Shown here one piece after another: positions 1 to 64,000 of a stretch of 64,000 bases of DNA (position 1 is its first letter; each line of letters starts with the position of its first letter). Source of the stretch: Roseovarius sp. S88 (GTDB lineage Bacteria > Pseudomonadota > Alphaproteobacteria > Rhodobacterales > Rhodobacteraceae); NCBI RefSeq assembly GCF_037023735.1, contig NZ_CP146069.1, forward strand, positions 1 to 64,000. Direction: 5' to 3'. The position numbers were made by a program, and so were the translations under genes. Under the pieces are notes generated by a model. It was given only the letters and a program-made list of their open reading frames with translations. It did no database searches and was not told the origin of the DNA.

Positions 1-298
1 GCCCAGTGAGCCGCGGCGCACCTTGCCAGTCCGGCACAACAGCCACCAATCCCAGCGCCACCAATGCCGTGGTCGCCGTCAGCGCCCCGCGCGTGTTCAT
101 CCGCATGATCATATTCATCACTCCTCTGATCAGCCCCGCTCTGGGGCGTTCAGAGGTTTGACGGGCGGCATCCCGGGATTCTTGGAGCGCCGTAAAGTTT
201 TTCTGCGCCAGGGCAATATCCTCAGCCTTCCGCGCCGCATCCGGCGTGGGCGTGGCGGCTTGCATCGCCGCCTTCAGGTCATCAAGATCATCACTCAT
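1..298 (-). CDS. VWA-domain protein, N-terminal part (cut by window edge)
   Basis: Reading the minus strand from ATG at 298 gives an open frame that runs off the left edge, so only about 99 residues are visible. They start MSDDLDDLKAAMQAAT, continue with a charged Ala-rich stretch, and end in a probable membrane-spanning segment (residues about 75-92, ALTATTALVALGLVAVV). This N-terminus resembles proteobacterial von Willebrand factor A proteins of the YfbK/DUF3520 type; the VWA domain itself would lie outside the window. The ATG overlaps the stop of the upstream sigma factor gene by 4 bp (ATGA), so the two are probably translationally coupled. The family assignment is from recognition of the N-terminus only. 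Confidence 0.6.
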   Translation of the reverse strand, partial: MSDDLDDLKAAMQAATPTPDAARKAEDIALAQKNFTALQESRDAARQTSERPRAGLIRGVMNMIMRMNTRGALTATTALVALGLVAVVPDWQGAPRLTG

Positions 299-837
299 GA
301 GCGTTCCTCACTCTCGCGCAAAGCGCGCAGATGTTTCTTTGCTTCCGAGACGCGCCAGCTGATTGTACCGGGAGAAACCTCCATGATTTCAGCAGCTTCC
401 GCATGGCTCATATCGTCCAGAACCAGCGCCAGCGTATCGCGCAAATCCTCTGGCAAGGCGCGCATCGCTTGGGTCAGCCAATCAAGCGCCTCTGCTGTTT
501 CAGCATCTGCAGCACGTCGATCAACCTCCCAGTCACCCCAGCCTTCGGCATATTTTACATGCGTCGCACGCCGCCTGCGCCGGTCATGCGCGGCATTCAC
601 CACCACGCGCCAAAGCCAGGTTGTAAACCGCGCAGCTCCTTGAAATCCCTGCAGTTTCGCAGGCAATGCCGCACAGATATCCTGTGTGAGATCCTCTGCG
701 TCAGAACGCGATCCGGTTAGGCGAAAAGCAAGCCTGAACACGCCATCATAATGCCGCTGGAGCAGGGTCGAGAACGCATCGCCATCCCCCACTGCCGCCG
801 CTTTGGCCAGGCTTTCGTCACTTGCTTCCATGCGCAT
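295..837 (-). CDS. ECF-type RNA polymerase sigma factor
   Basis: About 180 residues, the usual size of an ECF sigma factor. Region 2 is clear: a HYDGVFRLAFRLTGSRSDAEDLTQDI block followed by the FTTWLWRVVVNAAHDRRRR stretch. Region 4 follows with LPEDLRDTLALVLDDMSHAEAAEIMEVSPGTISWRVSEAKKHL, containing the helix-turn-helix. I chose ATG at 837 over the longer frame (to 867) because the extra residues do not look like family sequence; ATG at 831 is equally possible, and neither has a good ribosome binding site. It is coupled by ATGA overlap to the downstream VWA protein. No anti-sigma factor is visible between or beside them, which is unusual for ECF factors. The target regulon is unknown. Confidence 0.85.
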   Translation of the reverse strand: MRMEASDESLAKAAAVGDGDAFSTLLQRHYDGVFRLAFRLTGSRSDAEDLTQDICAALPAKLQGFQGAARFTTWLWRVVVNAAHDRRRRRATHVKYAEGWGDWEVDRRAADAETAEALDWLTQAMRALPEDLRDTLALVLDDMSHAEAAEIMEVSPGTISWRVSEAKKHLRALRESEERS

Positions 838-890
838 CACGATTGTTAGACGCAGGCCGCACGTCAATCCTTGGGAGGAATAAGAAAAAA

Positions 891-1670
891 TTAACTGCCG
901 TCGAAAACCGCTTTAGCGTGCTCGGTTAGCTGTCCATAAAGCTTGCGATACGGCACAGGACCATAGCTGATCCGGGCCACACCAACCTTCGCCAATTCCT
1001 GATTGGAGGGCGCCCCCGGCAAAGCGATAATGTTCACCGGAAGGGTGCATTTGGCACACAACGCTTCGATCATCCCAAGATCCATAAGCCCAGGCGCGAA
1101 AAATCCGGACGCTCCGGCACCTGCATAAGCGTCCGCCCGTGCAAGGGCCTCGTCCAGCATCTCCGGGGTTACGTCAGCCTTGGCCGCGTATGCCTTGAGG
1201 AAAACATCCGTCCGCGCATTTATGAAGGCCGCCACACCCGACGCATCACAAGCATCCCGCGCAGCGCGCAAACGCGCGACCTGATCCTCAACAGGATGCA
1301 GACCCGAGCCCCCTACAACCTGATCCTCAAAATTGAACCCAACCACACCGGTTGTAAGCGCTTTGGCAAAGTTTGCCCCACAAGTTTTCGGGTCTTCGCT
1401 ATAGCCACCTTCAAAATCCAAGGTCACTGGCAAATCGACCGCGCCAACAATCCGCTCGGCATTGGCCAAAGCAAACTCCATGGAAAGCGCCTGTCCGTCA
1501 CTAAATCCATTGGCCATGGCAACAGGCGCACTGCCTGTGGCGATGGCCTTGCCGCCCGCCTCAGCGACTGCTTTGGCGCTGCCAGCGTCCCAGATATTGT
1601 AAAGGATGACCGGATCACCTTTAACATGAAGCGCCTGAAAGCTTGCGGCCAATTCGGATTGGGTGCTCAT
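891..1670 (-). CDS. Isocitrate lyase/PEP mutase family protein
   Basis: 259 residues, the size of the short PEP-mutase/isocitrate-lyase superfamily enzymes (carboxyvinyl-carboxyphosphonate mutase, methylisocitrate lyase, oxaloacetate decarboxylase). Visible family features are the N-terminal barrel strand VILYNIWDAGSAKAVAEAG, the LPVTLDFEGGYSEDP metal-binding region, GFNFEDQV and INARTDVFL. The classical catalytic KKCGH of isocitrate lyase is replaced by KTCGAN, so lyase activity cannot be assumed. The actual substrate (oxaloacetate, a 2-methylisocitrate-like acid or a phosphonate) cannot be read from the sequence. It lies 24 bp after gabD on the same strand and may be co-transcribed. ATG 1670 is preceded by a GGGAG-type site. 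Confidence 0.8.
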   Translation of the reverse strand: MSTQSELAASFQALHVKGDPVILYNIWDAGSAKAVAEAGGKAIATGSAPVAMANGFSDGQALSMEFALANAERIVGAVDLPVTLDFEGGYSEDPKTCGANFAKALTTGVVGFNFEDQVVGGSGLHPVEDQVARLRAARDACDASGVAAFINARTDVFLKAYAAKADVTPEMLDEALARADAYAGAGASGFFAPGLMDLGMIEALCAKCTLPVNIIALPGAPSNQELAKVGVARISYGPVPYRKLYGQLTEHAKAVFDGS

Positions 1671-1694
1671 GTCGTGTCTCCCTCAACCTGCGCC

Positions 1695-3173
1695 TTAAAC
1701 GCTCATGCAAACATACTTCATCTCTAGGTAATCATCGATTCCATGATGGCTGCCTTCGCGTCCCAGGCCCGATTGCTTGACCCCACCAAACGGTGCAACC
1801 TCGGTCGATATGATACCGGTGTTTACGCCCACAATGCCATATTCCAGCGCTTCAGCCACTTTGTAAACGCGGCTGAGATCCTTGGCGTAGAAATAGCTCG
1901 CCAGACCAAAGATCGTGTCATTGGCCATCGCGATCACGTCATCTTCGTCTTCGAACTTGAATAGCGGCGCAAGAGGCCCGAAGGTTTCATCCTGGCTGAC
2001 CATCATGTCCTGCGTCACATCCGTCAGGATTGTTGGCGGTAGGAAATATCCAGCCCCCTGAATGGGGTCTCCGCCCCCCATGGCAATCTTGGCGCCTTTC
2101 GCTGTGGCATCGGCCACATGCTCTTGCACTTTTTCAATCGCATCGGCGTTGATGAGCGGCCCAAGCTGCGTGCCCTCTTCCAGACCATCGCCAATCTTCA
2201 TCTTCGACACCGCATCCTGCAACTTCTTGGCAAAGGCATCATAAACACCCGCCTGCACATAGATACGGTTGGCACAAACACAGGTTTGCCCGTTGTTGCG
2301 GAACTTGCACATGATGGCGCCCTCAACGGCGGCATCAAGATCGGCATCGTCAAACACAATGAAGGGCGCGTTACCGCCAAGCTCCATGGAGCACTTCATC
2401 ACCTGATCCGCCGCCTGCCGCAGCAGGATACGACCCACCTCAGTCGAGCCAGTGAACGTGAGTTTGCGCACAGCCGGATTCTCGCAGAATTCCTTACCGA
2501 TGGCTGACGAGCTTGAGGACGTCACAATGCTGAACACGCCTTTTGGAATGCCTGCGCGATCTGCAAGAACACCCATGGCCGTCGCCGAGAGCGGAGTTTC
2601 TTTGGCCGGACGCCCCACGAAGGAACAGCCCGCTGCAAGCGCCGGACCCGCCTTGCGAGTGATCATCGCATTGGGAAAGTTCCAGGGTGTGATTGAGGCG
2701 GCCACGCCAATCGGCTGCTTGAGCACCATGATCCGTTTGTCCCGCTGATGGCCTGGGATCATCTCGCCATAGATGCGCTTGGCCTCTTCGGCAAAGAACT
2801 CGATGAAAGACGCGCCATAAGCAATCTCGCCCTTGGCTTCAGCCAGCGGCTTGCCTTGCTCTGCGGTTAGGATGGTCGCCAGATCATCGGCGTGCTCCAT
2901 CATCAGCTCATACCAGCGGCGCAAAACAGCGGCGCGCTCTTTGCCCGTCCAGCTGGCCCAATCCTTCTGCGCCGCCTCGGCGTTGGCAATCACATCAGCC
3001 ACCTGCGCGCGGCTCATATCCGCGACATTGGCGATCACATCTCCACGCGCAGGGTTGGTCACCTCGAAGGTGCCGTCCGCCCCGTCCATCCACTCGCCCG
3101 CGCCATAGGCTTGCTCGGCCAAAAGCGCAGGGTCTTTCAATAGCGACTTCAGATTGGTGGTTGTATCGAGCAT
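1695..3173 (-). CDS. gabD: NAD(P)-dependent succinate-semialdehyde dehydrogenase
   Basis: 492 residues, typical for the aldehyde dehydrogenase superfamily. It oxidises succinate semialdehyde to succinate, the last step of GABA and related catabolism. Seen: ITPWNFPNAMITRK (substrate/cofactor region), LTFTGSTEVGRIL (Rossmann loop), MELGGNAPFIVFDDAD (general base Glu), NNGQTCVCANRIYV (catalytic Cys) and QDETFGPLAPLFKF. GRPAKETPLSA fits the SSADH subfamily. I start at 3173 rather than at 3257 because GGGAGGAT lies just upstream of that ATG and the following residues match family N-termini. The longer frame would overlap the divergent gene at 3256. It shares an 82-bp divergent promoter region with the hydrolase gene. 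Confidence 0.92.
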   Translation of the reverse strand: MLDTTTNLKSLLKDPALLAEQAYGAGEWMDGADGTFEVTNPARGDVIANVADMSRAQVADVIANAEAAQKDWASWTGKERAAVLRRWYELMMEHADDLATILTAEQGKPLAEAKGEIAYGASFIEFFAEEAKRIYGEMIPGHQRDKRIMVLKQPIGVAASITPWNFPNAMITRKAGPALAAGCSFVGRPAKETPLSATAMGVLADRAGIPKGVFSIVTSSSSSAIGKEFCENPAVRKLTFTGSTEVGRILLRQAADQVMKCSMELGGNAPFIVFDDADLDAAVEGAIMCKFRNNGQTCVCANRIYVQAGVYDAFAKKLQDAVSKMKIGDGLEEGTQLGPLINADAIEKVQEHVADATAKGAKIAMGGGDPIQGAGYFLPPTILTDVTQDMMVSQDETFGPLAPLFKFEDEDDVIAMANDTIFGLASYFYAKDLSRVYKVAEALEYGIVGVNTGIISTEVAPFGGVKQSGLGREGSHHGIDDYLEMKYVCMSV

Positions 3174-3255
3174 AGCGTATCCTCCCAGAAAACGTCTCGT
3201 CTTGGCTAAGCATTTGGGGCAAGGATTGTCTAGGCCGTAAGACGAGGAATGTGCC

Positions 3256-4047
3256 ATGGAACTGGATGATGCCTATGACAATGTCGGGTATATTCCTGAT
3301 GCTATGTCCTATCCTCCTCGCTGGGCCAAAGCCGCAGGGGCATATCGTGACGTACTGATCGCCGAGGGACGCGCATTGCTTGGCCTTCCTTATGGCGGCA
3401 CTGAGAGACAAGCGTTTGACCTTTTTCATCCTAAAGATGCCGCCAAGGGCGCACTGGTCTTCGTGCATGGCGGCTATTGGCGGCGGTTTGATCGCAGCTT
3501 CTGGTCCCATCTAAGTGAAGGCGCGTTGGCGCACGAATACTGCGTCGCGATGCCGTCATACGATCTTTGTCCCGAAGTGCGCATCGCCGATATCACCCAA
3601 CAGATCACCCGTGCAATTGAGACGATCGCTGAACACGTAGAGGGCCCCCTCATTCTGACAGGGCATTCTGCAGGTGGGCATCTTGTGTCCCGCATGTGTG
3701 AACCGGGTCTATTGAGAGAAACGACCGCGCAGAGAGTGAAGCGGATCCTTCCGATCTCTCCTGTATCCGATCTGCGACCCTTGTTGCACACGTCAATGAA
3801 TGAGCTTTTTAAACTGACTGAAGATAGTGCTGCTGCCGAGAGCCCCGTTTTGATGACACATCGCCTATCTGTTCCTGTGTCAATCTGGGTCGGAAGCAAA
3901 GAGCGTCCGGCCTTCCTTGATCAGGCCGAGTGGCAGAGCAAAGCCTGGTCCTGCCCGCTTCACATCGCAACGAACAAACACCATTTCGATGTCATCGATG
4001 CACTTTCGGATCCCAATAGCGAGATGATGAAAGACGTTTTGCTCTAA
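3256..4047 (+). CDS. Alpha/beta hydrolase, arylformamidase (kynurenine formamidase)-like
   Basis: 263 residues with an alpha/beta-hydrolase core. The oxyanion motif HGGYW (residues 71-75) is the variant characteristic of kynurenine formamidase-type hydrolases. The nucleophile elbow GHSAGGHL places the catalytic Ser at 138, and a C-terminal HHFDVID supplies a plausible catalytic His. The likely reaction is hydrolysis of an N-formyl or related amide/ester, N-formylkynurenine being the best-known substrate. No kynurenine pathway genes are adjacent, so the natural substrate is open. GAGGA stands 7 bp before the ATG. Expressed divergently from gabD and convergent with the P1 peptidase gene. Confidence 0.8.
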   Translation: MELDDAYDNVGYIPDAMSYPPRWAKAAGAYRDVLIAEGRALLGLPYGGTERQAFDLFHPKDAAKGALVFVHGGYWRRFDRSFWSHLSEGALAHEYCVAMPSYDLCPEVRIADITQQITRAIETIAEHVEGPLILTGHSAGGHLVSRMCEPGLLRETTAQRVKRILPISPVSDLRPLLHTSMNELFKLTEDSAAAESPVLMTHRLSVPVSIWVGSKERPAFLDQAEWQSKAWSCPLHIATNKHHFDVIDALSDPNSEMMKDVLL

Positions 4048-4067
4048 CGCCGCCTGCTTCTTTCTTG

Positions 4068-5066
4068 TCACAAATACCCAAACGCCTCGGCCCAACATGG
4101 CAGCGTGTCTCCTGCCGCAGGACGCGCCGCAAAAACAGCCCGCGCAACGGCGCGCGAGATGCAGGTTGCCGAGGCATGACCAATGGCAAGTTGCCCTGCC
4201 AGATCGGGCGCTGTTCGATCTGCTGTAGAGAGTGAAAAAATCAAATCTCCATCCATCGGCGTATGGGATGGCAGCAAGGCACGTGCATATCCATCATGTG
4301 CAGCCACAGCCATACGCGTGCACTGCGCTTGGCTTAGCGCTGCATCCGTTGCCACAATGCCGATTGTCGTCGCCTGATGCTGGCCCAGCTTGGTGTTTGG
4401 CAATTGCACATCGCCTGGGTCGCTTGAAACACCCAAAGCGCCAAACTCATCGCCAATCTCAAATGGCGCAGCCCAGAATTTTGGGCCAGTGCCAGCAACC
4501 GCAGACCCCAGCGCGTTTACAGCCACAAACGCACCTACTGTTATGCCATCCGGCAGGACCAAAGACGCCGATCCGATACCACCTTTGAAATCGGCGGTGG
4601 TCGCCCCTGTACCAGCCCCATGAGAGCCCAACTCAAAGACCTCGCTGCGTTTGGCCAGTGCGTCTCGACCCAAACGTTTATAGGGATTCTCGGACCATGC
4701 CTTGTCGCCCCCATTAAGAAGGTCGAACAGGATTGCTCCTGGTACGATGGGCACGCGTTGATCGCCTATGGCGAATCCGCGACCCTCACTGCGAAGAGCA
4801 TCCGCAACTCCAGAGGCCGCATCCAAACCAAAAGCGGACCCACCAGACAAAACCAACGCATCGACCTGCTCCACCACTTTGTCAGCCCCGAGTAAATCCG
4901 TCTCTCGGGTGCCCGGCGCTCCGCCCATGACATGCACACCAGCCGTGAAAGGCGCGGCGCCCATAACCACGCTGACGCCAGTTTTGACAACGTCATCCTG
5001 GGCCTGCCCTACCTGTAAACCCGGCACATCGGTAATCAGATTACGCTGTCCTGGCCTCGCATCCAT
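4068..5066 (-). CDS. P1 family peptidase (DmpA/S58-like aminopeptidase)
   Basis: 332 residues resembling the P1/DmpA family of self-cleaving N-terminal-nucleophile hydrolases, which release N-terminal amino acids or act on beta-peptides. Seen: NLITDVPGLQVGQAQD at the N-terminus, the GTRETDLL and LSGGSAFGLDAASGVADALRSEG blocks, GAGTGATTADFKGGIGSAS in the region around the expected autoproteolysis site, and TIGIVATDAALSQAQCTRMA. I cannot say which Ser or Thr is the nucleophile. It diverges from creatinase across a 162-bp gap. This fits a cluster for C-N bond hydrolysis, but the natural substrate is unknown. Confidence 0.85.
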   Translation of the reverse strand: MDARPGQRNLITDVPGLQVGQAQDDVVKTGVSVVMGAAPFTAGVHVMGGAPGTRETDLLGADKVVEQVDALVLSGGSAFGLDAASGVADALRSEGRGFAIGDQRVPIVPGAILFDLLNGGDKAWSENPYKRLGRDALAKRSEVFELGSHGAGTGATTADFKGGIGSASLVLPDGITVGAFVAVNALGSAVAGTGPKFWAAPFEIGDEFGALGVSSDPGDVQLPNTKLGQHQATTIGIVATDAALSQAQCTRMAVAAHDGYARALLPSHTPMDGDLIFSLSTADRTAPDLAGQLAIGHASATCISRAVARAVFAARPAAGDTLPCWAEAFGYL

Positions 5067-5228
5067 GGTCTGTTTCCGTCCTCACTTTGTCGCAAAACAT
5101 CTTGCCAGATTGCGCCCAGAGCGCAACAAGCGGGTAAGTCCGCGAGCGATGGCGTCGTTCAGCAAGCCGGACTTCACATCCCAAACAGTCCTGAACGCCG
5201 GGACCTTTCTTTACGAAGGAGGGTCACT

Positions 5229-6467
5229 ATGACTGCACCTATCCAATCCACTGATTTCGTGGGCACACGTCCCGAATTCTACCGTTTTCACAATGGCGAA
5301 AAGGCACCCTTGCCCTTTGCGCCCGAAGAATATGAGGCGCGCCTTGCCAAGTTGCGTCGTATCATGTCAGAGACAGGCGTTGATGTCGCAGTCCTAACAT
5401 CAATGCATAACATCGCTTATTATTCAGGGTTTTTGTACTGTGCCTTCGGACGACCCTATGCGCTGGTTGTGACGCCCACCGAAAACGTTACCATTTCCGC
5501 CGGCATCGATGCTGGTCAGCCCTGGCGCCGGTGCTACGGTGACAATATCACCTATACCGACTGGCAGCGCGACAATTACTGGCGCGCAATCCGTTCCGTT
5601 TCAGGCGAAGGCAAAGTCATCGGCATCGAAGGTGACCACCTGACACTGGTGCAGCGCACTATGCTCGATAGTTTTCTGTCCCCAAGCCACGTCAAGGATA
5701 TCTCTACAGAAACAATGCGCCAACGTATGGAAAAATCTATAGCAGAAATTTCCCATATCCGTAAGTGCACTGCCATAGCTGATATCGGAGGCTATGCGAT
5801 CCGCGATGCTATTCGCGAAGGCACCCGCGAGGTAGACGTCGCAATGGCCGGTCGAGATGCGATGGAGCTTGCGATTGCAAAGGATTTTCCGGATGCGGAA
5901 TATCGCGACACCTGGGTCTGGTTTCAATCCGGGATGAACACAGACGGCGCACATAACCCGGTCACAGCGCGCAAACTGGAACGCGGCGATATCCTGTCTT
6001 TAAACACATTTCCGATGATCTCTGGCTACTATGTCGCTCTTGAGCGCACGCTGTTTGTCGGAGAGGTCGATCCCGCGTCGCTTGCCATTTGGGAAGCCAA
6101 CGTTGCGGCGCATGAATATGGCATGTCGCTGTTGAAACCAGGGATCAGCTGTGCGGAGGTCGCACACAAGATCAACGATTTCCTGGGCGAAAGAGACTTG
6201 CTTCAATACCGTACGTTCGGGTATGGTCATTCGTTCGGTGTGTTATCTCACTACTATGGCCGGGAAGCTGGCCTTGAGCTGCGCGAAGACATCGACACTG
6301 TGCTCAAACCCGGCATGGTGATCTCAATGGAGCCGATGCTGACCTTACCTGACGATCACCGCGGCGCAGGCGGCTATCGTGAGCATGACGTTCTGATCAT
6401 CACCGAAGATGGCAACGAGAACATCACGGGCTATCCTTATGGACCTGAGTTCAACGTCGTGGGATAA
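5229..6467 (+). CDS. Creatinase (creatine amidinohydrolase)
   Basis: 412 residues, matching Pseudomonas creatinase along its whole length in my memory of that sequence. Creatinase hydrolyses creatine to sarcosine and urea in the cytoplasm; it has a pita-bread (M24) fold but no metal site. Seen: MHNIAYYSGFLYCAFGRPYALVV, DAGQPWRR, YTDWQRDNYW, WFQSGMNTDGAHNPVTARK with the catalytic His (His242 here), GYGHSFGVLSHYYGREAGLELREDIDTVL and GAGGYREHD. AAGGAGGG precedes the ATG at good spacing. No sarcosine oxidase or creatininase gene is visible in the window. A strong terminator follows within 10 bp, so it is probably monocistronic. Confidence 0.93.
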   Translation: MTAPIQSTDFVGTRPEFYRFHNGEKAPLPFAPEEYEARLAKLRRIMSETGVDVAVLTSMHNIAYYSGFLYCAFGRPYALVVTPTENVTISAGIDAGQPWRRCYGDNITYTDWQRDNYWRAIRSVSGEGKVIGIEGDHLTLVQRTMLDSFLSPSHVKDISTETMRQRMEKSIAEISHIRKCTAIADIGGYAIRDAIREGTREVDVAMAGRDAMELAIAKDFPDAEYRDTWVWFQSGMNTDGAHNPVTARKLERGDILSLNTFPMISGYYVALERTLFVGEVDPASLAIWEANVAAHEYGMSLLKPGISCAEVAHKINDFLGERDLLQYRTFGYGHSFGVLSHYYGREAGLELREDIDTVLKPGMVISMEPMLTLPDDHRGAGGYREHDVLIITEDGNENITGYPYGPEFNVVG

Positions 6468-6473
6468 AAGGCT

Positions 6474-6508
6474 AAGGCCCCGGCGATACACCGGGGCCTT
6501 TAAAATTT
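6474..6508. terminator. Bidirectional Rho-independent terminator
   Basis: AAGGCCCCGG (6474-6483) and CCGGGGCCTT (6491-6500) form a perfect 10-bp stem with a 7-nt loop, followed by TAAAATTT. It sits between the convergent creatinase (ends 6467) and cyclase (stop at 6507) genes and can serve both. Confidence 0.85.
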
Positions 6509-7322
6509 AGACGAGTGCCATAATTCGCGCTGGGCCGCCTGTGCCACCCTTGTGTTTGGGCGCCCCAATCACGATAGTGGCACCATTTGCGGGAAGCTTG
6601 TCGAGATTGGCGATGTTTTCAATCCCAAACCGACCTGTTGGAAGCCACGCGTAATGCACTGCAAAGTCCGCTGACGGTCCATGATCGAGCGACAGCGTAT
6701 CGACCGCCATCGATTGCGCACCGGTTTCTTCCATCAACATGGTTGCCGCTTCGATATGAAAGCCGGGGAAATGCATTTTTTCGCCATCAAAGCCGCGATA
6801 GGCGTCACCCCCGGTTTTTCCACCCCATCCGGAATGCATCGCGACACAGGCATTGTCGGGAATGTCGCCATTGGCAGCAATCCAGGTTTTTAGGTCATCT
6901 GGCGTCACCTGTGCATCCGCATCACCTTCAGCTTTAGCGGTGATGTCAATGACACAAAGGGGTACCACAAGCGTGTCGACGGGAATCTCATCCACCGCTT
7001 TTCCATCTGCCGAGAAATGCAAAGGCGCATCAATATGCGTCCCAGTGTGCTCATTGACTGACAGTTTCAGGAGGTTGAACTTGTGTTCGGCATAATTGAA
7101 CACTTGCTCCATCGAAATACCCGGCTCTCCGAAATAGGTGGGAAAGGTATCGTCATAGGTATGCGTTAAATCTTCGACCGAGCTGTGTCCATCCGCCAAA
7201 GCAGGCGGTGCCGTTACGGTTCCAATTGCAGCGGCGGCGCCAACGGCCGCACTCGCGCTAAAGAACTGTCTCCGTGAGAGCATCTTGTCTTTCACCGCAT
7301 TCATCACACAGATGTCGCACAT
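6507..7322 (-). CDS. Tat-exported cyclase family protein
   Basis: 271 residues. The N-terminus carries a twin-arginine signal (SRRQFFSASAAVGAAAAIG, then a cleavage site near ALA-DGH), so the enzyme should fold in the cytoplasm and be exported to the periplasm. The mature part has the cyclase/KynB-type metal motif HTGTHIDAPLHF (HxGTHxDxPxH) and the conserved MHSGWG and DTLSLDHGPS blocks. Members hydrolyse N-formylkynurenine or similar amides and lactones with Zn or Mn; which applies here is unknown. I chose ATG 7322 because GGAGGAAA lies 6 bp upstream; the longer frame to 7370 has no such site. It is the second potential formamidase fold in this region. Confidence 0.85.
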   Translation of the reverse strand: MCDICVMNAVKDKMLSRRQFFSASAAVGAAAAIGTVTAPPALADGHSSVEDLTHTYDDTFPTYFGEPGISMEQVFNYAEHKFNLLKLSVNEHTGTHIDAPLHFSADGKAVDEIPVDTLVVPLCVIDITAKAEGDADAQVTPDDLKTWIAANGDIPDNACVAMHSGWGGKTGGDAYRGFDGEKMHFPGFHIEAATMLMEETGAQSMAVDTLSLDHGPSADFAVHYAWLPTGRFGIENIANLDKLPANGATIVIGAPKHKGGTGGPARIMALV

Positions 7323-7441
7323 ATTCTTTCCTCCTGTCGGTTGAATTGGGGCTGTGTCACCCGATAACATGACATGACAATAGGGCAGGTCAATTCACAC
7401 GCACGGCATTGGCACCCTTTGGCCGCATGAGAGAGACCCGC

Positions 7442-8017
7442 ATGATTTACGTGAAATTCCTTTTTTGGGGCCTTACCTGGGTCTTGGTTGCGGCTTTTCT
7501 GCACTACACATTGCCACAGACCGATGTCGCGCGTGTCACGGACACCTATACAAAACGCATTGATTTTGGTGAGAACAGCATCTTCTGGGCCGCGCCCGAT
7601 GTGGGCAATGACACAACCTCCTCCAACCGCGATGTGTTCTTCATCCAAGCCGTTCGGACCAATGGGCGCGTCATGGTCTATCGCAATGAGGACACCGGTT
7701 GGGGCTGGCCGCCCTATTTCAAGTTCGACACCTCGAACCTGCAGGCCGAGGCAGCCGATTTGAAATCCACAGCAGAGGCGCCCAAATGGGTGGCGATCAA
7801 ACATTATGGCTGGCGCAACGAATTGATCTCGATTTTCCCCAACGCCGTGGGCGTGCGTGCCGTGAGCGGCCCGGATGTGCGCATCATCCCATGGTTCAGC
7901 ATCTTTATTCTGATCGTGCTGTTCGCAATCTTCTGGGCCATCCGCGTCCGGTGGATCCGGTTCCGCGAGAACAAGATCAACCCGGTGGTCGATGAATGGA
8001 CGGATGGCTGGGGGTGA
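7442..8017 (+). CDS. DUF1523 family membrane-anchored protein
   Basis: 191 residues with one hydrophobic helix at each end (residues about 5-22 and 145-167), leaving a roughly 120-residue domain probably outside the cytoplasmic membrane. FDFGENSIFW-like, TGWGWPPYFKFDTSNLQA and KWVAIKHYGWRNELISIFPNAVGVR blocks match the alphaproteobacterial DUF1523 family as I remember it. Its role is unknown. The conserved RWIRFRENKINPVVDEW tail follows the second helix. I start at the internal ATG 7442, preceded by GAGAG, instead of the 11-residue longer frame. It is convergent with soeC, 34 bp away. Confidence 0.75.
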   Translation: MIYVKFLFWGLTWVLVAAFLHYTLPQTDVARVTDTYTKRIDFGENSIFWAAPDVGNDTTSSNRDVFFIQAVRTNGRVMVYRNEDTGWGWPPYFKFDTSNLQAEAADLKSTAEAPKWVAIKHYGWRNELISIFPNAVGVRAVSGPDVRIIPWFSIFILIVLFAIFWAIRVRWIRFRENKINPVVDEWTDGWG

Positions 8018-8051
8018 ACTGCCGCCCGGCAGTATCCGCGCCTGGCCGTAC

Positions 8052-8924
8052 TCAGCGCTTGCCGTAATACAGCCCCACAACATGCTCGGCTTCTGCAAAA
8101 AAGAGCCAGCGTGACGCGGCGATCCCGGCCAAGTGGCTGGCAACTGCCAAAAGTGCGACCACGTGTGAAAACGGCACCAGCAACAGCACAAATGGCACCG
8201 TGTAGCCAAACGCCAAAGCAATCATCCGCAGTTTCGCGGCATGCTTGCGTCCCACCACATGTACAAACTCACGCAGCAGATAGTTTGTGCCCGTGTGAGG
8301 CGGCTCGAATGCCCGAACAGCGCCGATATTGCCCAAGCCGGTTGCTGTCGCAAGATTTGTGCCGCTTTTGCCAAAGGCCTTATCACCAACAAACCACCAG
8401 GCAACCTGCGCAGCAGCCGCAACAGGCAAAAGAACCAGTGCAATTAGCGTCTGCCCGGCCAGCAATGCGCCACCAGCAAGCGACAGCGACAGAAACAACA
8501 CGGAGGTAAGAGGCGAATTCCAACGCGGCACGGTTTTAAGCTGTGCGTAGATCATGGAGGTGGTGAAAACCGTTCCGGCACATAGCACTGCGCCAATCAC
8601 GCCCAAAGCAGCCAGCCTGACGTCAAAGAACACAATTGCAGCCGCGTAGACGCCCATAACAATCAACGCTGCCACGGCGCAAACGCCCTCCCGGCTAAGC
8701 CAAGATGAGCGCCACTGCGTGAACGCTTTCATCGCGCGTTCGGGATGACCCAAGTGAAAGGTCGAAGCCATCAGACCACCCACTGCCAAAGCATAGGCGA
8801 TGGCAAAAAACACGAAAGCAATCCAGCCCGTCACGGCTGGCAAACCCAAGCCCAGCCAGAACAAAAGACCAAAGCCAAGACCCGACAAAGTGGTGAAAAC
8901 GATAACGGACGGGGCTGGATGCAT
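8052..8924 (-). CDS. soeC: Sulfite dehydrogenase membrane anchor SoeC (DmsC/NrfD-like)
   Basis: 290 residues and about eight hydrophobic helices, matching the DmsC-type anchor that takes electrons from the iron-sulfur subunit to the quinone pool. Seen: HPAPSVIVFTTLSGLGFGLLFWLGLG at the N-terminus and a conserved second segment ending GHPERAMKAFTQWRSSWLSREG, typical of DMSO reductase anchor subunits. Its ATG overlaps the soeB stop codon by one base (TGATG). Naming as soeC rests on the soeABC-pta-xsc-tauR gene order, since DmsC proteins themselves are hard to tell apart. Confidence 0.85.
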   Translation of the reverse strand: MHPAPSVIVFTTLSGLGFGLLFWLGLGLPAVTGWIAFVFFAIAYALAVGGLMASTFHLGHPERAMKAFTQWRSSWLSREGVCAVAALIVMGVYAAAIVFFDVRLAALGVIGAVLCAGTVFTTSMIYAQLKTVPRWNSPLTSVLFLSLSLAGGALLAGQTLIALVLLPVAAAAQVAWWFVGDKAFGKSGTNLATATGLGNIGAVRAFEPPHTGTNYLLREFVHVVGRKHAAKLRMIALAFGYTVPFVLLLVPFSHVVALLAVASHLAGIAASRWLFFAEAEHVVGLYYGKR

Positions 8925-9685
8925 CAGATTTTCTCCAGAGCTTTGTCGAGCCAGCCGATGAACCCTTTGGGCTCTTCGGCAACCGGGGCCAGCAGCGGGG
9001 CGAGAATGTCGATCTCCGCTTCAGGCGCGGCCATGACCTGATCTTTAGGGCGTGGTGGCAAATATTTGTTCACGGGCTTGGTGCCTTGTTCCGGCATGAG
9101 GTCCATCCCGCCGCGTTCCGCGACCAGTTTGGACACATCGCTGTCAGGGTCGCCCAGATCCCCAAAATGCCGCGCGCCTGCCGGACAGGTCCGTACACAA
9201 GCGGGCACTCGGTCTTCTTCCGGCAGGTTATCGTTGTAGATACGGTCCACACAAAGCGTGCACTTTTTCATAACGCCTTCGGCGGCATCCATCTCGCGCG
9301 CGCCGTACGGGCAGGCCCATGCACACAAACCACAGCCGATGCAGTTGCTCTCATTGACCAGAACAATGCCGTCTTCGACGCGTTTATAGCTCGCACCAGT
9401 TGGACATACGGTCACGCATGGTGCGTCTTCGCAATGGAGGCAGGATTTTGGGAAGTGAATAAGCTGCGCCGCCCCCTCACTGGGCTGGACCTCATAGGAA
9501 TGGACACGGTTGAGGAACGTCCCGGATGGATTTCCACCATACGGATCCTGATCCGAAAGCGGCGCGCCATAATTCTCGGTGTTCCAGCCTTTGCAGGACA
9601 CCACACAGGCGTGGCAACCCACACAAGTGTCAAGATCAATCACTAGACCCATCTTGCGTTGGGTGCTTTCAGGTAGCGTCGTCAT
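8924..9685 (-). CDS. soeB: Sulfite dehydrogenase iron-sulfur subunit SoeB
   Basis: 253 residues of the DmsB/NrfC type, with four Cys clusters for [4Fe-4S] centres: CVGCHACVVSCKGWN near the N-terminus, CLHCEDAPCVTVCPTGA, CIGCGLCAWACPYGAR, and CTLCVDRIYN followed by CVRTCPAGARHFGD. It passes electrons from the molybdopterin subunit SoeA to the membrane subunit SoeC. ATG 9685 is supported by GGAGGA at 7 bp; the ORF could extend to 9703 but that start falls inside a palindrome. No signal peptide is present, which fits the cytoplasm-facing SoeABC described in purple sulfur bacteria and roseobacters. Confidence 0.88.
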   Translation of the reverse strand: MTTLPESTQRKMGLVIDLDTCVGCHACVVSCKGWNTENYGAPLSDQDPYGGNPSGTFLNRVHSYEVQPSEGAAQLIHFPKSCLHCEDAPCVTVCPTGASYKRVEDGIVLVNESNCIGCGLCAWACPYGAREMDAAEGVMKKCTLCVDRIYNDNLPEEDRVPACVRTCPAGARHFGDLGDPDSDVSKLVAERGGMDLMPEQGTKPVNKYLPPRPKDQVMAAPEAEIDILAPLLAPVAEEPKGFIGWLDKALEKI

Positions 9686-9699
9686 GCCAATCCTCCGCA

Positions 9700-9749
9700 G
9701 CAAAAGTCTTCAAAAGACTTTTGCCCAAACTTTTCTGAAAAGTTTTGGG
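9700..9749. repeat. Pair of adjacent palindromes between soeA and soeB
   Basis: Two long hairpins abut. The first (9700-9724) has an 11-bp perfect stem beginning GCAAAAGTCTT with a 3-nt loop. The second (9724-9749) begins CCCAAACTTTT and ends AAAAGTTTTGGG, with one bulged base. They fill most of the gap between the soeA stop and the soeB ribosome binding site. They could stabilise or partly terminate the soeA transcript, or be an extragenic palindromic element; I cannot tell which. Confidence 0.7.
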
Positions 9750-9755
9750 CCAAGC

Positions 9756-12581
9756 TCATTTGCCCACCTTCCATGTCAATTCGCCCGGCCCAGCGCCAAC
9801 TGGCGACTTGATCGGATCAAATGCTGGCTGCGCTTCGGCAGGTGCCTGCGCTTTTTTGATCTTCACGCGCAGGTCAAACCACGCCGCTTGCCCTGTAATC
9901 GGGTCAGAGTTTGCCCAACGCAACCCGTCTCCCTTGGGTGGCAACAACTCATGGATCAAGTGGTTGAGCAAGAACCCTTTCGTGGCCTCCGGCGCGTCAT
10001 TGTCCAAGGCCCAAGCGCCTTTGCGTTTGCCTATCGCATTCCAGGTCCAGACGGTGTTTTCATTCAGCGCCGCCATATGCGCCACTGGGACTGTGATCTC
10101 GCCATGAGCCGATGACACAGACGCCCAATCGCCTTCGGCAAAGCCTTCGGCCTCCCATATCTTGGTGGGAACGTAGAGTGGATTACGCCCGTGAATCTGC
10201 CGCAGCCACGCGTTTTGCGTGCCCCAGGAATGATACATTGCCATGGGTCTCTGCGTCAGCGCATGCACCGGATACTCATTCGCATCCACATGGTCATCTT
10301 CAAAGGGCGGGTACCAGATTGGCAGCGGGTCCAGCGTTTTCTTGACCCGCTCGCGCAGGTGATCGGGCGGTTGCCGCTCACCGTGCCCCTCAGCCGCCAA
10401 TTGGAACTTGCGCATCGTCTCGACATAGAGGTCAAAAATATAGGGCTGCGGCGTATCATAGAGACCAAGCTCGACGGCCCAATCCTGATACCCCATGTTC
10501 CACGGCTTCATATAGGCGCAGTTGTCGGGGATGTGCTTCACAAAGAAGCCGCCATTGGCAATGTAGCTCTGAAGCTGCGCCTCATTCGGGGCGCCGCGTC
10601 CGTGAGTCAAACCTTTCTCACCCATGCGCCAGCCCGCCAACGGACCAATGCCCGGCTTGCGTTCATGGTTGACGATGTAATCCGCATAATCCTGATATTT
10701 GGCACTGCCATCTTCATTCGTGAAGCCGGGAAGACCCATCTTGTTGGCAAGCAGGATCAGCGCGGTCTGAAACCCTTTCACATCGCGGTCCGGCTCAACC
10801 ACTGGCCAGCGGATCGCATCTGCGGCTCCGTCTGCCTCACAGATCGGGCGGTCCAGAAGCGAGATACAGTCATGCCGCTCCAGATACGTGGTGTCAGGCA
10901 ATACGAGATCGGCATAAGCGACCATCTCGGAACTATACGCATCCGAATAGATAATGCATGGGATAACATACTCGCCGCTTTCATCCTTATCGGTCAGCAT
11001 GTCGATCACGCCACGGGTGTTCATCGACGAGTTCCAGGACATGTTCGCCATGTACATAAAGAGCGTGTCGATCTTGTACGGGTCACCTGCATAGGCGTTG
11101 GAGATGACCATATGCATGAGGCCATGGGCGCTCATCGGATTTTCCCAGGTATAGGCCTTGTCAATGCGTGCCGGACTGCCGTCCTCCTTCAGTGCAAGAT
11201 CTTCGGGACCACGCACAAAGCCCAGATGTGGACCATCGAGCGGCTTGCCCGGTGTCACCTTGCAATGCGGCGTTGGATGAATGCTCACCGGTTTGGGATA
11301 GGGCGGCTTGAACCGGAAGCCACCCGGCACTTCGACCGAGCCGAGCAGGATTTGCAGAAGGTGCAGTGAGCGACAGGTCTGGAAGCCATTGGAGTGCGCC
11401 GAAATCCCGCGCATCGAATGAAAACTCACAGGCCGACCGACCATGGTTTTGTGCTTTTCACCACGGAAATCCGTCCACTCGTGATCGAGGACAATCTCTT
11501 CCTCAAAAGCCACGCGCGCAAGTTCCGCGGCAATCGCCTTGATCCGGCGCGCGCTGATGCCGCAACGATCCGACACGTTTTCGGGCGAATACTCATCGCT
11601 CATATAGCGCTCGGCCAAAAGGTGCATAACCGGACGATGCGTGATGCCCGCCTGACGATAGGTCGCCGAGAGGTCAGGCTTGACGCCTTTTTTGTCAAAC
11701 GGCGCGGGCTTGCCCGTCTTGCGATCAATGACCAGTAGCTTGCCATCCTTGTCCCGCATCAAGAGGCCGTATTCCGGCGTGTCGGGGTCAGAGTTGACCA
11801 ATACCGGCGCATTGGTGAACTGTGCCAGATAGGTGAGGTCAATCTTGCCCGCTTTGAGCAATTCGTGCACCAGCGCAAGAATGAACAAGCCATCCGTCCC
11901 GGGCGTTATGCCAACCCACTCATCAGCCACGGCATTGTAGCCGCTACGAATGGGGTTCACGCCAATAACCTTGGCGCCACGCGCTTTGATCTTGCCAATG
12001 CCCATTTTGATCGGGTTGCTGTCATGGTCTTCGGCCACACCAAAGATCATGAAAAGTTTGGTGTGGTCCCAATCCGGTTGGCCAAACTCCCAGAAGGCAC
12101 CGCCCATTGTGTAGATGCCAGCGGCTGCCATGTTAACCGAGCAGAACCCGCCATGTGCGGCATAGTTGGGCGTACCGAAATTCTGTGCCCAGAAGCTGGT
12201 GAAGGATTGGCTTTGGTCGCGACCGGTGAAAAAGGCCAGCTTGCTTGGGTCCTCTTGCCGGATCGGCTCAAGCCAGCCCGCAGCAATCTCAAGCGCCTCG
12301 TCCCAGCTGATCTCTTCGAACTCACCCGATCCACGCGGTCCGACGCGTTTGAGAGGCGCGCGCAGCCGAGACGGCGCATTATGCTGCATGATCCCGGCAC
12401 TGCCTTTGGCACAGAGAACGCCCTTGTTCACCGGATGATCCCGGTTGCCCTCGATATAGGCCACCTTGCCGTCCTTCATATGCACATTGATGCCGCAGCG
12501 GCAGGCGCACATGTAACAGGTGGTTTTACGTACCTCGTCGGACACCTTGGGCGACGTATCCACCTTGGGCTGATCGAACAT
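9756..12581 (-). CDS. soeA: Sulfite dehydrogenase molybdopterin subunit SoeA
   Basis: 941 residues, a complete DMSO-reductase-superfamily catalytic subunit with a bis-MGD molybdenum site and an N-terminal [4Fe-4S] cluster (CYMCACRCGINVHM, fourth Cys in GVLCAKGSAG). Conserved blocks include FFTGRDQSQSFTSFWAQNFGTPNYAAHGGFCSVNM, KVIGVNPIRSGYNAVADEWVGITPGTDGLF and a C-terminal MGD-binding domain (PVHALTQRPMAMYHSWGTQNAWLRQIHG). There is no Tat signal, so the subunit is cytoplasmic. It would oxidise the sulfite released by Xsc to sulfate. ATG 12581 has GGAAGG 7 bp upstream; a TTG at 12608 is the only longer option. Polysulfide/thiosulfate reductase chains are related, but the gene order with xsc and pta favours SoeA. 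Confidence 0.88.
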   Translation of the reverse strand: MFDQPKVDTSPKVSDEVRKTTCYMCACRCGINVHMKDGKVAYIEGNRDHPVNKGVLCAKGSAGIMQHNAPSRLRAPLKRVGPRGSGEFEEISWDEALEIAAGWLEPIRQEDPSKLAFFTGRDQSQSFTSFWAQNFGTPNYAAHGGFCSVNMAAAGIYTMGGAFWEFGQPDWDHTKLFMIFGVAEDHDSNPIKMGIGKIKARGAKVIGVNPIRSGYNAVADEWVGITPGTDGLFILALVHELLKAGKIDLTYLAQFTNAPVLVNSDPDTPEYGLLMRDKDGKLLVIDRKTGKPAPFDKKGVKPDLSATYRQAGITHRPVMHLLAERYMSDEYSPENVSDRCGISARRIKAIAAELARVAFEEEIVLDHEWTDFRGEKHKTMVGRPVSFHSMRGISAHSNGFQTCRSLHLLQILLGSVEVPGGFRFKPPYPKPVSIHPTPHCKVTPGKPLDGPHLGFVRGPEDLALKEDGSPARIDKAYTWENPMSAHGLMHMVISNAYAGDPYKIDTLFMYMANMSWNSSMNTRGVIDMLTDKDESGEYVIPCIIYSDAYSSEMVAYADLVLPDTTYLERHDCISLLDRPICEADGAADAIRWPVVEPDRDVKGFQTALILLANKMGLPGFTNEDGSAKYQDYADYIVNHERKPGIGPLAGWRMGEKGLTHGRGAPNEAQLQSYIANGGFFVKHIPDNCAYMKPWNMGYQDWAVELGLYDTPQPYIFDLYVETMRKFQLAAEGHGERQPPDHLRERVKKTLDPLPIWYPPFEDDHVDANEYPVHALTQRPMAMYHSWGTQNAWLRQIHGRNPLYVPTKIWEAEGFAEGDWASVSSAHGEITVPVAHMAALNENTVWTWNAIGKRKGAWALDNDAPEATKGFLLNHLIHELLPPKGDGLRWANSDPITGQAAWFDLRVKIKKAQAPAEAQPAFDPIKSPVGAGPGELTWKVGK

Positions 12582-12710
12582 CAACTTGCCTTCCCTGTTC
12601 GCATTCAAGTCACGTTAGGCCAGTTTGCCGACCTTCGCGACCGTTTTCCTGTTTCACCGATCTTCCGGGACAGATGTTCCGAAAATCAGGTTTTGCGCGT
12701 CACAAAGTCC

Positions 12711-13724
12711 TCACGCCGCGCTGGCGCGCACCTGAAGAATTGTGACCGCAATGATCTCTGTTACGTCGCTGGCCACACATCCCCGCGACAGATCGTTAGC
12801 CGGTTTTGCCAATCCCTGAAGCACCGGGCCAATGGCCGTGTAGCCGCCGACGCGCTGTGTGATTTTGTAGGCGATGTTGCCCGCGTCAAGATTGGGAAAG
12901 ACCATGACATTGGCCTGACCTGCAACATCCGATCCCGGGGACTTACTTGCCCCCACTAACGGCACGAACGCCGCGTCAAATTGCAGCTCGCCATCGACAT
13001 TTAGGTCAGGGTGGTCCGACTTCACACGTGCGGTGGCCTCAACCACTTTCTCGGTCATCGGATGTTGGGCGCTCCCCTTGGTCGAGAACGACAACATCGC
13101 GACTTTTGGATCATCCCGCATCAGAGCCTTGAAAGAGGTCGACGCATCCGCGGCAATTGCTGCCATTTCTTCAGCGCTCGGATCAATCACCAAACCACTG
13201 TCGGAGTAGAGCATCGCGCGCGCCTCGTCTGACGCATCTTCCGGCGGGTACATCAGAAAGAAACTCGACACGAGCTTGGCGGATGGTGCTTTGCCGATGA
13301 CCTGAATAGCCGCGCGCACGACATTGGACGTCGTTTCAACCGCACCGCCGACCGTGCCATCGGCATATCCCTGACGTACCAGCAAGGCCGCATAGGTCAG
13401 GCGATCTTGCACAGCAGCCTGCGCTTTGACCTCATCGACGCCTTTATGCTTGCGCAGCTCAAAAAATGCCTTGGCAAACTCGTCGTGCAAGGGCGAGTTT
13501 TCCGGATCATGCACCTCAACGCCATCGCGGCCCAGCGCATTATGTTTGGCGAGTTCAGCTTCAATCGTGCTGGCATCACCCACAAGGATCACGTGCGCAA
13601 AGCCTTGCTTCACAGCCGCCAGAGCGCCTTCAACGATGCGAGGGTCCGTGCCTTCGCTCATCGCAATCGTGGCGGGTTCAGGCCGGGGATCCGACAGCAG
13701 CAACGCAATAGGTTTTGCAGTCAT
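12711..13724 (-). CDS. pta: Phosphate acetyltransferase
   Basis: 337 residues, the short form of Pta lacking the N-terminal regulatory domains found in enteric enzymes. It converts acetyl phosphate made by Xsc into acetyl-CoA. Family blocks seen: TYAALLVRQGYADGTVGGAVETTSNVVRAAIQVIG, MLYSDSGLVIDPSAEEMAAIAADAS, MLSFSTKGSAQHPMTEKV and QANVMVFPNLDAGNIAYKITQRVGG. It begins 21 bp after xsc, with GGGG just before the ATG, so the two are almost certainly one transcript. The following soeA starts about 130 bp further on. Confidence 0.93.
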   Translation of the reverse strand: MTAKPIALLLSDPRPEPATIAMSEGTDPRIVEGALAAVKQGFAHVILVGDASTIEAELAKHNALGRDGVEVHDPENSPLHDEFAKAFFELRKHKGVDEVKAQAAVQDRLTYAALLVRQGYADGTVGGAVETTSNVVRAAIQVIGKAPSAKLVSSFFLMYPPEDASDEARAMLYSDSGLVIDPSAEEMAAIAADASTSFKALMRDDPKVAMLSFSTKGSAQHPMTEKVVEATARVKSDHPDLNVDGELQFDAAFVPLVGASKSPGSDVAGQANVMVFPNLDAGNIAYKITQRVGGYTAIGPVLQGLAKPANDLSRGCVASDVTEIIAVTILQVRASAA

Positions 13725-13745
13725 ATCCCCGGCCCGTTTCTTGGT

Positions 13746-15524
13746 TTATACGACTTGCTCAACCATGTCGTCTTTGCTGATACCAGCAACTTCGACAGGT
13801 TTCTTCATCGCATCGCGGCGGAAAGGATCACCCAACTCTTGGTTGATCATCGCCTCAATGAGCGTGGTGATGCCGTTTTCCATTTGATCCTTGATCGCCT
13901 GGTTCAACGCATCTGTCAGCTCTTCCTGCGTCCGCGCAACCACACCTTTCAGGCCACAGGCCTGAGCGATGCCCGCGTAAGACACTTGCTCATCAAGCTC
14001 TGTGCCAACGAAGTTGTCGTCAAACCACAGGGTCGAGTTCCGCTTTTCCGCACCCCACTGGTAGTTGCGGAAGACGATCTGTGTGATTGCTGGCCATTCG
14101 CCGCGGCCAATCGCCGTCAGTTCGTTCACGGCGATACCGAACGCGCCGTCACCGGCAAATCCGACAACCGGCACATTTGGTTGGCCGATCTTGGCGCCAA
14201 CGATGGCAGGCAAGCCGTAGCCGCAGGGGCCGAACAGGCCAGGGGCAAGGTATTTACGACCTTCTTCGAACGACGGATACGCGTTGCCGATGGCGCAGTT
14301 GTTACCGATGTCTGAAGAGATGATCGCCTCAACTGGCAAAGCGGACTGGATCGCACGCCACGCCATCCGTGGGGACATCCAATCCGGCTTGGCCGCACGT
14401 GCACGCTCGTTCCAGTTGGTGCCCGGATCGTCCTGCTCTTCGTTCATGGATGTCAGCTCTTGCGCCCACGCCGATTTCTTCTGCGCAATGTTCGATTTGC
14501 GCTCTTCACGGCCCGCGTCGCCCGCATCATCAGCCAGCTGTGCCAGAATACCTTCGGCCACTTTTGCAGCGTCACCCACGATGCCGACCGAGACCTTTTT
14601 GGTCAGGCCAATCCGGTCAGGGTTGATGTCAACCTGAATGATCTTGGCGCTTGTTGGCCAGTACTCAATGCCGTAGCCGGGCAGGGTCGAGAATGGGTTC
14701 AGGCGTGTGCCGAGGCAAAGAACAACGTCGGCCTCGGAGATCAACTGCATCCCGGCTTTGGAACCGTTGTATCCCAGAGGACCTGCAAACAGCGGATGGT
14801 TGCCTGGGAACGCGTCGTTGTGCTGATAACCGACGCAAACCGGTGCAGTCAGACGCTCTGCCAGTTTCTGAGAGGCTTCCAAGCCACCCTTGGACAGGAC
14901 AACGCCCGCGCCGTTCAGGATCACAGGGTTTTTCGCGGAAGAGAGCAGCGCGGCTGCTTCAGCAACGGAGTTGGTGCCGCCGGGGCTGGCTTCGAATTCG
15001 ATCGGGTCTGGGATTTCGATGTCGACAACTTGTGTCCAGAAATCGCGAGGGATGTTGATTTGTGCTGGGCCAGACAAACGCTTGGCTTGGCTGATCACAC
15101 GGGTCAGAACCTCTGCCACACGGCTTGGATCACGGACTTCTTCTTGATAGGCAACCATATCTTCGAACAATTTCATCTGCTCGACTTCCTGGAATCCGCC
15201 CTGACCGATGGTTTTGTTGGCCGCTTGTGGTGTAACCAGCAAAAGGGGTGTGTGGTTCCAATAAGCTGTTTTCACGGCTGTCACGAAGTTGGTGATGCCG
15301 GGACCGTTTTGCGCGATCATCATCGACATTTTGCCGGTTGCGCGCGTGTACCCGTCAGACATCATGCCTGCGGAGCCCTCATGCGCGCAGTCCCAGAACT
15401 GAATGCCAGCATCAGGGAAAATATCCGAGATCGGCATCATCGCCGAACCAATAATACCAAAAGCATGCTGAATGCCGTGGCGTTGCAGAACTTTGACAAA
15501 GGCTTCTTCGGTCGTCATCTTCAT
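13746..15524 (-). CDS. xsc: Sulfoacetaldehyde acetyltransferase
   Basis: 592 residues of a thiamine-diphosphate enzyme that cleaves sulfoacetaldehyde with phosphate to give sulfite and acetyl phosphate, the key step in taurine and isethionate breakdown. Seen: HGIQHAFGIIGSAMMPISDIF and HEGSAGMMSDGYTRATGK (PYR domain with the catalytic Glu), NDAFPGNHPLFAGPLGYNGSKAG, ISSDIGNNCAIGNAYPSFEEGRKYLAPGLFGPCGYGLP, and the ThDP/Mg motif from GDGAFGIAV to RNYQWGAEKRNSTLWFDDNFVGTEL. The last block is diagnostic for Xsc as opposed to acetolactate synthase. The start MKMTTEEAF at 15524 has GGAG upstream. No taurine transaminase or transporter is visible in the window. Confidence 0.96.
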   Translation of the reverse strand: MKMTTEEAFVKVLQRHGIQHAFGIIGSAMMPISDIFPDAGIQFWDCAHEGSAGMMSDGYTRATGKMSMMIAQNGPGITNFVTAVKTAYWNHTPLLLVTPQAANKTIGQGGFQEVEQMKLFEDMVAYQEEVRDPSRVAEVLTRVISQAKRLSGPAQINIPRDFWTQVVDIEIPDPIEFEASPGGTNSVAEAAALLSSAKNPVILNGAGVVLSKGGLEASQKLAERLTAPVCVGYQHNDAFPGNHPLFAGPLGYNGSKAGMQLISEADVVLCLGTRLNPFSTLPGYGIEYWPTSAKIIQVDINPDRIGLTKKVSVGIVGDAAKVAEGILAQLADDAGDAGREERKSNIAQKKSAWAQELTSMNEEQDDPGTNWNERARAAKPDWMSPRMAWRAIQSALPVEAIISSDIGNNCAIGNAYPSFEEGRKYLAPGLFGPCGYGLPAIVGAKIGQPNVPVVGFAGDGAFGIAVNELTAIGRGEWPAITQIVFRNYQWGAEKRNSTLWFDDNFVGTELDEQVSYAGIAQACGLKGVVARTQEELTDALNQAIKDQMENGITTLIEAMINQELGDPFRRDAMKKPVEVAGISKDDMVEQVV

Positions 15525-15600
15525 GGGTGTGCTCCTATCCAATAGCAAAGGAGCCGGTCTCCCGGCGCATTTGAAGGGAAACTAGACTCGGTGCAGCGCT

Positions 15601-15638
15601 CATTCTAGGGCCAGATTTTTAGGCATTCTATATCCAGA
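15601..15638. promoter_or_regulatory. Direct repeat upstream of xsc, candidate TauR operator
   Basis: CATTCTAGGGCCAGA (15601-15615) and CATTCTATATCCAGA (15624-15638) are 12/15 identical and start 23 bp apart, 77-114 bp upstream of the xsc start. Read on the xsc strand each contains a CTGG half-element like the CTGGACYTAA box I recall for TauR of Rhodobacter capsulatus. MocR/PdxR-type regulators commonly bind such direct repeats. Confidence 0.45.
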
Positions 15639-15643
15639 AGCAC

Positions 15644-15673
15644 AAAAAATTGAGACATAGCATCTCATTTTTT
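15644..15673 (-). terminator. Probable tauR terminator
   Basis: On the minus strand an A-tract, then TGAGA, a 7-nt loop, TCTCA, and A followed by six T. The stem is short and mostly extended by A:T pairs, so efficiency may be modest. It sits between tauR and the xsc promoter region and would separate the two transcripts. Confidence 0.5.
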
Positions 15674-15729
15674 GAATTTTTTGGATCGTCGTTCACGCCA
15701 ATTCGCCCAGCAGAATTTTCAGTATACAA

Positions 15730-15743
15730 TTGATATAAATCAA
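15730..15743. promoter_or_regulatory. Perfect FNR-type palindrome TTGAT-N4-ATCAA
   Basis: TTGATATAAATCAA matches the FNR/FnrL consensus at every fixed position and lies within a longer palindrome (AATTGAT-ATAA-ATCAATT). It is in the tauR-xsc gap, centred about 212 bp upstream of the xsc start codon and about 30 bp after the tauR stop. The distance is large for classical class I/II activation, so its target is uncertain. Confidence 0.5.
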
Positions 15744-15767
15744 TTTTAACGAAGGGTTTAAAAGATT

Positions 15768-17237
15768 CTACCCTGCCGTTCGAGCCTGCAAAGTCTCAGC
15801 CAGAATCGCTATGCCAGCAGGTATCTTTTCTGAGGGAATCGAAGAGTAAGCCAAGCGATAATAGTTTCTGGGCGCTTGTTCGGTGTCAAAGAACGGCAGT
15901 CCTGGTTCAATTAGAACGCCCTTTACCTTGAGCGCGTCGGCAAGATCTTCGGTATCCACATCATCTGGCGCGCGCATCCAAATTGAACTACCACCAAATA
16001 CACCGCGGCCTTCGACACCCAATCCATGTGCATCAAGCGCGGCCTCCATCACTTTGCGCCGACGCGCATAGACCTGGCCGATGCGCCGGATCAGGCTGTC
16101 GTAGTACCCCAGGCTTAGAAAATACGCTGTTGTGCGCTGCATATGCCCGGGCGGGTGGCGCAAGACACTCGCTCGAAGCGCGCGTGCCTCTCGGATGAAA
16201 GGCTCTGGTCCCACAAGATACCCAAGCCTTAGTCCGGGAAATATCGACTTGGAAAAACTGCCGACATAGATGACGCGACCATCCGTATCTAACGATTTTA
16301 GTGCAGGCAGCGGAGAGCGCAGGAACGAAATCTCGAACTCATAGTCATCTTCGACGATCAGCGCATCGCGTTTTTTGGCTTCTTGCAAAAGCGCCTGCCG
16401 TCTTTCCAAGGGCATTGTGGCGTTGGTCGGCGACTGGTGGCTCGGCGTGGTAAAAATCAGGTCTACCTCATTCGGAAGCTCATCGGGCGGCACACCATCG
16501 CGATCCACTGGAACTGACACCAGATGACAACGCGATTGAGTCAATATATCACGCAGCGCGTGGTAACACGGCTCTTCCACCGCAGCTGTGCGGCGTTGCG
16601 TCAGCAAGACTTGCGCTGTTAGCCAGAGCGCATTCTGCGCGCCCATGGTCAACAAAACCTCACTGGGTTCGGCCAATATCCCGCGCCGGGGCAAGGTGTG
16701 GCGCACAATGAATTCGATAAGCTGCGGGTCATCCTGATCGTAGTGATCGGCTGCCAGCGACTGGAAATCCTTTTGTCCCAATGCCCGAAGTGCACAATGC
16801 CGCCAGTTTGCATGGTCAAATAGGCTTGGATCCGTTTGCCCATAGATGAAAGGATAAGGGTACTCTGACCAGTCCTTGGGCTTGTCTGGCATCGCCCCGC
16901 CGGTGAATTTCCGCCCGATCGCGCGTGTCCAATCAATCACATCGCGGCGCGACACACGCGGCGGAAACTGTGGCGGTTCAGGCGCATTTTGCGAAACAAA
17001 GAAACCTGATCGATCCCGGCTTTCCAGATAGTCATTCGCCAAAAGCTCGGTATAGGCCAAAGTGACTGTTATGCGGCTCACTCCGAGATGCTGTGCGAGT
17101 TTTCGCGAGCTGGGGAGCTTTTCACCTTTACGAAACCGGCCTGATAGAATGCCTTGGGCGATCATCTGCTGAATCTGCGCCTGCAGTGTACCCTCTGCTC
17201 CGGGGCTGAGGAAAAAGGTTTCGACCGATATTGCCAT
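15768..17237 (-). CDS. tauR: MocR-family regulator TauR
   Basis: 489 residues: an N-terminal GntR-type winged helix (residues about 15-80, including GEKLPSSRKLAQHLGVSRITVTLAYTELLANDYLESRDRSGFFV) fused to a class I aminotransferase-like domain. The PLP-binding Lys is in GSFSKSIFPGLRLGY, and VEDDYEFEISF and EPGLPFF are also recognisable. TauR proteins activate taurine utilisation genes in Rhodobacterales. Its position directly upstream of xsc, on the same strand, supports the name. The gap to xsc carries a probable terminator and direct repeats, so xsc likely has its own TauR-dependent promoter. Another MocR regulator cannot be excluded by sequence alone. Confidence 0.88.
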   Translation of the reverse strand: MAISVETFFLSPGAEGTLQAQIQQMIAQGILSGRFRKGEKLPSSRKLAQHLGVSRITVTLAYTELLANDYLESRDRSGFFVSQNAPEPPQFPPRVSRRDVIDWTRAIGRKFTGGAMPDKPKDWSEYPYPFIYGQTDPSLFDHANWRHCALRALGQKDFQSLAADHYDQDDPQLIEFIVRHTLPRRGILAEPSEVLLTMGAQNALWLTAQVLLTQRRTAAVEEPCYHALRDILTQSRCHLVSVPVDRDGVPPDELPNEVDLIFTTPSHQSPTNATMPLERRQALLQEAKKRDALIVEDDYEFEISFLRSPLPALKSLDTDGRVIYVGSFSKSIFPGLRLGYLVGPEPFIREARALRASVLRHPPGHMQRTTAYFLSLGYYDSLIRRIGQVYARRRKVMEAALDAHGLGVEGRGVFGGSSIWMRAPDDVDTEDLADALKVKGVLIEPGLPFFDTEQAPRNYYRLAYSSIPSEKIPAGIAILAETLQARTAG

Positions 17238-17251
17238 AGGTGTCGTTTACA

Positions 17252-17283
17252 TTGGACTTATGCCAACATCAATCTGGACCGAA
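17252..17283. promoter_or_regulatory. Direct repeat upstream of tauR, candidate autoregulatory site
   Basis: TTGGACTTAT (17252-17261) and CTGGACCGAA (17274-17283) are repeated with a 22-bp offset, two helical turns, starting 15 bp upstream of the tauR ATG. Each matches 8 of 10 positions of the CTGGACYTAA box I recall for TauR. They lie on the strand opposite to tauR coding. Confidence 0.4.
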
Positions 17284-17295
17284 AGCCTTGAGGGC

Positions 17296-17988
17296 TTATC
17301 CGTGCAGCGCACGCCCGAAAACTTGTTCAAACTTCCGTAGACCAACTGGCGTGAAGTCCACGATACGTGTGCCGTCGACGCGTCTGGCCCAGCCTGTTTC
17401 CTCCATACGCGACAACATCGCTCGCCCCAGTTGTCCTGCCAGATGCGACCGTCGCTCTGACCAATCCAGACATTCTCGACACATAGGCGCACGCGATGTG
17501 GGCAATTGATCAAGATCGATACCAAACTCTGTTACAAAGGATCGTCCCGCTGCGGTCAAAACCAGATCATTGTCGCCTGATGCGATAAAACCCTGCGCCT
17601 GCAGGCTGTCGAACATCTGAGTGCCCATGTCGCCCGCCAGATGGTTGTAGCACACCCGCGCCCGCCGCAGATCACGATCTTTCGGCCCGGGCTGGTGGCG
17701 CAACTGCCCTGCACCTGCGGCCAACCCCATGAGCGCCTCAAGCACCGCGGCCACGTCGTCACCCGCAAGGCGGAAATACTTGTGACGTCCTTCACGTCGC
17801 AAGCGGATCAACCCACCACTCTCAAGTTTGGACAAGTGAGACGAGGCTGTTTGCAAGGTGACTCCGGCTTCACCTGCCAGCTCGCTGGCTGTGAGCGCCT
17901 TGCCACTCATCAAAGCTGTTAGGATGTTGGCTCGTGCCGGATCCCCGATGAGAGCTGCGACACGGGATATGTCTGGGCCGTCTTTCAT
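17296..17988 (-). CDS. ArsR-type winged-helix transcriptional regulator
   Basis: 230 residues from ATG 17988. The N-terminal 85 residues form an ArsR winged helix (ISRVAALIGDPARANILTALMSGKALTASELAGEAGVTLQTASSHLSKLESGGLIRLRREGRHKYFRLAG). The extra C-terminal domain has the recurring CYNHLAGDMG, LTAAGRSFV and MCRECLDWSERRSHLAGQLG blocks found in a larger alphaproteobacterial subfamily. The Cys residues might bind a metal or sense thiols, but this is inference. The start is preceded directly by a palindrome containing TATAAT, and no Shine-Dalgarno is present, so the mRNA may be leaderless. A GTG at 18024 is the alternative. It is divergent from the NIPSNAP/monooxygenase pair it probably controls. 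Confidence 0.85.
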   Translation of the reverse strand: MKDGPDISRVAALIGDPARANILTALMSGKALTASELAGEAGVTLQTASSHLSKLESGGLIRLRREGRHKYFRLAGDDVAAVLEALMGLAAGAGQLRHQPGPKDRDLRRARVCYNHLAGDMGTQMFDSLQAQGFIASGDNDLVLTAAGRSFVTEFGIDLDQLPTSRAPMCRECLDWSERRSHLAGQLGRAMLSRMEETGWARRVDGTRIVDFTPVGLRKFEQVFGRALHG

Positions 17989-17990
17989 AG

Positions 17991-18006
17991 TTCGATTATA
18001 ATCGAA
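17991..18006. promoter_or_regulatory. Perfect palindromic operator overlapping a -10 box
   Basis: TTCGATTATAATCGAA is a perfect 16-bp palindrome, so TATAAT reads on both strands. On the minus strand TGGACA lies 17 bp upstream of TATAAT, a near-consensus sigma-70 promoter whose predicted start falls on the regulator's ATG. On the plus strand the -35 is poor (TGGGCC). A repressor bound here would block both directions; the ArsR-type protein is the obvious candidate. Confidence 0.7.
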
Positions 18007-18060
18007 GCATGAAGTGGTGTCCACGGGCTATCAAGCCTCTACCATCACAGGAGACATATC

Positions 18061-18384
18061 ATGCTGACGTGTATCATCGAATATGACATCAACCCGAACA
18101 ACCCCGATGCCTTTGCCCAATATGCGCGCAATTGGGGCCAGGCCATCCCACGCTGCGGTGCAAATTTGGTTGGGTATTTCGCCCCACATGAAGGATCGTC
18201 CACGCGGGCCTATGGTATCTATAACATCCCATCGCTTGCTGACTACGAAACCTACCGCGCCCGTCTGGCCGCCGATCCCCTGGGCCAGATCAATTACGAA
18301 TTCGCGAGGTCAGAGAAGTTCCTGTTGCGTGAACGCAGAACCTTTGTGAAATGTGTCTCACACCCGCATGGAGACCCCGCATGA
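18061..18384 (+). CDS. NIPSNAP family protein
   Basis: 107 residues of a dimeric alpha/beta barrel (ferredoxin-like) fold: LTCIIEYDINPNNPDAFAQYARNWGQAIPRCGANLVGYFAPHEG, then AYGIYNIPSLADYETYRARLAADPLG, which are the usual NIPSNAP conserved blocks. Function is unknown in this family. GGAG lies 7 bp before the ATG. It is the first gene of a two-gene operon divergent from the ArsR-type regulator, and its stop overlaps the next start by ATGA. Confidence 0.85.
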   Translation: MLTCIIEYDINPNNPDAFAQYARNWGQAIPRCGANLVGYFAPHEGSSTRAYGIYNIPSLADYETYRARLAADPLGQINYEFARSEKFLLRERRTFVKCVSHPHGDPA

Positions 18385-18728
18385 TTGCCGTCATCTTCGA
18401 AGTTCATCCCAAGTCAGATCAAAAAGATGCCTATCTCGACATGGCCGCCAAGATGCGCCCACTGGCCGAAGGCATCGACGGCTTTATTTCGGTCGAACGG
18501 TTTGAGAGCCTGACCACACCTGGCAAATTGCTCTCGCTCAGCTTCTGGCGCGATGAAGCGGCTCTGGATGAATGGCGCTGCCTGTCGGCGCATCGCAACG
18601 CCCAGAAAGCCGGGCGGGACATTATGTTCGATGATTATCGCCTGCGCGTGGTCAGCCTCATCCGTGACTACGGGATGTTCGAACGCGATGAGGTTCCCGA
18701 AGACAGCAAGGTCGTGCACGGCGGCTGA
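18381..18728 (+). CDS. Antibiotic biosynthesis monooxygenase (ABM) domain protein
   Basis: 115 residues, one ABM/dimeric alpha-beta-barrel domain: MIAVIFEVHPKSDQKDAYLDMAAKM, DGFISVERFESLTTPGKLLSLSFWRDEAALDEWR and HRNAQKAGRDIMFDDYRLRVVSLIRDYGM. Such proteins include quinol monooxygenases and small stress-related enzymes; the substrate is unknown. The start overlaps the NIPSNAP stop (ATGA), making translational coupling likely. The longer frame from 18351 lies inside the upstream gene and adds no family sequence. Confidence 0.85.
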   Translation: MIAVIFEVHPKSDQKDAYLDMAAKMRPLAEGIDGFISVERFESLTTPGKLLSLSFWRDEAALDEWRCLSAHRNAQKAGRDIMFDDYRLRVVSLIRDYGMFERDEVPEDSKVVHGG

Positions 18729-18740
18729 ATTGGGAGCCCG

Positions 18741-19163
18741 TCATTGGTTGGCAATGCCGCCCACGCGCACCATGGTGTCGCGCGCTTCACCATAGGCTGA
18801 CCTCCAGGCCGCTTCCACCTGGGGAGTGAACAACTCCTGCAATGCATTTCTGATTGTGTCGATCAGCGCGTCTTCCATTGGGTCAAAATCGGCCGCCTTC
18901 ACGCCAAGGCTCGCATGCGCTTCGCCCAACCGGCCAAGCTTGTCATCCATAGCGGCGTGATCGCCCAGATTGCTGACCACAAAACGCAAGGTCGTCATGA
19001 ATTTCATACCTTGACCTTCCAAGTCTTCTCGAAACAAGTCTCGAAGGTTGGGCGCACGTTCAAAAAGCGCGGCATAAAACACATCGGAATGCGTCTCTAA
19101 CTCGGCCCGGACATGCGCAAAACTGCGCTGCACCAACTCAATATCGGCTGCACTCATAGGCAT
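18741..19163 (-). CDS. Single-domain globin
   Basis: 140 residues with the bacterial flavohaemoglobin-like globin pattern: VQRSFAHVRAELETHSDVFYAALFERAPNLRDLF (B to D helices), then FVVSNLGDHAAMDDKLGRLGEAHASLGV, in which the His of EAHA is the probable proximal haem ligand. There is no reductase domain. It may bind oxygen or NO; no NO-responsive site was recognised upstream. GGAGG stands 7 bp before the ATG. Convergent with the ABM gene, 12 bp apart. Confidence 0.85.
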   Translation of the reverse strand: MPMSAADIELVQRSFAHVRAELETHSDVFYAALFERAPNLRDLFREDLEGQGMKFMTTLRFVVSNLGDHAAMDDKLGRLGEAHASLGVKAADFDPMEDALIDTIRNALQELFTPQVEAAWRSAYGEARDTMVRVGGIANQ

Positions 19164-19367
19164 CGCAAATCCTCCATTGAGAGGCTCTATTATATCACGA
19201 AACCTTTGCCCCGTCGCTGAGCCATGACCGCGCAGGCCTTCAAATCACCAAGTTCTGGCAGAGTTCGTAGCAATCAGGTGTGATCGAGGCGAACCCCAGC
19301 CATACCTTGCGTCACCAAGACCTGTTTGATCTAAAGGACGTCGCAGAATTCGCCCCGGAGGCCACAT

Positions 19368-20660
19368 ATGGTCGATATCGCCACCCGCGTCTGGAACCAC
19401 AAGTGGAAGATCGATCCGATTGTCCGGTCTCTCATTGATACGGATTTTTACAAACTGCTGATGTGCCAATCAGTGTTTCGCAACAAACCCGACACCAAAG
19501 TCACGTTCTCGCTGATAAACCGTACCAAGTCCGTTCGGCTGGCGGAGATTGTGGACGAGGGAGAACTGCGCGAACAGCTTGATCATATCCGGTCTCTGTC
19601 GCTCTCACGTGGCGAAAGCACCTGGATGCGCGGCAACACCTTTTACGGCAAACGCCAGATGTTCACACCGGAATTCATGGATTGGTTCGAGAACCTGCGC
19701 CTACCCCCTTATCATCTGGAGAAACGCGACGGACAATATGAGTTGACGTTCGAAGGCAGTTGGCCCGAGGTCATGCTGTGGGAAATCCCTGCACTGGCGG
19801 TGCTGATGGAACTCCGCTCGCGCGCTGTGCTCAACAGCTTGCGCAAGTTTGAGCTTCAGGTGCTTTACGCCCGTGCGATGACCAAGCTTTGGGAAAAAGT
19901 CGAGCGCCTGCGCGGGGTCGAAGGGCTTCGTATAGCTGATTTCGGCACGAGACGGCGGCACTCATTCCTCTGGCAGGATTGGTGCGTTCAGGCGATGACC
20001 GAACGCCTAGGTGACAATTTCGTCGGCACATCCAACTGCCTCATTGCCAAAAACCGTGATCTCGAAGCGATCGGCACCAACGCGCATGAATTACCCATGG
20101 TTTATGCTGCTTTGGCCAAGACTGATGATGATCTGAAACAGGCGCCATACGAGGTGCTTTCCGACTGGCACGAAGAACATGACGGCAACCTCCGCATTAT
20201 CCTGCCTGACACGTATGGAACAAAGGGCTTTCTGGACCGCGCACCCGACTGGTTGGCAGGCTGGACGGGCATCCGCATTGATTCAGGTGACCCCGCGGAA
20301 GGAGCTGAGACTGCGATCAACTGGTGGCGCGACCGCGGCGAAGACCCAAAAGACAAACTGATCATTTTTTCAGACGGCCTGGACGAGGACAAAATCCTGT
20401 CGCTGCACAAGCAATTCGTCGGCCGGGTGAAAGTGTCCTTTGGCTGGGGCACGCTTTTGACCAACGATTTCCGCGACCTCACTCCCGACAACAGTCTCGC
20501 GCCCTTTTCTCTTGTCTGCAAAGCCGTGGCAGCCAATGGCACGCCAACCGTCAAACTCTCGGACAACCCACGCAAGGCAATGGGGCCAAAGGATCAGATC
20601 GAGCGCTATAAACGCGTGTTTGGAGTAGGCAAGCAGGAAGAAATGGAGGTGGTGGTTTAG
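19368..20660 (+). CDS. pncB: Nicotinate phosphoribosyltransferase
   Basis: 430 residues, usual PncB length. It couples nicotinate with PRPP to nicotinate mononucleotide in the NAD salvage pathway. Seen: SLIDTDFYKLLMCQSVF at the N-terminus, ADFGTRRRHSFLWQDW with the phosphoribosyl-binding Arg cluster, GTSNCLIAKNRDLEAIGTNAHELPMVYAAL with the catalytic His, GIRIDSGDPAEGAETAINWW, and VSFGWGTLLTNDF. GGAGG precedes the ATG by 6 bp. The 204-bp gap upstream holds no gene or hairpin that I recognise; no pncA (nicotinamidase) is adjacent. Confidence 0.94.
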   Translation: MVDIATRVWNHKWKIDPIVRSLIDTDFYKLLMCQSVFRNKPDTKVTFSLINRTKSVRLAEIVDEGELREQLDHIRSLSLSRGESTWMRGNTFYGKRQMFTPEFMDWFENLRLPPYHLEKRDGQYELTFEGSWPEVMLWEIPALAVLMELRSRAVLNSLRKFELQVLYARAMTKLWEKVERLRGVEGLRIADFGTRRRHSFLWQDWCVQAMTERLGDNFVGTSNCLIAKNRDLEAIGTNAHELPMVYAALAKTDDDLKQAPYEVLSDWHEEHDGNLRIILPDTYGTKGFLDRAPDWLAGWTGIRIDSGDPAEGAETAINWWRDRGEDPKDKLIIFSDGLDEDKILSLHKQFVGRVKVSFGWGTLLTNDFRDLTPDNSLAPFSLVCKAVAANGTPTVKLSDNPRKAMGPKDQIERYKRVFGVGKQEEMEVVV

Positions 20661-20663
20661 GCT

Positions 20664-22022
20664 CTAATCCACCGCAACCCGGCTCACATTGATCAACGAT
20701 GGCAAGATTTGCGACACCGCGCGGTTCCACTTGGTGATCGGCTGTTGTGCAACAAAGATGACGTCATCTGGCCTCAGCTCAAACCGCGTCATCAATGCAA
20801 AGTTCGCCGCATTGCGTGCGTCCAGGTGCCAGGCGGTGACAGCTCCGAATTCCCTGGGATCGGTTGACGCCCGCAGCACGTAGACCTGAGAGATATCGGC
20901 CGATTGCACCGAAAATCCCCGCGTGTTTGCCAAAAGTGCATCGGCCAGCACGGCGCGACGCTCAAACGGCAATGCAAACCGCCCCTGTTCCCGTAGCTCG
21001 CCAGTGAGGTAGACATAGTCGTTTTTGTCAGCCCCCAGCGCGACCTGCGCCTGATAGTTTGACCGTGCTTCTGTCAGTTGCGCGCGCCGCAAACTCACCT
21101 CGGTCTGCAATTCAAGCAAGGCGGCTTGCTGCGCCTGCTGGCGCGCCGCAACCAATGCGATCTGCTGCTCAAAAAAGGCCTGTGCTTTGCCCAGTTCGTA
21201 TTCGGTATCGACGAACACGGAATCCCCATCCAAAAGCCGGGTCTTGAGCAGATCAGGACGAGAATAAAGCTCGTTCAGCGGAATTTGATACAGCGACCCA
21301 TTCCGGTAAAGCCGAACCGACGCGCTGTCCTGATCCTGCACGGCGACCCCCCCGGACGCCGCCAATGCCGCATCCAAAGACAAAGGCGTCAGCGTCACAG
21401 GCACAACCGCGGGAGCCGCCACAGCCCCACCCACGGACACGCGCCGCGAATTGAATTCCGCGATCTCAAGACTGAAAGTCGGGTCCTGTTGATTGGCGAC
21501 CATCCTCTGGAAAAGCTCGGCCTCGGCGGACTCAATGGTCAGATCAGCCAGCTTCACGCGTCCAACCGAAGGAATATTGATCGCCCCGTCATCCTGCACT
21601 GTGTAGGCCTGTCGCCCTGTCTTAAGGCTGGAGGACACGCCAGGATTAGGGATCAAGGCCCCTGCATCCGGGGTGGTCAGGACAAGAACATCACCGACGC
21701 CAATGCGATAGGGACCCGGGTGGATCGAGGGGGGCAGACGCACCTCTAGACGCTCGGGCCGAAGCTGCGCGCTGTATGTAGGCTGTGGCAAAGCCCCCAC
21801 GCTGCGCACTCCCTCGCCCGTGCCCGCCGTCAAAGAAAAAACCGCCGGCAGCGTTTTGGGTGAGTAAGCAGAACGGTTTGCCTGCACCACGGTTTCGGCT
21901 GAAATCGACACAACGCGAACCTGCGTACCATTTTGCAAACCGGGGCTCACGGACGAGGATCGATACACCGTCCCGCAAGCTGTTAAGGCCATGACAGACA
22001 CCAGAAGAAGAGCCAGTCTCAT
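20664..22022 (-). CDS. Outer-membrane polysaccharide export lipoprotein (Wza/OPX family)
   Basis: 452 residues with a lipoprotein signal (lipobox LTAC, Cys16). The polysaccharide export sequence domain starts around YRIGVGDVLVLTTPDAGALIP and runs through INIPSVGRVKLADLTIESAEAELFQRM, followed by SLBB-like repeats (VSVGGAVAAPAVVPVTLTPLSLDAALAASGGV; VYLTGELREQGRFALPFERRAVLADALLA) and a long helical insert near residues 255-320. It should form the outer-membrane channel for the polysaccharide made by this locus. AGGAG lies 9 bp upstream. The last gene of the yjbH-yjbF-opx operon, convergent with pncB with 3 bp between. Confidence 0.88.
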   Translation of the reverse strand: MRLALLLVSVMALTACGTVYRSSSVSPGLQNGTQVRVVSISAETVVQANRSAYSPKTLPAVFSLTAGTGEGVRSVGALPQPTYSAQLRPERLEVRLPPSIHPGPYRIGVGDVLVLTTPDAGALIPNPGVSSSLKTGRQAYTVQDDGAINIPSVGRVKLADLTIESAEAELFQRMVANQQDPTFSLEIAEFNSRRVSVGGAVAAPAVVPVTLTPLSLDAALAASGGVAVQDQDSASVRLYRNGSLYQIPLNELYSRPDLLKTRLLDGDSVFVDTEYELGKAQAFFEQQIALVAARQQAQQAALLELQTEVSLRRAQLTEARSNYQAQVALGADKNDYVYLTGELREQGRFALPFERRAVLADALLANTRGFSVQSADISQVYVLRASTDPREFGAVTAWHLDARNAANFALMTRFELRPDDVIFVAQQPITKWNRAVSQILPSLINVSRVAVD

Positions 22023-22055
22023 TGCATGTTTCTCCTTTTCATTCGCGCCGGGCGA

Positions 22056-22691
22056 TCACGGCACCACCCGCATGGACAGTGCGCCCAGAAACGGCCCTGC
22101 CCATTGGCGGGACAAGACGATCTGTCTTTGAAGCGGCGCGACCCAGTAAAGATTTTCAAAAGACTGATCGAGACTGCGACATCGTTCGATCATCAATACG
22201 GTGCTGACACGTGTCTTTGCCAAATCGACCTGAACCGCCGCGGCGCGTTCAAAAACGCAGCGGTATGTGCGCGTGACGGCACGGTCATTGCCGTCCAAAA
22301 ACGTATGAAACCGGTCCGATTCACCGGGACGCAGACCAAGCACATGGCCGAGTGGCTCTGTCAGCTCAGAGGCTAACAGCCCCTCTCCAAATCCACGCAA
22401 TCCATGTAGCATACCGCTTTGCAGGATCACCTGCGCACCTTCAGGACTGAGCCAATACTCAAACGCGCCATCCCGCTTTTCCAGCGACAGCGTTCCTCCG
22501 CCCTTGCGCGTGTCGGGAAACCCGATCTGCAGCGCGGGCGCCTGCGCCTTGATCAGCGCAGCATAACGCGGTGTTACTTCATCCGGTTGACCCCTGATTT
22601 GTGCCCAAAGTGCTGGAGATTGAGAGGTTTGAGAGGTCCCGCACCCAAACAGACAAAAAGACACAAGCAGAACAGACAACGTGCTTTTCAC
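22056..22691 (-). CDS. YjbF/GfcB family lipoprotein
   Basis: 211 residues, beginning with a lipoprotein signal (lipobox LFGC, Cys17). The RYAALIKAQAPALQIGFPDTRKGGGTLSLEKRDGAFEYWLSPEGAQVILQSGML and TRTYRCVFERAAA blocks resemble YjbF/GfcB of group 4 capsule and exopolysaccharide operons. I start at GTG 22691 because it overlaps the yjbH stop as GTGA and gives a compact signal peptide with Lys at position 2; a longer frame from GTG 22709 would add six residues. Probably an accessory periplasmic factor for export. Confidence 0.82.
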   Translation of the reverse strand: MKSTLSVLLVSFCLFGCGTSQTSQSPALWAQIRGQPDEVTPRYAALIKAQAPALQIGFPDTRKGGGTLSLEKRDGAFEYWLSPEGAQVILQSGMLHGLRGFGEGLLASELTEPLGHVLGLRPGESDRFHTFLDGNDRAVTRTYRCVFERAAAVQVDLAKTRVSTVLMIERCRSLDQSFENLYWVAPLQRQIVLSRQWAGPFLGALSMRVVP

Positions 22692-24793
22692 CGAAACACC
22701 CGCCCCCACCCAGCGCTCAGTCGTTGCGCCCGGTAGTCCCGTGTCACACCATAAAGCCGGTTACTGACGTTCAGTCGCGCGCCACCATCGCGCTGCAACG
22801 GGCGGATCACCTGACGGAAGGTTCGACGAGAGGACCGACCCGTGAACCAGGAGATGGGAATTTCCACGGTGATCCCCCGATCAAAAGATCCTTCGCCAAA
22901 CTGGGAAAATGGCACATCGGTAAGCGTGAAGAACCCGCCGATTTTGAATCCATTGTTAAACTCACGTGCGAGCGAAAACGTGGCACCCCAATCACCGGCG
23001 AGATACCGGCCAACATCCAGCTGCGTGGTAAAGCCATTGCCAAGGTCGTAATACACCGAGCCGTGGCCCGTCAGAACATCATAACCCTGAAACCCCAAAA
23101 GCATGTCAAAGTCTCGCTGCCGGGCATAGTTCAGCTCTGCGCCAAGGGCCAATCGGCTTTCGATGGGAAACCAAAGCAGCTCGGCGGACACACCGCCGAA
23201 CATGCTCTCAAGATACCCTCCCGTCACACGACCAAAGAGATTGTCGCCCGGTCGAAACATGTATTCTGCGGTCAGTTCGTTAATTTCGAAATCGGATTGC
23301 TGCGCGTAGAGCACGGCATCAGATCGCACTCGAGGCAACACCGAGTCTGATACGCGGGTGGCCTCGTCAATGTTCCCGATCAGCGGTTGACGAAAGACCC
23401 CGGAAAACGTCAGGCCAGGCGACGGTCGGTAGGACGCGTTCACCTGTACGCCCGCATCGGCGCGCACCGGTTGGTCCGGATCAAAAAACGAAAGTGCCAC
23501 ATAAGGCCCAATGGAATAGTCGAAAACGGGAAACGCTTGGGATGGCTCGCCCGTTCGATCAAGATCTGGCGCGTCGGCAAACCGCGTGCGCGACAGGCTG
23601 CGCCACGCGCCATCATGGTGCAGCGCAACCTCAACTAAATCCGACCGTTTCAGCGTGACCGTGCTATGCGGCACACCGCGCTGTTGCAACGTTATCTCGA
23701 ATATCTCAATGTCCATTGGCAGAACGCGCGCCAGCCTACGCGCGGCTCGCCCGACCGCTTGCGCCTCGACATCCCAGCGTTGATTTTCGATCCGGACCAG
23801 TGCGCGCGTGCCTCGGACGTCAAACCCCTGAAGCACCAAACCCTCTTGTTTCAAATCGTGGAATAACCGCGCCTGTGTCTTTTGCAGCGCATCAGGTTGG
23901 CCAAGATCGGCTGTTTTGAGCAAAGCCTTATGTGTGAATGGCACTGGTGCCTTGTCACGCCCACCCGGTACAGGGCGTTTGGCCGGGTCGAACATGTAAC
24001 TGAATTGCAGCCCCAAGGTCGTGCCGCCCAGTAGATAGCCTCGAAGCTGTGGCCCTTGGTCAAACTGATAGGTCAGGCCCAGATTGATCGGACTATCGAT
24101 ATTGACATTGCCCACTGAGCGCTCGCGGTCATAGGCGTCCGACGAATATTCGAACTGCAAGCTGAGCCGTTTGCCCAGTTTTATGTCAGCGCCACCAAAG
24201 AACGCCACCGGTCCCTGAAAGAACGAGTCCACCGCCAACTGCCCTGTCGTGGCCCGCGGCGCACGCGTGTCAAAACCAGAGGACAATATTCCAAGCGGAT
24301 TGGCAAACGATCCTCGCTGCGCCAAGCGCCCCCATCCAAGCCCCCCCGTTACCCGAAGGTTTGGCCCTATCGACTTGGAGGCCACGACATATTCGCTGGA
24401 AAAGATACTCGTCCCCGCGATATCGCGAAGCCCAAAGGCCAGGGCCGGACGGTTCGACCGTTCTTCCAAAAGCTGCACATGCACATCGAAACTGCGGTCA
24501 AACACATCACCGCTGTTCGGACCAGTTGGTACTAGGTTGCGCAGGATTGAATACCGAAACGTCCCGTATACGCGCGGCAGGACCTGAAACGTCAGCGTGT
24601 GCCGCTGGTTGTTTTCAAACATGCTTGTTGTGACGGCCACATGCCCATCCGGAAGAACTACAGCGGTGGGCATATCAATCAGCCCAGGGGTTCCAAACGT
24701 CGACAGCGTCTCTGCTCTCAACTGTAAGGATGACAGCGAAACGAGGATCAGAACACAGGCGATGAGCTGAGGGAAAAACTCCATAAATCTCAA
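22688..24793 (-). CDS. YjbH domain-containing outer-membrane protein
   Basis: 701 residues with a signal peptide (cleavage near LRA-ETL) and repeated amphipathic beta-strand pattern throughout, ending in an aromatic residue pattern (VFR), as expected of an outer-membrane beta-barrel. The N-terminus STFGTPGLIDMPTAVVLPDGHVAVTTSMFENNQRHTLTFQVLPRVYGTFRYS is the hallmark of YjbH/GfcD. The family functions in exopolysaccharide secretion with YjbF and the export lipoprotein. TTG 24793 has AGGA at 7 bp and is preferred; ATG 24784 is the alternative but is further from that site. Confidence 0.85.
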   Translation of the reverse strand: MRFMEFFPQLIACVLILVSLSSLQLRAETLSTFGTPGLIDMPTAVVLPDGHVAVTTSMFENNQRHTLTFQVLPRVYGTFRYSILRNLVPTGPNSGDVFDRSFDVHVQLLEERSNRPALAFGLRDIAGTSIFSSEYVVASKSIGPNLRVTGGLGWGRLAQRGSFANPLGILSSGFDTRAPRATTGQLAVDSFFQGPVAFFGGADIKLGKRLSLQFEYSSDAYDRERSVGNVNIDSPINLGLTYQFDQGPQLRGYLLGGTTLGLQFSYMFDPAKRPVPGGRDKAPVPFTHKALLKTADLGQPDALQKTQARLFHDLKQEGLVLQGFDVRGTRALVRIENQRWDVEAQAVGRAARRLARVLPMDIEIFEITLQQRGVPHSTVTLKRSDLVEVALHHDGAWRSLSRTRFADAPDLDRTGEPSQAFPVFDYSIGPYVALSFFDPDQPVRADAGVQVNASYRPSPGLTFSGVFRQPLIGNIDEATRVSDSVLPRVRSDAVLYAQQSDFEINELTAEYMFRPGDNLFGRVTGGYLESMFGGVSAELLWFPIESRLALGAELNYARQRDFDMLLGFQGYDVLTGHGSVYYDLGNGFTTQLDVGRYLAGDWGATFSLAREFNNGFKIGGFFTLTDVPFSQFGEGSFDRGITVEIPISWFTGRSSRRTFRQVIRPLQRDGGARLNVSNRLYGVTRDYRAQRLSAGWGRVFR

Positions 24794-24908
24794 ACAGCGT
24801 TCCTATTTCTTTGCTCTCTTGCCCCCGGTCGAAGCTCACACGGCGCGAAACGGGTGGGCACACGCGCGGCAACGCGATAGTTTGGTTAAAACTTTCGGAG
24901 ACTGGTCG

Positions 24909-24924
24909 TTAATAAATGCTTAAC
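24909..24924. promoter_or_regulatory. CtrA-type box overlapping a start codon
   Basis: TTAATAAATGCTTAAC is a perfect TTAA-N7-TTAAC match to the CtrA consensus. It covers the ATG (24916) of the phosphatase gene and lies about 116 bp upstream of yjbH. A regulator bound here would more naturally repress the phosphatase or act on divergent yjbH. Confidence 0.5.
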
Positions 24925-25641
24925 GCGTTGCGGATCTTTCTTAACAAACCTGATATCGAGCGCGCGCCGCCTGCGCCTGACACACCTTTTGTTGCCATTG
25001 GCGACATCCATGGTCGCGCTGACCTTCTGACCCGTCTTCTGCCACGCCTGCCTGATCTTCCGATCATCTGCGTTGGCGACTATGTTGACCGCGGCGATCA
25101 CAGCGCGGACGTGCTGCGCCTGCTTCTGGATCGCCCCGAGATCATCTGTCTTTCGGGCAATCACGAGGACATGTTGCTGCGCTTCATCGACACCCCCGAA
25201 CGAGAAGGGGGGCGCTGGCTTCTGCACGGCGGGATGCAAACCGTGGCCAGCTTTGGCTTGGGTGGCATCTCGCCATCGGCGCGGGGTGAAGAGTTGGTCA
25301 AACTGCGCGACGCACTGGTCGAAGCGATGGGCCAGGAGATGCTGACCTGGCTGAGGGATCTGCCGACACTCTGGCAATCGGGCAACGTAGCTGTGCTGCA
25401 TGCAGGGGCCGATCCATCAAAACCTTTGAACACGCAAAAGCCACAGACCCTGCAATGGGGACACGCGGGCTTTCTCAAAACGCCGCGAACAGATGGCATG
25501 TGGGTGGTGCATGGTCACACAGTGGTAGAGGCACCCAATGCCGAAGACGGCCGCATCGCCATAGACACCGGCGCCTACGCGACTGGCCGTCTGACGGCGG
25601 CGATCGTTGAGCCCGGGCAAGTCCGTTTCGAAACCGCCTGA
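24916..25641 (+). CDS. PPP-family metallophosphatase
   Basis: 241 residues with all core motifs of the PPP serine/threonine phosphatase family: GDIHGR (residues 31-36), GDYVDRGDHS, GNHED, and a C-terminal HGH. These bind two metal ions. The protein is close to the small bacterial PrpA/ApaH-like group, and could act on phosphoproteins or on dinucleotide polyphosphates. Its position between yjbH and the priming sugar transferase suggests it might reverse tyrosine or serine phosphorylation linked to capsule control, but that is inference. The nearest GGAG is 15 bp upstream of the ATG. Confidence 0.85.
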   Translation: MLNALRIFLNKPDIERAPPAPDTPFVAIGDIHGRADLLTRLLPRLPDLPIICVGDYVDRGDHSADVLRLLLDRPEIICLSGNHEDMLLRFIDTPEREGGRWLLHGGMQTVASFGLGGISPSARGEELVKLRDALVEAMGQEMLTWLRDLPTLWQSGNVAVLHAGADPSKPLNTQKPQTLQWGHAGFLKTPRTDGMWVVHGHTVVEAPNAEDGRIAIDTGAYATGRLTAAIVEPGQVRFETA

Positions 25642-25668
25642 CCAAAATCACGACTTTAGGCAAAATTT

Positions 25669-25709
25669 AGCGGTGTTGTTTACCGCTTGTTAAGCCTTGC
25701 GATGCTTAA
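25669..25709. promoter_or_regulatory. Two inverted repeats upstream of the sugar transferase
   Basis: AGCGGT-N7-ACCGCT (25669-25687) is followed by TTAAGC-N8-GCTTAA (25690-25709). The first might be a weak terminator for the phosphatase gene, though there is no T-tract. The second looks like an operator within the promoter region of the sugar transferase gene. No binding protein is known from sequence. Confidence 0.35.
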
Positions 25710-25756
25710 AGTTTGGTTATCGACGTGTGAGTGGGGACATACGACGGAGCCCGCCA

Positions 25757-26428
25757 ATGGCCATGATGGACCACCCCCACACGCGCCCTTTTGCACACCT
25801 CACATCAACAGTCTCATTTGTTTACTCGATCTTGGGCAAACGTCTTCTGGACCTTGCCATCGCACTGTTGCTTCTGCCGATCCTCGTTCCGCTGATTTTC
25901 CTGCTGTGGCTCCTTGTTCGCTTGCAGGGAGGCAGCGGGTTTTACAGCCATACGCGAGTTGGTCGAAACGGGGCGGAATTCTCGTGCTGGAAAATTCGCA
26001 CGATGGTGCCCAATGCCGAGCGGCTATTGGCCGAACTGCTCGATGCCGATCCCAAGGCCGCCGACGAGTGGCGAAGAACACAAAAACTCCATCGCGATCC
26101 GCGCATCACCGCGCTGGGTCAGTTTCTGCGCCGCACCAGCCTCGATGAGCTGCCACAAATTTGGAACGTGTTGCGCGGTGACATGTCCTTAGTTGGACCG
26201 CGACCGGTGACCAAACCAGAGCTGGACCGATATGGATCGGATGCGATCGTCTATCTCAATCTGCGCCCCGGCATCACCGGTTTGTGGCAAATCATGGGTC
26301 GCAGCGATGGCTGCTACGATGAACGTCTTCGTCTGGACATGGCATATGCCCGAGCCATTTCGCCGGTCCAGGATTTGTCGCTCATCTTACGCACCGGGGC
26401 GGTCATCTTTCGCCCTACCGGACGCTGA
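25757..26428 (+). CDS. Priming sugar transferase (ExoY/WcaJ type)
   Basis: 223 residues of the bacterial sugar transferase family. One N-terminal hydrophobic helix (LLDLAIALLLLPILVPLIFLLWLLV) is followed by the catalytic domain: FYSHTRVGRNGAEFSCWKIRTMV, FLRRTSLDELPQIWNVLRGDMSLVGPRPV and LRPGITGLWQIMGRSD. It transfers a hexose-1-phosphate to undecaprenyl phosphate at the inner membrane, starting the repeat unit. The internal ATG 25757 is preferred; the longer frame (25697) adds 20 residues covering the operator-like repeats. It ends 14 bp inside the oppositely oriented glycosyltransferase gene. Confidence 0.9.
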   Translation: MAMMDHPHTRPFAHLTSTVSFVYSILGKRLLDLAIALLLLPILVPLIFLLWLLVRLQGGSGFYSHTRVGRNGAEFSCWKIRTMVPNAERLLAELLDADPKAADEWRRTQKLHRDPRITALGQFLRRTSLDELPQIWNVLRGDMSLVGPRPVTKPELDRYGSDAIVYLNLRPGITGLWQIMGRSDGCYDERLRLDMAYARAISPVQDLSLILRTGAVIFRPTGR

Positions 26429-27569
26429 TCAGACTTTGCAGCCGTGGCTTGTGCGCTGGCTTTGCCCCGGTGGAAAACTGAGGTTTCAACACTTCGACCA
26501 ATGCCTCAGCACTGGCACGCCAGGAAAACCGCGCAGCGCGCAGCTTACCTTTTGCAATCCGGGACCTTCTTTCCTCCTCACTCATTGAGGCAAAGCGCTT
26601 GAGCGCCAGTGTCATCCCAAGCTGGTCCCTGGGATCAAACCACATCGGCGCATCCCCCAGCACTTCGGGCATTGCCGTCGCATTTGAGCTCAGCACCGGC
26701 ACGCCGAGTTGCATCGCTTCCAGCGGCGGAATACCAAACCCCTCGTTGAGGGACGGAAACACAAAACCAGCCGCCCCTTTGTAGAGACCACAAAGGTCAG
26801 ACTCTTGAACCCGGCCCAAAACACGCAAGCTATCGTACCTGCCCAGTTTGGCCTTGTTCAAGGCACGCGGCGCATCCCCAACAATTGCCAATGGCGGCAT
26901 ATCGCAACCTGTTTCGCGATGCGCAGATATAAGTCTGATAAGGTTCTTGTTGGGACTTTGATTGCCCACCGACAAAAAGTATCCGCGCCGCGCCAACCCA
27001 AACGTATCTAGCGCATTTGGGTTGTCTTGCGTGCGCAGCACGTGTTCTGCAGAATTGGGAATAACTGCGAACTGTGCCGGATCAATCCTCAGCCAAGGGC
27101 TCAGAGAGTGCGCTGAATGCTGGCTCACTGTGATCAGGCTCTTGGCGCGCTGCGCCAGCCGGGGTCGCAAAAACCTGTGCCACCTGCGATAGCCTGGCGA
27201 AAACGCCTCGGGCATTTCAAAAACATGGGCGTCATGAAACGCAACCACATGCGCCTCATGAGCAAGTGGTCCGCAGTTACCTAAGCTTAGCAGAACGTCA
27301 TCCTTGCTGATCTGATAAAGCCGCGATTGTTCCCAAACATGGCCTTGCGATGCACCTGTCGAAAATATCTCAATTCGGCGGTAGCACGGCAAGCGCTCAT
27401 GCACAGCCCCCGATACAAACGGGGTTAGCACGACCACCTGACCAAAGCGCGCCTTCACCGAAGGCTGCCGCACCAGAAGGTCATCCAGCGCCTGCACAAG
27501 TTCATGCGCATAGCGCTGAACACCCGACAAAGGCTGCGTCAGAAAACGCCCATTGATGAAAAGTGTCAT
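26415..27569 (-). CDS. Glycosyltransferase family 4
   Basis: 384 residues with a GT-B fold. The C-terminal donor-binding site shows LNEGFGIPPLEAMQLGVPVLSSNATAMPEVLGDAPMWFDP, the E-x7-E signature of GT4, and the N-terminal acceptor domain has INGRFLTQPLSGVQRYAHELV, common in mannosyl- and similar transferases. It adds one sugar to the lipid-linked repeat unit; donor and linkage are not readable. Its ATG overlaps the stop of the upstream glycosyltransferase (ATGA), so they are one operon running away from the sulfotransferase cluster. Confidence 0.88.
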   Translation of the reverse strand: MTLFINGRFLTQPLSGVQRYAHELVQALDDLLVRQPSVKARFGQVVVLTPFVSGAVHERLPCYRRIEIFSTGASQGHVWEQSRLYQISKDDVLLSLGNCGPLAHEAHVVAFHDAHVFEMPEAFSPGYRRWHRFLRPRLAQRAKSLITVSQHSAHSLSPWLRIDPAQFAVIPNSAEHVLRTQDNPNALDTFGLARRGYFLSVGNQSPNKNLIRLISAHRETGCDMPPLAIVGDAPRALNKAKLGRYDSLRVLGRVQESDLCGLYKGAAGFVFPSLNEGFGIPPLEAMQLGVPVLSSNATAMPEVLGDAPMWFDPRDQLGMTLALKRFASMSEEERRSRIAKGKLRAARFSWRASAEALVEVLKPQFSTGAKPAHKPRLQSLISVR

Positions 27570-28738
27570 GCGACCTCGGCGTGCAGGCTAAGCGCTTGCT
27601 GACCAAGGGCCGCGCGATAACACCGCTCTGTGCCAGACCCCAGTCGCGCCAGGTCCCAATCAGACACATCGGTGCGACGCGCTCCTCGTGCCAGACGCGT
27701 GCGCCAAGCTGTGTCTTCCAAAACATCAACAAGCCGATGCGCCACCGCACCCATGTCGTCTGCCGGAAGGATCAAGCCATTGTGGTCATGTGCCAGGATT
27801 TCATCCAAACCCGGCAAAGCTTGCGCCAGGACAGGACACCCTGCAGCAATGGACTGAACCACGACACGCGGCAACCCTTCGCGCACCGATGTCAGAACGG
27901 AAACATCCGCCAGCGCAAAGAGTGCCTCGGCATCGGCACGATGTCCGCAAAACACCACGTTTTTCTCAAGTCCAAGACGCTGAACCTCGCCGCGTACCCG
28001 GTTTTCCTCGGGGCCTTGACCGGCCAGCAAAAGACGCATCTGCGGCAACCGGTCTGACACCCGCGCAAAGGCGCGAAGAAAAGGCACATGTCGCTTGCGC
28101 GGCTCAAACGCCGCCATCATGAGCGCCACAGGCGGACGTCGACCCGCAGCATCGGCACCGGACAAAACACGCCAATCGGATGGCAGTTGGGCACGACGAA
28201 ATCGATCAAGCGCCATGCCCGAGCGCACACAATACATCTGATCCGGATGCGCCAATCCGGCCTCAAGATAAGCGTCTGAAACGGCCTGAGAGACACCGAC
28301 AAATGCATCTGTCCGACGGGCCGCAAGACGCTCCGCTGCCAGGTAGATCGCGCGCCGCAACGGGCTGACACCCTCAAACGGTAGAATATGCACCCCGTGC
28401 ACGATCAGCGCACCCGGCACGGCATCTGCAGCCAATCTCCCGACCAACCCCGCCTTGCTCTGATGCGTGTGAATGACATTTGGCAACAGGGTTTTGTAGA
28501 TATCACGCAACCAGCGGATGGCACGAAAATCCCGTTTGGAATCGATCGGATGCACCAGATCAGGCACCACGATTCGAGCTAACCTTTCCGGAAGATTGAT
28601 GTCCCAGTAGGGATCCGTTTCGGAGCCATGAATAAGCGTCACCTCATGCCCGGCGTCCAACTGCCAGCGAATTGTTTCAACGGTGTTTTCTTCGGATCCT
28701 GCACGCAGCAGACGGGTGATCAGATGCACGATATGCAT
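27566..28738 (-). CDS. Glycosyltransferase family 4
   Basis: 390 residues, GT-B fold. N-terminal MHIVHLITRLLRAGSEENTVETIRWQLDAGHEVTLIHG; donor domain VALMMAAFEPRKRHVPFLRAFARV, LLLAGQGPEENRVRGEVQRLGLEKNVVFCGHRADAEALFALADVSVLTSVREGLPRVVVQSIAAGCPVLA. In the E-x7-E motif the second Glu is replaced by Gln, which is uncommon in GT4 enzymes. It is the first gene of the two-gene glycosyltransferase operon. A CtrA-type box lies 24-39 bp upstream of its start. Confidence 0.87.
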   Translation of the reverse strand: MHIVHLITRLLRAGSEENTVETIRWQLDAGHEVTLIHGSETDPYWDINLPERLARIVVPDLVHPIDSKRDFRAIRWLRDIYKTLLPNVIHTHQSKAGLVGRLAADAVPGALIVHGVHILPFEGVSPLRRAIYLAAERLAARRTDAFVGVSQAVSDAYLEAGLAHPDQMYCVRSGMALDRFRRAQLPSDWRVLSGADAAGRRPPVALMMAAFEPRKRHVPFLRAFARVSDRLPQMRLLLAGQGPEENRVRGEVQRLGLEKNVVFCGHRADAEALFALADVSVLTSVREGLPRVVVQSIAAGCPVLAQALPGLDEILAHDHNGLILPADDMGAVAHRLVDVLEDTAWRTRLARGARRTDVSDWDLARLGSGTERCYRAALGQQALSLHAEVA

Positions 28739-28761
28739 ACGGGTGCGGCCTCCTTTGGACG

Positions 28762-28777
28762 TTAAGCACCCGTTAAC
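28762..28777. promoter_or_regulatory. CtrA-type box in divergent capsule promoter
   Basis: TTAAGCACCCGTTAAC matches TTAA-N7-TTAAC perfectly. It is in the 129-bp gap between the divergent glycosyltransferase (start 28738) and sulfotransferase (start 28868) genes, placed close to the former. CtrA or a similar response regulator could control both directions. Confidence 0.5.
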
Positions 28778-28867
28778 CCTGCCGTGCGAATCTTACCAAA
28801 ACGCTAACGCGGAACGGGATGCTCAACACCGCACCCTCGCCGCCACAACAAGGAGAGCCACAGCACT

Positions 28868-29566
28868 ATGGCCGGTTTCGTCTATATCCATGTGCCCAAA
28901 TGTGGCGGCTCTTCCTTCGGTGCCGCGTTGCGCCTGCGCTATCTGACGTCGCAGGCCACCATCCGCCTCAATCAGGGAGACCCAAACCTCATCGGAGACG
29001 CGCGTATCCTGAGCGACTACGCGGCCCGCAGACGGGAATTGCACGCCCACGTGTCCAAAGGCGTGCGCCTGATCTCAGGCCATGTGCAATACGACCCGTA
29101 CCTGCATCTCAGCGCCGCGCGAAACTATGGTTTTCTCACCTTGCTGCGTGACCCGTTGGAGCGGTTTGTATCCCACTACCGCTACTTGCAGCGCAAACAT
29201 CCCGATGCGCAGCGACCGGATACACTGGAGGCCTTCATCGAAACACGCGCCGCCTCCAGACTGTCATCGCAATACTTGTTCTACTTCGCCGGCCAAAGCC
29301 AGGCGCAAACCAGCAACACCGCACCCCTGATCACCCGCGCCATTCGCGCGCTGGCCTGCTTTGATCTTGTCGGTGATCTTTCTGATCCTCAAGCCTGTCG
29401 CGCGGCACTACGTAACATCACAGGCGGACCCCTCCCACTTTGGCATCGCAACCGTGCACCAAATCGTGCATCAGTCTCACGCGCTCTGCGAACACGCCTT
29501 GAACACCTCTGCGCCGCAGATCTGGAAATCTTCGAAAGCGTCCGCCACCACAGGGCCGCCGCATGA
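28868..29566 (+). CDS. Sulfotransferase family 2-like protein
   Basis: 232 residues. The PAPS 5'-phosphosulfate loop is HVPKCGGSS (residues 8-16), and the 3'-phosphate site is LLRDPLERFVSHYRY, both as in carbohydrate sulfotransferases of the family 2 type. It would put sulfate on a hydroxyl of the repeat unit or its lipid-linked precursor, making an anionic sulfated polysaccharide. GGAG lies upstream of the ATG. First gene of a five-gene run (to 34371) in which each start overlaps the previous stop by 4 bp. Confidence 0.87.
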   Translation: MAGFVYIHVPKCGGSSFGAALRLRYLTSQATIRLNQGDPNLIGDARILSDYAARRRELHAHVSKGVRLISGHVQYDPYLHLSAARNYGFLTLLRDPLERFVSHYRYLQRKHPDAQRPDTLEAFIETRAASRLSSQYLFYFAGQSQAQTSNTAPLITRAIRALACFDLVGDLSDPQACRAALRNITGGPLPLWHRNRAPNRASVSRALRTRLEHLCAADLEIFESVRHHRAAA

Positions 29567-30846
29567 CGCGCCGCACATTGTCGCCCGTGTCGCTGATGCT
29601 GTTGTGCTGGGGGATCACAGGCACATTTTCCATTTGGGCGCTGATGTCGCTCGAACACCTGCCTTTAGTTCAAACCTTCATTCTACGGGAAAACCTGGAC
29701 CTCTCGGCTATCACATTCGCCGGAGTGCTTTGGATTCTCTTCAGCCTCTCGATCTACGTGCTCGCGGATTGGATGGCGCGATTGTCCTTGCCCAAAGCCC
29801 AGACATTTCGCCCGAATCTGAATGTCGAAACTGCCGCCAAACTGACCTTCACGGTCAATGCCTGCTTTGCGACGGTGACCCTAATCTGGATTGCGGCCAC
29901 AGCACATAGCGTCGGCGGGCTTACCCAATTGGCCGCCGCTGTCTATTTGGATAGCCTCAGCACACGCGACATGCTTTTGGAAAAAAAGCTGTTTACGGGC
30001 ATGCGTTTGTTTTACGCTGCGCTGCCTGCAACCGGCTGTCTCGCGGCTGCTTTTCTTGCGCATGGACACCTGTCCTTGCGTGCGCGTCGCATGTGCAAGG
30101 TCACACTTGCACTGAACCTGATCTTGCTGTTCTTGTTGCCCATCGTGATGAGCCAGCGGCTCTTGCTCTTGCAGTTCCTGCTCTCGTCCTACATCGCGAC
30201 CTGTCTGGTCCGGGGAAAGATCTTTGGTCTACGGTGGCTTGGCCTGGGAGTGTGTTTGTTCCTTGGACTTTGGTTTGCCAGAGAGATCATTACCAATCCA
30301 AGCCTGGATCAGTCCGCTGCGGACATCGCCTGGCAGAAACTTGCGTTCTACATCGTCAATGACATGTGGAACAGTCTTGCGCCGCTAAGCCGCCCGATTC
30401 CACATACGCATGGTGCTCTGACATTCGAAGGGCTCACCTTCCTGACCTTCACAGATGGCCTGTTTCATGGTGCCGACCCAAGCCAAATACCCGAGTTGAA
30501 CGCGGTACTAGGTGGCGGGGAATTCCCGTTTTTCACCACCGCCTATGTTGATTTTGGTCCCATCCTTGGCATGGCCGTGATCGCAGGTTTTGCCATCCTA
30601 TTTCGCCTGGTTTTTTACCGTGCTTGTCAATCGCTCGGCTGGGCAGCAATCTATGCTCAGATCGGCGCAGCTCTGCTGTTCTCCAGCCATTCCGTTTACG
30701 TCACGCACCAGAATTTCCTGTTTTCAATTGCAGTCATCGCGGTGATCTGCCGCCTGGCACGCCGGACACCACAGCGGTCGCGACACAGGGCACCACAGCG
30801 CGCCGTCCCGGTCTTTCGCAGCCGACGCAAGGCGCACATCGCATGA
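29563..30846 (+). CDS. Putative polysaccharide polymerase (Wzy-like) membrane protein
   Basis: 427 residues, about ten to twelve hydrophobic helices and one larger extracytoplasmic loop (residues about 250-310, NDMWNSLAPLSRPIPHTHGALTFEGLTFLTFTDGLFHG), the layout of O-antigen/EPS polymerases. Primary sequence is poorly conserved in this group, so the call rests on topology, the C-terminal-half loop and its place between sulfotransferase, acyltransferase and flippase genes. The C-terminus ends in an Arg-rich cytoplasmic tail. Starts by ATGA overlap. Confidence 0.65.
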   Translation: MTRRTLSPVSLMLLCWGITGTFSIWALMSLEHLPLVQTFILRENLDLSAITFAGVLWILFSLSIYVLADWMARLSLPKAQTFRPNLNVETAAKLTFTVNACFATVTLIWIAATAHSVGGLTQLAAAVYLDSLSTRDMLLEKKLFTGMRLFYAALPATGCLAAAFLAHGHLSLRARRMCKVTLALNLILLFLLPIVMSQRLLLLQFLLSSYIATCLVRGKIFGLRWLGLGVCLFLGLWFAREIITNPSLDQSAADIAWQKLAFYIVNDMWNSLAPLSRPIPHTHGALTFEGLTFLTFTDGLFHGADPSQIPELNAVLGGGEFPFFTTAYVDFGPILGMAVIAGFAILFRLVFYRACQSLGWAAIYAQIGAALLFSSHSVYVTHQNFLFSIAVIAVICRLARRTPQRSRHRAPQRAVPVFRSRRKAHIA

Positions 30847-31871
30847 CCGGGACGTCTAGCACATCAAGGCTGGCTGGCCTGCAATCGCTCCGCGCGTTGG
30901 CCGCGGGGATGGTTCTGGTTGGTCATGTCCTAGCAGAGGCAGAGCACTATTTCGGCCTGTCGCTACCCGGAGATGCAATGCCCTGGACCCGAGGTGTGGA
31001 CCTTTTCTTTGTGATCTCCGGGTTCGTCATCGCCCTGTCGGCAGACAGGTTTCGCACCCAACCGCTGGCCTTTTTCAAACGCCGCCTCCTACGCGTGGTT
31101 CCGCTTTATTATGTGTTCACCACGATCATGGTCATGGTCCTGCTGATCTTGCCAAATGCGGCCAAGGACACCTCGCTTGATCTGGGACAAATCCTGTCAT
31201 CCTATGGGTTCGTGCCCTATGCCAGAGAGGACGGACGCATCGCGCCAGTTCTCTCCTTGGGCTGGACGCTCAACTACGAGATTTTCTTCTACGCGATTTT
31301 TTCCTTTTGTCTTGCATTAAGTCGGCCACGGTTTGCGCTGACTGCGATTTTGTCGGCCTTGGTCATGGCCGGGCTGACCTTTCCCGCGACGGCAACCACA
31401 TTTGTGTTTTGGACCAATCCCCTCATTCTCGAATTTTTGTTCGGAGTGGGGTTGGCAAAGCTCTATCAATCCGGATGGCACAAACCACATGGCGGACTTG
31501 CTGTGTCAGGTTTGGTCACTGGTCTAGTGATGCTGTTGCTGCTCGATGCGACGTCGCTGCCGCGTGTCATGGCCGCCGGACTTCCTGCCGCATTGATCGT
31601 GGCCAGTGCAACGATACTCTGTCCCAACCGCACGACACCGGGTCAGCTGCTGGGTGACGCCTCTTACGCGCTTTACCTGTCACATCGATTTGCCCTGAGG
31701 GCCGCGACGCTTTTGCTCTTGCCGCTCCTGCCACAATCGCATTTGGGCGCATGGATCTACGTTGCAATTGTCACCGGCTTGGCCGTGACTCTGGGCGTAT
31801 TGACCCATCTACTGTTAGAGAAGCCGCTGATGCGCGCGGTCGCGACCTCACCAAAGGTGGTCCCGGCATGA
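30843..31871 (+). CDS. Acyltransferase family 3 (OafA-like)
   Basis: 342 residues, about ten membrane helices. The family motifs are present: LQSLRALAAGMVLVGHVLAEAE (catalytic His in the first helix), RGVDLFFVISGFVIALSADRF, FFKRRLLRVVPLYYVF, LGWTLNYEIFFYAIFSF, and DASYALYLSH near the C-terminus. It probably O-acetylates or otherwise acylates a sugar of the polysaccharide. ATG 30843 overlaps the preceding stop (ATGA); the longer frame from 30624 lies inside the polymerase gene and is not used. Confidence 0.88.
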   Translation: MTGTSSTSRLAGLQSLRALAAGMVLVGHVLAEAEHYFGLSLPGDAMPWTRGVDLFFVISGFVIALSADRFRTQPLAFFKRRLLRVVPLYYVFTTIMVMVLLILPNAAKDTSLDLGQILSSYGFVPYAREDGRIAPVLSLGWTLNYEIFFYAIFSFCLALSRPRFALTAILSALVMAGLTFPATATTFVFWTNPLILEFLFGVGLAKLYQSGWHKPHGGLAVSGLVTGLVMLLLLDATSLPRVMAAGLPAALIVASATILCPNRTTPGQLLGDASYALYLSHRFALRAATLLLLPLLPQSHLGAWIYVAIVTGLAVTLGVLTHLLLEKPLMRAVATSPKVVPA

Positions 31872-33199
31872 GCACACAGTTTTGGTCTTTCGGCTTGCAA
31901 TGGTCTCGGGTCGGCATCAATGCCGCGCTGTTTCTCATTGCCACCCGGTTTTTAAGCCTGACCGAAATTGGCCTCTTTGCCACGGCCTTTGCACCGATCC
32001 GTCTAAGCCAGGGTTTGCATCGCGCCGGAATTGCAGAAACCGTCATCATTCTGGGCAAGCACCCGTGGCGTCTAAATGGGCTTTTTGTTGTATCCACTGC
32101 GCTGGGTCTGTTCTTGGCGGTTGTTTTTGCGTCGATCGGGTACCTCACAGCAACGCCCACCTTGATCGCACTTGCCATCATTCCTCTGCTCAATGGGCTT
32201 GGCGCCGTGTCCGAAGGTCTGCTCCGGCGTAATCTGCGTCTGCGCGCCCTGGCCTTGCGCACCGCCATTATCCAGAGCGTCGCCGCTCTCTCGGCGCTTG
32301 GCCTTCTGGCCGCTGGCTTTGGCATTTGGGCTTTGATTGGTTTTGCTGTTCTCAACGCATTCGGCACTTGCCTTTTGAACTGTATGCTGGCGCGGTGGGT
32401 GCCAACGCGTCTTCCGCGTTTCGCAGACGTGACCCCTCTTTTGCCCAAAGTCGCACAGATTGCAGCGCGCGATATTGTCGGAGCCGCGCAAATGCCGCTG
32501 GCTCTGCTGGCCGTTGGACTAACACTTGGCCTGCCAGCCGCAGGCGCATTTCAGATCGCCACCCGCATCTACAACCTTATCGACGCGCTTACGTTATCGC
32601 CGCTCCGGTTCATCGCTCTGCCACAACTGGCACAGGATACGGTAGGCTCAAGATTGCGATTTGTGGAACATCTCTCGCGTGCCGCATGGCTGGCGTCGTG
32701 GGTTTGGGCCATTGTCCTGCTCTTTGCGCCCGATCTTCTTGGTCTGCTTCTAACGCATGAACACGCCAGTGCCACCGCGCCTATCCTGCGTGCCTTTGCC
32801 GGTCTGGGGCTTTTCAGTGCACTGACCATGCCACTCAATCAAGCGCTGACCGTCCGTTTGCAAACCAGCCTGGTCCTGCAACGCGCAATCGTGATGCTCT
32901 GCCTTGGCGCATTGCTTTTGCTGCCTGCCCTGACAGTGTCACCAACCGCCTGCGCCTTGGCTCTTTCAGCCGCCGCATTCATTGTAAATCTGTGGTATAT
33001 CCCGACGGCCCTTCCACGGCTTTACTTGAACTTCAAAGATCTGTCGGTCGCCGGCTCGCCCCTCTTGGCCGCTGGACTAGCGATTTGCCTCATCCTCATT
33101 ACACCCAACTTGCCCATGATCGCCCAGTTGGCCTGCGGCACGCTGATCTACCTGTGTCTCGTGGCGCTTTTGCCCAAACCTAATATGAGGCCAACGTGA
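31868..33199 (+). CDS. Oligosaccharide flippase (Wzx/MATE-like)
   Basis: 443 residues with about twelve to fourteen hydrophobic helices in the polysaccharide-specific flippase pattern. The N-terminal half has LQWSRVGINAALFLIATRFLSLTEIGLFATAFAPIRLSQGLHRAGI and LIALAIIPLLNGLGAVSEGLLRRNLRLRALALRTAIIQSVAALSALGLLAAGFGIWALI, typical of Wzx-like lipopolysaccharide biosynthesis proteins. It should move the lipid-linked repeat unit across the inner membrane for polymerisation. ATG 31868 overlaps the acyltransferase stop (ATGA). Confidence 0.82.
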   Translation: MSTQFWSFGLQWSRVGINAALFLIATRFLSLTEIGLFATAFAPIRLSQGLHRAGIAETVIILGKHPWRLNGLFVVSTALGLFLAVVFASIGYLTATPTLIALAIIPLLNGLGAVSEGLLRRNLRLRALALRTAIIQSVAALSALGLLAAGFGIWALIGFAVLNAFGTCLLNCMLARWVPTRLPRFADVTPLLPKVAQIAARDIVGAAQMPLALLAVGLTLGLPAAGAFQIATRIYNLIDALTLSPLRFIALPQLAQDTVGSRLRFVEHLSRAAWLASWVWAIVLLFAPDLLGLLLTHEHASATAPILRAFAGLGLFSALTMPLNQALTVRLQTSLVLQRAIVMLCLGALLLLPALTVSPTACALALSAAAFIVNLWYIPTALPRLYLNFKDLSVAGSPLLAAGLAICLILITPNLPMIAQLACGTLIYLCLVALLPKPNMRPT

Positions 33200-34371
33200 A
33201 ACGTGCCGTTCTACTGACTGGTCATTTCCCAGACCAGAAACGACGGCCAAGCCTTTTGTGGGTGTCGCATCACCTGCAAAAGAGCGGCTGGCATGTCACT
33301 CATGTCACTGTCGGCTATTCCTGGCTGTCTCGCCTGCTAGGTGACGCGCGCCTAACCGCCCTGGATCACCGCCCAAAGAGCGGAACAGCACACCCAAAAC
33401 CGACCCTGACAACCCTTTTCGGATATGCCCCCATCCATCCTGTCAACCTGCGCCACCCAAGTCTAACCAGATTGGCGCAAACCATGTGGCCTGTGTTCAC
33501 GGCCTACTGGCAACGCCGCATACGTGGCCCGCTGCACCAGGCTGATTTGGTGATATGTGAAAGCGGGCCACCAGTTTTACTGGCACCAACTCTGGCCCGC
33601 CACGCGCCCGACGCCCAGCGCATCTACCGTGTGAACGACGACATTCGCCTGCTCAATGCGCCTGCGGGGCTGGTCGCGGCCGAACAAGCTAACCTGCGGC
33701 ACTTCACTCGCATCAGCACCGCCAGCCCAATTCTGGCGCGACGGTTTGAAGCGCACCAGTCTGTCACGCTTGATCCAATGGGCATCCCACATGCGTTGAT
33801 AGCTCACGAACGCCCCAACCCTTACCGCGCGCAACCCGGCCGCAAGATCGCCGTCTGTGCTGGCACCACACAGCTTGACATGCAGGCGCTAGAGCGCATC
33901 GCTGCACTGCGCCCAACCTGGGACCTGCACATTCTGGGGCGCCTCAAATCCAAACCCCTGCGACGTGCCAATATCATCTGGCACGGCGAACAAAGCTTTG
34001 AGGCAACCTTGGCCCACATTGCCCATGCCGATATCGGGCTTGCTCCTTATCTGGACAAACCAGGGATCGAGTATCAGGTGAGCAACTCGAACCGTATTCT
34101 GCTCTACAGGCATTATGGCCTGCCCATTCTTGGACCTGATCGGCTCTGCGATCCGGACGTACCATCACTTCTCGGGTACAACGCTCCAAATGCAATGGAC
34201 CTGTGCGAAAAAGCTCCGCACAGGCCCAACATGATCCCTGACTGGTCCGAACTTGCCCGGCGTTTGTCTCAGAACGGTGTCACCGACCCCCCAAGCGATG
34301 TTTCAATAGATCCTGCCACCACGTCAAAGTCGCGTGTAAAGATTGTGCCGGCATTGGCCTCTAGCGCGTAG
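33196..34371 (+). CDS. Glycosyltransferase, GumK-like
   Basis: 391 residues with a GT-B-like arrangement: SLLWVSHHLQKSGWHVTHVTVGYSWLSRL at the N-terminus, DLVICESGPPVLLAPTLARHAPDAQRIYRVNDDIRLLNAP in the middle and ADIGLAPYLDKPGIEYQVSNSNRILLYRHYGLPILGPD near the C-terminus. This pattern is like the xanthan glucuronosyltransferase GumK, so transfer of a uronic acid is possible. The start is GTG overlapping the flippase stop (GTGA). The last 34 codons overlap the 3' end of the convergent spike-fibre gene by 103 bp, and the protein tail (after about residue 357) looks unlike a glycosyltransferase. Confidence 0.72.
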   Translation: MKRAVLLTGHFPDQKRRPSLLWVSHHLQKSGWHVTHVTVGYSWLSRLLGDARLTALDHRPKSGTAHPKPTLTTLFGYAPIHPVNLRHPSLTRLAQTMWPVFTAYWQRRIRGPLHQADLVICESGPPVLLAPTLARHAPDAQRIYRVNDDIRLLNAPAGLVAAEQANLRHFTRISTASPILARRFEAHQSVTLDPMGIPHALIAHERPNPYRAQPGRKIAVCAGTTQLDMQALERIAALRPTWDLHILGRLKSKPLRRANIIWHGEQSFEATLAHIAHADIGLAPYLDKPGIEYQVSNSNRILLYRHYGLPILGPDRLCDPDVPSLLGYNAPNAMDLCEKAPHRPNMIPDWSELARRLSQNGVTDPPSDVSIDPATTSKSRVKIVPALASSA

Positions 34372-35612
34372 TTCTCCGTCGAGCCGGCCGCATCGCCAAT
34401 ACAGTCCTGAAGCCACATGTAAGATGGGTTTGAACATTTGAAGGCGACAGAGGTTCCATCGATGTCGCGCGCAACTGCTCGAACACCCGCCAACCAACTT
34501 TCTGTCGACTGGATGCAATGGATTTCGGTGCCGTTGCGCGACAATCCATACGCACCGTTCAACACCAGCGCGCGTACAGAATCGTGCGTGGTGAACGCGT
34601 TACACGACGTCGCGCCATCGATCCCATTTTGCCAAGCGGTGCAGTTCTGCAAGAGCACGTGCATCCCGGCTGTGCCATCTTCGTGAAAGGACCAGCCATC
34701 CTTCGCACCGTGGCTGGCATCACATCCAAAGAATGCGACAAGCCCGTTTGTCCGGCGCACCCGCGCGGCGTCCAGAGGGGAGGACGGGTTGGACGGCGCG
34801 GAATAGCGAAATGAACAATTCACACCAACGATGTTACGCGTGGCCACAGCATCAAAATGCAAGGCACCGGTGATGCCACCTTCGGTATGAATATTCTCAA
34901 GATAAAAATCCCGATCGTGGGTCATAAACCGCGCGCCATGAAAAGACCGCATCAGCGCAATATCGTCAGGTCCCGGAGCACCGCCCACATTCACATGAAC
35001 CGTACCGCCATCCTGTGTCCAGCTGTTCAGCGTCGCCGTACATGTGGCCACGTCGACCACATTGGAAAGCTCGGAATAGTGCCCCTCTGCTGTCAAGACA
35101 TCGGTTCGAAACGCGCGTTTCACCGAACTCACCCCTGCCGAATACGTCCCACCCGCGTCGATCCAGCCCGGCTGAAATGGTCCTGTCCGATAATGCACCG
35201 GCCCGTGCCACCCGATCAAGGCGACAGGCTGGTCCGGCTCATCATTGCCGTTGCGGGTGAACGCGCTTTCCTCATATTTGCCTGGCTTGACCAGCACCCG
35301 AAACGGAGCAGCCGTGGCGTTGCCAGAGACAAACGCCGCGTGGATCGTGCGCTTGGCATTCGTGAAATCCCCATCCTCTACGCCGAGACCTGAGTTGCTG
35401 TCATCCCCGGTTGCACTGTCGACGTGAATGGCAGCGCCTGTCCAAATGCCCGCGTCTACCAACGCGCGCGGTTGAAGATCGGTGCCGTAGTTTTTACCCG
35501 TCCTATGCACAGCAAACCCAAACCGGGCCTGATCCCAATCAAAGCCTGACGGGAAATCAACGTCCTGGCGCACGCTGACCTGCGGCTTGAGACCTGTTGA
35601 CAGGCCAATCAT
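34269..35612 (-). CDS. ghsB: GTA head spike fibre protein GhsB-like (beta-helix)
   Basis: 447 residues with the alternating hydrophobic/Asn/Gly pattern of a right-handed parallel beta-helix (for example CTATLNSWTQDGGTVHVNVGG, FYLENIHTEGGITGALHFDAV, MHVLLQNCTAWQNGIDGATSCNAF, LNGAYGLSRNGTEIHCIQS). The N-terminus carries the FDWDQARFGFAVHRTGKNYGTDLQPRALVDAGIWTGAAIHVDSATGDDSNSG block. Together with the spike-base gene just upstream, this matches the ghsA-ghsB pair (Rcc01079-Rcc01080) that forms head spikes of the Rhodobacter capsulatus gene transfer agent and binds capsular polysaccharide. ATG 35612 overlaps the ghsA stop by one base. A phage tailspike or polysaccharide lyase origin is the alternative for the fold alone. 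Confidence 0.72.
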   Translation of the reverse strand: MIGLSTGLKPQVSVRQDVDFPSGFDWDQARFGFAVHRTGKNYGTDLQPRALVDAGIWTGAAIHVDSATGDDSNSGLGVEDGDFTNAKRTIHAAFVSGNATAAPFRVLVKPGKYEESAFTRNGNDEPDQPVALIGWHGPVHYRTGPFQPGWIDAGGTYSAGVSSVKRAFRTDVLTAEGHYSELSNVVDVATCTATLNSWTQDGGTVHVNVGGAPGPDDIALMRSFHGARFMTHDRDFYLENIHTEGGITGALHFDAVATRNIVGVNCSFRYSAPSNPSSPLDAARVRRTNGLVAFFGCDASHGAKDGWSFHEDGTAGMHVLLQNCTAWQNGIDGATSCNAFTTHDSVRALVLNGAYGLSRNGTEIHCIQSTESWLAGVRAVARDIDGTSVAFKCSNPSYMWLQDCIGDAAGSTENYALEANAGTIFTRDFDVVAGSIETSLGGSVTPF

Positions 35613-35881
35613 CAAACAAGCCCTTTCAGCCCGGTTGCTGTGGTCCCTGTGCTCAGGACGCGCACCACCCGGAACGGATAGATCACCCCCGGTGTCAGCC
35701 CCGGAAGGGTCAGTGTATCACCGGTCTTAAGCACCACGTTCAGATCACCGGCTCCAGCAACCATGATTGCTCGGGGTATCGTCGCGAGGTCGTTTGCATC
35801 CTCTGGCGTGATGTCAAATCCACCACAAATCGGCCCAGTCAACCCGGTGTCAAAGCTGGCAAAATTATCTGTAATTGGCAT
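35612..35881 (-). CDS. ghsA: GTA head spike base protein GhsA-like (RCAP_Rcc01079 family)
   Basis: 89 residues. Blocks seen: FDITPEDANDLATIPRAIMVAGAGDLNVVLKTGDTLTLPGLTPGVIYPFRVVRVLSTGTTATGLKGLV. The ITP-D-A-DL, AGDL-V, FRV-RVL-TGTTAT pattern is what I recall for the spike base protein family named after R. capsulatus Rcc01079. I chose ATG 35881 because GGAG lies 6 bp upstream and the protein then begins at the family's usual point; the frame is open back to 36001. It would anchor GhsB at capsid vertices. No capsid, portal or tail genes of a GTA are in the window, as in R. capsulatus where these genes are also away from the main cluster. Confidence 0.78.
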   Translation of the reverse strand: MPITDNFASFDTGLTGPICGGFDITPEDANDLATIPRAIMVAGAGDLNVVLKTGDTLTLPGLTPGVIYPFRVVRVLSTGTTATGLKGLV

Positions 35882-35960
35882 TGCGGTCTCCATGTTGAGG
35901 TCGCCGCGAAGCCTGTGCTTTGTGGGTTTCTGAATGCTTAAGGCGTCGTGCGCTGCGGGC

Positions 35961-36449
35961 TCAGCACCCCCGCACACCCAAGTCGATGAGCCTTGCGCCA
36001 CGTATCCGATGAAGCGTGCGGATCCGATAACGCCCCGTCTCCAGATACCACCGCTTCAAAGCAGGTGGATAGTGATCGGCAATCACATGCGACGCTTCCT
36101 CAAACACCTTAGGCGCAAGAGGTCTGCCATACGAACTTGGTCCATGAAATCCAAATACTGTGCGAGACGAAATGCAGGTCTGCGGCAGTCCGAGAAACAT
36201 CGTGCAGGTTGAAAAACAAACACCGCCACGAATTTCTACCGGGCGGCCGCTTTGCCGCAACTCGCGGATCTGGCGCAACCTTTTTGCAAGCTCACCACCT
36301 CGATCATTGCGGACAATCAGCGTTTCGGCGTCTTGCGCCAAAGCCGTGTGTCCCGACAGAGGAACAAGACCCAAAACCAGACTTGTAAACACAGCCCAAA
36401 AGACCAAGCTCAACAGACGCCTGGCGTCTGTGCCACATATGAAACGCAT
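35961..36449 (-). CDS. Predicted periplasmic ClpP/crotonase-fold-like protein
   Basis: 162 residues with an N-terminal signal (hydrophobic LLSLVFWAVFTSLVLGLV, cleavage near ALA-QDA). The mature part has GGELAKRLRQIRELRQSGRPVEIRGGVCFSTCTMFLGLPQTCISSRTVFGFHGPSS, a pattern similar to secreted ClpP-like proteins of the COG3904 type, in which a Ser in the SxCT-like turn and a following GFH would be in active-site positions. Whether it is an active protease is unknown. Start uncertain: ATG 36449 or GTG 36461. It lies between the small secreted protein gene and ghsA, same strand. Confidence 0.6.
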   Translation of the reverse strand: MRFICGTDARRLLSLVFWAVFTSLVLGLVPLSGHTALAQDAETLIVRNDRGGELAKRLRQIRELRQSGRPVEIRGGVCFSTCTMFLGLPQTCISSRTVFGFHGPSSYGRPLAPKVFEEASHVIADHYPPALKRWYLETGRYRIRTLHRIRGARLIDLGVRGC

Positions 36450-36598
36450 GACAACACCCACTCAAACCGTTGCGCCAAAAGTTGTTCGGCGCATTCCACC
36501 ACGCCTCAACAAACCAAGCTTTCCCTAAGAAAAGATTGAGCGGCGCCAAGTGTTCACTGACAGATTTAGGTAAGTTTTACTTCACCAAAGGGTGTCAC

Positions 36599-36868
36599 TC
36601 ATTTCGTGCCGGTTGAACTGGTGGACGTTGTTGACGGGCTTGACCCGCCTGCACCCAACACGCCTCCAAGGGCCGCGGCGACACCGGCAAGTGGCGCCAC
36701 CACAGGCGCAAAATTGGTAATCGGTTGATCTGCTTCTGGAAGGTCAAGGCATTCAGGCAACGCAGCGTCGGACAACGAGGAGCAATCCACATCCCGCACT
36801 CCGTCTTCCGCAATGGCAGGACGGGCAAACCACATCAAAAAGAAAACACATGCAAAACGTGTTATCAT
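36599..36868 (-). CDS. Small secreted protein of unknown function
   Basis: 89 residues: signal peptide (RFACVFFLMWFARPAIA, cleavage before EDG), a short acidic segment with two Cys (DCSSLSDAALPECLDLPEADQP) that may form a disulfide, a hydrophobic Gly/Ala-rich helix (APVVAPLAGVAAALGGVLGAGG) and a Ser/Thr-rich tail. I do not recognise a family. The helix could insert in a membrane or act in oligomerisation. The gene sits next to the promoter of the Wzc-like kinase on the opposite strand. Confidence 0.55.
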   Translation of the reverse strand: MITRFACVFFLMWFARPAIAEDGVRDVDCSSLSDAALPECLDLPEADQPITNFAPVVAPLAGVAAALGGVLGAGGSSPSTTSTSSTGTK

Positions 36869-36947
36869 GATGTATTATTCTTTCTAAAGTTGTTAAGTTG
36901 GTTTGAAAATGCGGAGCCCTGTCATCCAAATTCTGTTGTCGGAAAGG

Positions 36948-36962
36948 TTAAGAAATGGTTAC
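36948..36962. promoter_or_regulatory. Near-match CtrA box upstream of wzc-like gene
   Basis: TTAAGAAATGGTTAC is TTAA-N7-TTAC, one base from the core consensus. It lies about 50-65 bp upstream of the proposed TTG start of the Wzc-like gene in an AT-rich intergenic stretch. Confidence 0.25.
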
Positions 36963-37012
36963 GCGTCAAGCATGATCCAACATCCTGCAACCTTCAGGAT
37001 CGGACCCCAATC

Positions 37013-39007
37013 TTGACCGTATCTGACCCCCGACAAAGGCGTGCCTTTTATGCTAACAGGCAAGACGCGCCTGACCCGCATCGCGAGGAAATCAATTTCG
37101 GTGCCATCCTGTCCGCTTTGTGGCGTGGCAAATGGATGATCGTGGTCACACTTGTTGGTGTCACGGCCTTGGGCGGCTACTACGCCCGAGGTGTGGCAAC
37201 CCCGATCTACCGTGCCACGTCGGTCATCATCCTCGAGCCCAATCAGGAACAAATCGTCGACCTGCAAAGCGTCGCTGCGGGCTTGTCCGGAGACAGTTCT
37301 GAAATCAATTCCGAACTCGAAGTCCTGCGCAGCCGCGGGCTTATGGGCAAAGTTGCTGCGCGTCTCGACCTCATCCAGGATCCGGAATTCAACCTCACAC
37401 TCGCACCGCCCACCTTGATCAGCCGGATAAAATCGCTTGTCTTCGCATCTGCAGTTGCCAAGCAAAACGGGTTAGACCCCCGCCGGATGGAAGACCGGGT
37501 CATTTCCGCCCTTCTGTCGCAAATCTCGATCTCCAACGTGCGCTCCAGCCTCGTCTTCCGCATCACCGCGTCATCCACTGACCCCGACAAATCCGCCGCC
37601 ATCGCTGACGCGGTGGCCGAAGCGTATGTCGAGGACCAGGTGGCCGTGAAACGAGAGGCCACGCACCAAGCCACAGCATGGCTCGGCACACAGGTCCAAG
37701 AGCTCGAACTCACCCTGCAAGAGGCCGAAAGCAAAGTCGCCAATTTCAATGCAAACACCGAGCTGATTTCAACCAATGCGCTGCGTCTTCTGGAACGTCA
37801 GGCCAAGGAGCTGCGAGAGCGCATCGTCACGGCCACCGGCATGCAAAACACCCTCACCGCCGAGCTGTCAGATACAAAGCCTGGTCAGCCGAAAAAGCAA
37901 CAGGACTTGACGCGGATTGACCAACAGCTTAGTTCTCTGCGCGCCTCCGAACAAGACTTGATGCGGCAGATTTCCACGCAAAACCAGGATCTTATCACAC
38001 TTCAACAACTCACTCGAGAGGCCGAAGCCACGCGTGTGCTCTACGAATACTTCCTTGCCCGGTTCAACGAAACAGCCGCTCAACAAGGCATTCAACAAGC
38101 AGACAGTCGCATTCTGTCGCGTGCCGTCATCCCGCTGCGCCCGTCAGAGCCCCGCACGTTGCGCATCCTGACGTTGTCAGCTCTGGCAGGTCTTGCTCTT
38201 GGTGCTCTGATCGTTCTGATGCGAGAACGTTTGCGCAACAGCTTCCAAACCTTGCAGGACATTGAAGATACGACCGGATATCCCGTGCTGGGTCAAATCC
38301 CTGCTCTGCCGACCCGGGTACGCCCGAAACTTCTGGCCAATCTGGTCAACAACCCAACCTCTGCCGCCGCAGAGTCGTTTCGCAATCTGCGCACCTCTCT
38401 GCTGTTGTCCGACCCCGATCACCCGCCACAAGTTATCGTCTCGACATCGGCCCTGCCTGGCGAGGGCAAGACCACCAATGCTCTGGCACTGGCCCACTCA
38501 CTGACTGGCCTGAACCGTCGCGTATTGCTGCTTGGGGCTGATATCCGCGCCAGCACCCTGCCAGAGTATTTTCGTGAACTTCCTGAAACCGGGTTAGTAT
38601 CCGTGCTGCTCAATGAAGCGCGCCTTCAGGATGCGATCTACCACCCGCCCGAGCTTGGGATCGACATCCTCTCTGGTGCGCCTGCCACACGAAACGCCGC
38701 CGACCTCTTTGCGTCAGAGGCCTTTGCTACCCTCATCCAGGACCTGCGCCAGCACTATGATCACATCGTAATCGACACGCCACCTGCACTTGCGGTTCCC
38801 GATGCGCGCCTGATTGCGCGCTCCGCTGATGCCATCCTTTTTACTGTGCTCTGGAATAAAACCGGCAAAACCCAGGTGACAGAGTCCCTCCGCCTCTTTC
38901 ACAGCGCAGGCCAACATATCACAGGTCTTATTTTTGCGCGCGTTTCTCCCAGCGCATTACGGCCATACGGCTATGACGCCTATGGCAAATACGCAGATGC
39001 TGTGTAG
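37013..39007 (+). CDS. Wzc-like polysaccharide chain-length determinant / tyrosine autokinase
   Basis: 664 residues from TTG 37013. Wzz-type N-terminal domain: EINFGAILSALWRGKWMIVVTLVGVTALGGYYAR (first membrane helix), TSVIILEPNQEQIVDLQSVAAGLSGDSSEINSELEVLRSRGL, then a coiled-coil region (about residues 215-350) and a second helix RILTLSALAGLALGALIVLM. The cytoplasmic BY-kinase domain has Walker A SALPGEGKTTNA, Walker A' VLLLGADIRA and Walker B HIVIDTPPAL. A Tyr-rich tail (PYGYDAYGKYADAV) is the expected autophosphorylation cluster. It controls polymer length and export with the OPX lipoprotein. There is no ATG near the conserved N-terminus, so the start is uncertain. Confidence 0.85.
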   Translation: MTVSDPRQRRAFYANRQDAPDPHREEINFGAILSALWRGKWMIVVTLVGVTALGGYYARGVATPIYRATSVIILEPNQEQIVDLQSVAAGLSGDSSEINSELEVLRSRGLMGKVAARLDLIQDPEFNLTLAPPTLISRIKSLVFASAVAKQNGLDPRRMEDRVISALLSQISISNVRSSLVFRITASSTDPDKSAAIADAVAEAYVEDQVAVKREATHQATAWLGTQVQELELTLQEAESKVANFNANTELISTNALRLLERQAKELRERIVTATGMQNTLTAELSDTKPGQPKKQQDLTRIDQQLSSLRASEQDLMRQISTQNQDLITLQQLTREAEATRVLYEYFLARFNETAAQQGIQQADSRILSRAVIPLRPSEPRTLRILTLSALAGLALGALIVLMRERLRNSFQTLQDIEDTTGYPVLGQIPALPTRVRPKLLANLVNNPTSAAAESFRNLRTSLLLSDPDHPPQVIVSTSALPGEGKTTNALALAHSLTGLNRRVLLLGADIRASTLPEYFRELPETGLVSVLLNEARLQDAIYHPPELGIDILSGAPATRNAADLFASEAFATLIQDLRQHYDHIVIDTPPALAVPDARLIARSADAILFTVLWNKTGKTQVTESLRLFHSAGQHITGLIFARVSPSALRPYGYDAYGKYADAV

Positions 39008-39040
39008 GCAATGCAATAAAGCCCGGTTAGAACTGGCTTT

Positions 39041-39727
39041 ATGCCGGGGAAACTATGTTTGACGTTTGATGATTTGTTTGTGGACAATTGGTGCGCCACA
39101 CGTCCCGTTTTCGACGCGTTCAATGCGCGTGTCACGTTCTGCATCAGCCACCTCCACAACGCCACACCCAGTCAGATCAAGGGGCTGCATCTATTGCAGC
39201 GCGACGGGCATGAAATTGCGTACCACACCAGAACCCACCCGCGCCTGGATCAATATCTGAGGCGCCATGGTTTGGCCCATTGGCTCGCGCATGAAGTGGA
39301 CCGCGGCATTGCAGAGCACCGTGCGCTTGGCTTTCCTGCACGCAGCTTTGGCTGCCCGTTCCACGCATCGACCCCGGAAACGCGCAAGGCATTGGCCGAA
39401 CGGTTCGACATTATCCGCACCGATGGCCCACGCAGTGCTGATCCTGACAATCCAGCGGCGCGCATTTACCAAGACGTCCCAGCCGACAAATGCCTCGCAA
39501 ACCTCAGCTTCGCCGACATGCAACACAAAGCCTTTCCCGGCTGGACGCGACAAATGGAGTTACTTGATCTTGTCGCCGAAACCGGCGGCACGGCCGTGTT
39601 TGTAGGGCATGATATCAGACGGCGGAAAACGGGACGCGGCTTTTACAGCGCGCAAAAACAGATCAGGCGTCTTATTGCAGGCGCCCAAGATCGAGAAATA
39701 TCGATCGTTCCGTTGCAGGGCACCTAA
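39041..39727 (+). CDS. Polysaccharide deacetylase family (NodB-like) protein
   Basis: 228 residues with the NodB-homology features LTFDD (residues 7-11, catalytic Asp pair), HEIAYHTRTHP (metal-binding His residues, HxxxH arrangement) and a C-terminal TAVFVGHDI. The enzyme would remove N-acetyl groups from a sugar of the polymer or precursor. No signal peptide is evident, so it may act in the cytoplasm or on lipid-linked sugars. It begins 33 bp after the Wzc-like gene and probably belongs to the same transcript. It overlaps the convergent MFS gene by 4 bp. Confidence 0.8.
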   Translation: MPGKLCLTFDDLFVDNWCATRPVFDAFNARVTFCISHLHNATPSQIKGLHLLQRDGHEIAYHTRTHPRLDQYLRRHGLAHWLAHEVDRGIAEHRALGFPARSFGCPFHASTPETRKALAERFDIIRTDGPRSADPDNPAARIYQDVPADKCLANLSFADMQHKAFPGWTRQMELLDLVAETGGTAVFVGHDIRRRKTGRGFYSAQKQIRRLIAGAQDREISIVPLQGT

Positions 39728-40875
39728 GAGGTTTGAACCCCTGATCTTAGGATCCAACCAGACATCACAACTGAAACCCCAGCAAACATAGCAGCGATCA
39801 CCAAGGCAATTCCATACGATCCGGTGCCGTCATAAAGCGTTCCCGCAAGCCAAGGTCCTGCAACACCGGCAATGCCCCACGCGGTAAACACGCGGCCATA
39901 AGTCTTGGCGCTTTGAGCCATGCTAACGCGTTTTGAGATCATGGACGGCCAAGCGGCAATTGTCCCGCCATATGCGAACCCCACCAGACCCAGGGACATC
40001 AAGATGGCCGGGGCACCGACAACGGCCAACAAAAGAAGTGCGCCAGCGGTGATCATTGCAAACCCGCCAACGACCCATCGGGCTGCCATTCGGTCCACAG
40101 CCATCCCACCCAACAAACTCCCAACTAGGTTGCATCCAGCAACGACAGCGGGCGCGACCCACATGGCCCTGTTGGGATCAAACGTCGTGGCAATCCCGGC
40201 GGCATGACCGATCACCATCAAGCCAGCCATGACACCACCGAAATAGGCAAGCCACATCTGCCAAACATCCGTGGCATTCGCGCTATGGCTGGTACGCGTT
40301 GATGCGACGTAGTGAATGCCGCGCATCAAGATCGCAGACATCAAGCCGACACCAAGTATTGTCAGCGCAAGACCCATCATGGCGGTCTTAAAACCACCGT
40401 TGGAAAAGCCGTGTTCAAACAAGATCGGCGACACAACAGCGCCCAGAGCATACGCCGCGGTGACCACGCCCATCGCCATCCCTTCGCGCCCTTGGTTGAC
40501 CTGAGCGGAGATCTGAAGACCAAACCCGTATCCAATCCCGTTGGCCAGCCCGAAGAAGAGGCTGAACCCGATCCAAACACCCCAAAGTGTCTGCGAAAAG
40601 GCAGCAACACTTGCGCCGACAACACCCAGCAGAACCGCAAAAAGGCACAGCAGTGGCGCAGACGCTCGTCCATAGATGCGATGTCCAAAGAGCACCATCA
40701 AAGAGAGAAAAATAAGCGCGCCGGAATATGTCAGGCTGACCATACCGCGCGATGCCTGAAATTGAGTTTCCAAGGGTTCGAGGAAAACCGAAAACGCATG
40801 GATGGATCCCAGGACGGCGGAAAGAAGCGATGCTCCAACCAGCACCCGAACCCCTCTCTGCGTTCCGGTTCTCAT
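39724..40875 (-). CDS. MFS transporter (OxlT-like)
   Basis: 383 residues, twelve hydrophobic helices. Similar to the oxalate/formate antiporter-like branch of MFS: VLVGASLLSAVLGSIHAFSVFLEPLETQFQASRGMVSLTYSGALIFLSLMVLFG at the N-terminus and GLANGIGYGFGLQISAQVNQGREGMAMGVVTAAYALGAVVSPILFE. The substrate, probably a small organic acid, is unknown. Its ATG overlaps the arfB stop (ATGA), an unexpected coupling of a transporter with a ribosome-rescue factor. Confidence 0.82.
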   Translation of the reverse strand: MRTGTQRGVRVLVGASLLSAVLGSIHAFSVFLEPLETQFQASRGMVSLTYSGALIFLSLMVLFGHRIYGRASAPLLCLFAVLLGVVGASVAAFSQTLWGVWIGFSLFFGLANGIGYGFGLQISAQVNQGREGMAMGVVTAAYALGAVVSPILFEHGFSNGGFKTAMMGLALTILGVGLMSAILMRGIHYVASTRTSHSANATDVWQMWLAYFGGVMAGLMVIGHAAGIATTFDPNRAMWVAPAVVAGCNLVGSLLGGMAVDRMAARWVVGGFAMITAGALLLLAVVGAPAILMSLGLVGFAYGGTIAAWPSMISKRVSMAQSAKTYGRVFTAWGIAGVAGPWLAGTLYDGTGSYGIALVIAAMFAGVSVVMSGWILRSGVQTS

Positions 40876-41291
40876 ATGTCGTCTATCCGGCCTCTCAGGG
40901 CCTTCACTTCCGAGCGCTTCTTTTTCGCCTCAACCCGTTTGCGCTTTTGATTGGCCGAAACTTTCGTTGGAATGCGGCGCTTGGGTTTTTCGCAGGCTTT
41001 TCGGATAAGTGCGGCAAGCCTCTCGCGGGCGATCTCTCTGTTGCGCGCCTGTGACCGTTCTTCGGACACTTGAATCACAACCGCACCTTCCTTGGTCCAC
41101 CGTCGCCCTGCCAGTCGGCGCAAACGACGTTTAACCGGATCGGGCAGGCCTGGAGACCGCTCCGCCTCGAACCGCAACTCAACCGCCGTAGCCACCTTGT
41201 TGACATTCTGACCACCGGGTCCCGATGCGCGCACGAAGTGCTCGGTCAGTTCCCAATCCTCAATCGTGATCTGATCATTGATCTTCAACAT
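40872..41291 (-). CDS. arfB: Alternative ribosome-rescue peptidyl-tRNA hydrolase ArfB
   Basis: 139 residues, the size of ArfB/YaeJ. The GGQ catalytic loop is in VRASGPGGQNVNKVATAVELRF, preceded by the family N-terminus ITIEDWELTEHF, and the C-terminal basic tail (KRRIPTKVSANQKRKRVEAKKKRSEVKALRGR) is the part that enters the empty mRNA channel of stalled ribosomes. ArfB hydrolyses peptidyl-tRNA on non-stop ribosomes. ATG 41291 has only a weak GAAGAG site. Upstream is a complex leader (see the repeat, terminator and short ORF at 41318-41591). Confidence 0.92.
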   Translation of the reverse strand: MLKINDQITIEDWELTEHFVRASGPGGQNVNKVATAVELRFEAERSPGLPDPVKRRLRRLAGRRWTKEGAVVIQVSEERSQARNREIARERLAALIRKACEKPKRRIPTKVSANQKRKRVEAKKKRSEVKALRGRIDDI

Positions 41292-41317
41292 GACTCTTCG
41301 TTACACACTGACTTCGC

Positions 41318-41361
41318 ACCGACGCGATACCGACGTTATACCGACGCAATACCGACGTGGG
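41318..41361. repeat. 11-bp tandem repeat, four units, upstream of arfB
   Basis: ACCGACGCGAT, ACCGACGTTAT, ACCGACGCAAT and ACCGACGTGGG follow each other without gaps. The period equals about one DNA turn. A second array of the same unit, on the opposite strand, is at 60463-60506 between serC and serA. Here it lies 27-70 bp upstream of the arfB start codon. Confidence 0.85.
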
Positions 41362-41373
41362 AAATTGACACCT

Positions 41374-41404
41374 AAAAGGGCCGCTCCAGACTACGGAGCG
41401 GCCC
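41374..41404 (-). terminator. Rho-independent terminator before arfB
   Basis: GGGCCGCTCC (41378-41387) and GGAGCGGCCC (41395-41404) form a perfect 10-bp GC-rich stem with a 7-nt loop. Read on the minus strand it is followed directly by TTTT (41374-41377). It would end transcripts started near 41555, before they reach arfB. Confidence 0.8.
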
Positions 41405-41591
41405 CTAAAGTTTTCGGAGGCGGGCCGGTTAGGCCGAGCCAATCAGTGGGTCAACACGCCCAAGGTCTGCCCTAGACGCGGTCCTCCCTGACTGTTCCGA
41501 CACCTCTCTCCAATCCCTTTATAGACACTGGATCACCTCCTTTCGATTGTTGAACTCACTCATAGCCTGCCACAGATTTTGTGCTTGTCAA
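41405..41591 (-). ncRNA. Putative transcribed leader or small RNA upstream of arfB
   Basis: On the minus strand, TTGACA (41586-41591) is a consensus -35; the -10 is poor (best options near 41561-41568). Then come AAAGGAGGTGATCC (41530-41543), an 18-codon ORF (41472-41528), GC-rich inverted repeats including GGCC-TAACC-GGCC, and a CCTCC at about 41415-41419 that could pair with the Shine-Dalgarno, before the terminator at 41374-41404. This fills the 345-bp stretch between mepA and arfB, which otherwise holds only the tandem repeat. It could be an attenuator for arfB, a mini-mRNA or an sRNA. I recognise no Rfam family. Confidence 0.45.
41472..41528 (-). CDS. 18-codon ORF with an exceptionally strong Shine-Dalgarno
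   Basis: GTG 41528 is 7 nt from AGGAGG in AAAGGAGGTGATCC, a sequence complementary to the last 14 nt of 16S rRNA (16 nt counting TGGATCACCTCCTTTC on the plus strand). The reading frame gives MSIKGLERGVGTVREDRV and a TAG stop. The peptide is basic/acidic mixed and unlike any I know. The extreme SD argues for translation or deliberate ribosome capture. Confidence 0.4.
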   Translation of the reverse strand: MSIKGLERGVGTVREDRV

Positions 41592-41636
41592 AACAAAATG
41601 CAGCGGTTGCCTATATTTTATCCACAGGATGTGGCG

Positions 41637-42565
41637 TCACTGAGATTGCAACACTGCCACGCATTGGCGCGGTAAGTCTTGCATACGCAGCTCTCTGCGT
41701 GGCTTGGGCGGCGGTGCATTTGGGTCAGGTGGCGGCGGGTTCAGGATGTTTTTCACCCACTGTTCGGCATCAGCGCACCCGTCCCCAGCAGGCGGTGCCG
41801 CCTGATCCACACATCCCGAAGCTCCTTTGGGGCATTTCAGCCGCACATGGAAATGATAGTGATGCCCATACCAAGGCCGTATCTTCCGAAGCCACGCCCG
41901 ATCCCCTTTCTCTTCCTTGCACATCCGTACCTTAGCGCCTGGAAACACAAATATCCGCGCCACACGCGGGTCCTTGGCCGCGGCTTTCATGATCTCGTGG
42001 TGTTGGCGCGTGTAATTGTCATTGGTATAGGCACCGTTGGCGCGCCGAAGGGAAATGGACGATATGCTTTCGCGTTCAGCCCGGTTCAAATTTAATCGCT
42101 TCGGAGGCAGCATCCAGACGTCAATATCCAAGCCAAGTTGATGGCTCCTGTGACCGGTCAACATCGGACCACCGCGCGGCTGACTGATGTCACCAACATA
42201 AAGCCCTTTCCAGCCGGGCTGTGTTGCCGCAAAACGTGATAGTTTTTGCACAAAATCAACCGCTTCCGGATGTCCCCAATTGCGGTTGCGGCTGAGCCGC
42301 ATCGCCTGCCATGTCGGGCCGGTCTCGGCCAGTTGGACCCCCCTGCCAAACATCCTTTGGCATATCCTCCAAAGGGAGCTGTACTTTGCTGAGATGCATT
42401 CGGCTTGGCGCTAAAGAGCTGCCGCGCCTCAACACCCTGCATGGAGACCGGGATGCTTTGCGTCGAGAGAACGGGTTCAAAGAGTTCTGACTTTTCCTGG
42501 GTTGATGCGCTGCAAGCCGCCAACAGAATGGCCAGGGACGTCCCTTTCAGGAAATGTCGCATCAT
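41637..42565 (-). pseudogene. mepA: Penicillin-insensitive murein endopeptidase MepA, frameshifted
   Basis: The N-terminal part reads from ATG 42565 (lipoprotein-like signal FLKGTSLAILLAAC, then QLFSAKPNASQQSTAPFGGYAKGCLAGG), while the catalytic part is in another frame (VQLAETGPTWQAMRLSRNRNWGHPEAVDF onward). The switch falls at a run of six G (plus-strand C at 42338-42343); seven would restore one 309-residue protein. The metal-site motifs are intact: GHRSHQLGLDIDVW and HHYHFHVRL. MepA cleaves D-Ala-mesoDAP cross-links in periplasmic peptidoglycan. The indel could be real, phase-variable or a sequencing error. The start overlaps the upstream MFS stop (ATGA). Confidence 0.85.
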
Positions 42566-43896
42566 GCATCTTCCTTTTCCGTGTGCACCCAGCGTAGCAG
42601 CAGCAAACCCGCCAGGAAAAGAACAATCAAAGGCGTTACCCCGATTTGCTGACTTCCGCTCAGCCCGGTGGCGATCCCAACAGCAAGCGGCGCAAGAAAG
42701 CTGGTGGCCTTGCCTGCGAGTGCATAGAGACCAAAGGCTTCGGTCATTCGATCCGGCCTGGCCTGTCGCACCATCATGGTGCGGCTGGCCGACTGAATGA
42801 CACCTCCCGCCGCGCCGATTACTGCGCCCACGACATAGAATGCCAGATCAGGAAGTCTCGATGAAGGATCCACCGCGATGCCAAAAACGCTGTCGCGGGA
42901 CACAAACACGATCGAGATCGCAACGGCACATAGCACAAGGATGCAAATCCGGATGACCGGTTTGGGACCAATGAAATCGTCAGCGAACCCGCCCAGCCAT
43001 GCAAACAATGCGCCGGACACAATCGCAAGAATACCAAACACGCCGGTGTCAACGACACTCCAGCCCAACACACCTGCGGCATAAATTCCTCCGAAGAAAT
43101 ACATGCCATTCAAAGCGTCGCGGTACAGCATTGAAGACGCCAGAAATGCAAATAATGACGGCGTCTGGGGCAATCTGCGGATTGTGTTTCCCAAACCACG
43201 CATCGCAGCTTTGAACGCCCCTCGTTCCGGCGCAGATATCTTTGGGTCTTTTACCCAAAGGAAGAACGGGATCATAAAGAGCGCATACCAGATCGCCGTG
43301 AGCGGCCCAACGAAACGCGTTCCTTCGCGCACCTCAGGGTCAAGCCCCAAAGCGGGCGCGCGGCCTAGCATGGTTTGTCCGGTTTCGGCGTTTTCTGCAA
43401 AGAAGGCGAGCATGATCAAAAGGGCAACCAACCCGCCCAGATATCCGAAAGCCCAGCCCTTTCCGGAAATCCGGCCGATTTCCTGTCGTGTCCCAAGATC
43501 GGGCAGCATGGAGTTCGTAAAAATCGTGGCAAATTCCATGCCGATCAGGCCCAGAGCAAAACACAGCAAAACGAGCCAAAGTGAAAGTTCCTCAGGGTTG
43601 GCAAACCATATGCCTGCCGCACCGAGAATGTAGAACACAGAGAAAAACCAGATCCATTTCAACCGGTTGCCATATGTGTCCGCGATTGCCCCTAGAATGG
43701 GAGCGACAAGCGCAATCGTCAGCCCTGCAGCCCCGACCGTAAAGCCCCAAACTGACTGCGCCTGCGCGCCGTCCTCAACCAGTTCTTTTACAAACGGGGC
43801 AAAGATGAACGTGATCAGTAGCGTGTTGTAGGGCTGGCTGGCCCAATCGAAAAAGAACCAACCCCAAATGCGCTTGCGTGCCGAAACCTGAGCCAT
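42562..43896 (-). CDS. MFS transporter, UMF1/Atg22-like family
   Basis: 444 residues, twelve hydrophobic helices. The N-terminus KRIWGWFFFDWASQPYNTLLITFIFAPFV is the signature of the UMF1 (Atg22-like) branch of MFS, often annotated as vacuole effluxer Atg22-like. Other blocks: PILGAIADTYGNRLKWIWFFSVFYILGAAGIW, TNSMLPDLGTRQEIGRISGKGWAFGYLGGL. The bacterial function is not established. It sits upstream of mepA with ATGA overlap, so it may act in cell wall turnover or recycling, but that is guesswork. Confidence 0.85.
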   Translation of the reverse strand: MAQVSARKRIWGWFFFDWASQPYNTLLITFIFAPFVKELVEDGAQAQSVWGFTVGAAGLTIALVAPILGAIADTYGNRLKWIWFFSVFYILGAAGIWFANPEELSLWLVLLCFALGLIGMEFATIFTNSMLPDLGTRQEIGRISGKGWAFGYLGGLVALLIMLAFFAENAETGQTMLGRAPALGLDPEVREGTRFVGPLTAIWYALFMIPFFLWVKDPKISAPERGAFKAAMRGLGNTIRRLPQTPSLFAFLASSMLYRDALNGMYFFGGIYAAGVLGWSVVDTGVFGILAIVSGALFAWLGGFADDFIGPKPVIRICILVLCAVAISIVFVSRDSVFGIAVDPSSRLPDLAFYVVGAVIGAAGGVIQSASRTMMVRQARPDRMTEAFGLYALAGKATSFLAPLAVGIATGLSGSQQIGVTPLIVLFLAGLLLLRWVHTEKEDA

Positions 43897-43929
43897 ACTG
43901 CCCCCTTGTGCAGAGCGATATGACTAGCT

Positions 43930-44484
43930 TCAGCTTGGAGTGGCAAGGTCTTCTTGCATGGGTGGCCATGGACGCACCTGATCCGCTGCAATCCAGGCTG
44001 CTACCCATTCAGGAGCCAGCGGCGGCTGAAGATCAACCCCCATTGCTTCCGCGACGTTCACGGGCGCGACGATACCGGCATCGCTTGTTACCGCAGCACG
44101 GTAGACAATGTGGTTTGCGCATTCACCGTTCTTCTTCCACATCGACTGTTCGATATACATGAAACGCGCATCCCAAAAGACAGCACGAGAGCGCATTTCA
44201 ACCACCTCGAACATCCTTATGCGCTGCCGGTAGCGCACGCTTGCACCAGCCATGGTCAAACCCCAGTTTTCTTTCCGCATTACCTTTACGAGCCCAGATC
44301 GGATTGCGAATGGGATGCGCCCTAAATCATAGAGCGTCAGTGTCCGCCCGTTATTGAGTTCCATCCAGATGTCTATGTCCCAGGGAAGGCAGATATGATG
44401 CGAGATATGCACCTCTCCGAGTTTGAGCGGAGTAGCATTGCGCACCTTGAATATTTGCCACACCATTCTGAAGACAGGATACAT
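43930..44484 (-). CDS. Acyl-CoA thioesterase family (hotdog-fold) protein
   Basis: 184 residues. MYPVFRMVWQIFKVRNATPLKLGEVHISHHICLPWDIDIWMELNNGRTLTLYDLGRIPFAIRSGLVKVM is the pattern of 4-hydroxybenzoyl-CoA-thioesterase-like hotdog proteins with the ELNNGR helix start. ASVRYRQRIRMFEVVEMRSRAVFWDARFMYIEQSMWKKNGECANHIVYRAAV forms the remaining sheet. The physiological thioester is unknown. Probably monocistronic, 33 bp downstream of nothing on the same strand except the MFS gene that follows it. Confidence 0.8.
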   Translation of the reverse strand: MYPVFRMVWQIFKVRNATPLKLGEVHISHHICLPWDIDIWMELNNGRTLTLYDLGRIPFAIRSGLVKVMRKENWGLTMAGASVRYRQRIRMFEVVEMRSRAVFWDARFMYIEQSMWKKNGECANHIVYRAAVTSDAGIVAPVNVAEAMGVDLQPPLAPEWVAAWIAADQVRPWPPMQEDLATPS

Positions 44485-44516
44485 GGGGGTAATCCTTTGC
44501 AGTTAGCCCCTCTGAA

Positions 44517-44543
44517 GTTGACGTAGAATACATCCACGTCAAC
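44517..44543. promoter_or_regulatory. Perfect 8-bp inverted repeat between thioesterase and yggT
   Basis: GTTGACGT (44517-44524) and ACGTCAAC (44536-44543) are separated by 11 bp. The repeat is 33 bp upstream of the divergent thioesterase start and about 76 bp upstream of yggT. The arrangement suits a dimeric regulator; the identity is unknown. Confidence 0.35.
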
Positions 44544-44619
44544 CCACGACCTCGCGTAAACCTTGCGGTTTTTCGCGACCCTGATTACCTAGGATCAACA
44601 CTGGAAGGGAACCAAACAG

Positions 44620-44928
44620 ATGCAGGCAATCGCGGGGCCTATCGGCCTGATCCTTGATGTCGCGTTTTTCATTATGATCATCCATATCATCATGAGCTGG
44701 CTGATCAGTTTTCAGGTTCTCAACCTGCACCAACAGTTCGTGGCGCAAATCTGGTACGGGCTAAATCGGCTGTTAGAGCCGATTTACACGCCAATTCGCC
44801 GTTTTCTGCCCAACACCCATCCGCTGGACCTCGCTCCTCTGGTGGCATTTATCATTTTGCTATCTCTGCGGGATTTCATTCTTCCAGAGCTTCTGTGCGG
44901 CGGGAACCGATTGACATATTGTGGCTGA
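44620..44928 (+). CDS. YggT family membrane protein
   Basis: 102 residues with two hydrophobic helices (residues about 7-30 and 68-87) joined by NLHQQFVAQIWYGLNRLLEPIYTPIRRFLP, the conserved YggT (YlmG-like) loop. These small inner-membrane proteins are linked to cell division and osmotic tolerance in other bacteria, without a defined activity. GGAAGGGA precedes the ATG. Ends 74 bp before recQ. Confidence 0.88.
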   Translation: MQAIAGPIGLILDVAFFIMIIHIIMSWLISFQVLNLHQQFVAQIWYGLNRLLEPIYTPIRRFLPNTHPLDLAPLVAFIILLSLRDFILPELLCGGNRLTYCG

Positions 44929-44939
44929 TCTCAGGTTGA

Positions 44940-44954
44940 TTAACCGGACATTAA
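44940..44954. promoter_or_regulatory. CtrA-type box upstream of recQ
   Basis: TTAACCGGACATTAA is a perfect TTAA-N7-TTAA core, 49-63 bp upstream of the recQ start, in a good position for direct activation or repression of recQ. Confidence 0.45.
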
Positions 44955-45002
44955 TGTGAAAAGGTCTCCTGTAAGAGCAGAACAAAAACTTACAGGCCTC
45001 AA

Positions 45003-47041
45003 ATGCAGTGCGCTGCCACGCTGTTGCAAGATATCTTTGGATTCGACGCGTTTCGCCCTGGACAGGGTGAAATTGTAGAGACAGTTGCCGCTGGCAATAA
45101 CACCCTTGCGATCATGCCAACCGGTGGCGGGAAATCTCTTTGCTACCAGCTGCCCGCCTTGATGCGCGATGGTGTTACGGTAGTGATCTCACCGCTCATC
45201 GCCTTGATGCGCGATCAGGTGCGTGCGCTTCGTGCCGTGGGTGTGAATGCCGGGGCGCTGACCTCTGGTAATACCGAGGAAGAAACGCAGGCCGTATGGG
45301 ACGCGCTCGAGAGCGGGCAGCTAAAATTGCTTTACATTGCACCAGAGCGCCTTGCCGCGGGATCATCCCTGGGAATGCTGCGCCGGATTGGTGTGTCGTT
45401 GATCGCAGTGGACGAAGCCCATTGTGTGAGCCAATGGGGCCATGACTTTCGGCCCGACTACCTACGCATAGGCGATTTGCGCCGAGCGTTGGATGTGCCC
45501 ATGGCGGCGTTCACAGCCACAGCAGATGCCGAAACCCGTGACGAAATCATCGAAAAACTCTTTGATGGCGAGCCACCCGAGATCTTTCTGAAGGGATTTG
45601 ACCGACCGAATATCCGGCTTGCATTTGCAGCAAAGTCCTCTCCACGCCAGCAGATCCTGGAATTTGCCGCAGCACGAGAAGGGCAAAGTGGCATTGTTTA
45701 TTGCGGCACGAGAGCCAAGACCGAAACATTGGCGCAAGCTCTGCGCGACGCAGGGCATAGCGCCTGTGCTTATCACGGCGGGATGGAGGCCGAATTGCGC
45801 CGCGAGGTTGAAGCCCGGTTTGCGCAAGAAGACGGGTTGATTGTCGTCGCCACGGTGGCCTTTGGTATGGGCGTGGACAAGCCCGACATCCGCTGGGTGG
45901 CGCATGCTGATCTTCCGAAGTCCATCGAAGCCTACTATCAGGAAATCGGCCGCGCCGGACGGGATGGCGCGCCAGCTGATACGCTGACCTTGTTTGGGGG
46001 CGACGATATCAGGTTGCGCCGCAGCCAAATTGATGAAGGCCTCGCAGCACCAGAAAGACGCAGCGCCGATCACGCGCGGCTCAATGCGCTTTTGGGATTG
46101 GCCGAAGCCCAGACATGTCGGCGACAAGCATTGCTGAGCTACTTTGGAGAAACCGCTGAACCATGTGGAAACTGTGACACATGCCAGACACCGCCCGAGG
46201 TTTTTGATGGGACCCAGGAAGTCCGCAAAGCTCTATCCGCTATTCTCAGAACGGACGAGTATTTCGGTGCGGGTCACCTGATCGATATCCTGTGCGGCAC
46301 GCTGACCGACAAGGTGCGTGTTCGTCGACATGATCAGCTTCCGACTTTTGGCGTCGGAAAAGACACTGACAAGCGCACTTGGCAGGGGGTTTTCCGGCAG
46401 ATGATGGGCCATGATCTGGTCCGTCCGGACCCGTCGCGCCACGGTGCGCTACGCATGACCGACAAAGCCGTACCCATCCTGAAGGGCAAAGCAAACATCA
46501 CACTACGGCGCGACACACTTGTTACCAAATCGCGCCGCCCGGCAGCCAAAGCGATGGTCTCAGAAGAAGACGCCCCGCTTTTGTCAGCACTCAAGGCTAA
46601 GCGCCGGGCCTTTGCCGAAGCCGCCAAGGTTCCCGCCTATATTGTCTTCACCGACCGCACTCTGATCGAAATGGCAGAAACCCGGCCTGCAACGCTGGAC
46701 GGCATGGCAAAGGTCAGTGGCGTCGGAGCAAAAAGCTGGAACAGTACGGTGCCGCGTTTTTGGAGGTGATCAATGGTGAGGCCGAAGACATGCACCCACG
46801 ACGCCGTAAAATGGCGGGGCGGGAAACTGGTATTTTGTATGACCGCCTGCTCGAAGTTCAGGCCGATTTATCGCGCGGCGAAGACGGTATGGAAAAACCC
46901 CTAAGCTGTTCGGCATCTCTTTTGGCACGGGTTGTTTCAACTCGACCCAGAACACTTACCGATCTGGAACGTCTACTGGGGGACAAACGAACACAAAGAT
47001 TTGGCCCTGCGTTTCTGGACGTTCTGCAGATGGCGGACTAA
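45003..47041 (+). pseudogene. recQ: ATP-dependent DNA helicase RecQ, frameshifted near the 3' end
   Basis: The long frame (to 46769) holds the helicase core: MPTGGGKSLCYQLP (Walker A), VDEAHCVSQWGHDFRPDY (DEAH box and aromatic loop), FTATAD, HGGMEA, ATVAFGMGVDKPDIRWVAH, EIGRAGRDG, the Zn cluster (CRRQ..CGNCDTC) and the winged helix. The HRDC domain starts in it, then shifts frame after VSGVGAK at a run of five A (46730-46734). The remainder (YGAAFLEVINGEAEDMHPRRRK-like, GEDGMEKPLSCSASLLARVV) continues in the next frame to 47041. One extra A would give a 679-residue RecQ. As read, the protein loses the end of HRDC but keeps all catalytic parts. Confidence 0.88.
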
Positions 47042-47073
47042 GTCAGAGGCAAGAGCTATTATTGGGGGTGCAC

Positions 47074-47838
47074 ATGCTGATCGTTGTTTCACCGGCGAAA
47101 AAACTGGACATGGATCGAGTCGAGGGTGCGCCCCGAACAGAACCTGACTTCATGGGTGATACAGAAACGCTTGTTCAGACCGCGCGCAAACTCAAATCCG
47201 GTGATCTGAAAAAACTAATGGGGATAAGCGACACCCTTGCGGCTTTGAATGCCGAGCGGTTCCGCGATTTCGGCAAGATGAGCCGGAAACAGGCGGCCTA
47301 TGCCTTTGCCGGAGACACCTATCAGGGGCTTGAGGCGGCAAGTCTTGATCAAGACGAGATAGCCTGGGCCCAAGATCATCTGCGCATTCTCTCAGGTCTT
47401 TATGGTCTATTGCGTCCACTTGATGAAATTGAACCTTACCGGCTCGAAATGGGCAGTCGCCTCAAGACAAAACGAGGCAAATCGCTTTACGAATTTTGGG
47501 GGGATACACTCTCAAGAGCGCTGAACATACAGGCCGATGCCGTAGGAACAGATTTCTTGGTGAATTGCGCCAGTCAGGAGTATTTTGGGGCTGTCGATCA
47601 GAACGCGCTAAAGCTCAAGGTGATCACACCGGTCTTTATGGAAGTGAAAGACGGCGCGCCCAAAGTCATCAGCTTTTTTGCCAAACGAGCGCGGGGTGCG
47701 ATGGCGCGGTTCATCATTCAGAACCGGCTGACAGAGCCCGATGCATTGAAGGACTTCGACACTGGCGGTTACGCATTTGATCCCAGCGCATCAACGGAAG
47801 GTCGGCCAGTATTCCTACGAGACTACGCCACCGATTGA
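47074..47838 (+). CDS. yaaA: Peroxide stress protein YaaA (DUF328)
   Basis: 254 residues. MLIVVSPAKKLDM at the N-terminus and the blocks AFAGDTYQGLEA, LRILSGLYGLLRPLDEIEPYRLEMGSRL, LVNCASQEYFGAVD and FFAKRARGAMARFII are those of YaaA, which in E. coli limits free iron and DNA damage during hydrogen peroxide stress. I start at ATG 47074, the point where family sequence begins, rather than 12 bp upstream. It follows recQ by 32 bp, so the two may be co-transcribed as a DNA damage pair, and overlaps the convergent kinase gene by 16 bp. Confidence 0.92.
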   Translation: MLIVVSPAKKLDMDRVEGAPRTEPDFMGDTETLVQTARKLKSGDLKKLMGISDTLAALNAERFRDFGKMSRKQAAYAFAGDTYQGLEAASLDQDEIAWAQDHLRILSGLYGLLRPLDEIEPYRLEMGSRLKTKRGKSLYEFWGDTLSRALNIQADAVGTDFLVNCASQEYFGAVDQNALKLKVITPVFMEVKDGAPKVISFFAKRARGAMARFIIQNRLTEPDALKDFDTGGYAFDPSASTEGRPVFLRDYATD

Positions 47839-50015
47839 ACAAGCTCTGGTTTACGTGCTTCATCAGGACACGCTTCGAGCACATGGTCGATCAGATCCAG
47901 TTTGTTCAGAGGTTTCGTCAGATAATGATCCAAGCCTGCCTCTAGAATATCGTCTGAATCCCCATCCATCGCATGCGCTGTCATAGCCACGATGGGCACA
48001 TGCCGTCCGGTTTCCATTTCGATATCACGAATGCGCTGCGTGGCCTCTTTGCCGTCCATTTCGGGCATTGAGATGTCCATGAACACGAGATCCGGTGCAA
48101 AGCTCTGATAGAGATCCACCGCCTCTACTCCATTCTCCGCCAGCTGGACATCAAGATCGAGGTCTTTCAGCATCTTGGTAAAAACCAGCCTGTTGGTTTT
48201 GTTGTCTTCCGCCGCAAGAACACGCATTTGCCGCGGCTCGGTTTCGTCAGAAGATTCTACGACGGTATCTACCTCCGGCATGTCAGGTGAACGTGCGGGC
48301 AGTGCTGCCAACGCTGAGAAGAGTTCGGCTCTTGGAACGGGTTTTTGCAGTATCGCGTGCAGGTGTTCTCGACCAGGGTCTTGTTCCGCACTTCGGGTAT
48401 TCGACGTTTGAAGGATGACAGGCACCTCATGGCCTAAACTGTGCAGCGCCTCGGCAAGCTCAATGCCGTCCATGTGCAGCATGACATGGTCTGTCAAAAC
48501 CAGATCGACATCAGAGCTCATATTCTCAACAGCAATCTCCGCACTTTCGCAGCAAATGGTTTCCACACCAAGCGTCCCAAATTGACGCTCCAGTATTGAC
48601 CTGGTTAATGCATGGCTCTCGACAATGAAAACCTTGCGAATGTGTTCTGACACCCCGACGACTTCGGTGTTGGACGTGTCAGCACGCGGCAATTTGAGTG
48701 AGAACCCGAAGGTGGATCCTTCGCCCTCAATTGACTCGACCCAGATATTGCCCCCCATCAGCGAAATCAGTTTTTGCGAAATCGCCAGGCCAAGTCCGGT
48801 TCCTTCGAACTTGCGATTGGTTTCACCCTCAACCTGATTAAATTCACCAAAAATATGGCCGATTTTTGAGTGGGGAATGCCAATGCCCGTATCCTGAATT
48901 GTGACATTGATCTGCGTCTTGTCAGAGCCTTTTCCAGGTATGCCTACGACACGGACAAGGACATGGCCCGACTCTGTGAACTTCACGGCATTGCCAAGAA
49001 GGTTCGTCATAACCTGACGAATGCGACCGGGGTCTCCCATAAAGCCCGTTGGCAGGAACAAGTCATAGTCCACCAAAAGGTCGATCCCCTTGTCGCGCGC
49101 GTTGGCCTGCAACAGCATGACAAGCTCATGGATACAGCGTTCCAGATCAAACGCTTCTTCCCTCAGAATCAATTTTTCCGCCTCAATCTTGGAGTAGTCC
49201 AAGACATCATTGATGATCACGAGCAACGCTTCGGCTGAGTTCTTTATGGTGTTGGCATACAGCATTTGCTCGTCATCAAGCGTGGTATCTGAGAGCAGCT
49301 CGGCCATACCAACAACACCATTCATCGGTGTGCGGATTTCATGGCTCATATTCGCGAGGAAGGAAGATTTGGCACGGTTGGCCGCTTCGGCCTTGTGCCG
49401 AGCGTCTTTGAGCTGTTGCTCATACTTGATTGTGTCGGTGATATTGAGCGCTAGGCTGACCACATCCCCACCGGCGCCACGCTGGTCGATAAGCTTGATA
49501 TACTGTCCGCTCCAGAGTTGAATGATCGCCGGTTCAGGTGACGCAGTTTGCCACCGGTCGAGCATTCTTTCGCGCCATTCAATTGGCCTGGCATCGCCAA
49601 TATCGACGATGCCTTCTTCTGTCACAAATTGCAGAATTTCGATGTAACTGATGCCCGGTTTCACTTCTTCAAGACCATCGAACACAGCAAGCCAGGCCTG
49701 ATTGGCGGCGATCATCCGGCTTTCACCGTCAAAGAAGGCAAACCCGTCCTGAATAGTCTGAATGGAATGCCACAACCGACGTTCTGCGATTTCGACCTTT
49801 TGGTGGGCGAGCGTCAGATCAGATCTCACACGTGCATTTTCGTCGCGCACGTTCTGTACTTCGGCGCGCGTTTCAACGATTTCGTCGCTCAGTGCCTTGG
49901 CATGTTTACCCAGCTTGCGATTGGCCGCCTGAAGCTCAGCTTGCTTTTGCTCTAGCAAACGCTCTGCGGCCAGCCGAGCGCGACGTTCCTCAGCAAGTTT
50001 ATTGGCCAGGCTCAT
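47823..50015 (-). CDS. Hybrid sensor histidine kinase with two receiver domains
   Basis: 730 residues, no membrane helix. Order: N-terminal coiled coil (about 1-75), a PAS-like domain (IQTIQDGFAFFDGESRMIAANQAWLAVFDGLEEV), HisKA with His225 in ANMSHEIRTPMNGV, HATPase (NLLGNAVKFTESG, DTGIGIP, GTGLGLAISQKLISLMGG), then two receiver domains with phosphoacceptor Asp509 (VLTDHVM) and Asp647 (VFMDISMPEMDG). The cytoplasmic PAS suggests an internal signal. The output partner (an Hpt protein) is not in the window. ATG 50015 is preceded by GGAGA; the longer frame adds 13 residues. Confidence 0.88.
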   Translation of the reverse strand: MSLANKLAEERRARLAAERLLEQKQAELQAANRKLGKHAKALSDEIVETRAEVQNVRDENARVRSDLTLAHQKVEIAERRLWHSIQTIQDGFAFFDGESRMIAANQAWLAVFDGLEEVKPGISYIEILQFVTEEGIVDIGDARPIEWRERMLDRWQTASPEPAIIQLWSGQYIKLIDQRGAGGDVVSLALNITDTIKYEQQLKDARHKAEAANRAKSSFLANMSHEIRTPMNGVVGMAELLSDTTLDDEQMLYANTIKNSAEALLVIINDVLDYSKIEAEKLILREEAFDLERCIHELVMLLQANARDKGIDLLVDYDLFLPTGFMGDPGRIRQVMTNLLGNAVKFTESGHVLVRVVGIPGKGSDKTQINVTIQDTGIGIPHSKIGHIFGEFNQVEGETNRKFEGTGLGLAISQKLISLMGGNIWVESIEGEGSTFGFSLKLPRADTSNTEVVGVSEHIRKVFIVESHALTRSILERQFGTLGVETICCESAEIAVENMSSDVDLVLTDHVMLHMDGIELAEALHSLGHEVPVILQTSNTRSAEQDPGREHLHAILQKPVPRAELFSALAALPARSPDMPEVDTVVESSDETEPRQMRVLAAEDNKTNRLVFTKMLKDLDLDVQLAENGVEAVDLYQSFAPDLVFMDISMPEMDGKEATQRIRDIEMETGRHVPIVAMTAHAMDGDSDDILEAGLDHYLTKPLNKLDLIDHVLEACPDEARKPELVQSVA

Positions 50016-50154
50016 GTGCCGGTCTCCACCACGCCTGTTAACGAATGTGACCACACTCCGTGATTATGGTGAACAAGAGCTTAAACAAGCCGACCGTACG
50101 TTGTCAGACACCGTAAGGCATGGCACGATGACTGCATTGAACAAGGAGGTTGCC

Positions 50155-53100
50155 ATGCTCCGCCATTTCGCATGTCTGATTTTAATTGCTTTTGTTGCTT
50201 CATTCGCGTCCGCCCAATCCTCAGTTCCAGAAAAACGACAGGTTGTGACCCAAGACACAGACTTTTTCGGCTCTGACCTTGAGCCGTTGTTTGACACCAC
50301 CATCGAGGCCTGTCGTACCGCATGCTTCGCCGACCAGAGTTGCAAGGCCTACACCTTCAATACACGTGCCAACTCTTGTTTCCCCAAAAGCGCGCTGACC
50401 GAAACGCAGGCCTATGAAGGTGCAATTTCCGCGGAAATATTTCAAACCGACGCGCGCATTTTGGAGCGAGCGGGCACCCGTGCAAGTGAACTTTCGTTTC
50501 TGTCGCAAAGTGATTTGAACCAAGCGCGCAAGCTCGCCCTGGACATCGGAGCACGTCACCCGGGCGGTCAATGGGATACCGCCACAATGGTCAACGCCGC
50601 CCAGGATCGGGTCGCGCAGCAAGATTACCTCAACGCCATGCGCTGGATGGGGGCCGCGGTTGCGCGGTCTGATTTGTCTGATCAATGGTCAGAATATGCG
50701 CGCCTGTCGCGTTTGATTGAAACACAAAACGCAAATGACGCGCGTCGCTATGCCCAACAAGCGTTGGAGGCGTCGACCAATGCCTATCTGCGCGGTTTGG
50801 GTGAGCCGGAACGCGTGAATGCGCTATTGAAAATGGCGGATGCGCTGGAAGCGCTCGGGCGTGGTCGCGATATGGTGCCAGTGTTGCGATTGGCAGAGGC
50901 CACGCAGTCACGCGAAGACGTGACGACCGCGCTGGACGCAGCGATTGCGAAATACGGGTTTCGAATTGTGCAACACCGCTCAGATAATGACAGCGCAGTG
51001 CCACGAGTTTGCGCGGAGTTTTCAGAGCCGCTGGTCAAGGCAGGTGTGGATTACACGCCCTTTGTGCGCCTTCCCGACGCTGGTTTGGTGGTTCAAGCTG
51101 ACACTCAGCAAATCTGCATTAGCGGTGTTGAACATGGCGAACGGTATCGTGTCACGTTTCGAGCAGGTCTGCCTGCGGCAAACGGCGAAACCCTGCGCCG
51201 GGATGTCGAGATTGCGCAATATGTTCGCGACCGGAGTCCAAGTGTAGGCTTTGCCGGGCGCGCTTATATTCTCCCCAAGTCGGCAGATGCCGCCCTTCCG
51301 ATTGAAACTGTGAACCTGGAGGAGGTCGATCTGGTTTTGCGCCGGATCAGCGACCGCAACGTGTTGCGCGCCATTCAGGAAAATTACTTTGGCCGACCGC
51401 TCAGCGCTTATGAAGACGCACAATTTGCATCAGATGTCGCCGAAGAGGTCTGGTCAGGGACTGGAGTTGTTCAAAACGAACTGAACCAGTCGATGACTAC
51501 GCGACTGCCGCTTGGCGACGTGATCGCAATGCAAGACCCAGGAGTGTATGCCCTGACCGCGCGCGTGCCCGGGGCAAACACCTATGAAGACCCTGGTGCG
51601 ACCCAGTGGTTTGTATTGACCGATCTAGGTCTGACAACTCTCAAGGGCACTGATGGTCTTCATGTGTTCGTGCGGAAATTAAGTGACGCGACAACCATGG
51701 ATGGCATCAAAGTTACGCTCCTTTCACGCGCCAACCGCGTTCTCGGCGAAAGCAAAACCAATGCAGGAGGCCATGTTGTCTTTGCGCCGGGTCTTGCGCG
51801 CGGGACTGGCGGCGCAGCCCCAGCCATGGTTATCGTCGAACAAGGCGACGAAGACATGGCGTTCCTTTCTCTGACCGACCCGGCCTTTGATCTCTCAGAC
51901 CGCGGCGTCGAAGGACGCCCAGCCGCACCGCCAATTGACCTATTCGCAACAACTGACCGCGGCGCATACCGCACAGGAGAGACAATTCACGTCACGGTCC
52001 TTGCGCGAGATGGCACGGCCAAGGCCATTCCCGATCTGCCGCTAACTGCAATCCTCAAACGCCCTGATGGTGTGGAGTACACTCGCAAAGTGTCTAACCA
52101 AAGCCGAGCGGGCGGATATGTGTTTTCATTTCCGGTCAGTCCATCTGTTCCAAGGGGAACCTGGACGGTTGACCTGTTCGCAGATTCCACCGCAACGCCC
52201 CTTGTCAGCAGAACTGTTCTGGTTGAGGATTTCCTGCCAGAGCGCATTGATTTCGATCTGAGTGTACCCGACGCTTCGATCAAACCAGGTGACGCCGCTC
52301 CGGTATCTATTGCAGCAAAGTACCTATTCGGTGCGCCGGGCGCTGGTCTCAAGGCGGAAGGGTCGGTCACCCTAAGCGCGCTGACGACGCTTGATGATTA
52401 CCCTGGCTATACCTTTGGTCGACATGATGAATGGGTCTCACCTCAGACTACATTTCTTGACGGCGGAGCAACCGATGCCACGGGTAAGCTCGTCCTGAAT
52501 GCAACGCTTCCCAAGACGTCACAAGATGACCGGCCATACGAGGCACAATTTGCCATTTCACTCAAGGAAGGGTCCGGGCGACCCGTTGAGAGACGCGTGA
52601 CCAAAGCACTGGCGCCCTCAGGGCCGATGATTGGCATTCGACCGGACTTTGACGGCGTCGTGCCAGAAAACGGCACCGCACAGTTTGAAGTTATTGGCGT
52701 TGGTTCTGATCTGAAACGTGCGCAAATGAACGTCATCTGGACACTCAACCGTGTTGAGACGCGGTATCAGTGGTATCAGGCATATGGCAACTGGAACTGG
52801 GAACCAATTACGACACGAGAACAGGTCGCCACAGGCACCGCGACCTTGGGCGATGTGCCTCTCGACATCTCAGGTCAGGTCAAATGGGGACGATATGAGC
52901 TTGTCGTGGAGCGCACAGATGGGTCCTATGTGGCGTCTTCTCTGGAGTTTTATGCCGGGTGGTACGCCCCCGCCGATGCCAGCAGCACGCCAGATACGCT
53001 TGAGCTTTCGCTGGATCACAAAAACTACCGCCCTGGAGACACCGCCAACCTGCGCCTTGTTCCTCGGTATGCGGGCACTGCACTGGTCACAGTCATGTCC

Positions 53101-55584
53101 AATCGCGTCATCCACATGGAGGCGTATAACGTTGTTGCTGGTGACAACCTTATACCACTTACGGTCACAGATGAATGGGGCGCCGGAGCTTATGTTACGG
53201 CTCAGGTCATTCGCCCGATGGACGTATCCGTAAATCAAAATCCAGCACGTGCCCTTGGATTGTCCTACGCGCAAATTGATCCCGGCGAAAAGCAGCTGGA
53301 CGTCAGGATCACCGCACCTGATATCACCAAGCCACGTCAAGCGTTGCTGGTAAGAGTTCAAGTCGATGGTGTGCCACAAAACGAAAACGCTTACCTAACT
53401 TTGGCGGCAGTTGACTTGGGCATCTTGAATTTGACCGGGTTTGAAAGTCCCGATCCCTCAGCCCACTATTTCGGCCAGCGCCGCCTTGGTGTCGAAATCC
53501 GTGATCTTTATGGGCGTCTGATAGATGGTATGAACGGGGCAGAAGGACAGGTGCGGTCCGGCGGAGATGCCGGCGCGCAAATGGATCTTCAGTCGCCGCC
53601 GCCCACTGAAGAGCTGGTGTCTTTCTTTACAGGACCGTTGCAAGTCGGAACAGATGGCCGAGCTGAGGTACAATTCGACATTCCCGATTTCAACGGCACG
53701 GTGCGCTTGATGGCTGTGGTCTGGTCTGACACGTCCGTCGGACAGGCTGAAACCGATACGATTATTCGTGATCCAGTTGTGGTCACGGCGTCTTTGCCAA
53801 GGTTCATGGCACCCGGCGACCAGAGCGAAATCTTGTTGGAGATCTCGCATGCCGAAGGGCCTGCCGGCCGCATGGGGCTGGATGTGGTCGCCAAAGGACT
53901 GACCCTGGCCGGTGATGTACCCTCCGGTCTTGATCTCGGAGCGCAGGAGAAATCCGTATTGCGTATTCCAGTGTTGGCCGATGAAACCGGCGACCATGAG
54001 ATTCAGGTGACTCTGACCACACCCGATGGACAACAGCTAACCAAAACTCTGACCCTCGGAGTGCGGTCACTTGATCCTGAGGTTTCCAGGACACGCCGGT
54101 TCTCACTCGCTCCGGGCGACACATTTACTCTCAATGACGAAGTGTTCGCAGGCCTGAAACACGACACCGCCAAGGTGCTCGTGTCATCCGGTGCACTGGC
54201 CAAGCTGGACGCGCCAGGTTTGCTAAGTGCATTGGATCGCTACCCATATGGCTGCACAGAGCAGGTCGTTTCCCAAGCGCTTCCACTTCTTTACTTTCAG
54301 GATATGGCAAACGCGCTGGGTCTTGGCTCCGACGAACAATCCAAGCTGAGGATCACACAATCCATCGAACGCATCCTGGCACGACAGTCCAGCGGAGGTG
54401 GTTTTGGCCTGTGGCGCGCCAGTTCTGGTGATTTCTGGCTCGATGCCTATGTCGCTGACTTCCTGTCTCGGGCGCGCGACGAGGGGTACGCTGTACCAGA
54501 TCACGCCTACACGCTAGCGATGGACAACCTGCGTAATCGGGTCAACTACGCCCCAGATTTTGACAAAGGCGGCGAAGACATTGCCTATGCGCTGATGATT
54601 TTGGCGCGTGAAGGTGCTGCGCGTATGGGTGATCTGCGGTACTATGCAGATGTCAAGGCCGACGCATTGGCCACACCTCTTGCCTTGGCGCAACTTGGTG
54701 CGGCCCTGGCCTACTACGGCGATCAGACCCGTGCAGACCGATTGTTTTCTCTCGCCGTTGCTCGGATCAATCAGACATCAGATATCGAAACGCAGATCTG
54801 GCGCGCAGATTACGGAACGCGACTGAGAGATCGTGCAGGCGTTTTAACGTTGGCCACGGAAGCAGGCAGCAATGTTGCGAACGTCCAAACACTTGCGCAA
54901 AGCCTCGAAGCACCCGGTCCAAACATGTCAACCCAAGAGCAAGCCTGGTCGCTTCTGGCAACGCAAAGCCTTTTGAGAGATCCCGGTGCATCGCAATTGA
55001 CTCTGGATGGTGCGCCAATTGAGAGGGCTCTGATCCGAAAGTTTGACGCTGTTGGAATGGGAAACCACGCAATCACTAACCAGGGCACCTCTGCGACAGA
55101 GATCACTCTGACAACGGTAGGCGTTCCAGATGTGCCGCCAGATGCCGGGGGATACGGATACGCGATTGAGCGCGCCTACTATGATCTTGACGGCCAACCA
55201 ATCGATCCTGCGCAGGTAACGACGGGGGTGCGTCTTGTGACGGTTCTGACTGTGACGCCATTTGAAAAAGGTGAAGCCAGACTGATGGTCAACGATCCGT
55301 TGCCTGCCGGATTTGAAATAGACAACCCCAACCTATTGCGCGCGGGGGATGTCCGCTCATTGAGCTGGCTAGAAGGTGTCCAAACACAGCACACAGAATT
55401 TCGATCAGAGCGGTTTCTGGCCGCGGTGGATTGGAGGTCAGATAAACCGTTCAGACTAGCGTATATCGTGCGCGCCGTCGCCCCGGGGAGCTATCACCAC
55501 CCGGCGGCTTCGGTCGAAGATATGTATCGACCGCATTATCGCGCCAGAACGGCCACCACACGAGTAACGGTCAACAATGAATAA
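50155..55584 (+). CDS. Bacterial alpha-2-macroglobulin family protein with PAN/Apple-like domain
   Basis: 1809 residues with a classical signal peptide (cleavage near ASA-QSS, no lipobox). A Cys-rich PAN/Apple-like module follows (CRTACFADQSCKAYTFNTRANSCFPKS, about residues 50-75). The main body has macroglobulin-type beta domains (DRGAYRTGETIHVTVLARD; NYRPGDTANLRLVPRY) and the thioester motif YPYGCTEQ with Cys1367, Glu1369 and Gln1370. Such proteins trap proteases in the periplasm and protect the cell wall machinery. GGAGG lies 5 bp before ATG 50155; earlier in-frame starts lack this. The stop overlaps the next gene, pbpC, by 8 bp; the A2M/PBP1C pair is a known conserved operon. Confidence 0.92.
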   Translation: MLRHFACLILIAFVASFASAQSSVPEKRQVVTQDTDFFGSDLEPLFDTTIEACRTACFADQSCKAYTFNTRANSCFPKSALTETQAYEGAISAEIFQTDARILERAGTRASELSFLSQSDLNQARKLALDIGARHPGGQWDTATMVNAAQDRVAQQDYLNAMRWMGAAVARSDLSDQWSEYARLSRLIETQNANDARRYAQQALEASTNAYLRGLGEPERVNALLKMADALEALGRGRDMVPVLRLAEATQSREDVTTALDAAIAKYGFRIVQHRSDNDSAVPRVCAEFSEPLVKAGVDYTPFVRLPDAGLVVQADTQQICISGVEHGERYRVTFRAGLPAANGETLRRDVEIAQYVRDRSPSVGFAGRAYILPKSADAALPIETVNLEEVDLVLRRISDRNVLRAIQENYFGRPLSAYEDAQFASDVAEEVWSGTGVVQNELNQSMTTRLPLGDVIAMQDPGVYALTARVPGANTYEDPGATQWFVLTDLGLTTLKGTDGLHVFVRKLSDATTMDGIKVTLLSRANRVLGESKTNAGGHVVFAPGLARGTGGAAPAMVIVEQGDEDMAFLSLTDPAFDLSDRGVEGRPAAPPIDLFATTDRGAYRTGETIHVTVLARDGTAKAIPDLPLTAILKRPDGVEYTRKVSNQSRAGGYVFSFPVSPSVPRGTWTVDLFADSTATPLVSRTVLVEDFLPERIDFDLSVPDASIKPGDAAPVSIAAKYLFGAPGAGLKAEGSVTLSALTTLDDYPGYTFGRHDEWVSPQTTFLDGGATDATGKLVLNATLPKTSQDDRPYEAQFAISLKEGSGRPVERRVTKALAPSGPMIGIRPDFDGVVPENGTAQFEVIGVGSDLKRAQMNVIWTLNRVETRYQWYQAYGNWNWEPITTREQVATGTATLGDVPLDISGQVKWGRYELVVERTDGSYVASSLEFYAGWYAPADASSTPDTLELSLDHKNYRPGDTANLRLVPRYAGTALVTVMSNRVIHMEAYNVVAGDNLIPLTVTDEWGAGAYVTAQVIRPMDVSVNQNPARALGLSYAQIDPGEKQLDVRITAPDITKPRQALLVRVQVDGVPQNENAYLTLAAVDLGILNLTGFESPDPSAHYFGQRRLGVEIRDLYGRLIDGMNGAEGQVRSGGDAGAQMDLQSPPPTEELVSFFTGPLQVGTDGRAEVQFDIPDFNGTVRLMAVVWSDTSVGQAETDTIIRDPVVVTASLPRFMAPGDQSEILLEISHAEGPAGRMGLDVVAKGLTLAGDVPSGLDLGAQEKSVLRIPVLADETGDHEIQVTLTTPDGQQLTKTLTLGVRSLDPEVSRTRRFSLAPGDTFTLNDEVFAGLKHDTAKVLVSSGALAKLDAPGLLSALDRYPYGCTEQVVSQALPLLYFQDMANALGLGSDEQSKLRITQSIERILARQSSGGGFGLWRASSGDFWLDAYVADFLSRARDEGYAVPDHAYTLAMDNLRNRVNYAPDFDKGGEDIAYALMILAREGAARMGDLRYYADVKADALATPLALAQLGAALAYYGDQTRADRLFSLAVARINQTSDIETQIWRADYGTRLRDRAGVLTLATEAGSNVANVQTLAQSLEAPGPNMSTQEQAWSLLATQSLLRDPGASQLTLDGAPIERALIRKFDAVGMGNHAITNQGTSATEITLTTVGVPDVPPDAGGYGYAIERAYYDLDGQPIDPAQVTTGVRLVTVLTVTPFEKGEARLMVNDPLPAGFEIDNPNLLRAGDVRSLSWLEGVQTQHTEFRSERFLAAVDWRSDKPFRLAYIVRAVAPGSYHHPAASVEDMYRPHYRARTATTRVTVNNE

Positions 55585-57640
55585 ACGCCTCTACAGGCAA
55601 AGCTGGCTCTGGCTCAGCTTGCTTGCCATGTCGCTGTTAGCGACAGGGATCATTCGCGGCACCGTGGATCATTGGATTGAGACGACTGAGTTGCCTTCAA
55701 TCCTTCGAGATGTTTCAACCGAAGTGCGCGATCGGGATGGAGCACTGCTTCGGGTTTACACAGTCGAAGATGGGCGCTGGCGTATGGCGGTCACTCCGGA
55801 CGCCGTTGATCCGACTTATGTTGATATGTTGATCGCCTACGAGGACAAACGTTTCTACGATCACAACGGTGTGGACCCGGTCGCCATCCTGCGGTCATTC
55901 GGACAAGCATTGTGGCACGGCAAACTGGTGTCCGGCGGCTCCACCTTAACCATGCAAGTTGCGCGCCTACTGGAAAACTCGGGCACGGGGCGGCTGTCCG
56001 GCAAGCTTCGTCAGATACGTGTGGCGTTGGCACTCGAACGCCAACTGACCAAGACACAGATCCTGCAGCTTTACCTGGAACACGCACCTTTTGGTGGAAA
56101 CCTGGAAGGTGCACGCGCGGCAAGCTACGCGTGGTTTGCCAAGGATCCCAAACGTCTGACACCAGCCGAGGCAGCGCTTTTGGTAGCGTTGCCACAAGCG
56201 CCAGAAGCGAGACGGCCTGATACTTCGCAGGACACTTCACAAAAAGCGCGAGAACGTGTTCTGGCGCGCGCCGAGGAAGCTGGTGTCATATCTCAAAGCG
56301 ATATGCGCACCGCTTTGACGGAACCTCTGCCCAAAATACGGAGAGCGTTCCCCAGCATCGCTCCGCACTTGGCAGACCGCGCCATTCGAGATGATCCAAT
56401 CCTAAAACGCCATGATCTAACACTGCTCAAGTCATTGCAGGTTAGCACGGAAGCCTTGGCACAACGCGCAGTTCGGGACCTTCCTGAGGGAGTATCTATT
56501 GCGATAGTCGTTGCAGATCATACCTCCGGAGAAATCTTAACCTCAGTTGGGTCCGCCGATTATAGTGCAGCCGGTGCGCGGCAAGGATATGTCGACATGA
56601 CCCAAGCATATCGGTCTCCTGGCTCCACTCTGAAACCTTTGATTTACGGGATGGCGTTTGATCGCGGATTGGCGCATCCTCAAACGCTGATTGCGGACAA
56701 GCCAGTCAGTTTTGGCTCTTATGCTCCACAAAATTTTGACGGCGTCTTTCGTGGCGAGCTTACTGTTACCGACGCGTTGCGTCGTTCGCTCAATATTCCG
56801 GTGGTGCTTCTTCTCGATGCACTCGGACCTGCGCATTTTATAGAAGCTTTGCGGATGAGCGGCGTCGCCACAAAACTGCCTGGAGACAAACCAGGGCTTG
56901 CCATTGGCCTGGGCGGTATCGGAATCACTCCAGAAGGCCTGACGCAGCTTTTTGCGATGATCGCCAGGCACGGTGGAGCGCGTCCTCTGCATTGGCGCAA
57001 AGATAATAGCTCTGAAGGCAGCGCAAAAGTTTTGTCCCGCTCTGCTGCTTGGCAAGTTGGCGATATCCTTTCCGGTCTCGCACCGCCACGCGGATTTCAG
57101 TCGCGTCGGCTCGCCTATAAAACCGGTACGTCATACGGGCACCGAGATGCCTGGGCTGTTGGATTTGACGGCCTTCATGTCGCAACCGTTTGGATTGGTC
57201 GACCAGACGGCACGCCTGTTCCAGGCGCCTTTGGAGGTGATCTTGCGGCGCCCGTTTTGTTCGAGGTGTTTCAGAGGATCAAGCCAGAGCAGGATGACCT
57301 GCCACCACCGCCCCCAGAAACGCTTATATTGTCTACTGCTCAGCTGCCTAAACCACTGCGCCGGTTTGTTGGACGTTCGGGGTATTTTGAAACAACGCCA
57401 AACGCGCCAAAGCTGACCTTCCCACCTGATGGCGCGACGCTGGTGTTGGAGGACAATATTCTGACAGTCAAACTGCGCGACGGTGTTGGGCCATTTACTT
57501 GGCTGGCCAATGGAACGCCTGTGAAAACCGGTGAAAGACGACGCGAAACTCAGATCAACGGTTTGAGTGACGGTTATTCGAAGCTCTCGGTCGTCGATGC
57601 CAATGGACAGTCCGCAAGCGTCACCGTCTGGATCGACTAA
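55577..57640 (+). CDS. pbpC: Penicillin-binding protein 1C
   Basis: 687 residues, membrane-anchored by helix 10-28. The glycosyltransferase (GT51) domain shows YEDKRFYDHNGVDP with the catalytic Glu, GGSTLTMQVARLL and LYLEHAPFGGNLEGARAAS. The transpeptidase domain has SPGSTLKP (SxxK), SLN and YKTGTSYGHRDAWAVG (KTG). The C-terminal extension (about 600-687) is the PBP1C-specific beta domain. It polymerises and possibly cross-links peptidoglycan; the coupled alpha-2-macroglobulin probably guards the site against proteases, as proposed for this gene pair. Convergent with the racemase-like gene, 6 bp apart. Confidence 0.93.
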   Translation: MNKRLYRQSWLWLSLLAMSLLATGIIRGTVDHWIETTELPSILRDVSTEVRDRDGALLRVYTVEDGRWRMAVTPDAVDPTYVDMLIAYEDKRFYDHNGVDPVAILRSFGQALWHGKLVSGGSTLTMQVARLLENSGTGRLSGKLRQIRVALALERQLTKTQILQLYLEHAPFGGNLEGARAASYAWFAKDPKRLTPAEAALLVALPQAPEARRPDTSQDTSQKARERVLARAEEAGVISQSDMRTALTEPLPKIRRAFPSIAPHLADRAIRDDPILKRHDLTLLKSLQVSTEALAQRAVRDLPEGVSIAIVVADHTSGEILTSVGSADYSAAGARQGYVDMTQAYRSPGSTLKPLIYGMAFDRGLAHPQTLIADKPVSFGSYAPQNFDGVFRGELTVTDALRRSLNIPVVLLLDALGPAHFIEALRMSGVATKLPGDKPGLAIGLGGIGITPEGLTQLFAMIARHGGARPLHWRKDNSSEGSAKVLSRSAAWQVGDILSGLAPPRGFQSRRLAYKTGTSYGHRDAWAVGFDGLHVATVWIGRPDGTPVPGAFGGDLAAPVLFEVFQRIKPEQDDLPPPPPETLILSTAQLPKPLRRFVGRSGYFETTPNAPKLTFPPDGATLVLEDNILTVKLRDGVGPFTWLANGTPVKTGERRRETQINGLSDGYSKLSVVDANGQSASVTVWID

Positions 57641-57646
57641 CTCACG

Positions 57647-58729
57647 TCAAACCAGATATTTTCCAACGGCCTTCTCGTCCCATTCAAGCCCAAACCCAGG
57701 TCCTTTGGGCGTGAGATGTCCATTCTCGATCTGGTAAGGATCAGCAGCGATAGAGCTTGTAACATCCATCCACTCCAGCAGATGGCAGTTCGGCGTTGCG
57801 GCCAGAACATGGGCGCTCGCCTCTGGGAACAGGTGGCTTGACACTGGCAACGAAGCACCTTGGGCGATTGCAGCTGCCCTCATCCAACCGGTCACGCCGC
57901 CAATCTTGATCAGATCCAGCATCGCGTGATCGCAAATCTCTGCCTGCACCGCGCGTGCAGCGTCATCGGGCAGCCACCAGTTTTCGCCCGTTTGAACCGG
58001 TGTCCGAAGGGCTGCACGCACCGCGCGATGCCCGGCATAATCCTCTGCAAGAACCGGCTCTTCGATCCAATCCAGATAAAATTCCTCTTCAATCCGGCGC
58101 ATCCTTCGAATGGCCTCGGCGGATGAAAAAGCCTGATTGTAATCGAGCATCAGTGCCTTGTCAGACCCCACGATATCCTGTCCGGCTCGCAGGCGCGCAA
58201 GGTCGTTCTCAACCGTCTCGGCCCCAAGCTTGAATTTCAAAGCGTCGAAGCCCTGTTTCAAAGAGAGTTCCACGTCTACAGCATCTCGATCTGGGTCGAA
58301 GAAACCATGGCTGTCATAGCACTTGATTGGCCTTTCTTCGGCACCCAAAACAGCGGCCACAGACATATCTTGGGCTTTGGCACGCGCATCCCAAAACGCG
58401 ACATCAAGCCCGGCCATGGCCATGCCGACGACACCCTGCCGCCCCAGCAAACGAAACATCGCCTCCATTTCGGCAAATCTTGTGACGGGGTCGATGGTCT
58501 TGCCAATCAGCGTGTCGGCAATGTTCTCCACCATTGCCGTCAGCGGACGAAGCGACAAAGGCGTGTATCCAAAGATGTAACTTCTGCCGATGACGCCTTC
58601 CTGAGCGTTTACATCGATCAGCACCAAAGGGGCCTTGTCGATGACAATCTTGGCCGTCGTGATTGGCCGCGACAGAGGCACCATGGCCGGTCGCGCAGAA
58701 ACAGATTTGATCGTTAAGCAATAGGTCAT
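57647..58729 (-). CDS. Mandelate racemase-like enolase-superfamily enzyme
   Basis: 360 residues. It matches Pseudomonas putida mandelate racemase from APLVLIDVNAQEGVIGRSYIFGYTPLSL to the C-terminal KAVGKYLV in my memory of that protein. The catalytic set is all present: KxK (ALKFKLG), metal ligands Asp (MLDYNQ), Glu (WIEEP) and Glu (TGENW), the Asp (MLDLIKIGG)-His (SSHLF) dyad, and the Glu in LLEWMD. A true racemase or a related sugar-acid/hydroxyacid dehydratase are both possible. ATG 58729 with AGAGG upstream is preferred over GTG 58759. No mandelate pathway genes are adjacent. Confidence 0.85.
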   Translation of the reverse strand: MTYCLTIKSVSARPAMVPLSRPITTAKIVIDKAPLVLIDVNAQEGVIGRSYIFGYTPLSLRPLTAMVENIADTLIGKTIDPVTRFAEMEAMFRLLGRQGVVGMAMAGLDVAFWDARAKAQDMSVAAVLGAEERPIKCYDSHGFFDPDRDAVDVELSLKQGFDALKFKLGAETVENDLARLRAGQDIVGSDKALMLDYNQAFSSAEAIRRMRRIEEEFYLDWIEEPVLAEDYAGHRAVRAALRTPVQTGENWWLPDDAARAVQAEICDHAMLDLIKIGGVTGWMRAAAIAQGASLPVSSHLFPEASAHVLAATPNCHLLEWMDVTSSIAADPYQIENGHLTPKGPGFGLEWDEKAVGKYLV

Positions 58730-58804
58730 GCCGAATGCCTCTTGGCCGTAGGTGTCCACACTCTTGCGGGTTCGTTTGTTAAAGTCGAGGCATCAAACAA
58801 AATG

Positions 58805-58831
58805 AAAGCCCCGACAGACCGCCGGGGCTTT
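58805..58831 (-). terminator. Rho-independent terminator after serA
   Basis: AAAGCCCCG (58805-58813) and CGGGGCTTT (58823-58831) form a 9-bp stem with a 9-nt loop. On the minus strand it is followed by CATTTTGTTTG. It lies 22 bp after the serA stop codon. Confidence 0.8.
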
Positions 58832-58852
58832 GAAATCCCAAACACTTAGGGT

Positions 58853-60448
58853 TTAAGCGACGTCGAATTGAAGGGCTCGAATCTGTTGAAAGAGACCAGT
58901 CTCATGCAACTTTGCGATCACCGGGTTCGGCACTGGTGAGTCCACGTACAAAAGCGCAATCGCCTCACCACCTACGGCAGACCGGCCCAGGGTAAAGTTG
59001 GCGATGTTCACATCGTTCTCTCCCATGGTTTGACCCAGCGCCCCGATGATCCCGGGTTCATCGTGGTTCGTCGTATAAAGCATATGGCGCCCAATCTCGG
59101 CATCGATGTTGATGCCTTTGATCTGAATGAACCGAGGTTTACCATCGCTAAACACGGTGCCACCAATTGAGCGCTCACGCTCGGATGTGACCACTGTGAG
59201 CTTGATGTATCCCTCAAACGCACCTGATTTATCCTGGCGCGTGGTGGATATCTTGATGCCCCGTTCTTTGGCGATAAGCGGCGCAGACACCATATTCACC
59301 TCTGGATTTGCCGACTTCATGATCCCAGCGACAGAGGCGCAGGTTAGTGCATCAAGGTTCATGCCACTAACAACACCGTCGTAAAGAATGTTGATGGCCT
59401 TCACAGGTTCATCCGTCATCTGGCCAATGAAGTTGCCCAAGTGATCCGCAAGTTTTATCCAAGGGCCCATGACTTTGGCCTCTTCTGCGGTTACGGACGG
59501 CATGTTCAACGCATTGGTCACAGCACCGGTCAAAAGGTAATCCGACATTTGTTCAGCAACCTGCAGAGCGACGTTTTCCTGCGCCTCGGTTGTAGCCGCT
59601 CCAAGATGCGGGGTGCAGACGACATTTGGCAGATTGAAAAGCGGGTTTTCGGTGGCGGGTTCTTCGGCGAAGACGTCGAATGCAGCGCCGGCCACATGGC
59701 CGGATTTCAGCAACTCGGCCAGCGCCACTTCGTCGACTAGCCCCCCACGGGCGCAGTTCACAATACGGACACCCGGCTTGGTTTTGCCGAGGTTTTCACG
59801 GCTTAGGATGTTGCGTGTTTGATCTGTCAAGGGCACATGAAGCGTGATGAAATCTGCTCTTGCGAGGAGCTCATCAAGTTCGACTTTCTCTACGCCCATC
59901 TGATCAGCCTTTTCCTGACCAAGAAACGGGTCATATGCCAACACCTTCATTTTCAGACCAAGCGCGCGCGCGCAAACGATGCCACCGATGTTCCCAGCTC
60001 CAATCACACCGAGGGTCTTGCCGGTGAGTTCAACGCCCATGAACTTGGATTTTTCCCATTTTCCAGAATGGGTTGAGGCGGAGGCTTCTGGAATTTGACG
60101 CGCCACGGCAAACATCATCGCGATGGCATGTTCGGCGGTGGTGATCATGTTGCCGAAGGGGGTGTTCATCACGATGACGCCCTTCTTGGACGCGGCGTCC
60201 TTGTCGATATTGTCGGTGCCGATGCCTGCACGGCCGATGACTTTGAGGTTGTCGGCGGCGTCCAGGATTTTTGGCGTGACCTTGGTGGCTGAACGGATGG
60301 CAAGCCCATCATATTGCGAGATAATTTCGCGCAGCTTCTCTTTGTCTTTGCCCAAGTCAGGCATGAAATCCACATCTATGCCGCGGTCGCGGAAGATCTG
60401 AACGGCGGTTTCTGAAAGCTTGTCAGAGACGAGTACTTTGGGGGCCAT
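58853..60448 (-). CDS. serA: D-3-phosphoglycerate dehydrogenase
   Basis: 531 residues, the long form of SerA. NAD-binding domain: VIGAGNIGGIVCARALGLKMKVLAYDPF; catalytic features: NCARGGLVDEVALAELL, and TPHLGAATTEAQENVALQVAEQMSDYLLTG with the active-site His. The middle ASB domain and a C-terminal ACT domain (NHDEPGIIGALGQTMGENDVNIANFTLGR) follow, so allosteric control by serine is likely. It makes 3-phosphohydroxypyruvate in serine synthesis. GGAG 6 bp before ATG 60448 decides the start over ATG 60460. An 11-bp tandem repeat separates it from the upstream serC. Confidence 0.96.
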   Translation of the reverse strand: MAPKVLVSDKLSETAVQIFRDRGIDVDFMPDLGKDKEKLREIISQYDGLAIRSATKVTPKILDAADNLKVIGRAGIGTDNIDKDAASKKGVIVMNTPFGNMITTAEHAIAMMFAVARQIPEASASTHSGKWEKSKFMGVELTGKTLGVIGAGNIGGIVCARALGLKMKVLAYDPFLGQEKADQMGVEKVELDELLARADFITLHVPLTDQTRNILSRENLGKTKPGVRIVNCARGGLVDEVALAELLKSGHVAGAAFDVFAEEPATENPLFNLPNVVCTPHLGAATTEAQENVALQVAEQMSDYLLTGAVTNALNMPSVTAEEAKVMGPWIKLADHLGNFIGQMTDEPVKAINILYDGVVSGMNLDALTCASVAGIMKSANPEVNMVSAPLIAKERGIKISTTRQDKSGAFEGYIKLTVVTSERERSIGGTVFSDGKPRFIQIKGINIDAEIGRHMLYTTNHDEPGIIGALGQTMGENDVNIANFTLGRSAVGGEAIALLYVDSPVPNPVIAKLHETGLFQQIRALQFDVA

Positions 60449-60462
60449 TTTGGGCTCCATTT

Positions 60463-60506
60463 CTAATGTCGGTTTTACGTCGGTATCGCGTCGGTATTAC
60501 GTCGGT
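60463..60506. repeat. 11-bp tandem repeat, four units, between serC and serA
   Basis: Read on the minus strand the units are ACCGACGTAAT, ACCGACGCGAT, ACCGACGTAAA and ACCGACATTAG, the same unit as at 41318-41361. The array fills almost the entire 61-bp gap between the serC stop and the serA start, ending directly before the serA ribosome binding site. Confidence 0.85.
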
Positions 60507-60509
60507 GCG

Positions 60510-61664
60510 CTACACCGCTTCGGCGAGATTCGTGATTTCGGCCTCAAAGGCCCATTCGATCCAGGGCATCAGGGCGGCGACATCTGAAGTCTCCACCGTG
60601 CCACCGCACCAAATGCGCAGACCCGGAGGAGCATCGCGATACGCACCCATATCCAAAGCCACTCCTTCAGCTTCCAACCGTTTGGCCACGGCCTTGGCAA
60701 AAGCCGCCCCATCGCTGATCCGTGCGTCGTTGAACTTCAGACACACAGAGGTATTGGATTGCGTGGCCGGATCGGCTGCGAGGTTTTCGAGCCATGGCAC
60801 ACGCGCCACACACTCTGCCACAGCGGCTGCATTGGCATCGGCGCGGGCCATCAGCCCTTGCAACCCACCAACTGAGCGCGCCCAATCAAGCGCTACCAGA
60901 TAATCCTCAACCGTCAGCATGGAAGGCGTGTTGATCGTGGCGCCTTCAAAGACACCGTCAATCAGCTTGCCGCCTTTGGTCAGGCGAAAGATTTTCGGCA
61001 GAGGCCAACTTGGTGTGTAGCTTTCCAGCCGCTCAACCGCGCGCGGGCTGAGGATCAGCATGCCATGGGCCGCCTCACCGCCAAGCACTTTTTGCCAGCT
61101 GAACGTCACCACATCGAGCTTATCCCAAGGCAGGTCCTGCGCAAAAGCCGCTGAGGTGGCATCGCAGATGGTCAGCCCCTCGCGATCGGCCTTGATCCAA
61201 TCGCCATTGGGAACGCGCACGCCAGAGGTTGTGCCGTTCCAGGTGAAAACCACGTCTTTGTCGGTGTCCACGGTGCTGAGATCGACGATCTCGCCATACT
61301 CGGCGGTCTTCACCTCTGCATCGAGCTTGAGCTGCTTGACCACATCGGTCACCCAACCAGAGCCAAAGCTTTCCCAAGCGAGCATTTCCACCGGGCGGGC
61401 GCCCAGCAGGTTCCACATCGCCATTTCCACAGCGCCGGTATCAGACGCCGGTACAATGCCGATCTTGTAATCAGCCGGAATGCCAAGCACCTCACGCGTG
61501 CCTTCAATGGCGGCTTTCAATTTAGCCTTCCCTACAGCCGCACGGTGCGACCGGCCCAAAGGGGCGTCGGCAAGTTTGCTGAGTTCAAATGTGGGAGGTT
61601 TGGCACAAGGGCCAGACGAGAAACGCGGGTTAGCCGGCCGCGTTGCCGGTGTTTCGAGTACCAT
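60510..61664 (-). CDS. serC: Phosphoserine aminotransferase
   Basis: 384 residues, the alphaproteobacterial SerC type. [15 protein letters not shown] at the N-terminus, [36 protein letters not shown] and [16 protein letters not shown] with the PLP-binding Lys are seen. It converts 3-phosphohydroxypyruvate to phosphoserine using glutamate. ATG 61664 has GGAAGGA at good spacing and is the point where family sequence begins; the longer frame (to 61748) runs through the structured leader. Followed by serA in the same direction; serB is divergent. Confidence 0.95.
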
Positions 61665-61712
61665 CGATGGTATCCTTCCAGATATGCGCCCTTCGTTGGG
61701 GAAGGGTGTCCC
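61659..61712 (-). promoter_or_regulatory. Structured serC leader, candidate serC RNA motif
   Basis: On the minus strand a hairpin CCCTTC-CCCAAC-GAAGGG (61689-61706) stands just upstream of the GGAAGGA ribosome binding site. The start codon itself lies in a perfect 14-bp palindrome, TACCATCGATGGTA (61659-61672), which could pair and hide the AUG. A short conserved two-hairpin RNA called the serC motif is known in this position in Alphaproteobacteria; I think this is one, but have not compared it with the model. Confidence 0.5.
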
Positions 61713-61823
61713 ACTGACCGAGATACGTGGCAGCACGCTCTTTCGCAAGTGCAGAAATGGCGTTAGAACGCCGCATGTGCGGTCAATTACGACATCCCTG
61801 CCTACGATCGGAAACTTAACACC

Positions 61824-62696
61824 ATGTTTACCACGACCCTGATCGCGCCAAAGGGCGGTCTTGAATCTTCTTTGGCCGAAAACCTTCGCAATGCGTGGGG
61901 CGGAGGCGATGTTATTTGGCTTTCACCCGATGAGGCCGCAGAGTTCGAGATCCCAATGGTTCCAGAAAACCATTGGGATGTCTGGCAGGACTTGCAAAGC
62001 GCACAGGTTGATCTGGTGGTTCAGTCTTCGGAAAACCGGCGCAAAAAAATGCTCTTGGCCGATATGGACAGTACAATGATCGAGCAGGAATGCATCGACG
62101 AGTTGGCCGAAGAAGCGGGCGTCGGCGCGCATGTGAAAAACATCACAGCCCGGGCCATGAATGGCGAACTGGACTTTGAAGCCGCTTTAAAGGAACGGGT
62201 TGGCTTACTGAAAGGGCTGCCAGAAACCGTAATCGAAAAAGTACTGGAAACACGGATCACCTATATGCCGGGTGGTCACACTTTGCTGGCGACAATGAAG
62301 GCAAACGGTGCCTATGCCGCGCTTGTCTCGGGAGGGTTTACGGCGTTTACGTCATCCGTGGCCAAGGCGCTTGGATTTGACGAGAACCGCGCCAATACCC
62401 TTTTGACACATGGCGGAAAACTAACCGGCGCAGCAGGTCAACCTATTCTTGGGCGCGAGGCGAAAGTGCAGGCTTTAGAAGAAATCACGGCGCGTCTAGG
62501 TCTCAGCGAGGCGGATGTCATTGCTGTCGGTGACGGAGCCAACGATCTGGGCATGCTGCATCGCGCCGGAACTGGCGTGGCGCTACATGCCAAGCCTTCG
62601 GTGGCGAGCAAATGCGACGTGCGGGTCAATCATGGCGACCTGACCGCGCTATTGTTTGTGCAAGGCTACAGCCTGGATGAGTTTGCAGGGCCTTAA
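61824..62696 (+). CDS. serB: Phosphoserine phosphatase
   Basis: 290 residues of the HAD superfamily. Motif I is [17 protein letters not shown] (nucleophile and acid/base Asp), motif II SGGFT, motif III Lys in GREAKVQAL, and motif [12 protein letters not shown]. The N-terminal 75 residues are a divergent ACT-like domain usual for SerB of this group. It completes the serine pathway. Divergent from serC with 159 bp between the start codons. Confidence 0.95.
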
Positions 62697-62703
62697 GCCC
62701 TGC
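62685..62703. terminator. Hairpin at the serB stop codon, possible terminator
   Basis: GCAGGGC and GCCCTGC make a 7-bp stem around a CTTAA loop. It includes the serB TAA. There is only a weak T-rich stretch after it. It lies between the convergent serB and GMC oxidoreductase genes. Confidence 0.45.
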
Positions 62704-62719
62704 ATCGCTCTTGTAGATT

Positions 62720-64000
62720 TCAGGCCTTGGCCGAGGCCAACACGAGATCAGATGCCTTTTCGCCAATCATAATGGCTGGCGCATTGGTGTTGCCCGACAC
62801 GATTTCTGGCATGATCGAGCAATCCGCGACACGAAGCCCTTCGATGCCGTGCACACGCAGGTCAGAATCCACAACAGCCATCTTGTCATTGCCCATCTTA
62901 CACGTGCCCGTCGGGTGATAGATTGACGCTGTATTGTTGCGCGCCCAGTCCAGCGTTGCGTCGTAATCATCCATTGGCAGGTCCTTGTGCGGACGAAACT
63001 CTTCGGAGATCTTGGACGTCAGAGGGGCATGCCGCGCAATCTTGCGAGCAATCTTCACACCTTCGACCACGGTCCGGCAATCCGTTTCTGTACTTAGGTA
63101 GTTGGGAATGATTTTGGGATACTCGCGTCCATCTGCACTTTTCAGACGGATCTCGCCCTTAGACTCTGGTCGTAGCTGACACACCGACATGGTAAAGGCA
63201 GAGAATGGATCCGCACCTTTCCCGGGGTTCTCAGCCGAGAGCGGCTGGACGTGGAACTGGATGTCAGGCGTTTCCATATCATCGCTTGTTTTCAGGAAAC
63301 CAGTGGCAAGGCTTGCCGCCATGGTCATAGGACCCGCCCGGAAGAGCAAGTACTTCAGACCGATCTTGGCTTGGCCAAAGAGGCTCGACACCTCGTCGTT
63401 GAGCGTTGGTTCATTGCACTTGTAAACTAGGCGTGCCTGAAGATGATCCTGCATGTTTTTGCCAACGCCGGGCAGATCGGCGATGACATCGATGCCGTGT
63501 TCTTTGAGCTGGTCCGCTTCACCGATGCCAGACAGCATCAAAAGCTGCGGCGAATTGATGGACCCACCGGACAGGATGATTTCCTTGGCTGCGCGCACCG
63601 TTTGCCAATTGCCGCTGCGGTCTTTGTATTTCACAGCCACAGCGCGCTTGTTTTCAATTTCGATCTTTTCGACCTGCGCGTTGGTAATGATTTGCAGGTT
63701 TTCGCGTTTCTTGACTGGGTTCAGAAATGCCACTGCAGACGAACACCGACGCCCATTGCGCGCCGTTAGCTGGAAGAAGCCTACACCTTCTTGGGTAGCA
63801 CCGTTGTAATCGGGGTTGAACTTGTAGCCCGCCGCCTGAGCCGCAGCGACCCACGCGTCGGTGATGGGACGTTGTATGCGCATGTTTGACACGGACAAGT
63901 TACCTTGATCCCCGTGAAATTCATCCGCGCCCCGTTCATTCTTTTCTGAGCGCTTGAAGAGCGGAAGGACATCTTCCCACGCCCAACCTCGATTGCCCAT
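62720..64000 (-). CDS. GMC family oxidoreductase (choline dehydrogenase-like), partial
   Basis: The frame runs off the right edge; 426 C-terminal residues are visible and the FAD-binding N-terminus (GxGxxG) is missing. Seen: VGFFQLTARNGRRCSSAVAFLNPV, AKEIILSGGSINSPQLLMLSGIG, LPGVGKNMQDHL, the catalytic His motif HPTGTCKMG, and NTNAPAIMIGEKASDLV. These fit choline dehydrogenase and related flavin alcohol dehydrogenases. No betB or betI is visible, so the substrate (choline or another alcohol) stays open. Confidence 0.85.
   Translation of the reverse strand: MGNRGWAWEDVLPLFKRSEKNERGADEFHGDQGNLSVSNMRIQRPITDAWVAAAQAAGYKFNPDYNGATQEGVGFFQLTARNGRRCSSAVAFLNPVKKRENLQIITNAQVEKIEIENKRAVAVKYKDRSGNWQTVRAAKEIILSGGSINSPQLLMLSGIGEADQLKEHGIDVIADLPGVGKNMQDHLQARLVYKCNEPTLNDEVSSLFGQAKIGLKYLLFRAGPMTMAASLATGFLKTSDDMETPDIQFHVQPLSAENPGKGADPFSAFTMSVCQLRPESKGEIRLKSADGREYPKIIPNYLSTETDCRTVVEGVKIARKIARHAPLTSKISEEFRPHKDLPMDDYDATLDWARNNTASIYHPTGTCKMGNDKMAVVDSDLRVHGIEGLRVADCSIMPEIVSGNTNAPAIMIGEKASDLVLASAKA

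Follow-up and report, generated by a model that had tools for sequence, protein, structure and literature searches.

Within the window, by which we mean the whole 64,000-nucleotide stretch of contig NZ_CP146069.1 from Roseovarius sp. S88 analysed here, two adjacent minus-strand genes resemble those encoding the head spikes of gene transfer agents (GTAs). The first (35612..35881) encodes an 89-aa GhsA-like head-spike base protein, which scored 99.9 bits against NF048002, the curated RcGTA head-spike base model (spike_base, RCAP_Rcc01079 family; cut-off 28), and also matched PDB 6tb9 (Rcc01079; E 3e-12) and PHROG 12296. It is the single GhsA match in the genome, and the profile search assigned this reading frame to the family proposed in the preliminary description. 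The fibre gene, ghsB, lies directly downstream, and its ATG at 35612 overlaps the ghsA stop by one base (TGATG). Because of this shared base, we prefer to read the gene as 34269..35612 (minus strand), encoding a GhsB-like head-spike fibre of 447 aa. GhsB matched PHROG 16653 ('hydrolase', 3.5e-32) and PHROG 32409 ('tail fiber', 2e-19). A Pfam search returned a family for neither protein, and a PDB sequence search with GhsB gave nothing at E <= 1.

The pair had been described as lying between the last glycosyltransferase and a Wzc-like kinase, and profile matches to both flanking genes confirmed this position. On the fibre side is a GumK-like glycosyltransferase (33196..34371, plus strand; PF22059, 147.9 bits), preceded on the same strand by a Wzx-like flippase (31751..33199; PF13440, 61.4 bits), an acyltransferase (30624..31871; PF01757, 81.3 bits), a Wzy-like repeat-unit polymerase (29563..30846; TIGR04370, 50.3 bits, cut-off 40) and a sulfotransferase (28868..29566; PF03567, 33.5 bits, cut-off 22). 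Two family 4 glycosyltransferases follow on the minus strand (27566..28738 and 26415..27569; PF00534, 105 and 68.8 bits), then, on the plus strand, an initiating sugar transferase (25697..26428; PF02397, 191.8 bits) and a metallophosphoesterase (24916..25641; PF00149, 50.2 bits); neighbours annotated as this last type are also present in three plasmid-borne copies. Further out, on the minus strand, are YjbH (22688..24793; PF06082, 670.8 bits), a YjbF/GfcB-like lipoprotein (22056..22709; PF11102, 67.9 bits) and a Wza-like polysaccharide exporter (20664..22022; PF02563, 48.2 bits). On the base side, a Wzc-like tyrosine autokinase and chain-length determinant is encoded at 36725..39007 (plus strand; PF02706, PF13614, PF13807), and a 166-aa reading frame (35961-36461, minus strand) lies between it and ghsA. 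The joint presence of flippase, polymerase, chain-length kinase and exporter identifies a Wzx/Wzy-dependent capsule locus, whose product is probably sulfated and acylated. The ghsB and GumK-like genes overlap tail-to-tail by 103 bp (34269..34371), an arrangement found in 12 of the 16 loci carrying the window's fibre type. Because ghsA-ghsB is embedded in the capsule block and its fibre gene shares DNA with the last glycosyltransferase gene, spike and putative receptor would be inherited and exchanged jointly.

The preliminary description also expected a GTA cluster elsewhere in the genome. Such a cluster, of the RcGTA type, is present near 1.675 Mb on the same contig as the spike pair: RcGTA_tape scored 333.6 bits (cut-off 220) and GTA_megatron 1834.5 bits (cut-off 800) with models NF058675 and NF048004, and the genome holds one portal match and one GTA_TIM match. 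Among the genomes compared, GTA_TIM was found in 137 of 142 with GhsA and 212 of 253 without it. Four ghsA carriers (G128, G209, G218 and G346) gave no match to GTA_TIM or to this genome's GTA capsid, an observation that counts against the GTA-spike reading. The megatron likewise had no match in G128 and G346, both with the window's fibre type (the genes of G346 are split), nor in the genome of L037.

Upstream of ghsA lies a promoter-like motif (35926..35956, minus strand) with the consensus CG-N2-CG followed by a CtrA-like TTAA-N7-TTAA. A matrix learned without the window placed its best hit in the 64 kb at this site, with 22.3 bits. The motif and its CtrA-like end are conserved before ghsA and recur before the GTA portal gene, and a hand-written pattern, composed after the sites had been seen, occurs in the genome only at these two places. 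In cross-validation at 10 bits, 51/89 and 48/89 sites were recovered, against 0.5-1.8% of controls. The matrix alone is unspecific, since control regions score from 11 to 22.3 bits and one of the six (20-kb) equals the window's site. The shared motif may reflect control of the spike by CtrA/GafA, in which case the spike would be made in GTA-producing cells.

The AF2 model of GhsB is a right-handed beta-helix (pLDDT 93.6). In structural comparison, residues 57-447 of the model were matched by right-handed beta-helices, and the matches include both glycan-active enzymes and tailspikes. Residues 1-11, with pLDDT under 50, are proposed to form an anchor. This N-terminus (MIGLSTGL) has fewer Leu/Gly repeats than the corresponding RcGTA peptide, a point against the GTA-spike reading; a loose N-terminal Leu/Gly motif was found in 58/113 fibre reading frames, compared with 54/791 other genes and 5/54 internal stretches, using a regular expression that misses some of the window's relatives (L034). 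Such a fold could instead belong to a lyase or hydrolase that modifies the capsule as part of the biosynthesis locus, comparable to RbmB or AlgG, with GhsA as its pentameric holder and neither protein having a role in a particle. We regard this as improbable. By eye, the N-terminus of GhsB shows no evident export signal, GhsA is in the same family as an RcGTA head-spike component of solved structure, the ghsA motif also precedes the GTA portal gene, and phage tailspikes have this fold too.

Spike genes are known to adjoin capsule genes in R. capsulatus (PMC10218006), so that the neighbourhood given in the preliminary description was correct and the adjacency itself is already published; our new contribution is the comparative data on ghsA and capsule genes. 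Polysaccharide genes were found within 10 kb of ghsA at 114 of 151 loci and at 0 of 7 controls, a comparison that is not blind because the capsule profiles came from gene clusters of the ghsA loci themselves. One control (L216) gave a single hexapeptide-transferase hit, a class outside the count. At the remaining 37 of 151 ghsA loci no capsule gene was recognised, and R. capsulatus DSM 1710 (L066), intended as a positive control, carries a lone, divergent GhsA with neither a clear fibre reading frame nor a capsule gene nearby.

Fibre type had also been expected to vary together with capsule gene content. This holds for the window's own type, which covaries with polymerase, flippase, sulfotransferase and acyltransferase. 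The window's capsule block stands beside 13 of the 15 loci of its fibre type with enough flanking sequence, while L048 and L108 have this fibre without the block alongside. The window's polymerase is found at none of 160 loci of other types, 135 of which have 9.7 kb or more downstream. The sample of 395 genomes contains six in which this fibre was found. Each also has the polymerase, which in one case is only a partial match of 33% identity located at the end of a contig. Of the 389 genomes found without the fibre, 2 have the polymerase at E < 1e-20. Partial Mantel correlations given GhsA were 0.78 for fibre and flippase and 0.54 for fibre and polymerase (n = 14, without L201 and two near-duplicates, L043 and L221). 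Phylogeny was rejected as the sole cause, as RpoB identity fails to separate most carriers (mostly 87-90%; L035 98%, L037 67%) from non-carriers (mostly 88-90%; L049 70%), measured as distance to the window's genome only, with L034 not included and no match from L039, L040, L044, L048 and L060. One genome of the window's genus lacks the spike-plus-capsule block.

The expectation failed for the other large fibre families, which track no single block, and covariation for all fibres was accordingly rejected. Pairs within the window's fibre family share 3.5 neighbours, compared with 0.25, 0.24 and 0.72 in the families of 15, 12 and 9 and 0.11 for dissimilar pairs; the fibres of L054 and L174 are 68% identical and have no neighbour in common. 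The overall permutation value was 529, while the null averaged 50.8 and peaked at 192. This excess is mainly due to the window's family, although similar-fibre pairs outside it share 0.69 neighbours against 0.11 for dissimilar ones.

The window's fibre type and capsule block recur in several genera, both on chromosomes and on plasmids. On ten plasmids this fibre is present in full or as remnants, four of them with a complete central block, and in all ten parA-parB lies directly before ghsA-ghsB or what remains of it. These data bear on a passive alternative, in which ghsAB simply travel along with a variable genomic island or a stretch of plasmid, and covariation reflects linkage with no lock-and-key fit. 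Linkage by itself yields correlated distances, in the other fibre families capsule genes do not follow the fibre, and on the plasmids parAB, ghsAB and capsule genes adjoin one another. Yet in none of the ten plasmids is the fibre damaged and the block intact: both are damaged or lost in four and the block alone is damaged in two. Plasmids D7 and pTHAF40_a retain a full-length fibre despite an interrupted or lost polymerase, which counts against a spike tied to its capsule. Fibre and polymerase also occur together on separate contigs (G346, and G126 at a contig end), which broken assemblies could explain. On balance we find passive co-location rather unlikely. It could hold even if the spike does serve the GTA.

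A phage source for the pair, either prophages or phage-plasmids, with its position in the capsule locus a phage-derived leftover, appears very improbable. GhsA relatives do occur in phages RcapNL, RcapMu, DSS3P8 and V10 and on a plasmid of Tritonibacter that also carries phage tail genes, and two or more GTA-like tail genes accompany GhsA in 2 of 178 loci. However, GhsA identity to the window's protein is 61-82% in 12 named loci of the same type and 31-38% in phages, and conservation across genera extends to the fibre, the motif and the capsule block. A prophage reading was rejected when the neighbours examined, a subset of the window's reading frames, yielded no phage structural gene.

We therefore return to ghsA-ghsB as the head-spike genes of this genome's RcGTA-type GTA, with a spike that binds the capsule of the surrounding block and both exchanged jointly, a reading we consider likely. 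GhsA and GhsB would be incorporated into particles, GhsA pentamers capping the capsid vertices and the short N-terminal peptide of GhsB plugging into them, as the RcGTA structure suggests. The beta-helix would bind, and perhaps cut, the capsule made by the surrounding genes. Spike and receptor would pass on together, also via plasmids, the main particle cluster remaining elsewhere, so that particle and capsule target probably stay matched. More tentatively, the block may be a mobile tag-and-reader cassette: one linked unit, chromosomal or plasmid-borne, encoding a capsule that serves as the tag together with the GTA head fibre as its reader.

The closest known system is GhsA/GhsB (Rcc01079/Rcc01080) of RcGTA with the Rhodobacter capsulatus CPS genes rcc01081-01086. 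It shares with the window the base family, CtrA-like promoter elements, and a base-fibre pair that lies apart from the main GTA cluster and next to capsule genes (PMC10218006, PMC7296036, PMC9638019). The window differs in its fibre (447 aa, a modelled beta-helix, against 325 aa for Rcc01080), in other capsule genes, including the sulfotransferase, in the tail-to-tail overlap and in the occurrence of its gene set on plasmids next to parAB. Compared by fold model with phage tailspike depolymerases (Sf6, CBA120 TSP2, Klebsiella K2 spikes), GhsB would instead sit on the head, attached through a short peptide. Roseobacter extrachromosomal replicons carry rep-parA-parB beside exopolysaccharide genes, as do the plasmids here, which, unlike those described, combine a GTA particle part with its probable receptor; the titles and abstract openings listed in literature searches make no mention of this combination.

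Why cells keep making GTAs when production kills them is still debated. It has been proposed that specific polysaccharide receptors keep GTA-donated DNA among kin, receptor-bearing non-producers being cheaters (PMC10883770). If true, a linked and portable spike-plus-receptor block would provide this proposal with a genetic mechanism and concrete strains, and would make it easier to predict DNA-exchange partners from sequence. If the block does act as a tag-and-reader cassette, a strain acquiring it would join a new DNA-exchange group in a single event, costly GTA donation would be restricted to cells with the same block, and genomes that carry the block with no detected GTA cluster (G128) would be non-paying receivers.

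The head-spike pair, ghsA (base; 35612-35881, reverse strand) and ghsB (fibre of 447 aa; 34269-35612, reverse strand), lies inside a capsule locus, as the preliminary description had claimed. Profile searches of the window ORFs placed it between Wza (20664) and a Wzc-like kinase (39007), in the order Wza, YjbF, YjbH, metallophosphoesterase, initiating sugar transferase, two GT4 enzymes, sulfotransferase, polymerase, acyltransferase, flippase, GumK-like glycosyltransferase and Wzc-like kinase. Over their final 103 bases, ghsB and the GumK-like gene occupy one and the same stretch, on opposite strands. Immediately upstream of ghsA is a 166-aa ORF (35961-36461, reverse strand) with, by eye, a signal-like N-terminal stretch. 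It had no match in Pfam or NCBIfam and was the best match for 9 ORFs in the loci searched; it is possibly part of the capsule block.

The RcGTA-type cluster expected elsewhere in the genome was found about 1.64 Mb away on the same contig, with portal, HK97 capsid, RcGTA_tape (333.6 bits) and GTA_megatron (1834.5 bits) genes. Among 395 Rhodobacteraceae genomes, GhsA was detected in 142 and the GTA gene profile GTA_TIM in 349; comparison of the two match tables revealed GTA_TIM in 137/142 GhsA-positive versus 212/253 GhsA-negative genomes (Fisher p = 7e-5). Judged by sequence, ghsA-ghsB is a genuine GTA head spike located within a capsule locus.

Four GhsA-positive genomes without a GTA_TIM match (G128, G209, G218 and G346) had no match to the window genome's GTA capsid either, while the fifth (G105) does match this capsid. 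Megatron matches were obtained in 13 of the 16 other carriers of the window's fibre type that were searched (10 above the cut-off), and in none of G128, G346 and the genome of locus L037, all of which carry this fibre. One locus in G128 (L166, G128:C1:4302100-4322099) contains the entire capsule block and the fibre, in a genome without GTA capsid or GTA_TIM matches. The presence of ghsA without GTA matches needs explaining, by recent GTA loss, divergent GTA genes, a second role of the pair, or cells that only receive; the four genomes are candidate receivers lacking their own particles.

We analyzed 178 ghsA loci, of which 140 came from family genomes, 37 were named loci and one was the window, and counted neighbours in the 151 flanked by over 4 kb on each side. 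Polysaccharide genes were present within 10 kb of ghsA in 114 of these (at least three in 92), or in 105 (at least three in 71) with a strict core list; 37 loci had none. The window and family-sample loci alone (n = 120, same flank rule) gave 92 and 72. No polysaccharide gene was found in seven control regions (six distant, hand-picked positions and the GTA region). In L229, L231 and L178, ghsA is near exosortase (XrtA/XrtD) polysaccharide systems, so the spike pair is hosted by several capsule kinds. The sole GhsA found in Rhodobacter capsulatus DSM 1710 (L066, 9932-10273) is a divergent copy in which, unlike the published SB1003, neither a clear downstream fibre ORF nor nearby capsule genes were found.

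The preliminary description also predicted that fibre type would covary with the capsule genes, and this stood for the window's type. That type occurs in 18 of the 178 loci, 15 of them with at least 9.7 kb downstream, and 13 of these 15 share the window's set of flippase, acyltransferase, polymerase, sulfotransferase and GT4 genes (exceptions, L048 and L108). In the three with short flanks (L039, L040 and L072), the GumK-like gene is present before the contig ends. No window-type polymerase was matched in the 160 other ghsA loci (135 with at least 9.7 kb downstream), and the sulfotransferase family appeared in two loci without this fibre (L195 and L208). Across the 395 genomes the polymerase was found in nine (E <= 0.001). 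It lies about 6 kb from ghsA in the window's genome, G061, G128 and G315 (one internal stop), and on a different contig from the fibre in G346 (two pieces) and G126 (partial, 33% identical, at the end of a contig); in G062 and G192 it is 37-38% identical and this fibre is absent, and the G137 match is marginal. Omitting G137, the polymerase was present in 6/6 genomes found with the fibre versus 2/389 others (Fisher p = 5.5e-12), the 389 not having each been searched individually for the fibre.

Most carriers had an RpoB 87-90% identical to that of the window's genome (L035, 98%; L037, 67%), and most non-carriers one 88-90% identical (L049, 70%); a genome of the same genus (G245, 90%) had neither ghsA nor the polymerase. 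In 14 loci, pairwise fibre identity correlated with flippase (0.92) and polymerase (0.84) identity, and with GhsA held constant the values were 0.78 and 0.54 (0/2000 permutations each). The claim failed for the other large fibre families: those of 15, 12 and 9 loci shared a mean of 0.25, 0.24 and 0.72 neighbours, compared with 0.11 for dissimilar pairs and 3.5 for the window's family, and L054 and L174 share none with fibres 68% identical. Either a 30% identity threshold is too loose to define a single specificity, or the rule does not hold in general.

Fibre and GumK-like genes overlap tail-to-tail in 12 of 16 window-type loci (L048 and L108 left out), by 6 to 102 bases as our script measures it. 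L044 has a 130-base gap instead; no GumK-like gene was found in L042, L043 or L045, where 21-72 bases separate the end of the fibre gene from the flippase gene. In general, an ORF of at least 150 aa starts near the ghsA stop in 113/178 loci, some perhaps spurious. These form 54 families at 30% identity (39 singletons), and a loose motif of hydrophobic residues and glycine close to the N-terminus was found in 58/113 ORFs and 27/54 family representatives, versus 54/791 other genes, a distribution consistent with fibres being swapped on a socket that stays the same. In L234 (Thioclava sp. FTW29 plasmid, 8977-11534), ghsA is followed by another kind of fibre, annotated as sialate O-acetylesterase and adjoined by pqq genes, similarly on a Limimaricola plasmid.

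The window genome's locus is on a 3.54-Mb contig that also bears rpoB. A GhsA relative is encoded on 23 plasmid records, and ten plasmids match the window's fibre; in all ten, parA and parB immediately precede the position of the pair, and nine have a GhsA ORF (not found in OXR-159). Fibre, flippase, acyltransferase, polymerase and sulfotransferase are all full-length in Sulfitobacter W002 and W027, the latter with just a fragment of the second GT4, in Marinovum algicola pMaD9, which lacks the GumK-like gene, and in Roseivivax THAF197b. In Sulfitobacter D7 and Roseivivax THAF40 a full-length fibre accompanies a damaged block: the D7 polymerase is split in two, and THAF40 lacks the polymerase, the sulfotransferase and both GT4 genes. 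Both are damaged or lost in S. dubius, two S. faviae strains and Sulfitobacter OXR-159; none of the ten combines a damaged fibre with an intact block. Five Thioclava plasmids carry the polymerase at 37-38% identity and no match to the fibre, and on those of Rhodovulum P5, Loktanella, Limimaricola and Palleronia ghsA is accompanied by polysaccharide genes and fibres that differ greatly from the window's. The glycosyltransferase and sulfotransferase ORFs are separated by only 128 bases in the window; four Sulfitobacter plasmid copies hold an AbrB/VapC toxin-antitoxin pair between these genes (L222, 20192-20850; L223, 11357-12015; L228, 11668-12326; L235, 19220-19878). Tritonibacter mobilis plasmid p5 (L230), which looks like a phage-plasmid, has an unannotated GhsA relative (8628-8882) adjoined by phage tail, lysozyme and parAB genes.

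A 31-base motif with the consensus GCaGCGcaCGgTGggtTAAcgctttgTTAAC was derived de novo from the regions upstream of ghsA in loci other than the window. TTAA-N7-TTAA, which we take to be the CtrA site consensus, fits its end. The top match in the 64-kb window precedes ghsA (35926-35956, 22.3 bits). In the 20-kb GTA region (L003), the first match precedes the portal gene (7029-7059, 16.5 bits), possibly a second GTA promoter inside the cluster, and the third precedes the first GTA-region ORF at 5314 (13.9 bits). The best scores in six control regions were 11.1 to 22.3 bits, reaching that of the window site. In two-fold cross-validation at 10 bits, 51/89 and 48/89 held-out ghsA upstream regions passed; the pass rate was 0.5-1.3% among 1704 control windows and 1.1-1.8% among 652 regions upstream of other genes. 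A pattern written by hand has two matches in the genome (3.64 Mb), before ghsA and before the portal gene, and 0 when read backwards; as it was composed after both sites were seen, this count shows rarity, not independent discovery. For R. capsulatus, one study reports putative CtrA half-sites in the spike, tail-fibre and lysis gene promoters, two of which also have putative GafA sites (PMC9638019).

Spike-capsule co-location is already known in one species: passages in print describe CPS genes adjacent to and co-regulated with the RcGTA spike genes (PMC10218006), and head-spike attachment to capsule and the anchor peptide (PMC7296036). Titles, abstract starts and some passages were covered by our literature check, which is thus weak evidence of novelty; no description of a spike-capsule block common to several genera, or of ghsAB on plasmids, was found in the titles and abstract starts. 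The proposed link between fibre and capsule is specific binding. As far as we have seen, what is new is the covariation, in several genera, of the window's fibre type with a single capsule block, their overlapping genes, plasmid carriage and a conserved promoter motif.
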